Below, piece after piece: positions 1-64,000 of a stretch of DNA of 64,000 nucleotides. A program made the position numbers and the translations under genes. The DNA is from Ilyonectria destructans (Eukaryota; Ascomycota; Sordariomycetes; Hypocreales; Nectriaceae): contig JAHEWK010000020.1 of assembly GCA_020740775.1 (NCBI GenBank), positions 930,001 through 994,000 of the forward strand, given 5' to 3'. How positions within the stretch are numbered: position 1 is the stretch's first letter; the number at the start of each line of letters is the position of its first letter. The notes beneath the pieces were generated by a model. That model was not told the origin of the DNA. It saw only the letters and a list, made by a program, of their open reading frames with translations, and searched no databases.

Positions 1-1
1 G

Positions 2-119
2 GGACCCTGGCTCTAGGGAACTTTTGAGTTAGATGGTTGCTCGCTTATGTATCAGCTAGATCAAATGAGGTAACAGGAGCGCTTAAGTCTCCTTAAATGG
101 GAGAAAAGAGCCAGGGTCC
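2..119. repeat. 13-bp inverted repeat, hairpin type
   Basis: GGACCCTGGCTCT at 2-14 is perfectly inverted at 107-119, with a spacer of about 90 bases. It lies upstream of the helicase remnant. It could be a transposon end or a chance hairpin; the window edge prevents a decision. Confidence 0.4.
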
Positions 120-267
120 TGGTTAAAACAAGGATGGTGATGCTTCGACTTACCAGAGCGAGGCATCTTTCTCAAGACTGACTCGTAGTGCAGGCTTCTT
201 CTTTTATAACGCTGGGATTTAAGCGGAACTGCGTGGCGATAAATCACTAGGCTAAAGGAGAATACGA

Positions 268-1737
268 TTGAGGAGACCCGAAGGCTTTTGGATCGCTGCC
301 AACCACAGCTCGTGGGAGCTAACAGTATGGTTCTACGACACTTTCCTGGTTGCACAGATGCGGATGACCCATATTCTACTCGCCGTGCCTGCTTTTGATG
401 AAGACAAGACGAGCCAATGGGCTCGGCAGTACCAGCTCGATCATCCCCAGACTTACGGATATTCGTTCTGTCGATGCTTACCGGTAAGTATGCTGGGCCT
501 ACAAACGCTCTGTGATATCAATAAGCGACTTTGCGCCTCCCGAGGATCGAATGACGACTTTGGCGGGATCCCAGTGGTGCTACTGTCAGGAGATTTCCAC
601 CAGTTCCGCCTGGTGCAGAATAGGTCACTGCTGACGCCGTGGTCTGCCCTTAGGATTGCGAATGAAATGAGGGCACATGCACTCTGGGCTCGATTTACCA
701 CTGTCATCATGCTCACCGAACAGGTTCGCGCAGCAGGGGACCTGGAGCTGCAGCGACTGCTGACTCGGATCCGAAAGGGAGAGCAAGACGAGTCCGACAT
801 GGAGCTCCTTAACAGCCGGTGCTTCAGGGAAGGACAAGCCATACCATGGAGCAAGGGCATCACAGTAGTTACACCGCTCAATAGCACCAGGTGGTGCCTG
901 AACATGGATGCCGTTTTGGCCTTCCAGAAGAACGAACAGAAACCAGTCCGGATATTTCTATCCGAGCACCGTTGGGGCAAACCCAATACATTGCCGGTAA
1001 CGGAGGAAGAAGCTACGCTTATGGCCAGCGTCGGGGATGACAGTAAGATCTGTGGGCCAGCCACATTCATGTTCGTGCCTGGTATGCCGGTTGTGGTGAC
1101 CATGAATATAAACCCAGGCCTCAAGCTCGTGAATGGCGCCAAGTACACGGCGCTAGAAGTTATACCAGACAGCAAAAGATTCCCAGGCTATCACCTCGCC
1201 CCGAATATCATCCTCCACTTTAGACCACCTGCCGGCATCATCCTGTCGTCCGAGTCAACCAAGAAGTTCGAATTTGATGAAATGCCACCAGGCACAATCC
1301 TGCTTACTCCAACGAGTGCCCAAATACCAATCGAAAAGAAGAAGAGGGTCAAGAAGAGGCCTTGGCAGAAGCATAATGTGAGCCGCCGAGGACTTCCCTG
1401 CACTGCGGCATTCGCATGCACCGATTACAAAATCCAAGGCGAAACCCTCCTCCAGATTGCGCTGGAGCTGCGAGGAACCGGGACAAAGCTGAACACCAAG
1501 ACTGGACAACTCGAGCCAGGAAAGTGCGATCCATATAGCCTGTATGTGCAGCTATCGCGGTGCAAATCGCTGGATGGTATTATATTGCTGTCAAAGGCGC
1601 GTGTGGAGGATATAGTCGGGAATAAAATACCACAGGAAATGTTTGATGGCGAGGCTAGGCTGGAGCAATTGTGCGGGGGAACATTAAACGAGGCCCGGTT
1701 ATCATTCTTGCACCCATCCGCACAATACGAGCAATAA
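268..1737 (+). pseudogene. PIF1-type DNA helicase remnant lacking its N-terminus
   Basis: This 489-codon frame matches the C-terminal two thirds of a fungal PIF1-like helicase. A GDFHQ box (helicase motif III type) lies near residue 110, TDYKIQGETL near residue 387 and YVQLSRCKSLDG near residue 428, the last two matching the usual C-terminal motifs of PIF1/Helitron helicases. The Walker A loop is not encoded, and the stretch that should carry the DE-type Walker B box reads as unrelated residues, suggesting a frameshift or an internal join near 450-500. The first codons show no clear start context. The remnant could derive from a Helitron or from a free PIF1-like helicase; no Rep domain is visible. 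I infer it is not functional. Confidence 0.7.
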
Positions 1738-2062
1738 TATAGTTTATAATTTAGATAGCAAATCCAAGGAACAGTCAGGTATGTATTGATAGATGATGGG
1801 TGTTTTGTTCCGATTCCATTGCCCCCGTCGTTCTGGCTCTTTTACGCAGGGGACGATGATGTCCCCCGCCCGGAACGTCCGGTTCGCGTTCGATGACGAT
1901 GATGACGTCTGAAGCGGGGTTCTCAGCACCAGACATCCACCAAAGACCCCAACATCTCCGCCAAGTGGCTACCAGGTATTCCAAAAGTCATAAAGGAGAT
2001 CAATAATGAGATTTTGAGAAAAATCAATCCACTGTTTCCTATATATATTATATAACGTACAT
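1738..2062. other. no recognisable gene
   Basis: Between the helicase remnant and the 17-bp iterons I see only short overlapping frames and an AT-rich stretch (about 1980-2060). Nothing can be assigned. Confidence 0.6.
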
Positions 2063-2130
2063 GATAAGCGAGTGTCTCAGATAAGCGAGTGTCTCAGATA
2101 AGCGAGTGTCTCAGATAAGCGAGTGTCTCA
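2063..2130. repeat. four perfect 17-bp tandem iterons
   Basis: GATAAGCGAGTGTCTCA occurs at 2063, 2080, 2097 and 2114 without a mismatch. It lies beyond the 3' end of a dead pogo transposase. The three recognisable pogo elements in this window carry 17-bp-phased repeats inside their terminal inverted repeats, so I infer this is the surviving terminus of the dead element. TA followed by CATG precedes the array, as at the other pogo ends. No matching inverted copy is visible near 3740-3890, so the other end seems lost. Confidence 0.6.
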
Positions 2131-2194
2131 AAAATCTTAACCATCAATAAAGACTATAAAATAAAAACATAACAAAGCATTTAATCAATTAAAA

Positions 2195-3733
2195 CTAATC
2201 ACTATACTCTTCCCCAGATGTCTCAATAACAACCTGACATGTTTTTGCATTATGACCAGTCTTGCCGCATGTTCTACAGCGCCTTTCCTTCAGTCGCGCT
2301 GACCCTCCTTGACCACCACTTCTCGACGATTCAGCCACTACCTGCATATTAACATCCATCTGATCAATTGCTTCCCTTCCCTCATCTAGAGTCATCTTCC
2401 CTCTATTCTGCAGGCGGGTTCTTTTTGCTCTGCGCCGCTTGCTAAGTGTCTCATTTGCCTGTCGAAGGATCTGGTTTTCAGACTTTTATAATGCTATTTG
2501 ATGCATTATTGCCTTTGTTCCCTTAGAAAATGACTCAAGCGCCTTCAAGAATAGACGCTGGAGAGCTGCTTTGATGCCTTCTGATTCGTCGTTTAAGGTA
2601 TTCAGACTGAGAGCTAGTCTCAAGGACGGTTTTTGGGGTCTTTGAGACCCAAGGGTCAGGGAGGCTAGCCTCCTCCTCAACAGGTGTTGGAGTCCGTAGC
2701 TGCACATCAAGCTTTGAGAGTACATTTTCGGGGTCTAGAGGAACAAGTCCAGCTCCTCTAAAACCTCCCTTGATATTGCTTTCTGTCATTGCAGCTTCAT
2801 GGGCAGCATAGAAGGCCGGAAAGAAATCGGTCTTGGAAACGTAGGTTATAGAGCATCTGATCAAATGCTCTATCTCTCGACCATAGGCTATTTTAAGCGG
2901 CCCAAAGCACCCGACATCAAGAGGCTGGAGTAGATGAGACGAATGAGGCGGCATACAAAGCGTGATGATGTTGTTTTCCTCGCAATAGGTCTCAAAGTCG
3001 GCCGAGTGGTGGTTTTCATGCCCGTCGAGGATTAGAAGACGATAGCGACCATTTGATCGGGTCTTTGTATGCCGCTCAAAGTGCTTAATCCACTCAAGAC
3101 CTGTCTCGTTATCAGTCCAGCCATTTTAGTCGTAGCAATAGCCCAATCGCCCGGGAGGTTGCTTTCTTGGTACCAGCTGGCGAGGTGATATTGGCCTGCA
3201 ACCACGATGAACGGCTGGATTGCCCAGCCTTCCGCATTGATAGCCTGGATGACTGTAACCCATTCCCGGTTTCCAGGCTGGACTGATTTCGGGTTTCCAC
3301 GCCTTTCTGCGCCTGTGACAACCATTCCACTTGCGATCAGGCCCATCATAAAGCCAGTCTCATCAAAGTTATAGATATCAGCAAGGGTGATACCATATTT
3401 CGCGATTATATTCGCCACAAGCGTAAACCAATCGCGAATAATCGTCGGGTCTTCACATTTATCCCTCTGATAGTCGTATTTACGAAAAAAACGCGTCTTA
3501 AGCTCTGGGTGTCGCCTGACGAAGTTAGAAGCCCAGCGCTTGCCCACAGGTAACGCGTCGCGGTCGGCAAGCAGTCGGTTGGCCATTTCTTCTACACCAT
3601 GAAGTCGCGGGGGAAATCCTCGCGAATCTAGGTCAAGGATATACTCAATAATGATCTGTTCCTCTAGATCAGATAGTTTGCGTGAATTCGGGATAATATC
3701 GCATCGAGCATACATGGCAATATGAATATTCAC
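2195..3733 (-). pseudogene. degenerate pogo/Fot-type transposase with C-terminal zinc knuckle
   Basis: Read on the minus strand, the frame from 3733 carries a Tc5/CENP-B-type helix-turn-helix region (NFVRRHPELKTR) and the first DDE aspartate (YNFDETGFMMG). A one-base deletion in the A run at about 3122-3127 shifts the frame, which then continues to HSSHLLQPLDVGCFGPLK, the third acidic position. A second frameshift lies near 2540 and a TAA interrupts the frame at about 2484. The last piece (2195-2395) ends with CRTCGKTGHNAKTC, a CCHC zinc knuckle often found at the C-terminus of this transposase group. The start could be 3733 or the next ATG at 3715. With two frameshifts and one stop it should be inactive. 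It belongs to a different subfamily from the other three pogo elements. Confidence 0.85.
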
Positions 3734-3894
3734 ACTGATTTTCTTATATTCATATTATATTCAACTTATCTAGCAAAACACATATTCATATAACATATTC
3801 ATACATATTCATATAAGGGTTCACGTAATGCCAAGCTACTGTAGTGAAGTGAGAGAAATCCATTGATGTAGCTAATATAGCGCGAAAAACGCTA

Positions 3895-4488
3895 TTAGAT
3901 ATCACCCGCGATAGCCTCTGGATCACACGGGAGACCAATTCCGCCCTCAGCTGAGGGTCTAATATGTCCCTCTCGCAGCCAGTTGCCGATACACTCAATC
4001 TTCTCAATGCTCTCAATCAGCAATCGTAGCCTATCCCATCTAGCTGTGCGCCTAGCCCCTGAAAAGGTCCGCTCTGGCTCTGCTGATTCTGCTGGTACAG
4101 ACAGGATATCGATAGCCATACGGCTAAGCCGTGGGTACGCTGTACGAACGTCCTCACTACACCACCATTGAAGGGGCGTAGTACCCTCTGCAAGTGCGAT
4201 AGGAGCCTCGGAGATGAAGCTATCGAAATCATCCTTGCCCCGTACTCTCGCCATCGTCTTATTTCGTAGCTCTAAGCGCATCTTTGAGATCATCGTATCC
4301 TTCTTTCGCTTTAATAAAGCAGGCACAGCCAAGGATTGCTCCGAGAGCTGTATCTCGACATCGTGATTGTACTCGTTCTTCCAGAGACTACGGGCGGCGG
4401 CAAACGCACCCTCGTGCCATCCCTCGGGCCAACATTCTTCGATATAGCTCTTGCGTTTAGAAGGATCGAGAAGGAGGGCGGCGGCATA
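3895..4488 (-). pseudogene. hAT transposase C-terminal fragment, cut by a pogo element
   Basis: The minus-strand frame encodes AAALLLDPSKRKSYIEE and, near its end, the hAT dimerisation block (YPRLSRMAIDILSVPAESAEPERTFSGARR). Only about 198 codons remain. At 4488 the frame runs straight into the terminal inverted repeat of pogo element 1, whose TA target duplication supplies the first two bases of the tyrosine codon. Across the insertion, bases upstream of 6700 read in the same frame as a few hAT-like residues (KLYHT) and then degenerate. The older hAT copy was therefore the target of the younger pogo insertion. Confidence 0.8.
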
Positions 4489-6698
4489 CCATGCACCACC
4501 ACCCTTTCGCCAACCCCACCCTTTCGCCAGGCAAAAAAAAAACCACCACCAAAACTCAACTATTTCATGTATACAAAATTTGGCCAAAATAGAAGTTATT
4601 GGCAAGCGGTCACTTCTCATAGATATAAGATTGATTGGAATTCATTTTTCTGGTCTCGTGCAGTTGCGTGGGGCACGTGATATATGTGGGTAGTGGTAAC
4701 GAAATATCACCACTTCAACCCCCAATTTCCTCACCGCTCTTTCCCAACATTTCTCATGCCAGTCTCTTACAACGCAATAAAAATGCCTTCATCGCGGCCT
4801 CGTTGGAAATATACAGAAGACGACATGGCCGAGGCTATATTGGATGTCACCGATAATGGCTTTTCACCCCCTCAGGCGGCTCAGCGACGCGGCGTGCCTC
4901 GAACCACTCTAATCGACAGACTTAACGGCCAGACACCCGTAAAAGAGCAAATCCAGCCTGGTCAACGGTTATCCAAGAATCAAGAAGACAAATTGGTTTT
5001 CTGGATTCTTCGTCAGGAGTCTCTGGGATACGCTCCGTCCCACAATCAGATTCGCGCTTGCGTCATTGGCCTGCTAAGACAACAAGGCGACCAACCGGAA
5101 TTAGGACGCAACTGGGTGACCAGATTCATTGAGCGCCGCTCAGACCTTAAGACTAAGATGGGTAGACGCCAAGAAGCCAATAGGTTTGACTCTTTCACGC
5201 CTAAAGCGGTTCATTGGTACTTCGATATCAGGGAGGGCCAGTACGGATGGATTCGGCCTGAGAACATTGTTAACGTTGACGAAGGAGGCATCATGATCGG
5301 TTTTGGCAAGCCTCCATTTCTCTTTTCTCTTTATTTTTGAAATTTGACTAACTAGACTCTCTTCGTTAGGGTTGGATAGCCTGGTGGTCGGAAGCGCGGA
5401 CCCAAAGCGAAAGGCTCTTCTCAAGGGACCACAAACTCGAAATTGGACTTCGTTTATCGAAGCCATCACTGCGGACGGCCGTTCCTTGACTCCTGGCATA
5501 ATATTCAAGGGAAAGGAACTCCAAAAACAGTGGTTCCTTCATGAATTCAAGAAGATGGCGAACTGGCATTACATAACTTCACCCAACGGGTGGACCGATG
5601 ACCACATTGGTGTTGAATGGCTTGAAAGAGTCTATTTGCCCCAGACCGAACCTGCCGATGAGTCTGATGCCAGATTAATCATTCTAGACGGCCACGGGAG
5701 CCATGCAACGGTACTATCTTTGTTTACCTAGCCAAGGGTCGCTGCTAACCGAGCGAAGGACGAATGGATGGCTACATGCTTTTTGAACAACGTTTACTGT
5801 TGCTACCTTCCAGCACACTGCTCTCACGGCCTCCAGCCATTGGACAATGGAGTATTCAACGCCTCCAAAGCTGCATATCGTCGAGAGCTGGAAAAATTCG
5901 CTTCCCTGACCGATTCTGCTCCGATGGATAAGGTCAATTTCATCAGAGCCTACGCCAAGGCTCGTGAAGTGGGAATGACGAAGAAGAATATACTCTCCGG
6001 CTGGAGAGTTACTGGTAATTGGCCAATTTCACGAGCCAAAGGTCTACGGCATCCAGAAATCCAAGAGGATAGGCGGAATGACAGCCCGAAAAGGACTCCG
6101 GAGCGGGCGCCATATTTCGGCTCGGATGATACACCAAAAACCAGCCGCCACATTCGTGATCTTGGGCTGAACAAAACACCAAAGACGCGGAGACGGTATA
6201 GCGTGATAGCAAAAGGGTTTGAGGCGCAGCAGCAGACGTTAGCGGCTCATGCAATGAGAATTGCTGGTCTGGAGGAGGAACTGGCTCGTTCGACGAGAGG
6301 GAAGAAGAGGAAGGCTGTACCTAATCCCAATAAGCGTTTCGTGACTCTGGGCGAGGATCTAGCGGCTGGAGAAGTCACTACCGAAAAAGGAAGTGAAAAG
6401 AAGCTTGCTGTGGTGGATGATAGCTCTTCGGGGGAGTCAGGGCCAGAATCGGAGGCTGCTTCGGTTATTGAAGTCAGAGAGGAAACCATATCACCTCAGC
6501 GCACCACTCGATCTGGGCGGGTAGTCAAAAGACCTAAATATCAATAGAAATATCAATTTCAAATTTACAGGAGGTAACCATTTGCAAATAACTTTTATTT
6601 TGGCCGAATTCTGTGTAAGTAAAATAGCTGAGTTTTGGTGGTGAAATTTTTTTTGCCTGACGAAAGGGTGGGGTTGTCGAAAGGGTGGTGGTGCATGG
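4489..6698 (+). mobile_element. pogo-type DNA transposon 1, complete
   Basis: The 2210-bp element starts CCATGCACCACC at 4489 and ends in the inverse at 6698. It is flanked by the TA target duplication typical of Tc1/mariner/pogo (4487-4488 and 6699-6700). The inverted repeats extend roughly 110 bp and contain two copies of an ACCCTTTCG block at 17-bp spacing, probably transposase-binding sites. It carries one three-exon transposase with no visible inactivating change. It sits inside a hAT gene fragment. Confidence 0.93.
4783..6547 (+). CDS. pogo/Fot-type DDE transposase, three exons, apparently intact
   Basis: Joining exons 4783-5305, 5370-5710 and 5759-6547 gives 550 codons plus stop. A psq-type helix-turn-helix opens the protein (YTEDDMAEAILDVTDNG), followed by a Tc5/CENP-B helix-turn-helix domain (about residues 55-140) and a DDE_1 catalytic domain with VNVDEGG, LIILDGHGSH and GLQPLDNGVF supplying the three acidic residues. 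A basic C-terminus follows. Intron 1 starts GCAAG and ends TTAG, a GC-AG intron; intron 2 is GT-AG. The same junctions are used by elements 2 and 3, supporting the model. The ATG at 4783 aligns with the start of the other two; an upstream in-frame ATG at 4684 is less likely. Exon lengths equal those of element 3 exactly. Confidence 0.92.
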
Positions 6699-6700
6699 TA

Positions 6701-7653
6701 AGTGTGATATAATTTTCCAGGCCAGCAGGGCTGCTAGCGACCTTATGCGCGGCTCAGCTATCTCTGACAAAAAGCTGGGGGACGGTATGTCCCTCAGCGG
6801 CATCCCTATTCGGGATATTCGATTCGCTGCGCCAGCGCTTCATAAGCCGAGTTCTCCACGACTACTCCCCGTGGACAGTCCTGGCCCAGTGACCCCGATG
6901 GACCTTGAATGCATCAGTGACGGTGGTTCCCCGAACAGGTAGGGGTAGACTATGGACGACGCAACGCATTGCCTGTGCAGGAGACAGCATCGTATTTTTC
7001 ACGTGAGCTTCGAGCTGAGGCGACTGAATCGAGACCTACCGGTAGATTGGGGCTATCTGTGACTCATATACATCTTTAAAATTTGATCAAAGTAGCAATT
7101 CTCGAGTAACGTGGTCCACAAGCATGCGACGCACACAATCAAACACACAAACACTGCATAACGATGTCGTGTACGCGAAGGAATGCTTCTGCAAGAGTAC
7201 CTGTCGTTCACACTCCGTGTCCGATCGGAGCCCGCCCAATAGTTGCACGACGTGTTGCCGCCAACTCAGATTTGCTACGTAGCAGGGGCTAGACAGCAAG
7301 TGGATGTCACAGGTCTTTTTTGGTGCGGGGTCGCCCGCCGACCCCGCAGATTACCGCAAGGCCCTTGACATCGCCCCCCAAAGTACGGATGTCAACTCCG
7401 CGACACCGTTGGGACCGAAATACTGGATGTACGAGGGTGAAAGCTATACCGTTCGATGGCGCCTATTCCGGTGATCAAATAAATGCACGTCTTTTCATAT
7501 CGTGGAGTAGCTTGGTTCAGTTGCTATGGTGGGTTAAAATTTCGCCCGCCTGCAGCGCCAAGTCACTTACACATTGAAAAACAAACATTTTGCAGCAAGT
7601 CAATAAACTCCTGATTTTCGATCTACAGTAATACCTAATTACAGACTTCTATA
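6701..7653. other. no recognisable gene; possible hAT residue at left edge
   Basis: The first tens of bases may be the other half of the split hAT gene (minus strand), but stops appear within about 15 codons. A short plus-strand frame (6685-6942) has no recognised domain. The rest holds only overlapping short frames. Confidence 0.5.
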
Positions 7654-10463
7654 CTAATTCCTGGCCTTCCTGTCGTTTCTAATGGATTTGAATACTTTGT
7701 CAAGCGAATTAGAATCCCGTTCCACATCCATTTGCTTCGCTACTACGTCCTCCGCGATATGCTGTGCTGCAGCCCGCCGAGCAACCTCGTCAATGATCAT
7801 CTTTCTAGTAGAGAAATACTGCTTTTCAGAGGATGGTCGCCAGCGAGTTCCCCAGTCACGTTCAAGGCTATCCACAGAGGGCATTCCGCCTAGGCCGTGG
7901 CGCCACAAACGTAGCAGATCCTGAACCGTCTTAACAGCTCGCGGGAGCTTATAGCTCGGGGGCTGAGATCTTTCTGCAACTGACTGACTGGCTTCCCCAT
8001 TTCCCTGACCCTCCTTTGGCGCAGGCGCAGTTTGTGTGGGAGGAGTAGTATGAACGGGTCGGGCCAAGGGCGTGGGAGTAGTTTCCCGGGATACACGGCG
8101 CCTCTGCTGACGTGGTTCATGGCCGGCGTGCACCTCCCATTGCAAGGTAGCCTTAGACCTTCCAGGAGTCCACGTGACTGTAAAGGAACCGCCAGTCAGG
8201 TCGTCCATCTTGGTGACTAGGATCTGACTAGCTGCCATCAGCTCAGTGTACCTCTGTTGAGCTAGTTGCTCAGCCGCCAATTGCTGGGCGGCTACGGTTC
8301 GAAGTTGAGCTGCGACTACCGGGACTGCTTTCTGAATGGCCGTGACGTGTGATACCTCCTGCGCACGTTTGCAATCGTCCTTGATTTGGACCGCGAACGC
8401 TGCGAATTCCGAACAGCGAAAGACCGGCTCTTCGAAGATGGGGTGGAAAGGGTAGTGCTCGCGTAGGAAAACCGCGTCCTGCAGGACCACTTCTCGTAGC
8501 CACTCCAGTAGTTCCAGAAAAGCACCGGCAGCCATATTGGGTTCAACGCCGAGCTTTACGGCTTCCTTCGAACCAGGGTCATCGTGTGCTGCCTTCCACT
8601 TATCTAGTTCAGGCCAGACCTGAGCTAATAGGGAGGCAGGCGGTCGCACAGTAGCACGTGGCACAAAGTAGGTTCCTGACCACTCTGGGTCAAAGTCGGC
8701 CACTGCCCGCATAAACTCGAACGGTAGGGAGGTAAGGTAACAGCCAGTCATCTGATCCCCGTTATTCCACCTGCCCGCCCGGCGAATCTGTGAGCAGTTA
8801 GTTAGAGTAGGTGTAAAAGTAGATAGGATCGTGTAATAGGCAGGGGGCTGTGTAAGCGTGGCCACTTTACTATGGCTGAATATGCAATTTTGGCTGACTT
8901 TAGCCGAATTTGCGATTCCTCCATACAAATTTCCACAGTTCAGATATACCCAGTGCTAGACTGACATCCGCTATACCTAGTTGCACTACGTACCTGACCT
9001 TCGGCCACGCCTGCAATATCTGCATTCTGCGTGCCGGCTACCCGAGGCGCGTGGCTGACTTTGCTGACCTTGATACCTGCCTTCTCATAGAAGCGGGAGG
9101 TCCAGTCACGAGCAGTCTGATACGAGAGGGGAGCTATATAATAGTCAGGAAGTGTTGGGGACGGAGGGCGAAGTTACGCGGTGGCACAACACAACACTAA
9201 CCTTTTGGCTCCTTCGCTGACCGCCGCAGGACCTTTATCCCGTACCAGTCTTCGCTTTTTCCAAAGACTGGAAATTTCTCAGCCTTTTCCGCCTGCCAAC
9301 GCCAGAAGAAAAAGAATGCTAAGGCGCCGATAAGACAGGATCTCGGATCTCGGTGGCGGAGGGCAGCGCCGTATTCCATCCGCCCGTGTTGGTTCGTCTT
9401 CCCGCCGTTCATCACAACGATCAGCGCCTTCGTACTAAATCCTTCAGTTTTGAGACCTTCGTTTGGAAGGCCGAGGCAAAAGCAGTCCGCCAGTTCCATC
9501 GGGAGCCGGTTACTCGACCGTAGCAACATGTGATTCCCGAACAGAAAGTCGACCTGGGTCCGTAAGGCGCTGCCGATAGATATCCGATCTCGTTCAGCCC
9601 AGGCTACAGCGGTGTGGTCTGGTATCTGCGCCGGCGAGTATACATCTCTTAAGGTCCCCACGCCTCTATCGGTATACTCTTTTCGCTTCTTAGACCACGT
9701 AGTGGCTAGGATACTGCGCTTGAGAGCTTTCAACGCCACGCCTTGTGGCCGCGGCGCAGGGTTGATCCCCCTAGTTTTCTGCTCATCGTAGAGCTTTTGG
9801 ATCGCTGAGACGTACCCACGTACAGAATTATACTGCAGTTTAAGCTGGGACTCGAATATTTCGAAGTCAGAGTCAGAGCTACTGCTACTACTATCATCCT
9901 TACCACCAACATAGATGGTGTCCCCTAAAATGGATGTGAATGAGCTGGGGTCCCGGGGGCCAGACTGCTCCACGGCAGTAACTGCTTAGCTTACCTGGGG
10001 CATGTTTCCGTCGTTTCGCAGCCTTTTTCGCTTCCTGTTCCTCGAGGTGATGTTTCCTTTCATGGGCAACCCTCTTTCCCTTCCTTGGAGCCCGGGATAC
10101 TATAGTCTCTTTCATAAAGAGCAGTAGTTTGCCTTCATCGACGAGATCTCCGGGCAGCTGTTGACCAGATGGAATCGGGTCCTGTGGAGGCCATCCTGCA
10201 GGTATAGCAGGCCAGTTTTGCTCACACCAGTCCTGCTTATCGTTACTAGGAAAATCCAATGTGAAATAGAGCCTCCTCTGTGTATATAGGTGTTGCAGAT
10301 GCATCTGCATCTGTCTGCATGTACTAACCTGCCATTCCTTCTGCTTAGGCTTGTAATTCCTCAACGTATTCGGCGGCGTGGTACTTTCTAGATCCAGTAG
10401 GTAGTGCTCGATAGCCGCCCTAACCCTGGGATCCTTAATTGCGTTCGAATCCGTAGATTCCAT
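7654..10463 (-). CDS. Crypton tyrosine recombinase with GCR1-like C-terminus
   Basis: Five minus-strand exons join without a stop: 10463-10329, 10232-9995, 9924-9202, 9133-8994 and 8787-7654, giving 789 residues. Exon 1 begins the SAM-like core-binding part (LRNYKPKQKEW). Exon 3 carries GNHMLLRSSNRLPMELAD, the first catalytic arginine region of Crypton recombinases. Exon 4 carries SHAPR, the HxxR box. Exon 5 starts IRRAGRW and then CYLTSLP, with the presumed nucleophilic tyrosine. The last 100 residues (LLRLWRHGLGGMPSVDSLE onward) match the GCR1_C DNA-binding domain often fused to fungal Crypton recombinases. A Gln/Ala-rich coiled segment and a Pro-rich linker separate the two parts. All four introns are GT-AG. 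The acceptor at 9134 was chosen because it restores a continuous family-like frame. Element ends were not found; Cryptons lack terminal inverted repeats. Confidence 0.85.
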
Positions 10464-10776
10464 TGCGTTGTGGTGGCGGGTTATGGTTGGTCGGTGATGG
10501 GGATAATTGATGCTCCTGCCAAAATGATGGTGATCTGTCCAAAAATGAAGGCCCTGCACCGCCTTTGGTGGCCACGGACCCTCAATTTCGGCCTGAAACG
10601 CCGGTCATCCGAGCGAATCCCTATTGAATTCTGAAGGACCGGGCCTTCAGATTTGAACAGGGATTCGTATGGGGGCCGTGCGGTCATTCGGCGACCGGAC
10701 GACCCGTCGTCGGGCGCGAAGACCTGTGACACCAGGCATCGGCGTGGCGGTCAGAGTGAAAATTGCCACTGCTCAA

Positions 10777-11142
10777 TTATCCTCATTCTCCTCTTCCTCT
10801 TCCTCGTCCGGCTGACTGAGCTGCTGAGCGTTGAGTTAGTAGTTGAATTGCATCTGAAGATTTAATTACGCTCGCAATCCAGAGCCGAGCAGCCCCGGCG
10901 ATGGCCATGAATCAGCGGGCACTGGGTCGAATCAATCCTCGGCCCTTCTTGACTCTGGGGTTCCTGCTGGGCGAGTCTCCAACCGCCGTGCCAGCGGTTG
11001 TAATTTCATTTACGGTGACGGGATTGGATGTGGGCATGATACAGTAACGCTGTTGACCACTGGCTTTTCCACGGCCGTGGTGATCCAGATTGGAAGGGAT
11101 CTGGGGTCTGTAATTCCGGATAGCGGCATCATCCTGTTCCAA
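10777..11142 (-). pseudogene. relic of an unknown gene family, copy A (internally deleted)
   Basis: Two blocks match the relic at 17630-18506. One encodes KKGRGLIRP and the upstream S-P-S-R region; the other encodes IAGAARLWI followed by an acidic tail (DEEEEEENEDN) and stop. The roughly 500 bases present between these blocks in copy B are missing, and a stop separates them. I do not recognise the family. Copy A lies just upstream of the Crypton. Confidence 0.5.
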
Positions 11143-11294
11143 GTTGGGAAGGTACCACCAACAAAACCCCTGACGTTAGGCCGCTGTGGGCCAGTATCAT
11201 CACGGTAAGTCAAAGTTATAGTGAGGCCACGCCCTTGCCGTCCCCCCCTTTTCTTGTTGGAACCAAGAAAATTCCCCCAAACTCACCGCCAGCA

Positions 11295-13022
11295 ATGGCA
11301 CGCCCGCCCAATCCAATCGATCAATACCGTGACTATGTCACCCACCTCTACCTTAACGGTGTCTCTCGAAGCAAGATTCAGTATAAGCTTCGGAAGCATT
11401 ACCATGTCGCCGTCAATCTCAGCACAATCTCTCGCCGAATCACAAGCTGGGGTCTCCCGCGCCAGCAAGCCCGCACCAAAGAAAGTCCAGAGCTCATAGA
11501 GGCCACTCGCGACCTGATATTTCGCGTTGGGCTTACCGAGAAGCAGACGCTGAGCGTTCTACAGAGACAGGGCTGGCCGATCACGAAACGAGGTCTGAAG
11601 TGCATCAGGCTACACCCGGACCGCCGCTGGCTACGCAGGCTCAACAGCGATGAGGAGCGACTCGCCTTGCTGGAGAAGACAGAGCAGGCCATCATCGAAA
11701 TGACGCGACGTTCTAATGCCATTTCGGGTTATGGCAGAAACCTTCTCCAGCCGTATCTTCGTCAGCAAAAGCAGCTCTGGGTACCAAGAGACCCTCTCTT
11801 TGAGATGTACAAAATCATGTTCCCAAATGAGGTCGAGCTCCGGAAAAGGATGTTTCGGAGGAAGAAGGGACAGTTCCTTGTGCCAGGACCAATTTACCAG
11901 TGGTGCATTGACGGCCATGACAAGCTTAAGGCGTATGGATTCGAGATCTACGCCGCAATCGACGCTTACTCGCGCAACATTATCTGGTTCTATGTTGGCC
12001 ACTCTTCTACAACTGCTTTGAGCGTCTTGAAGCAGTACTTGGCTGCATGCGACGCATACGGCTTCCGGCCATGGTATCTGCAGGCAGACAGAGGCAGCGA
12101 AACGCCCCTAGTGGCAGCAGCCCATTGGAACTTTGCTTTGGCCGCAGATGGGCGGGTGGAGTGGAATGGGCAGGTCTTCCAGCAAGGGAAACACCTAAAG
12201 GATTCCTACAAGGCGGCGCCGAGTACAAAGAACATCAAGATTGAGAAATAGTGGGAGAGCATGCTGCATATCTCATCCCGGCAGTGGGTGGACTACTTTG
12301 GAGAGCTCGCCAGGGACGGGGACTTCGACGGCGACATATTGGAGGATCAGATCGCAATCTACGCCGTATTTAAAGATTTATTACGCCAAGAACTTTTCGA
12401 CTTTATGGAGGCGTGGAATCTTCATCGAATTCATCTTCAGAAGAACCGCCCCCATGTGGTCCACGGCCAGCCCTGGATGAATTACCACGACCCGGACCCA
12501 GACAAGGCATGCAACTGGGGCATCCCCATTGACCGTTCCGTTCTAGCTGAAATGGAGGGGCCATTGGCTGAGATCGACATTAGCACCTGTTTGGAGCCAG
12601 AGACAAAGGATTGGTGTCGCCAAGTTCTCAACGAAATGGGCTACGACAACGTAGCCCTTGGGACTCCCCAGGAGCCGGACAAGTTGCGGCCTTTCAAGCG
12701 TTTCTACCTTGGTCTTCGAGACAGAATCATTCAACACATCGAAAGCGGCCGGCAGCCTGTACTGGCATATCGTAAAGCGCCAACCGGTGGCGTTGTTGAA
12801 TATGTAAGGCGTTCCCTTTGGTCCCGAATTGCTCAATCTAAACGAATATAGCAAGCATTATATGAGCGAGCAAATCAAGCCTGCCAGGATGAACTTGGAG
12901 ATGGGGAACCAGCAGAGCAACCGCTTGTTGAACTAGGATACGAGGACGAAGAAGGAAACGACGTGGAGGGAATAAGTGATGATGGGGAGGATAGCGATAT
13001 TTCGAATGGGGAGCCCGAGTAG
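11295..13022 (+). pseudogene. integrase-core (DDE) transposase with two in-frame TAG stops
   Basis: One frame of 576 codons runs from ATG 11295 to TAG 13020-13022, interrupted only by TAG at 12249-12251 and 12849-12851. The N-terminus is helix-turn-helix-like (NGVSRSKIQYKLRKHYHV). The catalytic core shows YQWCIDGHDKL, an RNase-H-fold block (YAAIDAYSRNIIWFYVG), LQADRGSE, and then IEK-stop-WES, where related fungal integrase-core proteins have a tryptophan before the catalytic glutamate. A single G-to-A change would create that stop. The C-terminal WN-HR-I-L-RPHVVHG block and an acidic tail follow. I infer a DNA transposon of the fungal integrase-core group, perhaps Ginger or IS3EU related. No terminal repeats were recognised. 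Confidence 0.75.
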
Positions 13023-13769
13023 TTAATCCTTCCGTTTCATACGTCGGACAGCAAATGTCGTGGGGATTTCTGTCCCTTTGAAGCGGTTGGAGTGTGCGGG
13101 TGGGAGTGTCCCAGCAACATCAGTGTCGGAGAGTCGAGCCTGATCATTCCCAAAGCGCTGAGACATCGACTCCAGGGTTACCCTTATGGACTCACCAACT
13201 CATTGTATGAGCCCGGAAGTGCCAGAGTTTTGGACCTGGCTTGATCCTGGGTCCGGAAGGGGTTGGAATCCGGGTTGAAGCGAGATTTTAGTTTAAGAAC
13301 AAAAACAACATCGTCCTTGGCTATGGTGGATGGCTTCACTAGACTCATTTAAGAGGGAGGTTACTGCGCTAGGTCGCTGGTGACCGGGAGCGGGATTACT
13401 GCGGTAATCCTCTCTAGGCTCACGACGCTGCTCGTCATCGCGAGTTGCAGATGGGTTGGGCAACTGGGCTTTCATTGCGGTGCAGGTGCGTTGCGATCGT
13501 GATAATAGCATAGTGAAGGTGTTTAGTGAATGAATTAGAAAGAATTAATTCATATTATCAGAACAAAGTTCCTAATATCGCGTTGTGCGTACTGTATCTA
13601 TGTGACACCAAACAGCTCGATCGGAACCCATTTTGCACCTGAAGCTTGAAGCAGGATATTAGACTGGCAAAGGTCACCGCGCGGGCCCGCAGCCAGTCCG
13701 CGGTACATATTCCATGGCGACTCAAAGTACCCCGATGACTAAGGAGAAGAGCACCTAAACCCAAAACGG
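13023..13769. other. no recognisable gene
   Basis: This stretch between the dead integrase-core transposase and the LINE has only short frames without recognisable domains. I see no promoter or RNA gene. Confidence 0.55.
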
Positions 13770-13792
13770 GGTTTTGCAACAGTGACCCCTAT

Positions 13793-16700
13793 CGTCCTGA
13801 CCTACTCTGGACCGGAGATGAGGTATCAGCAAGAAGACAAGGCGAAGCCGAGCCAATCATCGACTTGATGAACGAGCACGGCCTCTGCAGCCTCCTTCCG
13901 AGGGGCACGACGACGTGGCAAGGCCCGGACAAAGAGAGCACCATCGACTTGGTGCTCGCAACGTCGGAACTGGCAGACGAGATGGTGACGTGCGCCCTCC
14001 ATCCGACCGATCACGGGTCAGACCACAGAGCGATCCAGACGATATTTGACATCGCGATGCCTGAGAGGATCACGACGCAAAGATTGTTGTTCAAGAACGC
14101 TCCTTGGACTCTTATAGGAGCCAGAGTGGAAGATAACCTCCGGCCGCTCCCCTGGGCTGTCGACGTGCAGACGCAGACGGACCAGCTGATGCGAGTCGTC
14201 ATAGAGGCAATCCACGAGCTGACGCCTCGAGCACAACCTCCACCGTATGCGAAACGCTGGTGGACAAAGGACCTAACACGACTGCGGCGGGCATACACGT
14301 TCTGGCGGAACCAAGCGAGGGCGCAACGGCGAGCAGGTCAAGCGCGGCCAGACCTGGAACGACGAGCCAAGGAAGCAGCCAAGGAGTACCACGACGCCAT
14401 ACGGAGCCAGAAGAAAGCACATTGGGACGACTTCCTGGCCGAAGACGTCAACATCTGGAAAGCGGCCAAGTATCTCGAACCTAGCAAGGACACCATGGGC
14501 GACAAGGTGCCACCCTTGAAGAGAGGAAATGGATTTATGACCAAGGACAAGGCAGAACAAGCCGAGGAGCTGCTCGGAACGTTCTTTCCTCCCTTGCCAG
14601 CGAGAATTGAAGATGAAGGAGTGAGACCCCAGCGGAAAGCCGTACCCATGCCGGGCCTGACCCTGGAAGAAATCGAAGAAAAAGTCATGGCAGCAAAACC
14701 ATGGAAAGCACCCGGCGAAGATGGCCTCCCGGCGATGGTGTGGAGACAACTCTGGCCGGTGGTAAAGTACCGGGTGTTGGCTCTCTTCAATGCGTCGCTC
14801 AGAGACGGCATAGTGCCTCGCCAATGGAGAAGTGCGAAAATCATCCCGCTGAAGAAGCCGGACAAGGGAGACTACACGGTAGCGAAGGCGTGGCGACCGA
14901 TATCGCTTTTGTCAACACTTGGTAAAATAATGGAAGCGGTCGTCGCTGAGCGCATCTCCTACGCGGTAGAAGCTTACGGGCTCCTGCCCGCAAACCACTT
15001 CGGAGCTAGGAAGCGACGGTCGGCCGAGCAAGCGCTCCTGCTCCTGCAGGAACAAATTTACAAGGCATGGAGAGCTCGCAAAGTGCTCAGCCTGATTAGT
15101 TTCGATGTTAAAGGCGCCTACAACGGAGTGTGCAAAGAGCGACTACTCGAGAGGATGAAGGCGAGAGGGATACCAGACAGACTGGTCAGGTGGATCGATG
15201 CCTTCTGCTCCGGGCGAACAGCCTCGATGGTGGTGAACGGGTACACGTCTGAGCAGCGAGAGCTACCCCAAGCAGGTCTCCCTCAGGGATCGCCGCTGTC
15301 ACCCGTCTCGTTCCTCTTCTTCAACGCAGATTTAGTGCAGAGAAGGATTAAGGCGGAAGGCGGCTCAATTGCATTCGTGGACGATTACTCGGCCTGGGTG
15401 ACCGGCCCGACCGCGGAGGCGAACCGGGCAGGCATTCAGTCGATCATTAACCAAGCGCTCGAGTGGGAGAGACGCAGCGGTGCAACGTTTGAAGCGGACA
15501 AGACGACAGTCATCCACTTCACGCGAGTCGCCGTGCGCAACAGTGACAGGTCGTTTTGGATCAAAGAGAACGAGGTCAAGCCTAAAAACAGCGCAAAAAT
15601 TCTGGGAGTGGTCATGGACGTAGGCTTGCGGTACCAGGAGCACATGGCTAGAGCCGCCGCCAAGGGGCTCACCGCCGCCATGTGTCTGAGAAGGTTGAAA
15701 ATGCTGTCACCGAGGGTGGCGAGACAGTTATTCGTAGCGACGGTCGCGCCGGCGATGGACTATGCCTCCAACGTCTGGACGCACGCTCGCCGCGCAAGAG
15801 AAGCCGCCTGGCTGAACAAAGCGCAATTGGTGGGAGCGCAGGCAATTACAGGAGCGTTCCGTACTGTCGCAACGGCGGTGGCCGAGGCCGAAGCCAGTAT
15901 CCAGACGGTAGAGGAACGACACAGACAAGCAGCAACAAGATTCTGCATCAACCTTCGGACCCTTCCGAAGACACACCCGCTAGCAGCTTTGAAGAACAAG
16001 GCAAGCAAGCGATTTATATCACCAATGCAGAAGATTGTCTCGGCGGTGGAAAGGGTCCACACGGAGCGGATGGAGGTTATCCATGAGTATGCGTTGCCGC
16101 CATGGACCAGCCGCATCCCAGTGGTGGGCGAGGACGACCTAGCGAAGACGGCCAAGACGCTAAACGACGTCAAGGGCATCATCATAGCAACGTCTAGCTC
16201 GAAGAAGGGCGGAATAGTAGGGATGGGAGGCGTCGCGCGCAATGCGACTCGCAACAGCGCAGGCGAGGTGGTTGCCAGCTATTCCGTCACTCTCGGGCCC
16301 GGAGACGAGCAGAATCCGTACACAGCGGAACTAGCAGCAATAGCGATGGCGCTGGAGTGCATGCCGCCCAGGCTTCCTTTTCAGGACGTAACGGTCATGA
16401 CGAGCAACCGCTCGGCCGTGGAAGTGATCAGGAGGCCTCGGCAGCAATCCGGTCAATGCACTATCCGTCAGATATACGACCGCACCAAGTGCCTTCGGAA
16501 AAGAGGCTGTTCTGTTAGACTCATGTGGGTGCCGGCTAAGGCCGAAGGTTTTACATTGGGACCGATGGCCAAGGCAGCAGCACAGAGAGCTACCAAAGCA
16601 GAGTGCATGGTAAAGGCACCATCGTACCAAGCAAGGTCCACACCACTTCGATTGGCACTCCTCCAACAACGGCAGTGTGGGCGACTTCCGGAAGGGGTTG

Positions 16701-17384
16701 GGCAGTACTCAAAGCGCATCGACAAGGCGCTGCCAGGCAAGCACACCCGTGCACTATACGACTCGCTAAAAAGAAAAGAATCGGACGTGATAGCCCAGCT
16801 TCGGACCGGGATGATGCGACTGAACAGTTATCTTCACAGGATAGGGGCAGCGGAATCGGACATATGCGATTGTGGGCAAGCAGCAGAGACGATTGAGCAC
16901 TTCCTCTTCCGATGCAAAAAGTGGACAATGCAACGGGAAGTCATGTTTAAATGCTCACGAACAAAGATTGGGAATTTGTCATTCTTCTTGGGAGGAAAAG
17001 CTGCGTCGGATGACGAAAAATGGAGGCCAAACATGCAGGCCGTGAGTGCGGCAATCAAATTTGCTATCGCGACAAACAGGCTCGATGCGGACCAGCGGCA
17101 TCGGCAAACTAACCTCTAGCGTGCGACTCTACTAACAAAAAGCAGCCTCGATTTTGGCAGACCGTGCTTCAGCTGCTGAAGATAGGATGCTGAACACTTG
17201 CAGAATTTGGCCTTCAAGCAGGCCTGTCATGGAACAAGCAGCGACGAGGTTGAGCAGCAAGCGATGGGACGACGATCCGTGGGGCTTGGGGTGTCAGGTA
17301 CCAAATGTTCTGAAACGTGAACTAGATTGTGTCAAGGCCCTATAGGGACTTCCCTCCGGGCGAAATAAAATCCATCCATCCGTA
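13793..17384 (+). mobile_element. 5'-truncated Tad-like LINE
   Basis: The fragment begins inside the endonuclease domain of ORF2 and ends after a 3' untranslated part that closes with ATAAAATCCATCCATCC, a repeat-type tail. ORF1 and most of the endonuclease are absent, as is usual for LINE copies truncated during reverse transcription. Codons upstream of the first ATG (from about 13791) stay in frame with the protein, so the truncation point is the left inverted repeat. Confidence 0.85.
13865..17119 (+). CDS. LINE ORF2: partial endonuclease, reverse transcriptase, RNase H-like, zinc finger
   Basis: The open frame has 1084 codons. It starts in the last part of an exonuclease-endonuclease-phosphatase domain (STIDLVLATSE, HGSDHRAI). 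The reverse transcriptase spans roughly residues 270-560, with AWRPISLLSTLGK, SFDVKGAYNGV, LPQGSPLSPVSF and the catalytic AFVDDYSAW. An RNase H-like region follows near residues 780-890. At the end CDCGQAAETIEHFLFRC forms a CCHC zinc finger. The RNase H part lacks the usual aspartates: ATSSSKKGG replaces a TDGS-type start and MTSNRSAV replaces TDN, while the TAEL glutamate is kept. No internal stop is present. The protein cannot be a full ORF2 because the endonuclease is cut. The ATG at 13865 is only the first available one. Confidence 0.88.
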   Translation: MMNEHGLCSLLPRGTTTWQGPDKESTIDLVLATSELADEMVTCALHPTDHGSDHRAIQTIFDIAMPERITTQRLLFKNAPWTLIGARVEDNLRPLPWAVDVQTQTDQLMRVVIEAIHELTPRAQPPPYAKRWWTKDLTRLRRAYTFWRNQARAQRRAGQARPDLERRAKEAAKEYHDAIRSQKKAHWDDFLAEDVNIWKAAKYLEPSKDTMGDKVPPLKRGNGFMTKDKAEQAEELLGTFFPPLPARIEDEGVRPQRKAVPMPGLTLEEIEEKVMAAKPWKAPGEDGLPAMVWRQLWPVVKYRVLALFNASLRDGIVPRQWRSAKIIPLKKPDKGDYTVAKAWRPISLLSTLGKIMEAVVAERISYAVEAYGLLPANHFGARKRRSAEQALLLLQEQIYKAWRARKVLSLISFDVKGAYNGVCKERLLERMKARGIPDRLVRWIDAFCSGRTASMVVNGYTSEQRELPQAGLPQGSPLSPVSFLFFNADLVQRRIKAEGGSIAFVDDYSAWVTGPTAEANRAGIQSIINQALEWERRSGATFEADKTTVIHFTRVAVRNSDRSFWIKENEVKPKNSAKILGVVMDVGLRYQEHMARAAAKGLTAAMCLRRLKMLSPRVARQLFVATVAPAMDYASNVWTHARRAREAAWLNKAQLVGAQAITGAFRTVATAVAEAEASIQTVEERHRQAATRFCINLRTLPKTHPLAALKNKASKRFISPMQKIVSAVERVHTERMEVIHEYALPPWTSRIPVVGEDDLAKTAKTLNDVKGIIIATSSSKKGGIVGMGGVARNATRNSAGEVVASYSVTLGPGDEQNPYTAELAAIAMALECMPPRLPFQDVTVMTSNRSAVEVIRRPRQQSGQCTIRQIYDRTKCLRKRGCSVRLMWVPAKAEGFTLGPMAKAAAQRATKAECMVKAPSYQARSTPLRLALLQQRQCGRLPEGVGQYSKRIDKALPGKHTRALYDSLKRKESDVIAQLRTGMMRLNSYLHRIGAAESDICDCGQAAETIEHFLFRCKKWTMQREVMFKCSRTKIGNLSFFLGGKAASDDEKWRPNMQAVSAAIKFAIATNRLDADQRHRQTNL

Positions 17385-17629
17385 ATAGGGGTCACTGTTG
17401 CAAAACCTCCAAAATCACCTCGAAGATGCCAAATTGGGCTAGCGGTGTTGTCAAACGGCCCCGCAGTACATTGAAGTTTGTACCTCAGCTTGAATTTCTT
17501 GATTTTTGGGGGCGGCTCGGAAGATGCAGTCACAGCAACGAGTCCGCAGCGAACCAGCAGAATGCATTTCAATTCCATTCACAACGACATGCGGCATCAT
17601 ATGGCAGCTGGATTAGAACCGACACTTCT
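17120..17629. other. LINE 3' end and unassigned sequence
   Basis: Bases up to 17384 are LINE 3' untranslated region. From 17408 to 17629 I find no gene. Confidence 0.5.
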
Positions 17630-18506
17630 CAATTATCCTCATTCTCCTCCTCATCTCCCTCCTCCTCCTCCTCGTCCGGCTGACTCAGCTGCTGAACATG
17701 GCGTCAGTCCTCGAACTTGCATCTTCTGACTTGGCCATACTCACAATCCAGAGCCGAGCAGTCCCGGCGATGGTCTCCAGCGCTATAACCTTTCTCTCCT
17801 CGAGGCTCCTCTCAACTACTTCGCCAAACGAAGCCAAAGCAGGAGCTGGTCGTGGAGTAGCAGGAGGGACCGCACCACTGCCGCAAGCTCGTAATTGTTG
17901 TGCTGCCCGCTGTGCAGCAGTACGCCAGGCCTCGTCTGGAACGTCATCCGCGCCGCTGAGTTGCCGGTTCAGGGCCCAAAAGGCACGTGCAGCAGCATGA
18001 GCTTCAACGGGAACCTGGAGACGCAGCGGGGTCATTAGCTCGTTACCTGACAGGGCGCAGAGATGCCTTACCGGCATGCATGTGTGGCCGTTCTTTGCGC
18101 AGTCCCAGCACGCGGCACCCGTATCTACGCCGTAGATGTCAGCGTACGAGGCGTATGCCTTGGGCAACCCAACATACTGCCTTGGGAGGCACATTCATGG
18201 CCGGGGGCCTTGGTGGCGCGTGTGACATGGGAAGTCACGCACCGCGCCGATGGGAGGGGCCTTCTTCATGTGCTTCTTCTTCTGCTCAGACGAGCGTGTT
18301 AGCAACGTCTCTTCGCCATATGAGGACTTATTGGATCGTACTGTAACTTTGGCCGTGGATTTGCGGGCGTTGGGTCGGATCAATCCTCTGCCCTTCTTGA
18401 CTATGTTAACTCCTGCTGGGCGAGTCCCCATCCATCGGGTCACCGGCACCAGTTTTACTTGCAATGACGGGATCGGCTGTGTTGATTCATTCTTAACAAT
18501 TGTCAA
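17630..18506 (-). pseudogene. relic of an unknown gene family, copy B
   Basis: The minus-strand frame from 18506 encodes KKGRGLIRPNARKSTAK and a basic N-terminal part, meets a TGA near 18195, and continues in the same frame with CWDCAKNGHTCMPV, a possible small Cys/His cluster, and a long helical Ala-rich segment ending ETIAGTARLWIVS. The frame ends at 17685. The acidic tail seen in copy A (poly-Glu then NEDN, stop near 17630) is present in another frame, so a frameshift lies near 17690-17720. I do not recognise the family. It looks like a DNA-associated or accessory-region protein, but this is a guess. Copies A and B are in the same orientation about 6.5 kb apart. Confidence 0.5.
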
Positions 18507-18867
18507 AAGAGGACATTGCAGCCTTAGACCGTGGTCGGCAAGCAGTATACGACAATCGCTACCATGTGATACCCCTCCACCGATAAGACCCCTCTACCGA
18601 TAAGCAAAAAAAAAAGTTTCCCCATACAAAATGCCCAATTTTACTTATACGGTGCTTGGCCAAAATTGAAGTTATTTACATGAAACAAGCTGTGTCTTAT
18701 TGAGAGTTTCATGTTGTTTCGTATTATGCTATTCCTTTTTACATTATATCAGCGGTTTGGTCGCATGGCACTAATGTAAAATTTCTATCAATGCCTCCTC
18801 CACGAACAGTCCTCCCCAAAGCTTATAGGATTTTTATCTACACCAGCCTTCCATAATCGCCTTGAAA

Positions 18868-20803
18868 ATGCCTCGAGCGTCTTATACAGAGGATGACATT
18901 ATTGAAGCAATATTGGATGTCACAGATAACGGCCTCTCCCAGAACCAAGCCGCCCAGAAGCATGGCATCCCTCAGCCGACTCTTTCGGGCCGATTAAGAG
19001 GTGTACCGTCAAAGTCTGAGGTCACCCATCCTGCCCAGCTGTTATCCAAGTCTCAGGAGTCCAGATTAGTCACCTGGATACTTCGACAAGAGGCCTTGGG
19101 CTATGCTCCTTCTCACAGTCAAGTTCGCGCCACCGTCGCTGCCCTCTTGAGACAACAAGGCCGGAAAAGGGTGATCGGTGCACACTGGATAGCCAGGTTC
19201 ATGAAACGTCATCCAGCTATCAAGACGAAGATAGGAAAGCGCCAGGAGGCCTCGAGATTCAATTCATTTACTCCAATGGCTGTCAATTGGTACTTTGATA
19301 TCCGGGAGAGAGAGTATGGTTGGATCAAGCCTGAGAACACAGTTAATGTTTGTAACGGGCTGTGCCCGTAGGTGGCCTCGGGAACCCTCGGCCTTTCGTG
19401 GCCCACTTTTACCTTTAAGCCACCATGACGAGTATATTTATGGATGGACCTCCTCTACTCTCTTTCTCTTCTTCTTCTTTCCTTAAGTTTGGTATACTCT
19501 GTAGAGTGGCCTAGCTAGTTGCAATACACTACCTTGAGACCGATACAATGTTGACGAGAGCGGTATCATGGCTGGATTTGGTGAGTATTTATCGTTTTTG
19601 CCACAGAACTCACTAACCTATTGCGAATCTAGGCTTGGATTCCTTGGTTATCGGCAGTAGCGATCCTAAGAAGAAGGCCTTCCTCAAAGGCTCTCAGTCC
19701 CGCGCTTGGACTAGCTTTATCGAAGCCGTGACTGCAGATGGCCGTCTTCTGAAACCAGGGATTATTTTCAAAGGCAAAAAGCTTCAGCAGCAATGGTTTA
19801 TCGATGAGTTCAAGAAGATAGCCGACTGGTATTTTATCACTTCTGAGAACGGCTGGACAGACAACCATATCGCAGTTGAGTGGCTCAGAGAGGTCTATCT
19901 GCCTCAAACACGTCCAGAAGATGAGTCCGATGCCAGACTTATCATATTGGATGGCCATGGAAGCCATGTATCTGCAAGTATCTAACTGGTCTGGGTCATA
20001 AATATCGCTGACTCAAAATCCAGGATGAGTGGATGGCTACGTGCTTTTTGAACAACGTATATTGTTGTTACTTGCCAGCACATTGCTCTCATGGCCTACA
20101 GCCACTGGATAATGGCGTTTTCAATGCCTCCAAGGCTGCCTATCGCAAAGAACTCCAAAAACTGGCAAGCCTGACTGATTCTGCACCGGTGGATAAGGTC
20201 AACTTCATCAAGACTTATGCCAAAGCCAGGGAAGTGGGTATGACTCAGAAAAATATCCTCTCAGGCTGGAGAGTGACTGGAAATTGGCCAATTTCACGAC
20301 ATAAAGCCCTCATACATCCAGAGATTCAACCAGACAAGAAGGAAACTACGCCTGAATTAGAGGGTCTCAGGGACGGGCAACTCGACTCTGATAATACGCC
20401 AAAAACCAGCCATCATATCAGAGATCTAGGGAAAAACAAGAGCCCTTCGACCAGAAGACGGTATTCTATGATATCGAAAGGGTTTGAAGTCCAGGAGTCA
20501 AAGATAGCCTCCCTAAGCTCAAGAATCGCCAGTCTGGAGGAGGAAGTAGGCCGGTTGAGTAGAGGCAAGAGGAGAAAAGCTATACCCAATCCCAACAAGA
20601 AGTTCATGACATTAGCCGAGGCTCTAGTGGCTGGTGAGACTATTCCCGAGCCAATCCAAGCAAGTGAAGAGATGGGGGCTGTTGAGGATGTGATCGAGGT
20701 GGGAGGGAGGCAGGAGGATGAAAGTTCAAATTCGGAGGCGGAAGAGTTACTCGTTGTACGCACTCGCTCAGGCCGCGAGGTTAAAAGGCCAAGAAAATAT
20801 TAA
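18868..20803 (+). pseudogene. pogo-type transposase 2, exon 1 broken by a solo LTR
   Basis: The exons are 18868-19350 plus 19553-19580 (halves of exon 1 separated by the LTR), 19633-19973 and 20024-20803. Without the LTR and one target duplication the frame is continuous for 543 codons. The domain order is as in element 1: psq-type helix-turn-helix, Tc5/CENP-B helix-turn-helix, then a DDE core with VNV/DESG split by the insertion, LIILDGHGSH and GLQPLDNGVF. Intron 1 is GT-AG. Intron 2 starts GCAAGT, a GC-AG intron. With the LTR present, translation runs into the LTR and stops after a few codons, so the copy should be non-autonomous. Confidence 0.88.
19351..19547 (+). mobile_element. solo LTR in transposase exon 1
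   Basis: This 197-bp sequence starts TGTAACGGGC and ends CGATACA. It is flanked by the 5-bp duplication ATGTT (19346-19350 and 19548-19552). The TGTAACGGG start is shared with the Gypsy LTR at 47245, suggesting a related family. It arose by LTR-LTR recombination of a full element. Confidence 0.9.
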
Positions 20804-20961
20804 AATATATTGAATTCTAACCTGAGCACTGGAAATGAGTTTATTTTTGCTAATTTTGTTAAGTTTTTCTCATGAGGTTGAAAAAATGCATTTTGTATGG
20901 GGAAACTTTTTTTTTGCTTATCGGTAGAGGGGTCTTATCGGTGGAGGGGTATCGCATGGTA

Positions 20962-22803
20962 ACTAATTTGGGCACTGGGTGCGCGACTTTATTTGGGCAC
21001 CTAGGTGCCTATGTATTGGTCGCCTTCGCGATTACTAAAGAAGATCGCCGAAGAAAGGCGGAGCGGAAGCCATGGCTTTTAACACTCCTTGTATTTGGTC
21101 TGTTCTTAAACTTTTCCCATAAGCCACGCGCGAAAGCATAAATGAAAGCCTTCAATAGGGTGCTTTACGTGGGATGCACAGCCTAAAATGAGGCGTAGGT
21201 ATGATGTGGAGCGGAAGGTTCCGTCGAATCCTCAGCAGCTTCACATGCACCATCCCCACATAAATGATCTGCATATGCACCATCCCCACATAAATGATCT
21301 GCATATGCATCATCTTCAGATGGACTTTTCGTATCCCCTTGTACCAATACCTGCCTCCGGTCGCAGGGCCCTAACGGGGCAAAAGTATGATCGAAAAATC
21401 TATGTATTATGCCAGCAGGCTTATCTCAACACTGGTCGGGGTTCACGCGTGCACAACGAAGTCTGGGCGCAGATCTGGCCGTGGCGCTCCTATGCGCCGC
21501 GTTAGCTGATTCTCTGACCCGCAAACTGCTACTCCGTTCCAAAGTACCTTGAGGCATTCTCTGAGCGGCTTTAGCCACGAAGTTGGGTGTATAATGCAGA
21601 GGGAGCTGTGACTATCAATGTGGATTCGATACCTCGGGGCATCATCATACGCGGTCTGGTCGTACTTATGTGTGAGGCTACCTTGTTCACATTAGACTTC
21701 AATAGCTTAAAATCGTGTGTGTCCTTTACAGCTTTGAAGTATGCCTTGCCATTTTGCTGAGAATGCTTGTGTAGTTAGCTAAGTCACTTATTGGCTGAAG
21801 AATTTGTAGTGGGTGGCTGCGCAGCCGAGCTAGGTCCACAACCTTAAACCTGGCTACATACAGTACAGTACATACAAGTCCATTTTCCACTTATCTCTCT
21901 TTACGTTCACCGGAAAACAAGCTACTTCAGCTGTTCGTGGCTGACGGCTGACGATCCGGCGAAACATATGACAGCCACTATTGTAGCCCCTTAATGCTGA
22001 CCAGATCAGCGAAGCCGCTTGCTGTCAGCCAGAAATGAAGTGGCTTCAGGCAGAAAAGTCTCCTTTATGTCATAATGTGACAGAGCGACATCGCAGGACA
22101 CATAGGACAGCTCCTGAGTCCTATCTACCGAACGTCCTACGATGAGAATCTTGCAGATCATAGTTTATTCTTGCAGCCGAGCTGTGTTCAGGCCTTTAAT
22201 TACTGGGAAGTTCCATCAGCTGATACTGCTGTCCTGTTCCCTCCTGATGCGTCAACACGTCACTTTACTAAAGCCAGCTGAGACTGGATACGGGCACGCT
22301 GCATTGCTGCTGGGTCGAAGGACCTGAACCTCCGCCTAGCGTGAAACATGAATGGCGTCGTCTAATTCTGTGAGGCTGAACCAAATTGCTCCCTGACTGG
22401 AGGGCCGTTTAACCATCATCTTGTGGCCCTGCAAGTCTTCGGAATGACTTGGGTGCTAGAATCCTGATCGGCAAGGCCCAGTGAAGAGACAGACATGATG
22501 TGTGTGATCAGTAATAGCATAATATGGCCAACTGAAGGGTTTGCTGCTATTGCTAACCCCGACTTGGCCCACTTAGATCAATACGGCTAGCTCTCATGCG
22601 GACAGCAAATCTCCGAGGGAATGCGGAAGTTCCAAGAAGCTTTTACTACGGTGGTATGCAGATAGAGAGCTCCCCACGTAGTTCCGTCTGCTCTATTCAA
22701 TAGATAAACCCTGTGGGAGTCATGAACGCGTCACTGTAGTTGCTTGGCCAGAGAAAATCTCTCCAGTAAGGTTGACTTTGCAGTACTTGGTGCCGCTGAT
22801 CAG
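20962..22803. other. 1.8-kb stretch with no recognisable gene
   Basis: Only short frames without known domains are seen. The one local structure is a 30-bp tandem repeat at 21245-21304. The left flank is an unremarkable continuation of the sequence that received pogo element 2. Confidence 0.55.
21245..21304. repeat. 30-bp tandem duplication
   Basis: Two perfect 30-bp copies start ATGCACCATCCCCAC at 21245 and 21275; a decayed partial third follows at 21305. The period is a multiple of three, so a short frame across it repeats ten residues, but no gene is supported. Confidence 0.75.
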
Positions 22804-23134
22804 TACCATGCCCCACCACCCTTTCAGACGCCCCACCCTTTCGGACGCCCCACCCTTTCGGACGCCCCACCCTTTCGGACAGCAAAAAATCCACCAGCCC
22901 ATATAAAACTCAACCACATCACTTATAGAGATTAGGCTCAAATTTGAAGTTATTCGCAAGCCGTCGCCTTCAACGATTATAAAAATGACTGAAGATCATT
23001 ATACGCAATTTGTTTGGTTGATTGGAATCTGGGGAACGTGCGCACCCTGTCCTGCAATATTGGCTGACAGCCACCAAATTTCCTCCTGAATTCACTCAAC
23101 TCTCTTTCTCTCAATCTTCAACAATGTCATCACA

Positions 23135-25065
23135 ATGACTCGTAAAAGGCCTCGACACGTTTATTCAGAAGAAGAGATTGCTAACGCTATATCAGACGTC
23201 ACAAACAAGCGTCTATCCCTCACCAAGGCTTGTCAGAAGTGGGGAGTGCCAAAGCAGACTGTCTCCGATAGACTCAACGGACAAGGTGCCTTAGCCGATC
23301 AGATTCAGCCAAAAGCACGTCTCTCCAAGAATCAAGAAGCTAATTTAGTCTCCTGGATTCTTCGTCAAGAGTCTTTAGGTTATGCTCTCTCTCACAGTCA
23401 GATTCGTGCCTGCGTCGTGGCCCTCCTGAATCAACAAAATGACAAGGGGATATTGGGGGCCAACTGGGTAGCCAGATTCATCAATCGTTATCCAGAGATC
23501 AAGACCAAGCGCGGAAAACGTCAAGAAGCCAACAGGTTTGACTCATTCACTCCCAAAGCCGTGAACTGGTACTTTGATATCCGAGAAAAGGAATATGGAT
23601 GGATCAAACCGGAGAATACCGTTAACATGGACGAGGGAGGTATTATGTCCGGTTTTGGTGGGTATTCATGCCTTTATTCATGGATGTAACTGATCAGATT
23701 GATTCCATTGTGACGGTACAAGAGCACGAACGAGGTCAGGTGCGACTTGGGTAAAATGATTGTTTACAAGGAGAGAAAGAGATTCCTAAGGAAAGCTCTG
23801 ACTTAAGCTATTTACACAATATTCATAAAGTGAGACTATTCATAAAGTATGAAAGTCACATGATCGTTCCCTCACATCCATTAGGCCTGGACAGTTTGGT
23901 GGTTGGAAGTGCAGAGCCTAAGAAGAAGGCATTTCTTAAGAGCTCCCAATCCCGTACCTGGACCTCATTCATTGAGGCTATCACCGCAGACGGGCGTGCT
24001 CTTAGGCCTGGCATCATTTTTAAGGGCAAGGAACTCCAATCGCAGTGGTTTTTGGACGAGTTTCGGAAAATAGCTGATTGGCATTATATAACCTCACCCA
24101 ACGGGTGGACGGACAACCACATCGCCGTTAGGTGGCTTGAAGAGGTGTATATGCCACAGACTAAGCTTGCAGATGCCTCTGACGCCAGACTTATCATCAT
24201 GGACGGCTATGGAAGTCATGCAACGGTACGTTCTTCACTTCTATTCCCAAAGGTCAATGTTAACATGAAGTGGTAGGACGAGTGGATGACCTTGTGCTTT
24301 TTGAATAACATCTATTGTTGTTATCTCCCTGCTCACTGTTTTCATGGCCTCCAACCATTGGATAACGGAGTTTTTAATGCCATGAAGACGGCATATCGAA
24401 AAGAGCTTGATAAGTTGGCTTCTCTCACGAATTCCGCACCTGTTGACAAAGTCAATTTTATACGGGCTTATGCCAAGGCACGGGAGATCGGGATGACTCC
24501 AAAGAATGTATTATCCAGCTGGAGAGTAACTGGGAATTGGCCAGTCTCCAGGGCTAAGGCATTGAGGCATCCAGAAATTCAAGAAGACAAGGCAGAGAGG
24601 CCAGAGAGTGGGCCTCCAGAATCTAGTCCTTATTTGGGCTCAGACGATACACCAAAAGTCGGGCGTCAAATCCGTGATTTGGGCAAAGGCAAAACCCCTA
24701 GCACTCGACGACGATATAACATTATAACCAAAGGCTTTGAAGTCCAAGGACAACTCATTGCGGCCCACAAAGTCCAAATTGCCAGCCTGCAAGAGAAGGT
24801 AGCCCGGTTGGAAAGAGGAAAGAAGAGAAGGGCCATACCGAACCCGAATAGGCGATTCATTGCCCTCAGCGGGGCTCTGGCCCAAGGTGAAGGGATTACG
24901 GAAGTTGTAGATGGCGGATTGACTATTGTGGTGGAACTTGACTCGGACGAGGAGGCGGAATCAGACGTGGAGATGGCTTCAACAATTCAAGTCGCGACGG
25001 TCCCGGAGTCGCCTCAAATCGCCACCAGATCGGGTAGGGTCATCAAAAAACGACGATACGAATAG
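23135..25065 (+). CDS. pogo-type transposase 3, intact reading frame
   Basis: The exons 23135-23657, 23885-24225 and 24277-25065 have lengths 523, 341 and 789, identical to element 1, and give 550 residues without a stop. The psq-type and Tc5/CENP-B helix-turn-helix domains and the DDE core are present: VNMDEGG, LIIMDGYGSH (most relatives have GHGSH) and GLQPLDNGVF. Intron 1 is 227 nt because a 168-bp solo LTR was added; without it and its duplication the intron would be 54 nt, like its relatives. Intron 2 is GT-AG. If the longer intron is spliced, this copy could make transposase. Confidence 0.9.
23709..23876 (+). mobile_element. solo LTR inside a transposase intron
   Basis: This 168-bp sequence starts TGTGACGGTAC and ends CCCTCACA, flanked by the 5-bp duplication TCCAT (23704-23708 and 23877-23881). 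The right duplication lies four bases before the intron 3' splice site, so the native acceptor TTAG is kept. Confidence 0.9.
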
Positions 25066-25221
25066 AGGAGTCAATTCTCTACAAAATGGTATATTTCATT
25101 TGTGTATAACCTCAAAATTGATTAGCTACCTGGTCAATTCAATTGGTGGGTTTTTGGTGGGAATGGCCTCAGCTGTTAGTCCGAAAGGGTGGTGCGTCCG
25201 AAAGGGTGGTGGGGCATGGTA

Positions 25222-26345
25222 TCTTGGGCAGTGAAGCTCTTCAAATACTTTCAAGCCCGGCAGTGCTTTTAAGTTTCACATTCCTGTTGATGAAGTCATG
25301 CTGTGCAAGGACATCCCCGAGGACCGCTCCTTCAAGACTGACATTCTGTTCAAGCCCGACGTCCCCTTCGACATACAAGACATTATATCTACAGTAATTG
25401 CGATGAAGACCTTGATGACGACCGCGGTGCCCTCAGCGACTGCAAGACTCGCCCTTACCCCGACATCTAACGGAGCGGCCGTCGAAATAACCGGCGTAAC
25501 CTAGCACTTGTCACATGCGAGAAATGAAGTCTAATGATGGTTTAATGCCTGGCCAGCTTATACCACTCTCAACCTTCGCTATTTGGTCCCCGGCCTTGCA
25601 GCCACACTTCCTCGACATCACAGGCAGGAATACCTCAGAGTGTTTATAAGGTCAGCAGAGTAAGTAAGATTTTAGGTTTATTACGATCACCAAATATTCG
25701 ATGCCGCTCAGCAATCTAATGAATAAATTTCATTTTCATTTTTAGAGACCCTGTCTGCACCATACGCCATGTACTCATCATAAATCCAGTTAGCCCTCAG
25801 TCTCAGAGCACAAATTTCCTATCCACACCATTATATTCCAGCCAGAAGCGCACTATAACATCCAAGACGGCCGTGTGATAGACTGGATTGCCTCAGTTTC
25901 CTCGGGATTGCTCGTCCGAGACCATACGATACGAAATCCTTGCTTGCCTCCTATTACTATCCAACTGTTTCTTTGACGCGCCATGCCCACACTTCACATG
26001 GTTCTGCGAGACCTCCCTGATGGGCATACACCGGTTGATGAGATGCACCCTCCCAAATGGACATTCTACGCCCTCTCACTTGCCGAACCTTCTAGAGCTT
26101 CTACATCAAAGATGTAGGTCTCATAGGCACTATCGCCGGTCGAATAGAGTCGGCAATCATCTTCTGGAAGCGGCTTCCAGCGAGAGCACCGGGCAATCTG
26201 CTGCAATGCAGCTGGAACGAGGGTTTCCTCCAGCCAGGAGTCTCACTCAGGAGAGTAGCCCTACTCAGTGTAGGCTATACTCTCAAGTGGACTCCAACCC
26301 AGCCAGGATAGGAACCTAACAGGGAAGGCTACCGAGTTGTGGCAC
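25222..26345. other. 1.1-kb stretch with no recognisable gene
   Basis: Frames at 25298-25504 and 25888-26319 have no recognisable domain or start context. The stretch separates the pogo element from the NLR cluster. Confidence 0.5.
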
Positions 26346-29336
26346 CTAACCAGGAGCTTCCCCCGAGAACCGGAACAACAAGACCCGTCCCGAGGCACAG
26401 CCGAGAGCGACAGTCGATGCCGCGATCGCTGACATCGCCGACATCACTGGACGATACTCTGACGGGAGCCAGAGCAGGTTCCGACCCTGATATGTGATCC
26501 ATACATTATCAGCACTGATGCCATAGCCTTGTCGTTGGCATGGGTGATACAGAATACTGCGTGCAGACGGTGTAGCGGGTGGCGAGGGCGAGGCCACGCT
26601 CAGGTCGAAAGTGCCAGCATCTGTAAGAAGACGAGCGCCGGTCTCGTCGAAACCGATCGTATAGAGGCTCCTGCCTACATCAAGCGTTGCCTGGCAGTGG
26701 CCCGTCGCGGCATCCCAGACCTTGACGGTCTTGTCATATGACGCCGATGCGAGGCGCTTGCCATCGGGCGAGAAGGCCACCGGCCGAACCCAATCACTAT
26801 GGCCCTCGAGCGTCGCCTGGCAGTGGCCCGTCGCGGCATCCCAGACCTTGATGGTCTGGCCGTCTGACGCCGATGCGAGGCGCTGGCCATCGGGCGAGAA
26901 GGCCACCGAGGGAATCTCATTCCTATGGCCCTTGAGCGTCGCCTGGCAGTGGCCCGTCGTGGCATCCCAGACCTTGACGGTCTTGTCGTCTGACGCCGAT
27001 GCAAGACGCTCGCCATCGGGCGAGAAGGCCACCGACCGAACCCAATGGCTATGGCCCTCGAGCGTCGCCTGGCAGTGGCCCGTCGCGGCATCCCAGACCT
27101 TGACGGTACTGTCGTTTGACGATGATGCGAGGCGCTGGTTATTGGGCGAGAAGGCCACTGACCGAACCTCATTCCTATGGCCCTTGAGCGTCGCCTGGCA
27201 GTGGCCCGTCGTGGCATCCCAGACCTTGACGGTACTGTCGGATGACGCCGACGCGAGACGCTGGCCATCGGGCGAGAAGGCCACCGAGTAAACCGCATTC
27301 CAATGGCCCTCGAGCGTCGCCAGACATGCATCCCAATCCTCTGCTGTAGCCGGTTTAGTGACAATCCAATTTGGCTCTTCTCCTTCGAACAGTTTTCTCG
27401 TCATGCTCCGCCTAGGACTAAATATAAGTGCCGACGCATACGCCTGAAGAGGCGCGTTCCCTATCGCCCACCAGTGTGATAGGATGAAGCGGCGTGCATC
27501 TCGAATGAGGTCGAATAAACGGGACTTATTGGACTCTTCCTAATAGACACTAATTAGCGCATCGGTGCCGTACGATGATCAAGTCAATTCGCCTACAAGT
27601 AATGCCTCCAGCTTCGTCATCGCAACTACTCCTTCAGGCATGCCTCGGAGAAGACTCAGCGCCTCGAGCCAGTAGAGGTACTTCTTGCTGAGGAATTTAT
27701 AAACTGTACCGTCGTCACGCAGGTCGTCGATAGGCCTGGAAGTTCCGTGCGATATGGCATCTCTCAGGTGGTCAACCCAGTAGAAACACGAGTACCGTGC
27801 CGGGGCTAATGGGTCCGGTTCAGGCTGGCGGGCGTCGTCGATAGAGATGCCGGGATGTTGTAAGTCGTACATATCACGTCGTAAGGTTTCCTTCATGATT
27901 TGTATCGATTTCAAGAATATAGTATGATGTGCGGCTGTGAATCCATGCTGGAAAATTTTACCTGACATCTCGGTCGTCAGGAAATCTTTGACGGACTGAT
28001 GAATGAGATACACATGGCCATTCCGGATTGTGAGAAATGAGCCGCACATGTCTATCACCCTTTGAATATATAAGCTATCGCGGGTTATGTGCGCAGGTAA
28101 ACCCGACAGCAGTCCGAGCGCGCACAACAGAAGTGGCTGGTAGGCGATGGTTGCTATTGAGAGAATGAGGCGACAGAGCTCCCTGTATTCTGGCTGTAGT
28201 TTTTTAATCTGCTCCATCATTCGGTGGTACAGAGGCAGCAAACCGGATGGCCTTTGCTCAAGCAAGCCTAGCATATCCCAGGGCTGAATGCTTCTAAGTT
28301 CTTGTGCGACCAGGGCGGCCCAGAGAAAGGTTCCATCGGCTTTGCGTTGCATCTCGTGCCGAACATTATCTCGTAATGTCTTGTCACCTTTTAGCGAGAC
28401 AAGCTCGGAGATTTTATAATCGATGAAGGTGTTGATGGCCTGAGTGACGTGCTGCGCATTCAGCTCGAGACTGAGTCTTGTCTGAGAGTCGTTAAGCCGC
28501 AGGGCCTGCTCGATGTCTGGCCGGTTGCGGCTGGACACGATCCATTTGATGTGAGCAAACTCGGATGCGCCCCGGACAATAAAGTCTAGGAGCTGTGGCA
28601 AACCCGTCTTGCATTCATCTAGAGCGTCGATAACCAGGTAGCACCTCTTGGCACGGCGATCACGGAGCATATTAGCTAGAGCCTCGGATAAGGTATAGAA
28701 CGCATTTGTATCCTCGAAGAGTCGTCGACCTGCATGGTCGTACCTGTCCTGGATATGCGAGATGAGAGATGGTTGTTGACATAACAAAAGGTATATCAGG
28801 CCTCGCAGTACAGTTGTGGCGTGGTTGAGTCGGGAATCGGTGCCTTGACAGAAGAAAAACGACACGGGATGTGAGTGTGTTGGCAGCAGTGACATTTTCT
28901 TGAATCGACGCGATATCTTTACTGCAACGTCACCGAACAGACCTCCCTTGCTTGTGTTGGGTATTTCCGCCGGTGACTGCGATATCTCGTTGATGATACC
29001 GCAGAGTAGCATTGTCTTGCCCTTGCCCGCGTCGCCTTTGATCCAGAGCAACCGGCTGTCTCTGTCGTCTCGCCATCGCCGAAAGTCCTTGTGATCTAGA
29101 ATCCACTTATACGAGTCCTTAAGAAGGCCACCCTTTGTCTGCTCGATGCGCGTCTTGTCGTCGCGGGGGTCGGTCAATCGTAGATCGGCAAGGCATCGAT
29201 TGCGGTTCGGTTCGTTGTAGTTGTGGACTTCAGTGTAGTTGTTTCCAACCTGAATTCTGCTTTGGCCATCGGCGTTCACAACCCGGGCGAAGTTTGTTGG
29301 TCGTGTCGTGTACTCATCGCTATTCACAAACGCCAT
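26346..29336 (-). CDS. nwd2: NLR 1: prion-motif, NACHT and WD40 protein (NWD2 type)
   Basis: Exons 29336-27597 and 27539-26346 give 977 residues, joined over a 57-nt GT-AG intron with a GCTAATT branch site. Just inside the N-terminus GQSRIQVGNNY resembles the HET-S prion repeats (the r0 motif of NWD2). The NACHT domain follows: LLWIKGDAGKGKTMLL is the P-loop, CYLVIDALDEC the Walker B, VKWIVSSRNRP sensor 1-like. Exon 2 starts with the linker LFDLIRDARRFILSH and has five 42-residue WD40 repeats that are nearly identical except at a few surface positions, then a C-terminal cap. I chose ATG 29336 because it leaves a 193-bp divergent promoter and puts the motif near the N-terminus; the frame stays open to an ATG at 29474. 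In Podospora this protein type senses a ligand through WD40 and nucleates HET-S amyloid. Confidence 0.9.
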
Positions 29337-29529
29337 TGTGGCATTGGTGATGACGAGAATTGTTTTCGTGCCAAAGCTGAAGCAGGATCGGAGTTGGTTG
29401 CGGACGGCTTTTAGGCGAACCACTGAGATGCATGCTTTCGTCACCATCTCCTCACGTGGCGCAGCCTGCACCAAAAGCTCCCGTCAGACGCAAAGAAAAA
29501 TGGGCATCGATTCACCTCACACGACCAGC
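29337..29529. promoter_or_regulatory. divergent HET-S / NLR 1 promoter
   Basis: The head-to-head genes are separated by 193 bp between start codons. The second, degraded pair has a 187-bp gap, and the bases just before both HET-S start codons match (CCTCACACGACCAGC). Short shared control is inferred from this spacing. Confidence 0.6.
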
Positions 29530-30396
29530 ATGGCCGAAGTTTTTGGCACCGTGGCCGGCGCTTTGAGCGTGGCGGCCTTGTTCAACAACTGCGTCGACTG
29601 CTTCGAGTACATCCAACTGAGCTGCCATTTCGGCCGAGACTTCGAACGCTGCCAACTGAAACTCGACATCGCCAAGATCCGATTGGGTAGATGGGGCGAG
29701 GCAGTCGCGATCAACGACGACCCACGCTTCGCCACCGACGCGCCTGATGACAGAGATTCTCGACAGGTCCAAGCGATACTGGAAGAGATCGAACTGCTCT
29801 TCCAGGCTGTACAGAAGTCATCGAAGCGGTACGAGATCAACGCGAGGCAAGATGATTTGGTGCGCTTCGAAGACAAGGACATGCAGCCGGTGGTTCGGGG
29901 ACTGCACGGCCGACTGGGGGTTGTCGCTCGCCAGAGACAGAAGCGAACGGGCCTGCTGAAGAAGGCGGCGTGGGCGCTGTACGACGGTAAGAACTTCGAC
30001 AAGCTGGTAGAGCAGATTACGGGATTTGTGGATGTTCTAGAGAAGCTATTTCCCGTGGAGAGCACGCGTCGCAAGCTCGTGGAGCTAGAAATTGAGGAGG
30101 TGGACGACGAGCCGAGCTTGATGGCTCTGCAGGACGCCGCTGTCGGTACCGATAGTGTCTTGTCCGAGGCCGTTACGGAGAAGATTGAGGGAATCACGGG
30201 GAGAAACTATGCAAAGGATATCAAGAGTGAAGAGATGGCAAGGGTGCGGGTCGGGAACGAGTGGAGCGAGGCTGCCTTGGCTCGTGGCACGGGTATCGCG
30301 GATCGGACCGCGAACCTGGCGGATTCCGTCGAGGCGAAGGGTACGTCCGCGGTACACATAGGGAATCAGTACGGCGGGCGGGGTATCTTCGATTAA
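29530..30396 (+). CDS. het-S: HET-S homologue: HeLo domain plus C-terminal prion-forming domain
   Basis: ATG 29530 opens a 288-residue protein, about the length of Podospora HET-S. Residues 1 to about 220 form the HeLo domain, starting MAEVFGTVAGALSVAALFNN, whose N-terminal helix is the membrane-inserting segment in the family. Residue 33 is His, the state linked to the toxic HET-S type rather than the HET-s prion type (Pro) in Podospora. The C-terminus has the two pseudo-repeats of the beta-solenoid: NYAKDIKSEEMARVRVGNEW (about 225-245) and VEAKGTSAVHIGNQYGG (about 266-285), ending GRGIFD. The protein is predicted to be cytosolic until its repeats are templated by an NLR motif or amyloid, and then to disrupt the plasma membrane. 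The frame is open upstream to 29308 but the family start is MAEVFG. The model is intronless here and apparently intact. Confidence 0.93.
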   Translation: MAEVFGTVAGALSVAALFNNCVDCFEYIQLSCHFGRDFERCQLKLDIAKIRLGRWGEAVAINDDPRFATDAPDDRDSRQVQAILEEIELLFQAVQKSSKRYEINARQDDLVRFEDKDMQPVVRGLHGRLGVVARQRQKRTGLLKKAAWALYDGKNFDKLVEQITGFVDVLEKLFPVESTRRKLVELEIEEVDDEPSLMALQDAAVGTDSVLSEAVTEKIEGITGRNYAKDIKSEEMARVRVGNEWSEAALARGTGIADRTANLADSVEAKGTSAVHIGNQYGGRGIFD

Positions 30397-31514
30397 GGCC
30401 ATCTCCTGACCTTATTTCGTCCCTGGTCGATGATGGAGCGAGAACTTTCCCGCCACAGTCAGGCCCGGGGTATAGAAGCGCGACTAGTACCATGCAATGT
30501 ATATCCCGTGTCAGTACTCGAGTGGACGTCTCCGCTGCCGTTAGCTGACTGCCGGGGATAGTGTTGGCGTGACGCACACAGGGTGGAGTGAGCCCGTCGG
30601 AACGCGATCGGCACGGGGCGCGTTTGGTGTGCCAACACAACCCCACCTTGCACGCGTTCGCGTCCAATATCACGATGCGGCGACCATACTACAGCCCAGC
30701 TTCCGGCTTCTGGCCTATGTCGTTGGGCTACCTCATTCACCAGCCTGTCGTCAGAATTTCCCGGAGAGTAATCGCAACAAAATGGCGACCGCAATTGGTT
30801 GGCTACACGCCACGTCCCGCCTGCAGCATCGTCCAAGTTGAGAGCAGACTTACGACTGCCTCGCGAGCGTCCTTCCCCGCTCTACTATCTACAATGGCCA
30901 TACTCTGTCGTCAGCCGTGTACCGACCGCCAGACGCGCAAGGCCACGACCAACCGAGATCGGTTCTGTTCCACGGTAGTACCCAAACGGTGTTCCTGGGG
31001 CTTGCTGACCGTAACAACGAGCACCAATTGTTTGTGTGTCTAGCACAGACCAGTCATACAATAAGTTGGCAGTTGATTGCGTTCCAACTTTGCCCACCGC
31101 CTTTGTTGTCCTCAATCCCTATTCCATTGACCATCTTCTCTAGTCCCGTACAGAGAGGAAGTCCCCATGAGGGCAAAGAGAGAAGAACATCTGGTAGTCT
31201 TCGGGAAGAAAACAAAGTACCATTGACTGAGGGAACCACAGTATGGCATAACAGAGAAGCAATAATGAGCTCGTTGGAAGGAATGTACTTACTATGTCAA
31301 ACATGCCATTCTTCCACGTTCCTAGGTGATTACACTCGCTAAGGATATAAAACTAAAGGAGGTCTGACGTTATATAAGATTGTCGAACCATCTCGAGGTA
31401 ATTAAGATGGTAATAATTACACGCCATCCAAAAGAAAGAGATTAAACAAAAACATATAGAGCAGAGGACTGACTGAATGGATTAATACACTGACTGACAG
31501 GTTACTATAGCACC
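30397..31514. other. no recognisable gene between HET-S and NLR 2
   Basis: Several frames of 60-150 codons overlap one another on both strands but none shows a known domain. The part after about 31340 is AT-rich. Confidence 0.55.
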
Positions 31515-34500
31515 CTAACGAAGAGCGTTCCCCGTGAACCGGAATAGTAAGACCCGTCCCGAGCTACAGCCAAAGGCGACAGTCGATGCCGCGATCGCTG
31601 ACTTCTCTGGACGATACTCTGACGGGATCCAGAGCAGGTTCCGACCTTGATACGTGATCCATACGTTATCAGTACTGATGCCATAGCCTTGACGTTGGCA
31701 TGGGTGATACAGAGGACCGGATGCAGACAGTGTAGCGGGTGGCGAGGGCGAGGGCGAGGGCACGCTCAGGTCGAAAGTACCAGCATCTGTAAGAAGACGA
31801 GTGCCGGTCGCGTCGAAACGGACAGTATAGAGGCGCCTGCCTACATCAAGCGTCGCCTGACAGTGGCCCGTCGCGGCATCCCAGACCTTGACGGTCTTGT
31901 CGTCTGACTCCGATGCAAGACGCTGGCTATCGGGCGAGAAGGCCACCGAGTGAACCCTGTTGCTATGGCCTTCGAGCGTCGCCCGGCAGTGGCCCGTCGC
32001 GGCATCCCAGACCTTGACGGTCCTGTCGGATGACGCCGATGCGAGACGCTGGCCATCGGGCGAGAAGGCCACTGACCGAACCCTATTGCTATGGCCTTCG
32101 AGCGTCGCCTGGCAGTGGCCCGTCGCGGCATCCCAGACCTTGACGGTGTGGTCGTATGACGCCGACGCGAGGCGCTGGCCATCGGGCGAGAAGGCCACTG
32201 ACCGAATCCAATCGCCGTGGCCCTCGATCGTCGCCTGGCAGTGGCCCGTCGCGGCATCCCAGACCTTGACGGTGTGGTCGGATGACGCCGATGCAAGACA
32301 CTCGCCATCGGGCGAGAAGGCCACTGACCGAACCCAATCGCCATGGCCCTCGAGCGTCGCCTGGCAGTGGCCCGTCGCGGCATCCCAGACCTTGACGGTG
32401 TGGTCGTATGACGCCGACGCGAGACGCTTGCCATCGGGCGAGAAGGCCACTGACCGAATCCAATCGCCGTGGCCCTCGAGCGTCGCCTCGCAGTGGCCCG
32501 TCGCGGCATCCCAGACCTTGACGGTGTGGTCGTATGACGCCGACGCGAGACGCTTGCCATCGGGCGAGAAGGCCACTGACCGAATCCAATCGCCGTGACC
32601 CTCGAGCGTCGCCTGGCAGTGGCCCGTCGCGGCATCCCAGACCTTGATGGTCTTGTCGTCTGACGCCGACGCGAGGCGCTGGCCATCAGGCGAGAAGGCC
32701 ACCGACTGAACCATAGAACCATGGCCCTCGAGCGTTGCCAGACATGCATCCCAATCCTCTGCTATAGCCGGCTTAGTGACAATCCAATTTGGCTCTTCCC
32801 CTTTGAACAGTTTTCTCGTTATGCTCTGCCTAGGACTGAATATAAGTGCTGACTTATATGCCTGAAGAGGTGCATTTCCTATCGCCCACCCGTGTGACAG
32901 GATGAATCGGCGTGCATCTCGAACGAGGTCGAATAAACGGGATCTGTCGGACCGTTCCTAGTAGAGACACTAATCAGCACATCCGTTACATACGATGATA
33001 AAGCCAATGCGCGTACTAGCAATATCTTGAGCTTTGTTATTGCAACCACTCCTCCCGGCATGCCTCGGAGAAGACCGAGCGCCTCGAGCCAGTATAGGTA
33101 CTTTTTGCAGAGAAACTGATGGACTGTGCCTTCATCGTGGAGGTCGTCGATAGACCTCGAAGTCTTGTGCGAGATGGCATCGCTTAGGTGATCAACCCAG
33201 TAGATGCATGAGTACCGTGCCGGGGCTAACGGGTCTGGGTCAGGCTGTTTGACTTTGTCGATGGGAAATCCAGGGGCGCATAAGCCGTACATGTCGCGTC
33301 GCAGTGACTTGGACATCACCAGTAGCGATCTCGAGAAGATGGTATAGTGGCCCTCTTCCATCCCAGAAGGGAAGATTTCACTGGATGCCTTCGTAAGTAA
33401 AAAATCCTTCGCAGACTGATGGACGAAGTAAATGGTACGGTCGCGAAGAGTTAGGAACGATCCGCAAAGCCCTATGATCTCCACCAAGGAGTCGAGGTCA
33501 TCGGAAATATCCTCTAGTATGTCGACAAAAGACGTGAGTTCGTGTAGGGTAATGGGTTGATAGACAATTGTCAGGAGGGCAAGTATGCCCATGCATAGGT
33601 CAGAATTGTCCGAATTGCGAATTTGCTCCATCATTCGCTTGTAAAGAGAATCAAGTCCAGGAGGAAACGCATTTAACTTAGTGAGAGTGTTCCATCGTGG
33701 GATCTTCTGGAGATCTTGACAGGCTAAGGCCACCCAGAGGAACGTATCGTTTGCATTTAAGGATAGGTGATGCTGAACGGCATCTCGTGTTTTATCGTCG
33801 TATCTTTTCAGCCGCGCCAATTGATCCACCTTATGCCTGATGTATATGCTGACAGCAGCGGAGATGGACTTTCCGTTTAGCTGGAGACACAGCTTAACTT
33901 TCTGTCCTGCTGATTCCAGCTGCTCCTCGATGTTCGGCCAGTTCCGACTGGAGACGATCCACTTGACATGAGGAGATTCAGATGACTTCTCGACAATCAA
34001 GTCGAGAAGTTCCGGCAGATTCGCCACGCATTCGTCGAGCGCGTCGATGATCAAGAAGGTGCTCTTTAAGTTCGGATCTTGCAGAATGTTTGCAAAGATC
34101 TCGGCCAAGGCCACCCAGGCATTCACGTCCTCGAAGAGGCCTTTGCCCGCGTGGTCATACTTTTTCCGTACGTGCGGGATGAGCGATGGCTGCTGGGCGA
34201 CAATGAGGTAGATGAGGCCGCGGAGCACAGCCGTTGCGTTGTTGATGCGCGAGTCAGTGCCCTGGCAGAAGAAGTAGGACAACAGGTTCGTGGTCTCCTT
34301 CTTCAACTCGTTGATAATGCCGCAGAGCAACATGGTCTTGCCCTTGCCAGGATCGCCCTTAATCCAGAGCAGCCGGCTCTGTTCGTCGTTGCGCCATTGT
34401 TGGAAATCGGCGTTGTTGAGAATCCAGCAGTACGAGTCTTCTAGCAGGCCGCCCTTGGTCTGCTCGATGCGCGTCTTGTCGTCGCGGGGATCGGTCGATC

Positions 34501-34609
34501 GCAAGTCTGCTAGGCAGCGGTCTTCTGTTCCGTAGATGTTGTTACCGACGTGAATGCGAGCATCTCCGTCGGCGGTGAGAGTGTGGACTGCATTCGAAAT
34601 GGTGTTCAT
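31515..34609 (-). CDS. nwd2: NLR 2: prion-motif, NACHT and WD40 protein
   Basis: Exons 34609-33017 and 32957-31515 give 1011 residues. The 59-nt intron is at the same place as in NLR 1 (GTACGC to CTACTAG); its different length explains why the two halves appear in different frames. Near the N-terminus TADGDARIHVGNN is the HET-S-like r0 motif. The NACHT domain shows LLWIKGDPGKGKTMLL and TFLIIDALDEC. Exon 2 carries seven 42-residue WD40 repeats, four of them beginning GDW(I/V)RSVAFSPDG, then a C-terminal cap like that of NLR 1. The frame is open to an ATG at 34675, but the motif lies near the N-terminus with the ATG at 34609. No HET-S gene is adjacent, so it may act on the HET-S protein made at 29530. 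Repeat number and a few codons per repeat are the variable parts, as in HET-D/E/R. Confidence 0.88.
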
Positions 34610-35401
34610 CTCTGAGACCCGAGCAGAATGCCGTAGGCACTGCATAACGATTAGCATTCGCATGGAGCAATCCATTTTGGTACTGACATGTGGCAGGGAT
34701 CCTCAGGCCTGTGGGGGAGACACGTTTGGCACTTAGCTGATGACTTTGGCATGAAGGTCAGGACTCTCGCGGCCTCACAAGCCCAAGGAAATCAGCTTGC
34801 GGCGAAGTATGATGGATGCGACAGCAGAGTCAGAGGGGCAGCCTTAAAGTCGTTCCCGTGCGTGACACGGCTGCAGACGAGGCGCGTAGCCCACCAATTA
34901 TCAGCGCCATCCTGTGGCGGATGCCGCCCGGGACGGCTCAGCAAAAGATGGCTTGGGAAATTCGAAGACGATGCTTGAGGCTCCCTGGGGGCCCCCTCAT
35001 CTTCATAGAGGACGCATCAAGCCTTGCATTCATTAAAATCGATGATGTATTAATAGCAGTTAGTTAAAAAAGCAAAAATAGCCATCGAATGTCAATGACA
35101 GATGTAGATTCAATTCTGACTCCTACTACCACCTCCAACTAGACCTAGTGGGGGCTGCAGGGTAAAGGGTAATAACACGGGGACGTCGAAGTCTGAAAAA
35201 GCCATTATTCGCTGGACATCTTAATAAATTACATGCATCTAGCTTAATATAAGGTCAACGGTAACCTAGCTAACGTCATTCTCGGCCCCGCCTTCCCGAC
35301 GGCATGAAGAATGAACACCTTGGTTGTTGTTGGAGATACCCCGCCGCCCGGGTGTGGGCCACACCCGAACCATGCGCTGAAATGTTCTCGCTCCATTTAT
35401 T
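34610..35401. other. no recognisable gene
   Basis: This gap between NLR 2 and the dead HET-S copy has only short frames. Its right edge (35340-35401) contains decayed HET-S C-terminal codons. Confidence 0.5.
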
Positions 35402-35698
35402 TCAGACCAGCACTCTCGCATCCTCCTCGCTCTTCATGTCCTTTGCATAATTTCCCCCAGTGACTCCTTCACCCTTCTGCACTACAGCCTCTGATAAGAC
35501 ACTTTTAGAACCAGCAGCGGCATCCCTGCGGAGCCAACAAGCTCGGCTCGTCCACCTCAATTTCCTCTCCAGATAACACACAAATACAGTCAGTTGGCAG
35601 CGTTCGCAGTCTCGACCGATGTACTCGAAGCAGTCGACGCAGTTGAACAGGGCCGCAACGCTCAAAAGGCCGGCCACAATGCCGAAAACGTCGGCCAT
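35402..35698 (-). pseudogene. HET-S homologue 2, internally deleted and truncated
   Basis: The minus-strand frame from ATG 35698 starts MADVFGIVAGLLSVAALF, the HeLo N-terminus, but most of the HeLo domain is missing after about residue 40. The frame then re-enters the C-terminal part (KSVLSEAVVQKGEGVTGGNY, then a KSEE-type first prion repeat) and ends in a TGA at 35402 inside that repeat, where HET-S 1 has the glycine of VGN. The second repeat is not recognisable. Neither membrane disruption nor amyloid signalling is expected. It stands head to head with NLR 3, mirroring the intact pair. Confidence 0.85.
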
Positions 35699-35885
35699 GC
35701 TGGTCGTGTGAGGTAAATCGACGCGGGCTTTTCTGGAGCTTTGTTGGAACAAGCTGCACCATGTGAGGGGATGGTGCGGCTGACGAAAGAACGTGTCCCA
35801 GTGGTCCATTAAGCGCTGCCACGGCCAACTGTGAGCCGCCAGCTGGTTCGGGCTGCGAACCTCCCTCACCATCGACAATGCCAGA
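35699..35885. promoter_or_regulatory. divergent promoter of the degraded HET-S / NLR 3 pair
   Basis: 187 bp separate the two start codons, close to the 193 bp of the intact pair. The bases before the HET-S-side ATG (CCTCACACGACCAGC, minus strand) are identical to those of the intact pair, showing that the whole promoter-gene pair was duplicated. Confidence 0.55.
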
Positions 35886-37791
35886 ATGGCATGGGCAAAC
35901 CGTGACGACTGTACAATGAACTCCGTTGGGGACCTCAGGGCCGACGGCCATGGCAGAGTTCATGTCGGAAACCACATTGAAGTCCACAACTACAACGAGC
36001 CGAACCGCAATCGATGCCTTGCCGACCTACGATTGACCGACCCCCGCGACGACAAGACGCGCATCGAGCAGACAAAGGGCGGCCTTCTCAAGGACTCGTA
36101 TAAGTGGATTCTGAATCACGGGGACTTTCGGCGATGGCGAGACGACAGAGAGAGTCGGTTGCTCTGGATCAAAGGCGACGCCGGTAAGGGCAAGACGATG
36201 TTGCTCTGCGGTATCATCAACGAGCTATCGCAGTCACGGGCGGAAATACCCAACGCGAGCAAGGGAGGTCTATTGGGTGACGTTACGATGAAGATATCCC
36301 GCCGATTCAAGAAAATGTCGCTCTCGTCAACACACTCACATCCCGTGTCATTTTTCTTCTGTCAAGGCACTGATTCGCGACTTAACCACGCCGCAGCTGT
36401 ACTGCGAGGCCTGATATACCTTTTGCTATGTCAACGACCATCCCTCATCTCGCACATCCAGGACAGATACGACCATGCAGGTCGACGACTCTTTGAGGAC
36501 ACAAACGCATTCTATACCTTGTCCCAGACTCTAGCCAGTATGCTCCGCGATGGCCCTGCGAAGGGTTGCTACCTGGTTATTGATGCTCTAGATGAATGTG
36601 AGACAGGTTTGGCACAGCTCCTACACTTTATAGTCCAGAGCGCATCTACGTCTGCTTACGTCAAATGGATCGTGTCAAGCCGAAACAGACCCGATATTGA
36701 GCAGCAGCTGCATTGCACTGCTTTAAAAACGAGGCTAAGCCTTGAACTAAACGCACACCATGTCGCCCAGGCCATCAATACGTACATCGTCCATAAAGTC
36801 GCGCACCTCGTATCGCTGAGGGATAACAAGTCACTACAAGACCAAGTTCGGGATGAGATGCGACACAGAGCCGATGGAACCTTCCTCTGGGTGGCTCTCG
36901 TCGCACAGGAACTTCAGAACGTTCGGAGCTGGGATGTCTTAAGCGTTCTCAAGCAGATGCCAGCCGGCCTGGTGCCACTCTACCGCCGAATGATGAATCA
37001 TATTCAACAACTGAGGCCTCGAGATAGCGAGTTCTGCCGCCTTGTTATTTTGACGGCAACTGTCGCTTACCGCCTCCTCCACTTGCGTGAGCTGGGTGTG
37101 CTATCCGGTTTGCCTGGAAATGTCTCCAGTGACCTTCAGTCTGTGGTAGATATGTGTGCCTCGTTTCTTACGATCCGGGATGACTATATCTATCTCATTC
37201 ACCAGTCCGTCGAAGATTTCCTGACGAAGGAAGTGTCGACTGCAATTTTCCAGCATGGATTCGCAGCCGCACATCATACTATATTCTTGAAATCGATACA
37301 GATCATGTCTGAAGCATTGCGGCGTGATGTGTACGACTTACACCATCCCGGCACCTCTATCGACGACATCCGCTCTCCTAAACCGGACCCGTTAGCCCCA
37401 GCACGGTACTCATGCATTTATTGGGTTGACCACCTAAGCGATGCCATCTCGCACAAGACTTCAACGCCTATCGACGACCTCTACGACAACAGCACAGTCC
37501 ATCAATTTCTTAACAAGAAATACCTCTACTGGCTCGAGGCGCTTAGCCTTCTCCGAGGCATGCCGGAAGGAGTGGTTGCGATGACAAAGCTTAAGACATT
37601 GCTAGTAGGCAGATTACTTTATCGTATGGAACCTATAGAACTGATGTGCTAATTAATGTTTCTATTAGGAAGGGTTCGATAAGTCCTATTTATTGGACCC
37701 TACAGATTATTCTCCGGCGATTCCGCCAGAATCCGCCATACAAATTGGTGAACTTGGTTCGTGCGTTCCTGCAGAATCGGTTGGCGGCTAA
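35886..37791 (+). pseudogene. NLR 3: prion-motif and NACHT, WD40 exon lost
   Basis: Exon 1 (35886-37604, 573 codons) is intact. Near the N-terminus GHGRVHVGNHIEVHNY is the r0 motif, LLWIKGDAGKGKTMLL the P-loop and CYLVIDALDEC the Walker B. The start may be 35886 or the ATG at 35916. The intron at the position used by NLR 1 and 2 is kept (37605-37668, GTAGGC to TATTAG). The second exon retains only about ten family-like codons (from 37669) before unrelated sequence. The spliced frame would stop at TAA 37789-37791, inside the left end of the Mutator-like element, giving about 613 residues and no WD40 sensor. It may be a decoy, a constitutive seed or simply dead. Confidence 0.8.
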
Positions 37792-38081
37792 TAGGCGGAC
37801 GGGTACCCGTCCCTCTAAAATTGGACGGGCCCGTCCCAATTACTGTATTCGGTATCGGCTCCTCCGTCATCGGACCTTCCATCTCGTCGTATTTAACCTT
37901 AAGTCTACAAACACAACTTCTCAGGTAGCACCCTTCAGTAGTTATTAGAATACAGTCACACTCTTTCCTCTCCTTGTAGAGTTGGAGAGTTGAAGTTAAT
38001 TGTCTTCGATAAACTTCAAAAGTACTATGGCTGAACTATAATACAACTTTCTTCCTGCTCTATGGCTGAGTACAAGGCTTG

Positions 38082-40911
38082 TTATTCATCAATGTCTTGC
38101 TGTGCCATTTCCCAAAGCTCACCCATACCTCTTCTGCTAGCGACTAATCGCCCGTTTTCCGTCTCCTGGGCTACCCGGGCTTCGACACGATCGGTCTCTG
38201 TTTTGTCCCAGTCCAGATAAGCCATCATCTCTTCTTTGGTCCACTCCCTTGAGCCTGTCGAGGTAGTACAGCATTTCCCCATCTGCTTGTAATCAAGACA
38301 CCACTTGAAGCTTTCTTTAGAATATCTTAAGGGTAGCCCCATTGCCTTTCGATACTGCTGATTGCCCACAAAATTCCCGCGGCTTTGGGCTTTATACCAA
38401 GCATCTCTGGACGCAACGTATCTCTGGTGAATTGCCCGCGGATCATTATACCTAAGAGGCGGAGATGAAGCTGAGTTTTGTAAAGATGGAGGTGGTGATG
38501 ACCTGCAGGGAGAGATTGTAGGCAACAGAGATGTAGGCTCTGCAGGCAGCTGAAAGAATGGTTCCGCAGATGGTTCGATGGTGGTTGATTTCTGAACAGC
38601 TGGCTCCGATTCGATGGCTAATTGTAGTGAGTGCTCCGAAGCCGCATCAGACTCAAACTCGAACTCTTCCGGGGTGATGACCGACTGCCATTGTATCTGC
38701 TCGAATGTTGTCATCGAAGGTAGAAGCGGCTGCTCTGATACTGGGTCCGGTATCCACCGCAAATGTTGTAATTGAGCCTTTGGCAGCTTCGAAAAAATAG
38801 TCGGTAATGCTCTTAGTTCTGAATATCTCAATGGACAATCTTTCGAAGTTCTTGTGTGCCCCAGTATATGACATTTGCTGCACAAAGGAGGCGTTCTTGT
38901 AGCTCTGACGTTCTCGATGACTTCGAAATCACTGAGTTCTCTTCGAACGCTCGACAGCGGTAAGGACGAAGTGGTGATGACTGGATCGATGCGCCGACGA
39001 GGTTCTAGGAGTGGTCGTGGAGAATCTTTCCGATGCAGGTGCCAATGTGGGTGGAAGTCTTCGAGTTGCAGAGTCTGGTCCAGAGCTAACAAACACTCCA
39101 ATTTGTGAACACAAGGCAGGCCTTGAGACCGTGTAAAAGAGCCTGTACAGGTCGGCGAGAGAAGAGGGTCTGTACTAAACAGTAGCTTCCGCTGTTGTTC
39201 GACTTTCCGTAAAGCTTCATGAGACACCCAACCCCGTACAGCACTATACAAGACCCCAGAGAGTTCAATAGGCGTCCGAGTATGCTGTTTAGCTTGATTA
39301 GACTTTAACTAAGCGAGTTGGTTAAGCAATGCATGTTTGATTGACCTCCAAGCTTCGAATAGATCCAGTGTTGATACTTTAAGATGTCTCTTAAGTAGCC
39401 AATGAATGCCTTCGACCCGTGAAGTGACGACGTTGTCAAAGTGAAGATGTCGATTAACCCAAGCCTTTACTAGCTTCTCTTTTTATTGATCAAGCCAGTT
39501 CGTCTTGACATACCTTAGTTCTTCACTATAGTCAGGAAGATACTTTTGCTCAAACTCCAATACACGTTCATGGAATATCTCTTCGTTTGGTGACTTGATG
39601 ATCGAATGCCAATGGCTATAGAACTCTTTCCAGGCTTCAATTCCCTGATTACCCTCCTGGAACTGGCGTGTAAATCGGGGTTGACAGTAACGAAGAACTG
39701 CTTTGTTGGCATGCCAAAGACACAGAAGCGGATTGGATGACGGAAAGCATGTAGCGACGGCGTTCATGCAGGCTACACAGCGATCTGTCAAGACGACTGA
39801 AGGATGCCTGATCTTGCGACTTTCACACAGTGATCTGAACCGGTCTAAAGCCCAATAATAATCCTGTTCGCATTCGCCGCTCAAGAAAGCGAATGTGTAA
39901 CGCGGGTAGACCGGACCAACCCTGGGTGCGCCTACCCAGCCTACTAACGCTCCCTGAGGGTCACGCTAGCTAAGCGTTAGGGTTTCGCTACGCACACACT
40001 ATAGATAGAGTATCACAGAGATAACTGAAGCCTTTAAGCTTCAGTCTTAATACAACGCCTGTGGCACCTTTTGTACTTACCTGGCTGCGTACCCATCCGT
40101 GTACAACCTCTTTACAGAATGCAACACAAAAAGATTGTTGACAGGAGTCAACCCCGATCAAATCCAGAAGCGGCATTCTGTACTTGTTCGTTTTGTAAGT
40201 GCAGTCTAGTATGAGGACATCTGGGTAGGATTGGAGGTATGCCACGGAATCAGGGTGAGCGAATAGAACAGCTTTGACTCGACCGTCCGGACCAGTTTGG
40301 AACTGGCTCCAGAATGCTTCTTTGAATAATTGATCGGCAAGTGCATTGATGCTGTTTTGTCCTTGGCAAACTTCTCGTCTGACGTCTGCAATACGATTAT
40401 AGATATCTTGCTGTGTTGCAATCGTGTCTGTATTTTGGCGCATATACGTTCTGATTTCTTTTGGGGCGATACCAGCATTTGTAAGGCTTGTCAACTGGGA
40501 TAGATTCTCTTTGGAGAGTGTTCGAAGTATCGGGTGGGCGGTCGTATCTTGACTTGGTTCATGGTTATGCCGTGAGAACCGGTTGTCAGAACGATGCCGT
40601 AGAATCCAGGTACTCTTGTCTCGAGACTCCTTCCCTAATACCGAGAATTCGCAACCAGTTGTTCGAGTCGTTGTTTTCCGTTGACGCTCTCTTGAAACAA
40701 TGGGATGGTTGCGGCGACGATCGCACATATATGTAATCGTTTGCCTGCCGGTTTTCTCTTTGGTTGATCTTCCAGTTATGAATGCGTAGCCCCTTGTCGC
40801 TGCCCAAGCGTTGATCGCTTGGAATAAGGCATCCCGTGATTCATATTCGCCCTCAGGTGGGAGGCAGTCGTTGGCGTACGAAGCCGGTAATCGTCTTTGT
40901 GTCGAATCCAT
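38082..40911 (-). pseudogene. Mutator-like transposase, broken by a solo LTR and two stops
   Basis: The minus-strand gene starts at 40911. The first 120 residues resemble a FAR1/WRKY-GCM1-type DNA-binding region (GYAFITGRSTKEKTGR, HNHEPSQD). The MULE catalytic core follows with DVLILDCTYKTNKYRMPLLD and VVLTDRCVACMNAV, then CLWHANKAVLRYC. Between these the frame is split by the LTR at 39896-40116; removing the LTR and one 5-bp duplication restores the frame (CVAF to AFLSGE). Two later stops, TAA at about 39483 and TAG near 39310, interrupt it. The C-terminal part (39251-38082) has CVHKLECLL, a SWIM-like finger, then CSKCHILGHTRTSKDC, a zinc knuckle. The protein is similar in layout to fungal Hop-type transposases. 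It should be inactive. Confidence 0.85.
39896..40116 (+). mobile_element. solo LTR in the Mutator-like transposase
   Basis: This 221-bp sequence starts TGTAACGCGGGTAG and ends CTCTTTACA, flanked by the 5-bp duplication GAATG (39891-39895 and 40117-40121). The start resembles the other LTRs of the window. Confidence 0.9.
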
Positions 40912-41251
40912 CGGAGTGAAATTTTGATAAGCTCACAATTCAAGGGGCCTAAAGCCTCATAAATTTTGGACGTTTCTATTTGAATTTGCAGACATGCACA
41001 CTGGATATGAGTCGAGTCACATCTTTGAACACGACGAAATGGAAGGTCCGATGACGGAGGAGCCGATACCGAATGCAGTAATTGGGACGGGCCCGTCCAA
41101 TTTTAGAGGGACGGGTACCCGTCCGCCTATTAGCCGCCGAATCGGTTCCGGCTGGACCGGGTCGCTGATTGGTTGAAAATCTCCGGGCCAGGGCTATGGT
41201 TTAGACGAGGGGTTTGCGCAAAACAGCCTTGAAAAACGAAGTTTGTCAATC

Positions 41252-44200
41252 AAGGGTCGGACCAACTACACTGTATATCCACGTGGACCACATATAAGTG
41301 GCCCATCTCTATTACATCCACTTTGCCGGCGCTCAGTTACGTAATAATCCACTACATTCGGACCTGAAAGTGGATGTAATGGAGTGGATTTAGATGGATT
41401 TAGGCATAGTGGGATATTCCCTGACCCTGTACGGTCGATAGTACTTATTTTTGTATATAATTGCCTCTTAAATCGAGGTACCTAGACTCAAGTTAGCCAA
41501 GGTCGATCACCCCCACAGCTAATCTTATAACGTGATACGAGAAACTGCCCCTATTGAGCGCGTTTTCTAAGATTTCCCGCTGTTGTTTTTGCCAGAAATC
41601 TTTTTGACGATGTCAGCCAACCAGCCAGCCCAGCCAGGCCAACAGCAGCACCTCGAAGACCGTCTTTTTCACCATTTCAGAGGCTGGACTTGGTCAGAAC
41701 GCGCTCGTGATACTAGCTCTTGGCTGTGGGACTTTGGCTATGATATTCAACGTCATGGCTTACGCAAATGGGCTTGCAAGGACTGTATCCTCGGAAATCG
41801 TCCCATTATCGCGAGTTTTACCTCTTCAGGTCTCCAGAATGCGGCAAATCATCTATGGCGTGAGCATAAAACACCAGCACCAGAGGGAGAGAAAAAGAGC
41901 ACAGCACAGCTCAAATCCGAAGGCGGACTGAAATCGAACCAGCCGACTATTGCCTCTGTTTTGAAACTGGACGTCAACAAGCCTACGGAACAGAATATCG
42001 CGAATAACTTCATCTCACGCTTTGATAAGCAACACTTTCAGCGTATGCTAGTCGAGTTAATCGTCAGTAGCAACCAGTCCTTTTCCTTCGCCGATGTCAT
42101 AGGCTGAAGCCTTAGTAAGGGTTCCGGCTGTGCCGGAACCCGGCCCTCGCCGGGGCTCCACAGAGACCCCGGCGATTTCCCTCGGACCGGGATTTAGCCA
42201 AGCTTAGAGCTCTCGCGAGCATACTCCTTTCTTAGCTGCTAGGGGCCAGGACTTCCCTTCTTCCTTCTTGCTCTTTAGGTTTAGATAGACAATCCTACGG
42301 CAACAGCCTGTTGAATAAACTCCTGTCCAGCCCTTCACAGCCGAGAACCCCATCCTCCGAGAAATCTTCGACTATTTGAATCCCTCCATTTCGATCTAGC
42401 GCGCTAACTTGAGTGCCAGGACTGTCTGATATAAAGTCATTCAAGAGTATAACCGCCACAAGCAGAAGGTTATCGAGGTGCTGAGGAACTCCCCTGGAGC
42501 GATTCATATCTCATTTGATGGCTGGACGTCTCGAAATAAGCTTGCCCTCTACGGCATTGCTTGTTTTTTCAGAGATGAGAAGAATCGGCCATGCAAAATC
42601 ATGATTGGAGTTCCAGAGGCTCATCGTCACTTCGGCTCAACGATCGGTGGGGAGGTTCTCGACGTCCTACACACTCTTGGCGTGGGTCCAGAGAAGATTG
42701 GCTATTTCACGCTCGACAATGCTGAAAACAACGATACTGCCATGGAGGTCATTGGTGCCGAACTTGGGTTCGATGGCCGACTACGCCGAGGACGCTGTAT
42801 TGGCCACACAATTAACTTGTCAGCCAAGGCGCTCTTATTTGGCAAAAACGCCGACGCGTTCGAGCAGCAATTATCGGGCGCAGAAGCGTTATCTAATACT
42901 GAATACGCTCAATGGCGCAAAAAAGGACCAGTTGGCAAGTTACACAACATCGTAGTTGATGTGCGTATTAGCCATCGGCTGATTTACTTATTCAAGGAGG
43001 TCCAGAGGGTAAAGCGGCCCTACTAAATCCTATTCGTCTCATACTAATTCGGTATATCTAACAGGGCGAAATTAATCGCGCCACCACGCTTAAACTCCGA
43101 TCCAAGAAACCACTCAAGCTAATTATCGACAACGATACGCGTTGGCTGTCGCAACTCTACATGATCCGCAGAGCTCTACGGTTGAAAACCTCTATCGAAC
43201 TCCTACTGATCAAGTATAAGGCGCAATGGGAGGACGAAAATCGGTCTAAAAAGACTGGCCAAGTGACACAAGCCAAGTTGGCGAGAAAACCACGCATCCT
43301 CCGAGACGAGAATCAGCTAACGGACAAAGACTGGGAGGTTCTTTACCATCTGGAGGCTATTCTGACTGTTTTTGAGACCGTGGTAAAGACGCTTGAGGGT
43401 GATGGACACATCCGAAGGCGTAAGCAAGGCTGGACTGGCTCCTATGGCAATATCTGGGACGTAGTGCTTGGCTATGAGTTGCTGCTTAACACACTGGAAG
43501 AATATAAGCAGCTTGCTGCTGACTTTCCTGATTCAGAGCACTTCCGCATCGGAATCAACCTTGCTTGGGATAAGCTGGATGAATATTATCAGCGGCTGGA
43601 CGAGACACCCATCTACTATACGGCTATGGCGCTCCATCCAGCTTATCGTTGGGACTGGTTTGATGAAACGTGGGTTCATAAGCCTAGTTGGGTTGAAAAG
43701 GCAAAAGAGATGGTTGCCGACGTCTGGCTGTCCGACTACGCTCATCTCGAGATTAGAACCAGCAGCAGCAGAGGCGACGACGAGCCACCGGCAAAAAGAC
43801 CTCGGTTTTTCAACCCCTTCGAGAAGAACAGTCGTCTGCCGAACTCAAAACCAGCCTACGCAGCAACTATTGTTGGTGACGAGTACCAAGCGTGGCAGAC
43901 GGATCGTGAGGCCAGCGACGGCGACGTTCGTGATCCAATTGGTTACTGGATCACTAAGCAAAGCAGATATCCTCAGTTATCCAGGATGGCCTTGGACTTC
44001 CTGACGATCCAGCCGATGTCAGCCGAGTGTGAGAGGTTATTTTCAGCTGCTGGCAAAATGGTCTCGGGGCTGCGTACGAACCTAGATGCTGATATTATCG
44101 CCATTTGTCAGGTTTTACGCTCTTGGTACCGTGCTGGCCTTATCAAAGACCTGGATCCATTGCTTAAGTCACACCTTGAAAGTAAGCTGGATGCCGGCTG

Positions 44201-44524
44201 CGTGACTCTAAGCGACGACGAGCTGGCGCTTGCTGAGTCAAAATGGCTATTGGAGAGCGAGGACAGCGCCAGCGAGGTTGACGATTCATCACAGCAGCAA
44301 CAGGCTGAAGAGTTAGTGTCAACCTCTGAAAGTGAGGCTGAATAGGCACCGACGAGGTTGTGAATAGCCTCAAAGATCCTCTATAAATCCACTTATAAAT
44401 CCACGTATGTACATTCATTCCACTCCGGTCGAATATGTGCTACATCCACTATGTAATTGCCTAAAAATCGTACATCCACTCTACTTGGTCCCAAAGTGGA
44501 GTGGATGTAGTGGTTCCGACCCTT
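41252..44524 (+). mobile_element. hAT transposon, decayed
   Basis: Short inverted ends (AAGGGTCGGA at 41252, inverted at 44515-44524) and several subterminal copies of a CATCCACT-type motif bracket a hAT transposase. I could not find a matching 8-bp target duplication, so the exact ends are uncertain. Confidence 0.65.
41611..44345 (+). pseudogene. hAT transposase with BED-like finger, interrupted
   Basis: The first piece (41611-42107) has a BED-type finger (WACKDCILGNRP, then LWREH). It is cut off by about 350 bases that contain stops, a perfect hairpin at 42119-42141 and other GC-rich palindromes, suggesting an insertion. The frame resumes with FTAENPILREIFDYL, meets a stop near 42428, and continues from 42478 with ISFDGWTSRNKLALYGI and FTLDNAENNDTA, the catalytic region. 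A GT-AG intron (about 43011-43065) leads into the last exon (IDNDTRWLSQLYM to 44345) with the dimerisation block YPQLSRMALDFLTIQPMSAE. An acidic tail closes the protein. The copy is not functional as it stands. Confidence 0.8.
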
Positions 44525-44691
44525 GGAAGCTGAATGCTGCGACGACGGATTATCTGTCAAAGTCGGGAACAGGTAACCTCGTAAAGCTGTGTGTTCAAGC
44601 TCTAAATGATCTTGATGCATTGCGTTAGTACTATAGTTTCCAAAATGGCATCTGTGAGCAGGATTAGCGAGCTAATGAATAGGTAGTAATC
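44346..44691. other. hAT right end and possible upstream NLR exon remnant
   Basis: Up to 44524 this is hAT subterminal sequence. From 44525 a short frame (NLVKLCVQALNDLDALR, stop 44626-44628) could be the remains of the N-terminal part of NLR 4, cut off by the hAT insertion. This is an inference from position only. Confidence 0.35.
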
Positions 44692-47244
44692 ATGCCCTCG
44701 CTTTCAAATCGGCAGCCAAGACTTGACAACCGATGCAGCAATTACGTACAGAGGCCCGAGTATCAAACACGTATTCGTGAATACTTCTGGAACTATATCA
44801 GCATGAAACCTCAAATATTTGTTCTCTGGGGTCTTGCTGGTGTTGGGTATGTAACACTTGCAAACTTTCTATCTAGGGTGTTCTAACCCAAAGTTAGAAA
44901 AACACAACTCGCACTAAAATTCGCCGAGACGATGAAGACTCGGCTCAAAGTTTTCTGGATCCGCGCGGATCAGTCCAGCAATTTCATACACGACTATGCT
45001 AAATTGAGGCCGAAAATGCAGCATGACGATCACTTGCAGAATCCGGCACGGGACCTCCGCACCCTGCTCGAAGAAACGTGCTCCGAGTTGGAAGCCAATC
45101 CTGCGGATTGGCTCCTTATTCTCGATAATGCGGACGACTTCGACGAGTACCGGCAAGCAATCGATCCGTATCTGCCCAGATCTGGGCGTATTCTCATCAC
45201 CAGTAGGGACCCAAGATTTCAGGGCGATGTTGCGGCTGCGGAAGATGGCATGAACGTTCTGCCTATGGACGAAGAAGAAAGCATAGAACTTCTTACCAAA
45301 TCTATTCCTGGGCGCCTTAGACCGATAACCGGCGAGACAGAAGGGGCTCAGTCCTATCTCGTGAATATGCTAGGCAACCTGCCACTCGCTATCGCGCAGG
45401 CGGCTGCCAATATCAGAGATCAACAAGTATCCCTTCGGGACTACATCAAATCCTTCCAGGACGGAATAGACCCATTCAACATCCTCCGTGTGCCAGTCTG
45501 GGATAGAAACACCCGAGACCCCAGAAATGCGGAGCAGTCTGTCAACAAGACGTGGAGTGTCTCCTTGAGCAGGCTGCGAGAATCGTCACCATCAACCGTG
45601 GTGCTACTTGGGTACATGTCATACCTACACTGGGGTACGATTCCTGTTAATCTGGTGCGTAATTTGCCCAAATTCCAAGGATTCAGCACCACCGAGTTCA
45701 GACAAGTGCTTGCTAGGGCGCTTCAATTGTCACTTGTCCAAGAAGCCGACTTGGGACAGTTTTCGGTACTGCAAATGCACCCCCTGGTGCATGAGTTCGC
45801 CTGGAACCAAGTGGGATCCAAGGAGAAGAAACTTGCGGACGAAGTTGTCTCCCTTCTCTGTGTCTCGTTCCCGTTTGTACAAACTTCTCGTCCCAACTCT
45901 TCTGAATGGGCTGTGTGCTCGTTCCTTTCCGCTCATTGCCGCCGAGCCATCACCGTCTCTGAGAAGGTACATGTACAAAGCAAGCCACTCGCTCGGCTGA
46001 TGCAGGTCTTCAGCAGCTACTTAAATGCATTTGGCGACCTGAAATCTGCTCTGGCGATATCTACCCGTGCGCTCGACTTGGCAATAACAGTCTCGGGTCC
46101 CCAAGACGAATCCACCCTCTCTGTTCGCAACACCAAGATTGGCTGCCTGCGGAGCTGCCAGATGTACACGGCAGCATTAAAAGACGTTGACATAGGTTTG
46201 GAGTACTTGAACTCACACGAAAGAACTGGTGATGTGGACGAGGTAGAGCTGCTAGGCGAGATCAGTGACCTGCTCCAGACTAAAGGAACCATATTCAGGG
46301 ATTTGCTCAATTTTCAAGCAGCCCTCGACGTCGAAATCCGAGTCATCGAAATCCTCACAAAGACACGAGAAATGGCTCCGCAAAACCCTTCGATCGAATC
46401 TGCGCGGTTGGTGGCCCTGCATAACAAAGCCCACACCCTGGACCGACTGGGCAGACCCGATGAGGCAGAGTCGTTAAATCTAGAGGTTCTGAAGGACTCG
46501 CTCAACCCAGATGGTTCAGTCAAAGTGGATCACCGTTCCTACCAGAGCTTCCTCAGTCTGCGCGGACATATCATAAAGCGCAAGAAAGACGCTTCCGCGG
46601 ATCAGCTTATGGAAGCTCTAGACATATTCAGCCATGTATTTCAAGAAAGACTGGAAACGCATGGAATTGGGGACAGGGACACGTGGGTCGCAGCAAACAA
46701 CGTTCTCTCGGCACTTGAGGTATTGAAAGGAGACCCGAGAGCGCAATTGACCTCACTGGAGCCTTTTGAGACCCTGCTCGCCTTGGTCATCAAGCAGGGC
46801 CTACCCCGAAGCACATGCCATCCGAACTTCCAACGGTCGTTGGCGACTTTCTCACACGGTCTTGACGTGCACATACTACTACTCCTGCCAGAGCCTGAAT
46901 TTCAGCGATTGTGGCGAATGCGAACGGAGTTTGTAAATGTCTGTCAACTGACGCAGGAACTGCCATCCGTACACACTGCGGTGATGGTGAATGCGGCCGG
47001 CGTCATGTTGCAGGCACGCGGCAGGTTCGAGCTTGCGGAGGCTAAGCACAGGGAAGCCCTCGACGTCTTGAAACAACTACCAGAAGAGGCCTTGTCGACT
47101 AAAGACATCCGAGAGTTACTCGAAGTCGCCCATTACAATATCATGCTGGGTCTGGCGAGGCAGGGCAGAGTCGCCGAAGCACTTCTTTACCGCGACGCAC
47201 ATCGAAATGAGATAGCCCCAGCGGAGGACCAGTATGACGCGTTG

Positions 47245-47460
47245 TGTAACGGGTCAGGCCCACTTGGCTGGCGGCTCTGCCGCCAAGCCCGAATTCTTCT
47301 CCACAGCGCCATCGAGTTGATTCTCGAATCTTCTATATTAAAGAAGATATAACGCGTCTTCACGCACCCAGTTTGTATTTAGATTCTTTCCTTTCTTCAT
47401 CTTGAAAGTAAACAGCATAGGGACTAGTTAGTTGAATCAACTCACTAGAGGCCTTTCACA
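47245..47460 (+). repeat. 5' LTR of the Gypsy element
   Basis: 216 bp, TGTAACGGGTCAGG to CCTTTCACA. The segment 47399-47410 (ATCTTGAAAGTA) is the exact complement of the primer-binding site, so the transcript probably starts at or close to 47399. Confidence 0.95.
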
Positions 47461-47472
47461 TACTTTCAAGAT
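47461..47472 (+). promoter_or_regulatory. self-priming primer-binding site
   Basis: TACTTTCAAGAT directly follows the 5' LTR and is perfectly complementary over 12 bases to 47399-47410 within that LTR. Tf1/sushi-type elements prime reverse transcription with the folded 5' end of their own RNA, and this arrangement fits that mechanism better than tRNA priming. Confidence 0.8.
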
Positions 47473-47539
47473 CACTTCAGAAATCTGCTGAAGTCCAGAA
47501 GTCAACGACTCATCCCGAGTCCAGAAGTCAAAAAGTCAG

Positions 47540-47575
47540 CCGAAGCACCCGAAGCACCCGAAGCACCCGAAGCAC
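47540..47575. repeat. four 9-bp tandem repeats in the Gypsy leader
   Basis: CCGAAGCAC is repeated four times without a mismatch between the primer site and the gag start. The function is unknown; an RNA-structure or packaging role would be speculative. Confidence 0.8.
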
Positions 47576-47624
47576 CCGGAGTTAAGAAGTTAGAAGCACC
47601 AGAAGCCACAAGCGAAGAAGAATA

Positions 47625-48944
47625 ATGGACCACTCAGACGGCATGACTCAGGGGGAAACCACTAGCCAGTCGGCTAGCGTACTCGAGCAACTCTTGAGCG
47701 AAGTCAGGCTTATGCGGTCCGAGAATATGGCCCTAAGAGAGGCAAATGAGGAAACGAAATTGAAGCTGTTAGCACTGGAAACGTCCATCCAGTCTATACA
47801 GCCCACACCAGCGCCCACGCTGGCGCCAGAAGACAATAAGACAACCGCTGTTCCTGTCACTCCCAACACTACTACCAACCCTTCTATCACCGCCGATCCC
47901 GCCAATACGGTTATCACTTACAGTCCTCACCCGACCAAGCGCCCCAAGCTGCGAGATGTCCCGAAGTACAGTGGTGACAAGTCCCAGTGGCGTAGCTGGA
48001 AGTTGGAGACCGAAGGGAAACTACGAGTCGACGGCGAAGCCCTCGGAGACGCAGAGGGCCACTTTATGTATGTCTTTATGAGCCTGGAAGGCAAGGCTAA
48101 AGACAATGTGACCACCTTTGTGGAGATGCAAATTGAGAAGAGGACGTTTAATGTGGCTGAACTGCTCAACCGCCTTGAACTGTTGTACGGAGAGAAGGAT
48201 CGTAAACAGAGAGCTACTCGCAACCTGCACTCGATTAAGCAAGGAGAAAACGAACCCTTTACTTCGTTCTACCCTCGTTTCGAGAAAGAGATCGCCAACG
48301 CCAATGCCGAATATTGGCCAGATGACAGCAAGATTTCTTACCTCCAGGAGGCACTAAACGACAGAATGAAGGCCGCTCTTATAGGCTCTGATTCCGTCGC
48401 GATTAGCACCTACGTTGGGCTGGCAAAGAGGTGCGACTCGCTTAGCAGCCAGATGGAACTGTTAGGCCAGTGGAAGAAACCTCGCGGCAACACGAGGGGC
48501 TTGGACAACCACGGTAGTCAGAGCAGCCAGAGATCTCAGCAACAGCATATCCAGCAGGCTGAGGTCAGAAGAGAGGACATGATGGAATGGGAGCCAACCC
48601 CACAAGCATCCACTCAAGTAAACGCTGGGCGCACCCGCAGCGGCAAGAACACGAATGGCTACCAATCCAGGCGACCAGAGGATCAGGCTTTGCTCGGTAA
48701 GCGTGCCAAGTGGGTCGATCAGAATGAAATGGATGCACGCTACCGCAAAGGATGTTGTCTCCGTTGCGGAAGAGATAACTGCAGAATCGAACGCTGTCCA
48801 TTAGCCGCACCTATTCGGCCCGGGAGCGTAACCAGACGCACTCAAGTCAACGCCACAGCCCCCTCGCGCCCCTCGGTTACCAACGCCGCGATCGTTGAAG
48901 AAGACGAAGATGCCACTCTCCAGAGCGATGGAGATTCAGACTAG
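47625..48944 (+). CDS. gag: Gypsy Gag protein
   Basis: The 439-residue frame starts with ATG 47625. It has an N-terminal coiled coil (about residues 18-58), a Pro/Thr-rich linker, a capsid-like domain (PKYSGDKSQWRSWKLETEGK through SLSSQMELLGQW, about 108-285), a Gln-rich segment and a C-terminal knuckle-like Cys cluster (CLRCGRDNCRIERC) that lacks the usual histidine of CCHC fingers. It ends at a UAG in the same frame as pol. The product should assemble virus-like particles. Confidence 0.93.
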   Translation: MDHSDGMTQGETTSQSASVLEQLLSEVRLMRSENMALREANEETKLKLLALETSIQSIQPTPAPTLAPEDNKTTAVPVTPNTTTNPSITADPANTVITYSPHPTKRPKLRDVPKYSGDKSQWRSWKLETEGKLRVDGEALGDAEGHFMYVFMSLEGKAKDNVTTFVEMQIEKRTFNVAELLNRLELLYGEKDRKQRATRNLHSIKQGENEPFTSFYPRFEKEIANANAEYWPDDSKISYLQEALNDRMKAALIGSDSVAISTYVGLAKRCDSLSSQMELLGQWKKPRGNTRGLDNHGSQSSQRSQQQHIQQAEVRREDMMEWEPTPQASTQVNAGRTRSGKNTNGYQSRRPEDQALLGKRAKWVDQNEMDARYRKGCCLRCGRDNCRIERCPLAAPIRPGSVTRRTQVNATAPSRPSVTNAAIVEEDEDATLQSDGDSD

Positions 48945-51900
48945 GAACACGCGGCGGCTGTGAGAGAATGGGAGACAACCGGTAAAAAGAGAATGGATGG
49001 AGATCCATTCATAGCAGACGTTAGGGTGAATGGAACGGACTTCGTACCATCCCTCGTCGACTACGGTTGCCTCTGCTACGGTGCGGTTAGCAAACGGACC
49101 TTCCAATCTCTTCAGCTGCCACATATACCTGTTCAACCTCGCATCCTCGAGAATGCAGCAGGAGACGGCAAGGAGGTTAAGATCGATAAGATCACTTACT
49201 TATCGATCGACCTAGACGGACACCAACAGCGCCGTGTATTTATGTACGTCATTGACGACCTTAACTGGGATATGATTTTAGGCAAACGATGGATGGAAGA
49301 TCAAGATGTTCACATTCATGCGAAGGAAAGATACTTGGAGATTGGAACCAGTGGAGCTCAAGTACAAGACCGACAACGCTATCGGCCCCCTCGACTAGAG
49401 GTCTCGAAGGTGATGGCCGCTGCCTTTCTAGGCGACGTGCGCCGCAATAGACGTACAGGCGGCGTTGGAGTTTATGCCGTCACGATGTCGGACATCGACA
49501 AAGCCTTGAGACCGAAACCAAAGATCGACCCAGTGGAGAAGTTGCCACCACACTACCACAAGTGGTTACAAGCCTTCTCTCGACAACTGGCCAACCAGTT
49601 ACCTCCCCACAGGCCAGGCGTTGACCTGAAGATCGAAGTCCTACGAGACGAACACGGCCGCGAGAAACCCCTACCCTGGGGTCCGCTTTATGGCATGTCT
49701 CGCGAAGAGCTATTGGTACTACGGAAGACACTTACAGAGCTTCTCGACAAGGAGTTTATCAGAGTTAGCAGTTCACCCGCGGCGGCACCGGTTCTCATGG
49801 TGAAAAAGCCTGGTGGAGGCGTTCGCTTTTGTGTGGATTACCGAGGACTGAACAACATCACCAAGAAGGACCGCTATCCGCTGCCCTTACTCAACGAAAC
49901 GCTACGCACTGTGGCAAAGGCAAAGTGGTTCACGAAGCTAGATGTTATAGCAGCATTCCACAAGATCAGGGTCGCCCCCGGAGACGAAGAAAAGACGGCC
50001 TTCAGAACACGCTACGGATCTTTTGAATGGCTGGTAGTCCCATTTGGACTGACAGGTGCACCCGCAGCCTTTCAACGGTATATCAACAGCGTGCTCCAAG
50101 ACTACCTAGACGATTTCGTGTCAGCATACATCGACGACGTGTTGATCTTCTCTTCTGGAAGCATTCAAGACCACCGCGACAAAGTCGGCAGGGTCCTCCA
50201 ACGCCTAATGGATGCTGGGCTACAGCTAGACATCAGCAAGAGCGAATTCGAAGTCAAGACGGTGAAATATCTCGGGTTCATTATCGAGGCGGAGAACGGG
50301 ATCCGAGTCGATCCTGAGAAGGTCAAGGCTGTCAAGGAATGGACTACGCCAATGAACGTAAAAGCCGTTAGAGCCTTTATCGGTTTCGCGAACTTCTATA
50401 GGATTTTCATGCCTGAGTTCTCAGAGATAGCAGAGCCGCTGATACGGCTAACGAAAAAGGACGTACCCTTCCGTTGGGACGACCTATGCGAAGAAGCCTT
50501 TGAGAAGCTTAAGGACCTGTTGATCACGGCCCCTATTCTAGCTCATTTCCACCCGGAGAGAGAGACTATCGTGGAGGCAGATTCTTCAGGATTTGTCACT
50601 GGGGGTGTCCTCTCCCAGCGAGACGACGAAGACGGACTATTACGGCCTGTCGCCTATTTCTCGAAGAAACACTCGCCAGCAGAGGTCAACTACGCTATTC
50701 ACGACAAGGAACTGCTTGCTATTGTGAGGTGTCTGGAGCAATGGGAACCAGAGCTGCGTGCTGTGAAGAATTTCAGGATCCTCACGGACCATCAGAATCT
50801 GAAATACTTCTATTCGGAGAGAAGATTAACGGAAAGACAAGTACGATGGTCGGAGTTCTTATCCAGGTTCCATTTCACACTCGAATGGAGACCCGGAAAG
50901 AAGGCTGGACTGCCAGACGCGCTCTCTCGACGAGACCAAGATATTCCAGCCGACTACTCGGACGAGCGGCTCAAGGCACGCATTATGAGGCTCTTTCAGG
51001 ACGACCATCTTAGAAGGGTACGCATCTCGACAGTTTCCACCAACACTGAGGGCGCCCTGGAGTTTGATTTCGAAAAGGATATCAGGCTATTCGAGGACCA
51101 GGAATTGCAGCAACTTTGGGACGCCGCACGCCGAGAGGACAAGCTCTACCAGGAACTCACGAAGCTAGTAGCGAATGGAGAGAAGAACTTACCGACACAG
51201 TTGCAAAAGGAGAAGGTTGTGAGTATCTCAGAATGCTCACTGGATGACAGAGGTCTCCTATGCTTCCGGAATCGTGTCTGGATACCCAACTCTGAGCCGC
51301 TGCGCACGAAGATTATTCAAGCAACACACGACTCCCACATTACCGGGCACCCGGGGAGAGACCTTACGTACTCTATTCTGTCGAGACGCTTCTTTTGGCC
51401 GGGCGCAGCTAGCGAAGTACGCCAATTCGTGCCTAACTGTGAGGTCTGCGGAAGGAACACCATTTGGAGAGACACGAAGAGAGGGCTCCTGAAGCCATTA
51501 CCCATTCCGCAACGAATATGGAGCGAGGTTACTATCGACTTCATTACGGACCTCCCACCATCGGGACGGGATGGCGCGACGAACTGCATGGTAGTCACAG
51601 ACCGGCTTACCAAAGGCGTCGAACTCGAAGGCATGAGCGATATCTCCTCGGAAGCGGTTGCTAAGAGACTCTTCGAACGGCACTACCCGGTCCATGGTAT
51701 TCCAACAGCCATAACCAGTGACCGTGGGCCCCAGTTTGTCAGCGACATGTGGAAGCACTTCTGCAAACTGCTGCAGATCGAGCAGCGGCTATCGACGGCG
51801 TACCACCCACAGACGGATGGAGCGACGGAACGAATGAACCAAGAGGTTGAGAAGATCCTACGAATATGGACAAACTATCTCCAAGAGAATTGGCTAGACC

Positions 51901-52634
51901 TGCTACCAATAGCCATGGCAACAATCAACGAGAGGGACGCGGCCTCTACCGGCCTAAGCCCGTTCTTCTTCATGCACGGCTACCACAACGAGCCAATTCA
52001 GCTAGTCGAGGATCGAAGAGCAGAAGATGCGAGGGAGGGCGAGGTTATGGCAGAAGACTTCATCCAGAGACTTCAGGACGCCACAGAGTTTGCGCAAGCT
52101 GCAATAGCTATGGCCCAAGAGATACAGCAAGCCCAAGCCAACAGGCACAGAACTGCCTCGCCCCGCTACAAGCCTGGAGACTGGGTATACCTTAATCTGA
52201 AGAACGTCAAGACGTCACGGCCTTGTAAGAAGCTGGACTGGCTACATGCAAAATACCAAGTGGTCGAGGAGATTAGCCCACACGCCTACAAGTTAGACGT
52301 GCCCGGACGCATACACCCGGTATTCCATGTTGATTTGCTCCGGCCCGTCCCTGACGACCCGCTACCATCACAGCAGGTCGATCACGAGAGCGCCCCACCA
52401 GTGCTGGTGGACGGTCAAGAGATGTACCTCGTTGAACGCATCCTCGATGAAAAGAAGGAAGGCACGCACAAGAAGGTGCTCGTGAAGTGGGTGGACTATT
52501 CGAGACCCACGTGGGAGCATCTCAGTGCTGTACGGCATACGGATGCATGGAAACAATGGACAAAGCGGAAGAAGAAGAGAGTCAACTTCGAAAATCATCG
52601 TGAGATACACGCCAACTCTGGAGGAGGGGGGTAA
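48945..52634 (+). CDS. pol: Gypsy Pol: protease, RT, RNase H, integrase, chromodomain
   Basis: The frame continues directly from the gag UAG with no other stop and no ATG before about 48990, for roughly 1229 codons. The protease shows LVDYGCLCYG where DTG or DSG is usual. The reverse transcriptase has RFCVDYRGLN, LDVIAAFHKI and the catalytic AYIDDVLIF. RNase H has VEADSSGFVTGGV and RILTDHQNLKYF. The integrase has the zinc-binding HDSHITGHPG ... CEVCGR and the DDE residues in VTIDFITDLP, ITSDRGPQF and GATERMNQEVE. The C-terminus has a chromodomain (YLVERILDEKKEGTHKKVLV, then KWVDYSRPTWEHL), which in chromoviruses directs integration to chromatin. The stop codon TAA touches the 3' LTR, and the purine tract lies inside the last codons. 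Confidence 0.95.
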   Translation, partial: EHAAAVREWETTGKKRMDGDPFIADVRVNGTDFVPSLVDYGCLCYGAVSKRTFQSLQLPHIPVQPRILENAAGDGKEVKIDKITYLSIDLDGHQQRRVFMYVIDDLNWDMILGKRWMEDQDVHIHAKERYLEIGTSGAQVQDRQRYRPPRLEVSKVMAAAFLGDVRRNRRTGGVGVYAVTMSDIDKALRPKPKIDPVEKLPPHYHKWLQAFSRQLANQLPPHRPGVDLKIEVLRDEHGREKPLPWGPLYGMSREELLVLRKTLTELLDKEFIRVSSSPAAAPVLMVKKPGGGVRFCVDYRGLNNITKKDRYPLPLLNETLRTVAKAKWFTKLDVIAAFHKIRVAPGDEEKTAFRTRYGSFEWLVVPFGLTGAPAAFQRYINSVLQDYLDDFVSAYIDDVLIFSSGSIQDHRDKVGRVLQRLMDAGLQLDISKSEFEVKTVKYLGFIIEAENGIRVDPEKVKAVKEWTTPMNVKAVRAFIGFANFYRIFMPEFSEIAEPLIRLTKKDVPFRWDDLCEEAFEKLKDLLITAPILAHFHPERETIVEADSSGFVTGGVLSQRDDEDGLLRPVAYFSKKHSPAEVNYAIHDKELLAIVRCLEQWEPELRAVKNFRILTDHQNLKYFYSERRLTERQVRWSEFLSRFHFTLEWRPGKKAGLPDALSRRDQDIPADYSDERLKARIMRLFQDDHLRRVRISTVSTNTEGALEFDFEKDIRLFEDQELQQLWDAARREDKLYQELTKLVANGEKNLPTQLQKEKVVSISECSLDDRGLLCFRNRVWIPNSEPLRTKIIQATHDSHITGHPGRDLTYSILSRRFFWPGAASEVRQFVPNCEVCGRNTIWRDTKRGLLKPLPIPQRIWSEVTIDFITDLPPSGRDGATNCMVVTDRLTKGVELEGMSDISSEAVAKRLFERHYPVHGIPTAITSDRGPQFVSDMWKHFCKLLQIEQRLSTAYHPQTDGATERMNQEVEKILRIWTNYLQENWLDLLPIAMATINERDAASTGLSPFFFMHGYHNEPIQLVEDRRAEDAREGEVMAEDFIQRLQDATEFAQAAIAMAQEIQQAQANRHRTASPRYKPGDWVYLNLKNVKTSRPCKKLDWLHAKYQVVEEISPHAYKLDVPGRIHPVFHVDLLRPVPDDPLPSQQVDHESAPPVLVDGQEMYLVERILDEKKEGTHKKVLVKWVDYSRPTWEHLSAVRHTDAWKQWTKRKKKRVNFENHREIHANSGGGG
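52620..52631 (+). promoter_or_regulatory. polypurine tract
   Basis: GGAGGAGGGGGG lies immediately before the TAA stop and the 3' LTR start at 52635. It is in the correct place to prime plus-strand synthesis and overlaps the glycine codons at the Pol C-terminus. Confidence 0.85.
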
Positions 52635-52850
52635 TGTAACGGGTCAGGCCCACTTGGCTGGCGGCTCTGCCGCCAAGCCCGAATTCTTCTCCACAGCGCC
52701 ATCGAGTTGATTCTCGAATCTTCTATATTAAAGAAGATATAACGCGTCTTCACGCACCCAGTTTGTATTTAGATTCTTTCCTTTCTTCATCTTGAAAGTA
52801 AACAGCATAGGGACTAGTTAGTTGAATCAACTCACTAGAGGCCTTTCACA
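52635..52850 (+). repeat. 3' LTR of the Gypsy element
   Basis: 216 bp, identical to the 5' LTR in my base-by-base reading. It is followed directly by the CGTTG duplication and the rest of NLR 4. Confidence 0.95.
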
Positions 52851-53249
52851 CGTTGGAGATGCGGTTGGAAACGGATGCAGAAGACAAACAAACGTACGAT
52901 CAGGCAGTATCAATGATAGCTGCAAGAGACCTCACCCCAACTGACCAGTGGTGGCTGGATCACGCCGAACCACTGCGAAGAGCGCAGAGACGATATGGTT
53001 TTCTTGTCGAGACCTCAGAGACCGCCAATCCAGCAAGGCCACAACCGCCGCCAGGAGCTACTAATAATACCACTGCTCTTCCGGAGAAGCCAAAAGGAAT
53101 GAGGCGGATACTCCCCTTCAGAAGGAAATAGCCACAGGAGATTGTGATAGCAGCTATTTGTTACATTTTCTATCTATTAAATACCTTAAGGAAATTGTCA
53201 GTCTCTGTAGAGCATCCAGCCACTCCGCCGCCAGCCACTGTTAGTAGCT

Positions 53250-54176
53250 TCATCGCACCACAAAGGCGCTCTCCCGCTTCAGCCACCCTTCGACATCCTT
53301 TACATGTGGATGGATGCTCTTCGCCAGCTGCATGTCCACATTGTAGCCATCGTCTTTAAACCAGTCCAGCATCAAGCCAACTTCCTTCACTCCCGCCTTG
53401 AGCGCCTTACCCAGCAGGCTGATGGTCGTACCGACACCGCTACCTGTAACATCCTTGAACCTCTGGTTCAATTCCTCAAAGGTGAGTTCCTCTCCGGCAA
53501 GCCCTATAGCCGGCCCGCAAAACCGCTCTGGATTGGCGAACGCCTCGGCTGCAAAGACACCAATGTCGGAAGTAGCGATCCACTGCAACGGTTTGTCCTT
53601 CATAGTGTTGCGCAAGCTCATCATGAAAACCTTGGCCTGGAAGTCTGGCGTGATATTGTCCAAAAAGATGACGGGCCGCAGGATCGTCCAGCCCATGCTG
53701 CTCTTCCCGTTGACCGTGCTGTCGCGGAGGTAGTGCTCAATCTGATGCTTCGATTTGAAATGAGGAATTGGGCTTGGGTTGGTCCAGGACCGTTCGTTGC
53801 CACCGCGATCGACGCTGCTGTAGACAAATTGTTTGACGCCATTCTTTATCGATTCGTCAATGAGTGCTATCCCTTGGCGGATTTCTCCCTCGAAGGTCGT
53901 GCTCTTGGTCACTGCTGCTTGGGCCGAGTAGACGCCCCAAATCGGACCAGAGGCAACCTTCTTCGCGGCTCGAAGCAGCGAAGGCACATCGTCAAGGTTT
54001 CCCTCAACAAGCTTGACCGTAGATGACTTCTTGGTCAAGCGTGCAGCCGATGGCGACTGTGCATTGCGAGTGACGGCGAGGATCGTAAAGTCTTGAGAGA
54101 AACGATCCAGGACGGCCTCCACGACGCTGCCGCCTTGTTTACCGGTGGTACCAGTAATGAGTAGGTTGCGAGACAT
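53250..54176 (-). CDS. NmrA-like NAD(P)-binding protein
   Basis: The intronless 308-residue frame begins MSRNLLITGTTGKQGGSVVE, with the GxxGxxG dinucleotide-binding loop of an atypical short-chain dehydrogenase. The features of the NmrA/HSCARG branch follow: KLVEGNLDD, GVYSAQAAV, FVYSSVDRGG and WTILRPVIFLDN. These proteins are cytosolic sensors or reductases of NAD(P); the substrate cannot be told from sequence. Length is normal and the frame has no defect. It is transcribed away from the 55-60 kb duplication and toward the NLR 4 remnant, from which it is separated by 118 bp. It is one of the few ordinary host genes here. The start fits the family N-terminus and is followed by a normal fold. 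Confidence 0.92.
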   Translation of the reverse strand: MSRNLLITGTTGKQGGSVVEAVLDRFSQDFTILAVTRNAQSPSAARLTKKSSTVKLVEGNLDDVPSLLRAAKKVASGPIWGVYSAQAAVTKSTTFEGEIRQGIALIDESIKNGVKQFVYSSVDRGGNERSWTNPSPIPHFKSKHQIEHYLRDSTVNGKSSMGWTILRPVIFLDNITPDFQAKVFMMSLRNTMKDKPLQWIATSDIGVFAAEAFANPERFCGPAIGLAGEELTFEELNQRFKDVTGSGVGTTISLLGKALKAGVKEVGLMLDWFKDDGYNVDMQLAKSIHPHVKDVEGWLKRESAFVVR

Positions 54177-55062
54177 AATGATGACGGGAGGTAACCAGTT
54201 AGAGGTTCAAGAGTAAAATGTCGGTGATGTGAGAAGATATGGGGAATATGGATTGGATTGAAAGAATGGCGTTATAGATATGCCTTTCGGTATGAAAGTT
54301 CTTCTTAAGCTCTGGGATTCCCCCCCCCCCCCCCCCCCCGGATTAAGCGATTACCCGATTCGGAAGCGCAGCTGCACCTCTTCTTCGGAACGGCACAAGG
54401 TAGCCGAGGAGATTAAGAAAATCCCCAATATTATTCAAAATCAACGAGAGCTTGCCGAGTTCCGGTTTCCACCTCCAACAGCCGACTAAATACCCTATCT
54501 TAGTCCTCCAAAACTCGACGGGCTCAAATATCAAAAATGCCCATACATTGCTCGCCAGCGGCAGAGGATCCAGGCACACTGCCAGAAGGAACATGATCGG
54601 CGTAACCCAAACAGTCGAGGAAGACCAAGCAAGGGCCTACTACAACCAGCATCCACACCACCGCCATGGCGGTCAAAGGTCTAGTGCCAGCGCTTCTTCC
54701 CCTCAAGAGCAGCTAGCGGCTGGTTCGATATTGGCCGGAAGATGGCTACACCTAAGCCGCCGAAGCATACATCGAAACCAATTCCCTCGGTTGTAGATGC
54801 TTTCGCGCCAAAACCGTCTCTGAATCTGAAATTAGCTCATTGTTCGCCTAGGTGTTTCACAATTATCTTGAGAAAGGTAAACGAGTGTGCAAACTGACAT
54901 GCTACGCCTTTACAGAGGTACATGGCGTATTGTGGCCAGAACAAATAGAGTCATGGTCAAAAGAGGAGTTCGTAGACGCAGAGCAGAAACGACCACTCTC
55001 ACTATCACGAGGATCCCCGCAACTCCCTCAGCAACCTCAGCAACCTCAGCAAGAAGGGGGGT
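54177..55062. other. NmrA-like gene upstream region; 20-base C tract; no clear gene
   Basis: A homopolymer of 20 C residues lies at 54320-54339. A plus-strand frame starting at 54852 enters the left arm of the duplication and is Gln/Pro-rich (QLPQQPQQPQQ), but it has no recognised domain and its later part is antisense to the micro-exon array, so I do not call it a gene. Confidence 0.55.
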
Positions 55063-55194
55063 TTGCGCAACGATATAAAGCGTACACGCCAAAGCAAATT
55101 TCACAGAAAGCAGGCTTCAAGAAATCGACTCCAATACTTCTCCAGTCAGTTGCGGTAATGACAGGAACCCGTTCTATCCGGCCTGAGCTGAAAC

Positions 55195-56505
55195 CTATTC
55201 TGGGAACTCCTTACAACGGACGGAACTTTCATAATCCATCTCTGCGCCAGCCATCTCCTTTCGAATTACTATATATATCAGTAGTAGTCTGCCAAATTCT
55301 CCATCCTATCAAGCAGGGGCACAGGATCCACTTACATCCAGGACCACGACCAGCAGGTAGCATCTTGCCTAATCAACTGCATCCACTTACGCACTACACC
55401 ACGAGCAGCAGTTAGCAACTTGCCTAATCAGCCCGTCAAGCAAGGGCACAGGATACACTTACAAACTGCACCACGACCAGCAGTTAGCATCTTGCCTAAT
55501 CAGCCCGTCAAGCAAGGGCATAAGATATACTTACTTGCTGCACCACGACCAGCGGTTAGCATCTTGCCTAATCAGCTCGTCAAGCAACGGCATAGGATCT
55601 ACTTACAATCTACACCGCGACCAGCAATTAGCATCTTGCCTAATCAGCCCGTCAAGCAAGGGCACAGGATACACTTACGCACTGCACCACGACCAGCAGT
55701 TAGCATCTTGCCTGATCAGCCCACTAAGCAACGGCATAGGATACACTTACAGGCTGTACCATGACTAGCAGTTAGCATCTTGCCTAATCAGCCTATCAAG
55801 CAAGGGCACAGGATACACTTACGCCCTACACCACGACCAGCAGTTAGCATCTTGCCTAATCAGCCCGTCAAGCAAGGGCACAGGATACACTTACGCTCTG
55901 CACCACGACCAGCAGTTAGCAACTTGCCTAATCAGCCCGCCAAGCAAGGGCACAAGATACACTTACAGGCTGCACCACGAGCAGCAGTTAGCAACTTGTC
56001 TAATCAACCCACCAAGCAAGGGTACGGGATACACTTACAAACTGCACCACGACCAGCAATTAGCATCTTGCCTAATCAGCCCGTCAAGCAAGGGCACAGG
56101 ATATACTTACACACTGCACCACGACCAGCAGTCAGCAACTTGCCTAATCAGCCCATCAAGCAATGGCACAGGATAAACTTACTTGTTGCACCACGACCAG
56201 CAGTTAGCATCTTGCCTAATGAGTCCATCAAGCAACGGCACAGGATCCACTTACTTGCTGCACCACGACCAGCGGTTAGCATCTTGCCTAATCAGCCCAT
56301 CAAGCAAGGGCATTGCATCCACTTACATCCTGCACCATGACCAGCAGTTAGTAAACTCTCAGTATACAGGTAGAAAGGGTCTTTGTGAACGTACGACTTG
56401 TTGAATTCCGGGCACTCTGACCTGGGCGCCTCCTGGCTTGCGAGGACTTGGGAGTGCAAAAGCCAGAGAGGGCATAAGCATGCCAAAGAGCACCAAAAAT
56501 CTCAT
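55195..56505 (-). CDS. micro-exon secreted peptide gene, left copy
   Basis: Unrecognised gene type. Exon 1 (56505-56395) encodes 37 residues starting with a signal peptide (MRFLVLFGMLMPSLAFA) and ends at a GTACGT donor. Then follow 3-nt exons, each between CAG or TAG and GTAAG, at 56327 (D), 56255 (Q), 56111 (C), 56039 (F), 55967 (P), 55895 (S), 55823 (G), 55751 (P), 55679 (C), 55607 (I), 55535 (Q), 55463 (F) and 55391 (C). Positions are the low coordinate and all lie at exact 72-bp spacing. Units at 56183 and 55336 have CAA or CTG in place of the acceptor and are probably skipped. The last exon (55305-55195, 37 codons) contains EMDYESSVRC and ends EFPE-stop. The predicted product is 86 residues with four Cys. 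Splicing is inferred from sites only. A secreted peptide or effector is a guess. Confidence 0.72.
55336..56329 (-). repeat. tandem 72-bp intron/one-codon-exon array, left copy (15 units)
   Basis: Fifteen units, 14 of them at 72-bp spacing and the last at 55. On the minus strand each has GTAAG, a mid block (GGGCTGATTAGGCAAG), GCTAACTGCTGGTCG and YAG, then three variable bases. The bases between acceptor and donor vary while the 69-base intron is nearly constant. Confidence 0.92.
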
Positions 56506-57821
56506 ATTAACAAAGGTGGTATAGTAGAAAGGGATTTTACGTGATTCAATAATAGAGTAAATATATAAAGGGTTATAAAAGTTGGATGTCGACTTTATAA
56601 AATGGGGACTTGTTGTACTTTATATGGATTTGAGAAAGTGAATGTCTTGCCCGTCCAGTGCATTCCAATTGGCCTGTTGGCCAGGAACAGGTATCAGATG
56701 TACATGCAGCCCTTAGAGATGACCTATGGATATGACCCTGCCCATTAATACAAGCATCGCAAGCAGTACCTGCCTACATCAGATGAACAGCGCTTTCCCA
56801 CGTATAAGGGTGGCCATAGAACTTGATCCTCTGTTTGCGTATTAGTTAACTTTGTTTATTTTGTTTAACTGCCGTACTGACATGATGTCATAAACCATAT
56901 TCTCAACGTAAATTTGACTTTGTTGAGGACTGAATAGGTGTAGTTTTGCGGGGAATACTTGTTAAACTTTACAACTACCTATCGGGGTCTCCAAAGCTTC
57001 GCTAATTCGGCTATCTTCTGGCTTCCAATTGCGTAACACATTCCCAAATCGCTGGGTTCGGACACGCTTGGGTTTGACACGGACGTCGCCAACATTGTGG
57101 GCAGATTTCCCACTGGCCTTAGGCACTATTATTCCCGTGGAATTCGACCCGAATTCTAGGAGGTTTCGGCCAATGGAGGCGCGGGACTCGGGGCTTGGCG
57201 CGGACCTATTCTTCACGACTTCCTTCTCGGCGGAGTCCGACGCTCATTGGCCCCCCAGCAGAAACCCAAGCGGGTCCGAACCTAGCGATAAGCTTCGCTA
57301 ATTCAGCCATCTTCTAGCTTCCAATTGCGTAATTGGAGACCCCGATAGGTAGTTGTAAAGTTTAACAAGTATTCCCCGCAAAACTACACCTATTCAGTCC
57401 TCAACAAAGTCAAATTTACGTTGAGAATATGGTTTATGACATCATGTCAGTACGGCAGTTAAACAAAATAAACAAAGTTAACTAATACGCAAACAGAGGA
57501 TCAAGTTCTATGGCCACCCTTATACGTGGGAAAGCGCTGTTCATCTGATGTAGGCAGGTACTGCTTGCGATGCTTGTATTAATGGGCAGGGTCATATCCA
57601 TAGGTCATCTCTAAGGGCTGCATGTACATCTGATACCTGTTCCTGGCCAACAGGCCAATTGGAATGCACTGGACGGGCAAGACATTCACTTTCTCAAATC
57701 CATATAAAGTACAACAAGTCCCCATTTTATAAAGTCGACATCCAACTTTTATAACCCTTTATATATTTACTCTATTATTGAATCACGTAAAATCCCTTTC
57801 TACTATACCACCTTTGTTAAT
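56506..57821. promoter_or_regulatory. shared divergent upstream region of the two micro-exon genes
   Basis: From the two start codons back to the centre (56506-56994 and 57333-57821) the sequence is an inverted copy of itself, so both genes have the same proximal promoter, including an AT-rich stretch with TATAAAG-type motifs about 120 bp before each ATG. The central 338 bases differ and include 43-bp direct repeats. A short frame at 57029-57301 has no recognised domain. Confidence 0.6.
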
Positions 57822-60071
57822 ATGAGATTTTTGGTGCTCTTTGGCATGCTTATGCCCTCTCTGGCTTTTGCACTCCCAAGTCCTCGCAAGCCAGGAGGCG
57901 CCCAGGTCAGAGTGCCCGGAATTCAACAAGTCGTACGTTCACAAAGACCCTTTCTACCTGTATACTGAGAGTTTACTAACTGCAGGTCATGGTGCAGGAT
58001 GTAAGTGGATGCAATGCCCTTGCTTGATGGGCTGATTAGGCAAGATGCTAACCGCTGGTCGTGGTGCAGCAAGTAAGTGGATCCTGTGCCGTTGCTTGAT
58101 GGACTCATTAGGCAAGATGCTAACTGCTGGTCGTGGTGCAACAAGTAAGTTTATCCTGTGCCATTGCTTGATGGGCTGATTAGGCAAGTTGCTGACTGCT
58201 GGTCGTGGTGCAGTGTGTAAGTATATCCTGTGCCCTTGCTTGACGAGCTGATTAGGCAAGATGCTAACTGCTGATCGTGGCGTAGTGTGTAAGTGTATCC
58301 TGTGCCCTTGCTTGATGGGCTGATTAGGCAAGACGCTAACTGCTGGTCGTGGTGCAGTGGGTAAGTAGATGCAATGCCCTTTAACAGGCTGATTAGGCAA
58401 GATGCTAACTGCTGGTCGTGGTGCAGACAGTACGTGTATCCTATGCCGTTGCTTGACGGGCTGATTAGGCAAGATGCTAACTGCTGGTCGTGGTGCAGAG
58501 AGTAAGTGGATGCTGTGTCCTTTCTTAATAGGCTGATTAGGCAAGATGCTAACTGCTGGTTGTGGTGCAGAGAGTAAGTGGATGCTGTGTCTTTTCTTAA
58601 TAGGCTGATTAGGCAAGGTGCTAACTGCTGGTCGTGGTGCAGCCCGTAAGTGGATGCTGTGTCCTTTCTTAATAGGCTAATTAGGCAAGGTGCTAACTGC
58701 TGGTCGTGGTGCAGCCAGTAAGTGTATCCTGTGCTGTTGCTTGACGGGCTGATTAGGCAAGTTGCTAACTGCTAGTCGCGGTGTAGTGTGTAAGTGTATC
58801 CTGTGCTGTTGCTTGACGGGCTGATTAGGCAAGATGCTAACTACTGCTGGTGGTGCAGGACGTAAGTGGATATAATGCCATTACTTGACGGGCTAATTAG
58901 GCAAGATGCTAACTGCTGGTCGTGGTGCAGGGTGTAAGTGGATCCTATGCCCTTGCTTGACGGGCTGATTAGGCAAGATGCTAACTGCTGGTCGTGGTGC
59001 AGGGTGTAAGTGGATCCTATGCCCTTGCTTGACGGGCTGATTAGGCAAGTTGCTAACTGCTAGTCGTGGTGCAGCATGTAAGTAGATCCTATGCCGTTGC
59101 TTGACGGGCTGATTAGGCAAGTTGCTAATTGCTAGTCGTGGTGCAGTGCGTAAGTGTATCCTGTGCCGTTGCTTGACGGGCTGATTAGGCAAGATGCTAA
59201 CTGCTGTTCATGATACAGCCCGTAAGTAGATCCTGTGCCCTTGCTTGGCGGGCTGATCAGGCAAGTTGCTAACTGCTGCTCATGGTGCAGCCCGTAAGTG
59301 GATCCCATGCCGTTGCTTGACGGGCTGATTAGGCAAGTTTCTAACTGCTGTTCGTGGAGCAGAGAGTAAGTGGATCCTGTGCCGTTGCTTGATGGACTCA
59401 TTAGGCAAGATGCTAACTGCTGGTCATGGTGCAGCCCGTAAGTGGATGCTGTGTCCTTTCTTAATAGGCTAATTGGGCAAGGTGCTAACTGCTGGTCGTG
59501 GTGCAGCCCGTAAGTGTATCCTATGCCCTTGCTTGACGGGCTGATTAGGCAAGTTGCTAACTGCTGCTCGTGGTGTAGCCCGTAAGTGGATCCCGTGTCC
59601 TTTCTTAACGGGCTGATTACGCATGATGCTAACTGCTGCTCGTGGTTCAGGGAGTAAGTGGATCCTGTGCCCTTGCTTGACGGGCTGATTAGGCAAGATG
59701 CTAACTGCTGGTAGTGCGTAAGTGTATCCTGTGCCCTCGCTTGACGGGCTGATTAGGCAAGTTGCTAACTGCTGGTCGTGGTGCAGATTGTAAGTGGATG
59801 CAATGTCCTTGCTTGGCGGGTTGATTAGGCAAGATGCTAACTGCTGGTCGTGGTGCAGTGCGTGCTTACGCGTAAATTGATTTGACGGGCTGATTAGGCA
59901 AGTTGCTAACTGTTGGTCGTGGTCCTGGATGTAAGTGGATCCTGTGCCCCTGCTTGACAGGCTGGAGAATTTAGCAGAATACTACTGACATATATAGTAA
60001 TTCGAATGGAGATGGCTAGCACAGAGATGGATTATGAAAGTTCCGTCCGTTGTATGGAGTTCCCAGACTAG
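57822..60071 (+). CDS. micro-exon secreted peptide gene, right copy
   Basis: Unrecognised gene type. Exon 1 (57822-57932) is identical to the left copy. Then 3-nt exons begin at 57998 (D), 58070 (Q), 58214 (C), 58286 (C), 58358 (W), 58427 (T), 58499 (R), 58571 (R), 58643 (P), 58715 (P), 58787 (C), 58859 (D), 58931 (G), 59003 (G), 59075 (H), 59147 (C), 59219 (P), 59291 (P), 59363 (R), 59435 (P), 59507 (P), 59579 (P), 59651 (G), 59715 (C), 59787 (I) and 59859 (C). Units at 58142 and 59928 lack an AG acceptor, as do their left-arm counterparts. The last exon (59961-60071) has EMDYESSVRC and ends EFPD-stop. The predicted product is about 99 residues, with six Cys and many Pro in the core and one Cys in the last exon. 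Phase is zero throughout. An alternative first donor (GTCAGA, 57906) and a nearer first acceptor (57985) are possible. Confidence 0.75.
57998..59930 (+). repeat. tandem 72-bp intron/one-codon-exon array, right copy (28 units)
   Basis: Twenty-eight units, nearly all exactly 72 bp apart (exceptions of 69, 64 and 69). Each is GTAAGT, a middle part, GCTAAC, 10-14 bases, CAG or TAG, and three variable bases. Most introns contain an in-frame TGA or TAA at their ninth codon (GCTTGA or TCTTAA), so retaining one would end translation. Confidence 0.94.
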
Positions 60072-60203
60072 GTTTCAGCTCAGGCCGGATGGAACGGGTT
60101 CCTGTCATTACCGCAACTAACTTGAGAAGTATTGGAGTCGATTTCTTGAAGCCTACTTGCTGTGAAATTTGCTTTGGCGTGTACGCTTTATATCTTTGCG
60201 CAA

Positions 60204-60593
60204 CTACATCGTCTATCTAACGATCAGCCATGTAAGCTCCGACCCGAGTGCGACCAGATATTGAGTCGGACAGTCCCACAAACCCTACAGTACATTTGCA
60301 ATGATTTTGGTGCCAATATGGCTATACCGGGAGAAGGCCAGCGCTTGACTTTCTTGGAAGCCGGATAGAGCGCCCAGACGCCATGAAACTTGCATTTGAA
60401 ACTCACGTCCGACGGGCAGTACCTTTCTCTACCTTCCGACACCCACTCAAGTATTCAAGCGGGGCCCGTTCCAGCTTTTTGACCAATCACAGCTCTAAGG
60501 ACTCTACTGTCCTTTCGCGACTCAGAACGGGCCCCGTTCCCAACGAGATGGTCCGTGCCAACCTTGTATATGTCAATGAATAATTATATAAAC
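60204..60593. other. no recognisable gene; short inverted repeat
   Basis: A 10-bp inverted repeat (GGGGCCCGTT near 60460, AACGGGCCCC near 60526) is visible. No gene is supported. Confidence 0.5.
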
Positions 60594-60776
60594 TGTTGGA
60601 AGATAACCCTGTATTACGAAACCTCTGATAGATTGATATCCTGACCTTAGTCAGAAGGGGGGTCTGATAACCCCTTTTGCAGCCGGTCCGGATGACCGGG
60701 ACAAGCAATAATCAACATCATCATCACTGCTTCGAACACTATCCATTTGATCAAATTGACCGTAATGGATCCAACA
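60594..60776. mobile_element. possible solo LTR (TGTTGGA...TCCAACA)
   Basis: The 183-bp segment begins TGTTGGA and ends TCCAACA, as Copia-type LTRs do. The flanking five bases (TAAAC and GATTC) do not match, so either the ends are wrong or it recombined with another copy. Confidence 0.5.
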
Positions 60777-62190
60777 GATTCCTTAAACTCGGACAACGGT
60801 AATATGTCAACGCTGTGGGCTGGTGGATTCCAGTAAATCCTAAGTCGAACCCGACACTTCGGAGCCTGGTCTAGGACCTGTTGTTGGATTGCGCAGGAAT
60901 GCTGAGTGCACCTGATGAGAAAGTAGTTCTTATTGTTATTGTTCTTCTTGCAATCGAAGGACCTTTAAGACCTTATATCTTCGAGTGGTCCCTTCTAGGA
61001 CTTGAGTCCTAGAAAGTCCTACGATCAAGTCCTACGATCTAAGTTTTAGGACTTCAAACCTTAACTTTAATCCGGAAGTTGAGGAGGAATCCTCAGTTCT
61101 TCCAACAGGACCTACCATCATCTGTCAACCAAGCAGCCGCAGCATAACATCCCACCCTTCCGAGAAGAGGCTTTGCCTTAGGCACCCAGTGTTCATGGCC
61201 ATCCGCATTGTGAGAATTATGGATACGTGCATAATCTTTATGACCGTCTTGAACTTCTTCCGCAATGCCATTGAGATCCGACCTGTCGCCGCTATCAGGA
61301 ATGACAAGGCTCGTGACGTCGTCAACCCTGATCGCGTCCTTATGGACGTCTTGCCAATACTGCAATTCAGGCCAGATATACACAGTCCGCAGCGACTCGA
61401 AGAACAAGAGTAGGTACCTGAAATGGTCGCTTCTGGGCGTGTCCCCTCGTCCCTGCCTCCAGACCAATTCATCGTCTCTGGGTGGAGTCCCTAACCGACG
61501 AGGAACATGTGATCGGTATCCACCGTAGAGGAATGCCACGTGTTTGAAGGAGGAAACGATGTCGCGAAAGGAGGCAAATAGGCTGGCATCTTGTGGGAAA
61601 TACTCATCAATATCTGGAATTCGCCTACGGAGCCCACTCTCACGAGACTCTCGAGGTTGTGCACCATTTGTGTGGTCGTCGGTCAGATCTGGCACATTCG
61701 TGATGAGAAGCACGTCCCTCGCCGGATCGCATCGGACAAGTAGGTACCGACGGTGAGCGCCATGCCAGTACCGGTCGTAAACGCGAAGTACCTTCGAATA
61801 TCGGGAGAGAACGGCGTGGCGTCCTTCGCGACAAGCCAGGTTGATGTTCAGCAGAGCCTGTTCTGATGCCAGGTCAGTGCTTGCGAGCTAGTCTTCCTCG
61901 AGTGCAAAATAGCCATCCGTCATACAGATCGAGAAATTGCTACCATCCTCAGGGCTGAACTCATTGTAGCATTTACACCTGGCATGTCGCTGACAAAAGC
62001 TGCAACTGACCCTAACGCAGGCGTGTATGGTTGTAAATAGTCGTGAATAGACGGCAGCGCGGATTACCCGCTTCTTGGTTGCATATTCGAGAGCATAGTG
62101 GAAGATACGGAGGCGTAACTCCGCCGGAAGTTTCGCGAAGAAGGGAAATGCAGCGTCGGTGGCAGAGCCTTGAATCTGTGCCTCGGTCAT
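60777..62190 (-). pseudogene. 2EXR/F-box-like family gene, broken
   Basis: The minus-strand frame starts at 62190 and shows FPFFAKLPAELRLRIFHYAL near residue 16, the hallmark of the fungal 2EXR domain (F-box-like). A TAG at 61888-61890 interrupts it after 100 codons; the same frame then continues for more than 250 codons (LRVYDRYWHGAHRRYLLVRC, then FRYLLLFFESLRTVYIWPEL) to the solo LTR at 61107, where the product would stop at 61093. Past the LTR the frame appears to continue (from 60873 down to about 60777). Members of this family are common, numerous and of unknown role. With a stop and an LTR the gene should be dead, unless an unrecognised intron removes the stop. Confidence 0.75.
60879..61107. 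mobile_element. solo LTR in the 3' part of the 2EXR gene
   Basis: This 229-bp segment begins TGTTGTTGGA and ends TTCCAACA, flanked by the 5-bp duplication GGACC (60874-60878 and 61108-61112). The minus-strand host gene reads through the duplication on both sides, so the LTR replaced its C-terminus. Confidence 0.82.
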
Positions 62191-62612
62191 CCTGTAAGGT
62201 TGGTTTGTTCAGATGCTGAGTGTGAGTCGGTTTCAAGTGCCTGTTGGTTCGGACCAACTAAATTCTCTCTTGACAATGAGCCCGTTTTCTGCGTAACCCT
62301 AACTTAACTCTGACTAACTTTACCTCAACTGTGGTGGTCGGGAAATTTGAGCCAATCAGCGACTCGGCCCAAATGTTACCGTGTCAACCGTTGTTGTTCC
62401 CGACCCGGCTCGACCCACTCTCGCGAAACCAGGCGCCTGCCAGCATCTGAAATTCTTCCCTCCCCCCTTCCTTCCTGTCACCAAACACTTCCTCCACCAT
62501 CATATTATCATCACCCGTTTGTGGGAGAAGCTTTAGGGAGAGAAAAAAAAAGGTTTTCAGGCACCCTCTTCCTCGATTAAGCGGTCCCGGTTGCTCGGTT
62601 TTCATCGACACC
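62191..62612. promoter_or_regulatory. divergent intergenic region
   Basis: Holds the upstream regions of the 2EXR relic and the gene at 62613. Polypyrimidine-rich stretches (about 62450-62520) and a nine-A run precede the plus-strand ATG. No specific site is recognised. Confidence 0.45.
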
Positions 62613-63722
62613 ATGGCCGTCAGAAGAGATGAGCGACCGAGACAGACCCTCATGCGGGCAGCCGACGATGTGCCACCGATTAGGGCAGAGGAGCGACCGA
62701 TATGCGAGGAGTGGCTCCGGTCAATCGGCTTTCTTGCACCGGGACAGGACGAAGAGCTATGGCACACGATTGTCGGGAACTGGGAACGGTTCCTCAAGGC
62801 AACGAAGACGAGAATCACAGGGTCGGGCGCATCCCGCCGAGTCATCCAGAGCGCGGCCGCCAAACAGCGTGAGGCAGTCAAGCAAGCATTCTGGGACCGG
62901 ATCGATGGGCTCGAAGCTCTGTCCGAACGTTGGCCGGTAAAGGCACGCTTGACGCTCAACCAAAGCGTGGAAGGGCCTGATGCCAGACCGTTCGAGTCGC
63001 TGGCGGCGATATGGCTATTGGAAAAGCGGCGACGATTTCAGTCCATGTGGACGGGCTTGATATGCTTCCTGGCGTGGTCCATCAAGAATGACGAAGAAAG
63101 CCTGGAGGAGATGGGGTTGGAGTTGGACGAAGAGGAGAAAGAAGACGTGCTGGATCTGGGGATGACGGTAATGCCAGGATCGGACTGGTTTATGGGCGAT
63201 GATGATCCGGGAGACATACTTCAAGGATTCCTTACCAGAATGATCACGGGTGAGTCTGTGAACGCGCGGATGAATCCGCTGCTCTGGTGGACAGCAATTT
63301 TGGTACGGTCGGCGATCTCGGGCGAGGGGGAGGAAGACTTCATCAGTCGGGGGCGGTTCAGCATGAACATTTTGCCGCTGGATGTGGATATTAGGGACCG
63401 AATAGAGGCTGTCGGCTATTACAGCAAGGTCTTGATCCTAGACAAGGCGTTCAAAGGGTGGCAGAAGGGGAGAGTTGGGCGTGACGTCTGGCTGGAGGAG
63501 GTACTGCGGGACCTGAACGCAACGGACAACGAATGGCTCAACGAGAAGAACGGACAGCGGCCAGACGATCAGTTGGATAGACGAACGTGCCTGTCGCCAG
63601 GGTGGAAGATGATGCTAGAGCACCTAGGCAAAGAAGGGCATGAATGGCTGGGGCAGAATGAAGGGACGGTTATGTGGGAGGTCAGGAGGCTTCTGTCTTC
63701 GCTTAGGAGAGTTAGAGAGTAA
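62613..63722 (+). CDS. hypothetical protein, 369 residues
   Basis: Unrecognised. The frame starts in a good context (CACCATGGCC), ends with TAG-free TAA after 369 codons and has no interruption. It is acidic in the middle (LELDEEEKEDVLD), mostly helical by composition and rich in Trp; two hydrophobic stretches (FQSMWTGLICFLAWSI and PLLWWTAILVRSAI) are too short or polar for certain membrane spans. The regular Trp-rich helices and lack of repeats suggest a globular cytosolic or nuclear protein. There is no signal peptide. It is the rightmost gene and looks like host sequence rather than a transposon. Confidence 0.75.
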   Translation: MAVRRDERPRQTLMRAADDVPPIRAEERPICEEWLRSIGFLAPGQDEELWHTIVGNWERFLKATKTRITGSGASRRVIQSAAAKQREAVKQAFWDRIDGLEALSERWPVKARLTLNQSVEGPDARPFESLAAIWLLEKRRRFQSMWTGLICFLAWSIKNDEESLEEMGLELDEEEKEDVLDLGMTVMPGSDWFMGDDDPGDILQGFLTRMITGESVNARMNPLLWWTAILVRSAISGEGEEDFISRGRFSMNILPLDVDIRDRIEAVGYYSKVLILDKAFKGWQKGRVGRDVWLEEVLRDLNATDNEWLNEKNGQRPDDQLDRRTCLSPGWKMMLEHLGKEGHEWLGQNEGTVMWEVRRLLSSLRRVRE

Positions 63723-64000
63723 AGCGGTGGACGTAGAAGGAGAAAGGGGGGAGATTAACAATGGGAACAACATAAGTCGAAATAGTAAAACCCATAGATG
63801 CTACTATGTGTCTCATTTTAGCACTCTATTAATGTTTAGATAGTTGTGTCGCGTAGGTGGCGACCGATTACATTCCAAACAACGACGACCGCGTGTTGGA
63901 CTTGCCCATATTGTGGAGATACATGAGCAGATCGAGGGTTAGCCGGGGCAGTTCCAGTAGTAGTCCCTGTACATGCTCTTCATCTAACAGCTCTCGTCGC
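63723..64000. other. downstream sequence, no gene seen
   Basis: Only the 3' flank of the hypothetical gene; I see no further frame with support. Confidence 0.5.

Follow-up and report, generated by a model that had tools for sequence, protein, structure and literature searches.

Results

Structure of the predicted gene 1

The window, which is the whole 64,000-nucleotide stretch of DNA analysed here, lies at positions 930001-994000 on contig C13 of the 71.7-Mb genome (74 contigs) of Ilyonectria destructans, a nectriaceous Sordariomycete. Two predicted genes were located in it, and their features are listed in Table 1. The first exon of gene 1 started with a hydrophobic stretch up to AFA, which was signal-peptide-like by eye, and ended in phase 0. 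Its 37-residue peptide was found in two copies by genome search, one per window gene. Exon 1 was followed by a tandem array, in which the typical unit consisted of GTAAGT, approximately 40 bases, CTAAC, YAG and three bases, and then the next GTAAGT. Tandem-repeat measurement gave a period of 72 bases and 27.8 copies.

Table 1. Positions of the predicted genes, arrays and duplication arms (window positions unless a locus is given)
Feature	Position	Strand	Remarks
Gene 1 (predicted)	57822-60071	+	contig C13
Gene 1 exon 1	57822-57932	+	37 codons, ends in phase 0
Gene 1 array	57933-59861	+	tandem introns GTAAGT...CTAAC...YAG with 3-nt exons between them
CAA codon (Q), third unit of gene 1	58142-58144	+	acceptor CAA instead of CAG
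61-nt intron and TGC codon	59654-59717	+	8 bases shorter; branch motif, TAG acceptor and 3-nt exon kept
Last intron of gene 1 (predicted)	59862-59960	+	weak donor GTGCTT, acceptor GACAG, contains the degenerate 28th unit
Terminal exon of gene 1 (predicted)	59961-60071	+	36 codons and stop
Gene 2 (predicted)	56505-55195	-	head-to-head paralogue of gene 1
Gene 2 exon 1	56395-56505	-	identical to gene 1 exon 1
Gene 2 array	55391-56394	-	13 of 14 codons with AG acceptor
Last intron of gene 2 (predicted)	55306-55390	-	donor GTAAGT, acceptor GATAG, degenerate unit inside
Terminal exon of gene 2 (predicted)	55195-55305	-	36 codons and stop
Left arm of inverted duplication	56111-56994	-	common upstream region, exon 1, first four introns
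Spacer between arms	56995-57332	.	338 bases, imperfect ~45-base direct repeat at both ends (by eye)
Right arm of inverted duplication	57333-58216	+	beyond the arm, identity drops to 141/164 bases
NACHT-ankyrin receptor gene with array	L041:4327-7620 (contig C73)	-	36 single-codon exons (predicted), phase 0

A preliminary description of this DNA had reported 28 tandem units with 69-nt introns between two terminal exons of 37 codons. The array was found as described, with 27 codon units and a degenerate 28th. Most introns were 69 nt long, and the exceptions were the first intron (65), 58361-58426 (66) and 59654-59714 (61). Exon 1 had 37 codons, and the terminal frame had 36 codons and a stop. 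An AG acceptor was present in 26/27 units, the exception being the CAA codon in the third unit, which is predicted to be skipped in splicing. A CAA unit without an AG acceptor was also present in gene 2. The 26 codons with an AG acceptor encoded D Q C C W T R R P P C D G G H C P P R P P P G C I C, where Pro (7), Cys (6) or Gly (3) accounted for 16 residues. The donor after the codons was GTAAGT in 25/27 units and GTACGT in 1/27. The last codon, TGC at 59859-59861, had CAG directly before it and was followed by a weak GTGCTT.

Gene 2 and the inverted duplication

The gene 2 codons with an AG acceptor encoded D Q C F P S G P C I Q F C, with one more Q lacking the AG. All 14 codons were directly followed by GTAAGT. 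Gene 1 had 27 units versus 14 in gene 2, and nearly all codons differed after the first four.

The two arms of the inverted duplication were identical at 883/884 bases. No difference was found in the 600 bases of the upstream region and exon 1, and one in the 284 bases that hold the first four introns and codons. Identity was 94% over 273 bases in the 3' part of the duplication. This difference between the arms and the 3' parts suggests recent gene conversion in the palindrome. The direct repeat at the spacer ends is perhaps a trace of duplication or insertion.

The terminal exons of the two genes were identical at 102/111 bases, and 9/9 differences were nonsynonymous. In the bases beyond the terminal exons, 6/126 differed. 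There was no sign of purifying selection in the predicted terminal exon, which may be under positive selection or noncoding. The 3' end is uncertain because of these nonsynonymous differences, because the last donor of gene 1 is weak and because another acceptor would give another frame. With GTAAG as an alternative acceptor, the terminal frame would be 12 codons long in gene 1 and longer in gene 2. Read-through from TGC at 59859 to a nearby stop is another possible end for gene 1. The gap from branch to acceptor in the last predicted intron of gene 1 was long.

Genome searches with the gene ends and the intron sequence gave no copy beyond the window pair, and 43/43 matches of the window intron fell at this locus. 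Exon 1 and both terminal exons matched no Pfam family. An exact-word search in two runs gave no candidate homologue of the window genes among 5.8 billion proteins, so that their exons rest on one genome.

The region around the gene pair was repeat-rich. Tandem, near-identical repeats of 126 bases (42 residues) were located at 26683-27321 and 31849-32739, and NACHT-domain ORFs lay near them at 27582-29483 (-) and 35835-37649 (+). We take the 42-residue repeats to resemble the WD repeats of fungal NACHT receptors. Two reverse-transcriptase ORFs were present at 13739-17116 (+) and 48945-52631 (+), one of them with an endonuclease domain (non-LTR type) and the other with RNase H and integrase (Ty3-like order). 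Tandem repeats of 17 bases, inverted approximately 2.3 kb apart, were observed at 18571-18604 / 20917-20950 and 22816-22880 / 25179-25211, and they looked like transposon ends.

Variability of codon and intron columns

The units of both genes were cut at GTA[AC]GT, which gave 42 units. Thirty-six of them were exactly 72 bases long, 33 of these were distinct, and 6 of other length were excluded. The three codon columns ranked first, second and third in variability among the 72 columns. Their entropies were 1.87, 1.83 and 1.72 bits, whereas the intron columns had a mean of 0.32 and a maximum of 1.42. Among the 33 distinct units, the pairwise difference per base was 0.712 in the codon columns versus 0.146 in the non-signal intron columns. 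The ratio was 4.89 (bootstrap 4.17-5.82), with 4.55 for gene 1 alone and 6.20 for gene 2 alone. The codon value of 0.712 was close to the random limit of 0.75. When pairs of distinct units with 1-3 differences in the 69 intron bases were compared, 20/22 differed in the codon, on average at 1.86 of 3 bases. No stop codon occurred among the 33 distinct units versus 1.36 expected, and avoidance was not significant (P 0.25).

Among the 41 codon units of both genes, 39 had an AG acceptor and 40 had GTA[AC]GT next. The CTRAY motif kept a constant distance to the acceptor in 37/38 rows with an AG acceptor and was nearer in the 61-nt intron. The third-last base of the acceptor was C in 30/36 and T in 6/36, and nothing else. 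The donor columns were constant partly by construction, since the units had been cut at GTA[AC]GT, and the p value of 0.002 for splice-signal conservation includes them. Without them, the pairwise difference was 0.042 in the branch and AG columns, neither of which had guided the cutting, versus 0.148 in the remaining intron columns (permutation p 0.029). This change left the odds on our main reading unaffected, because those odds derive from the codon columns and from the second array. Donor, branch and acceptor were thus nearly constant while the codon columns were near-random.

A second array in a NACHT-ankyrin gene

The genome was scanned for three successive GTAAG donors with AGNNN before the second and third and 35-65 bases between, a scan whose scope was GTAAGT-type arrays in one 71.7-Mb genome. 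It gave 66 matches, and the reversed pattern gave 0. The window genes accounted for 29 matches, one place on contig C73 for 34, and short minisatellites on contigs C11 and C67 for 3. The C67 match was a 61-bp repeat of 3.2 copies. The C11 match was a 51-bp repeat of 1.9 copies, which had donor- and branch-like motifs but, by eye, no series of one-codon units.

The C73 array contained 36 single codons. Its introns were mainly 71 or 62 bases long and were unrelated in sequence to the window introns, and its units were mostly 74 or 65 nt. The array sat in phase 0 between ankyrin-coding exons on the sense strand. In the ORF upstream, NPHP3_N and Ank were above the Pfam cut-off, and NACHT was just below it (E 2e-5). 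The exon downstream, TPLLRAVERGD..., extended the ankyrin repeat (Ank, E 5e-7). The codons encoded P, R, W, L and D only, using six codons in varying order. As in the window genes, the codon columns were the three most variable, with 0.643 versus 0.094 and a ratio of 6.86 (35 units).

A mobile intron family was rejected, since both intron sequences proved confined to a single locus each, with 36/36 matches of the C73 intron at its own. Six related NACHT-ankyrin loci, out of 106 genome matches, had no such array, and L041 was the sole carrier among the seven scanned. Single spaced motif pairs in L042 and L044 were chance-like.

The public gene model EDB80DRAFT_751365 of Ilyonectria destructans matched the C73 gene with 99% identity over 79% of the query. 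Its C-terminal residues were W, four L and seven D, followed by intron read-through. The four L and seven D corresponded, in order, to the 11 codons after the 62-base introns of the array. The public model thus already includes single-codon exons, placed there either from RNA reads or by a gene finder. As it takes up 11 or 12 of the 36 codons and its end is read into an intron, it may be a gene finder's guess.

The preliminary description had predicted a signal-peptide-like exon, phase-zero introns, one-codon exons and a Cys/Pro-rich core. This architecture agrees with the sequence, with gene 2 and with the C73 array, the last two of which go beyond that description.

Linkage between codons and introns

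If recombination inside introns swaps codons as cassettes, linkage is expected between a codon and the intron bases nearest to it, and none with those farther away. In the C73 array, the codon was associated with a length change near the 3' end of the preceding intron (p <0.0005) and with its columns 39 (p 0.0015) and 29 (p 0.0075). Columns 26 and 21 were weaker (p 0.03-0.04). In the following intron, column 9 was associated with the codon (p <0.0005), and no association was found among the tested columns from 19 on (p 0.05 to 0.97). In the window genes, the strongest of 36 linkage tests was column 8 of the following intron (p 0.001). Distant columns gave p 0.021 (57 of the following intron) and p 0.032 (8 of the preceding intron). 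That recombination within near-identical introns may add, remove and reshuffle codons with the frame kept is supported in the C73 array and weakly in the window genes. Alike introns with unlike codons, and 27 versus 14 units behind identical 5' ends, fit such shuffling. If so, selection for codon diversity best explains why homogenisation has acted on the introns but not on the codons, with a local mutation process as the alternative.

The RNA structure of the introns was also examined, and neither intron consensus folded better than shuffles (z -0.13 and 0.47).

Discussion

Proposed mechanism

From these sequence data we propose, with a probability of roughly 0.72, that the head-to-head predicted genes contain 26 and 13 hypervariable units with an AG acceptor, and that phase-zero splicing of each unit adds a single codon to a small and likely secreted peptide, the core of which would be rearranged residue by residue. 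The proposed mechanism is well supported by the sequence statistics and by the independent array. Short fungal introns are recognised across the intron, so that a 3-nt exon would not need exon definition. Intron definition would govern removal of the array introns, which would probably proceed from 5' to 3'. Each 3-nt exon would join the already spliced upstream exon and need no recognition on its own, and the uniform GTAAGT donors would compensate for the unconstrained exon bases. Skipping of any array exon would preserve the frame, since each is a single phase-0 codon, and many peptides per gene would be possible. A natural example of skipping would be the CAA unit, which has lost its acceptor in gene 1 and in gene 2. 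Recombination inside the introns would reshuffle the codons, and selection for diversity would prevent codon homogenisation. Gene 1 would encode a small secreted protein whose core is rich in Cys and Pro. The product would act extracellularly in a biotic interaction, in which a Cys/Pro-rich surface that changes would be useful. The same device appears to be used in the NACHT-ankyrin receptor gene of the same genome.

Alternative explanations

Three other readings were weighed against the mechanism above. In one, the full-length peptide is fixed with little alternative splicing, and diversity comes only from DNA change between strains and paralogues. The uniformly strong donors agree with it, as do the codon number and identity, which differ between the paralogues. 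Codon-sized exons in truffle are reported as alternatively spliced in passages of the literature (PMC4986451, PMC10197012, PMC3689799, PMC9815663), which speaks against a fixed product, and we consider this reading unlikely.

It is more doubtful still that the array is an ordinary minisatellite in one large intron, with motifs from a founding intron and exon 1 spliced straight to the last exon. The period and the unit identity are of that type, and the terminal frame joins without the codons since all of them are 3 nt. However, the near-randomness in exactly three columns between AG and GT would be unexplained, and there would be no reason for recurrence with unrelated introns in a NACHT-ankyrin gene. 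In addition, the unit that is shorter by 8 bases retained its branch motif, AG and 3-nt exon.

An antisense-coded protein of 24-residue repeats, each with a single hypervariable position like those of TAL effector repeats, is highly improbable. In its favour, 72 is divisible by 3, both genes have fewer stops in the antisense than in the sense frames, with open runs reaching 229 aa (gene 1) and 191 aa (gene 2), and two antisense frames, of 861 and 864 aa, stay open across the whole C73 array. Against it, the stops per antisense frame are 10, 11 and 63 in gene 1 and 4, 4 and 32 in gene 2, the unit without 8 bases shifts the frame, the C73 units of mostly 74 or 65 nt are not multiples of 3 and put the variable bases out of register, and the C73 array is in phase between ankyrin exons on the sense strand.

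Comparison with known systems

Splicing of successive single codons, as we propose, has a precedent. Passages in the literature (PMC4986451, PMC10197012, PMC3689799, PMC9815663) describe dozens of 3-bp exons in the nank (NACHT-ankyrin) genes of Tuber melanosporum, where alternative splicing diversifies the product. For the 3-bp exons in truffle, those passages cite Iotti et al. 2012, Fungal Biology 116:261-275. The remark in the preliminary description that no gene with a long run of single-codon exons was known is overturned by this precedent. At the sequence level, the window genes and the C73 gene share with the truffle genes runs of many 3-bp exons bounded by splice signals. The C73 gene is also of the same gene type, NACHT and ankyrin, and it appears to represent, in a new lineage, a kind that is already known. 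Ilyonectria is a Sordariomycete, whereas Tuber is described as a Pezizomycete in a passage of PMC3778014. The window exons differ further from the truffle genes, as they have no NACHT or ankyrin match and exon 1 is signal-peptide-like. The window genes would work like truffle-type nank genes but are not members, their exons matching no NACHT or ankyrin model.

Schistosome MEGs have most of their coding sequence in many short in-frame (symmetric) exons, mostly of 6-36 nt, which are not known as near-identical cassettes. Short symmetric exons are predicted in the window genes, and their product may be secreted, as judged by eye, but exon 1 and the predicted terminal exon hold most of their codons. 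The exact-word search, which covers close rather than distant homology, gave no candidate of any kind, MEG proteins included. A passage in PMC5825161 describes MEG products as secreted.

Several other systems share single features with the arrays. The Xlr2 gene of Trichoderma virens has, according to a passage in PMC11121469, a functional, single regulated microexon in a filamentous fungus. It is one microexon, in contrast to the arrays found here. Bicycle genes are effector-like with many tiny exons, which are longer than the 3-nt window exons, and we know of no tandemly identical introns in them. Introners are dispersed over many genes, whereas each intron family here was at one locus (43/43 matches for the window and 36/36 for C73). 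Near-identical intron families in fungi, namely introner-like elements and stwintrons, are the subject of PMC4457414 and PMC8469720, and bicycle genes are placed in gall aphids in a passage of PMC9168663.

Among the matches listed in a search of the open-licence literature, codon-sized exon arrays were reported neither for any secreted-protein gene nor for Nectriaceae. What is new here is the orphan, predicted secreted gene type, the Nectriaceae lineage and the contrast between codons and introns.

Implications

If the genes are spliced as predicted, the variable part of the peptide is written one residue per exon, and the introns are far more conserved than the coding bases. This would carry codon-sized exon arrays beyond the immune-type receptors of truffle, into a pair of orphan genes with predicted secreted products from a distant fungal class. 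Such genes are expected to be overlooked by standard gene finders and read mappers. The arrays raise testable questions as to how the spliceosome handles 26 successive 3-nt exons and whether introns serve as a scaffold for single-codon shuffling. We tentatively suggest that fungi may have a general codon-cassette system, in which near-identical introns act as both splice units and recombination sites, and in which proteins that face other organisms, namely secreted peptides outside the cell and NACHT-ankyrin receptors inside it, are diversified residue-wise by DNA shuffling and exon skipping. If this is true, the two window genes would be the first of such a kind to encode secreted peptides.
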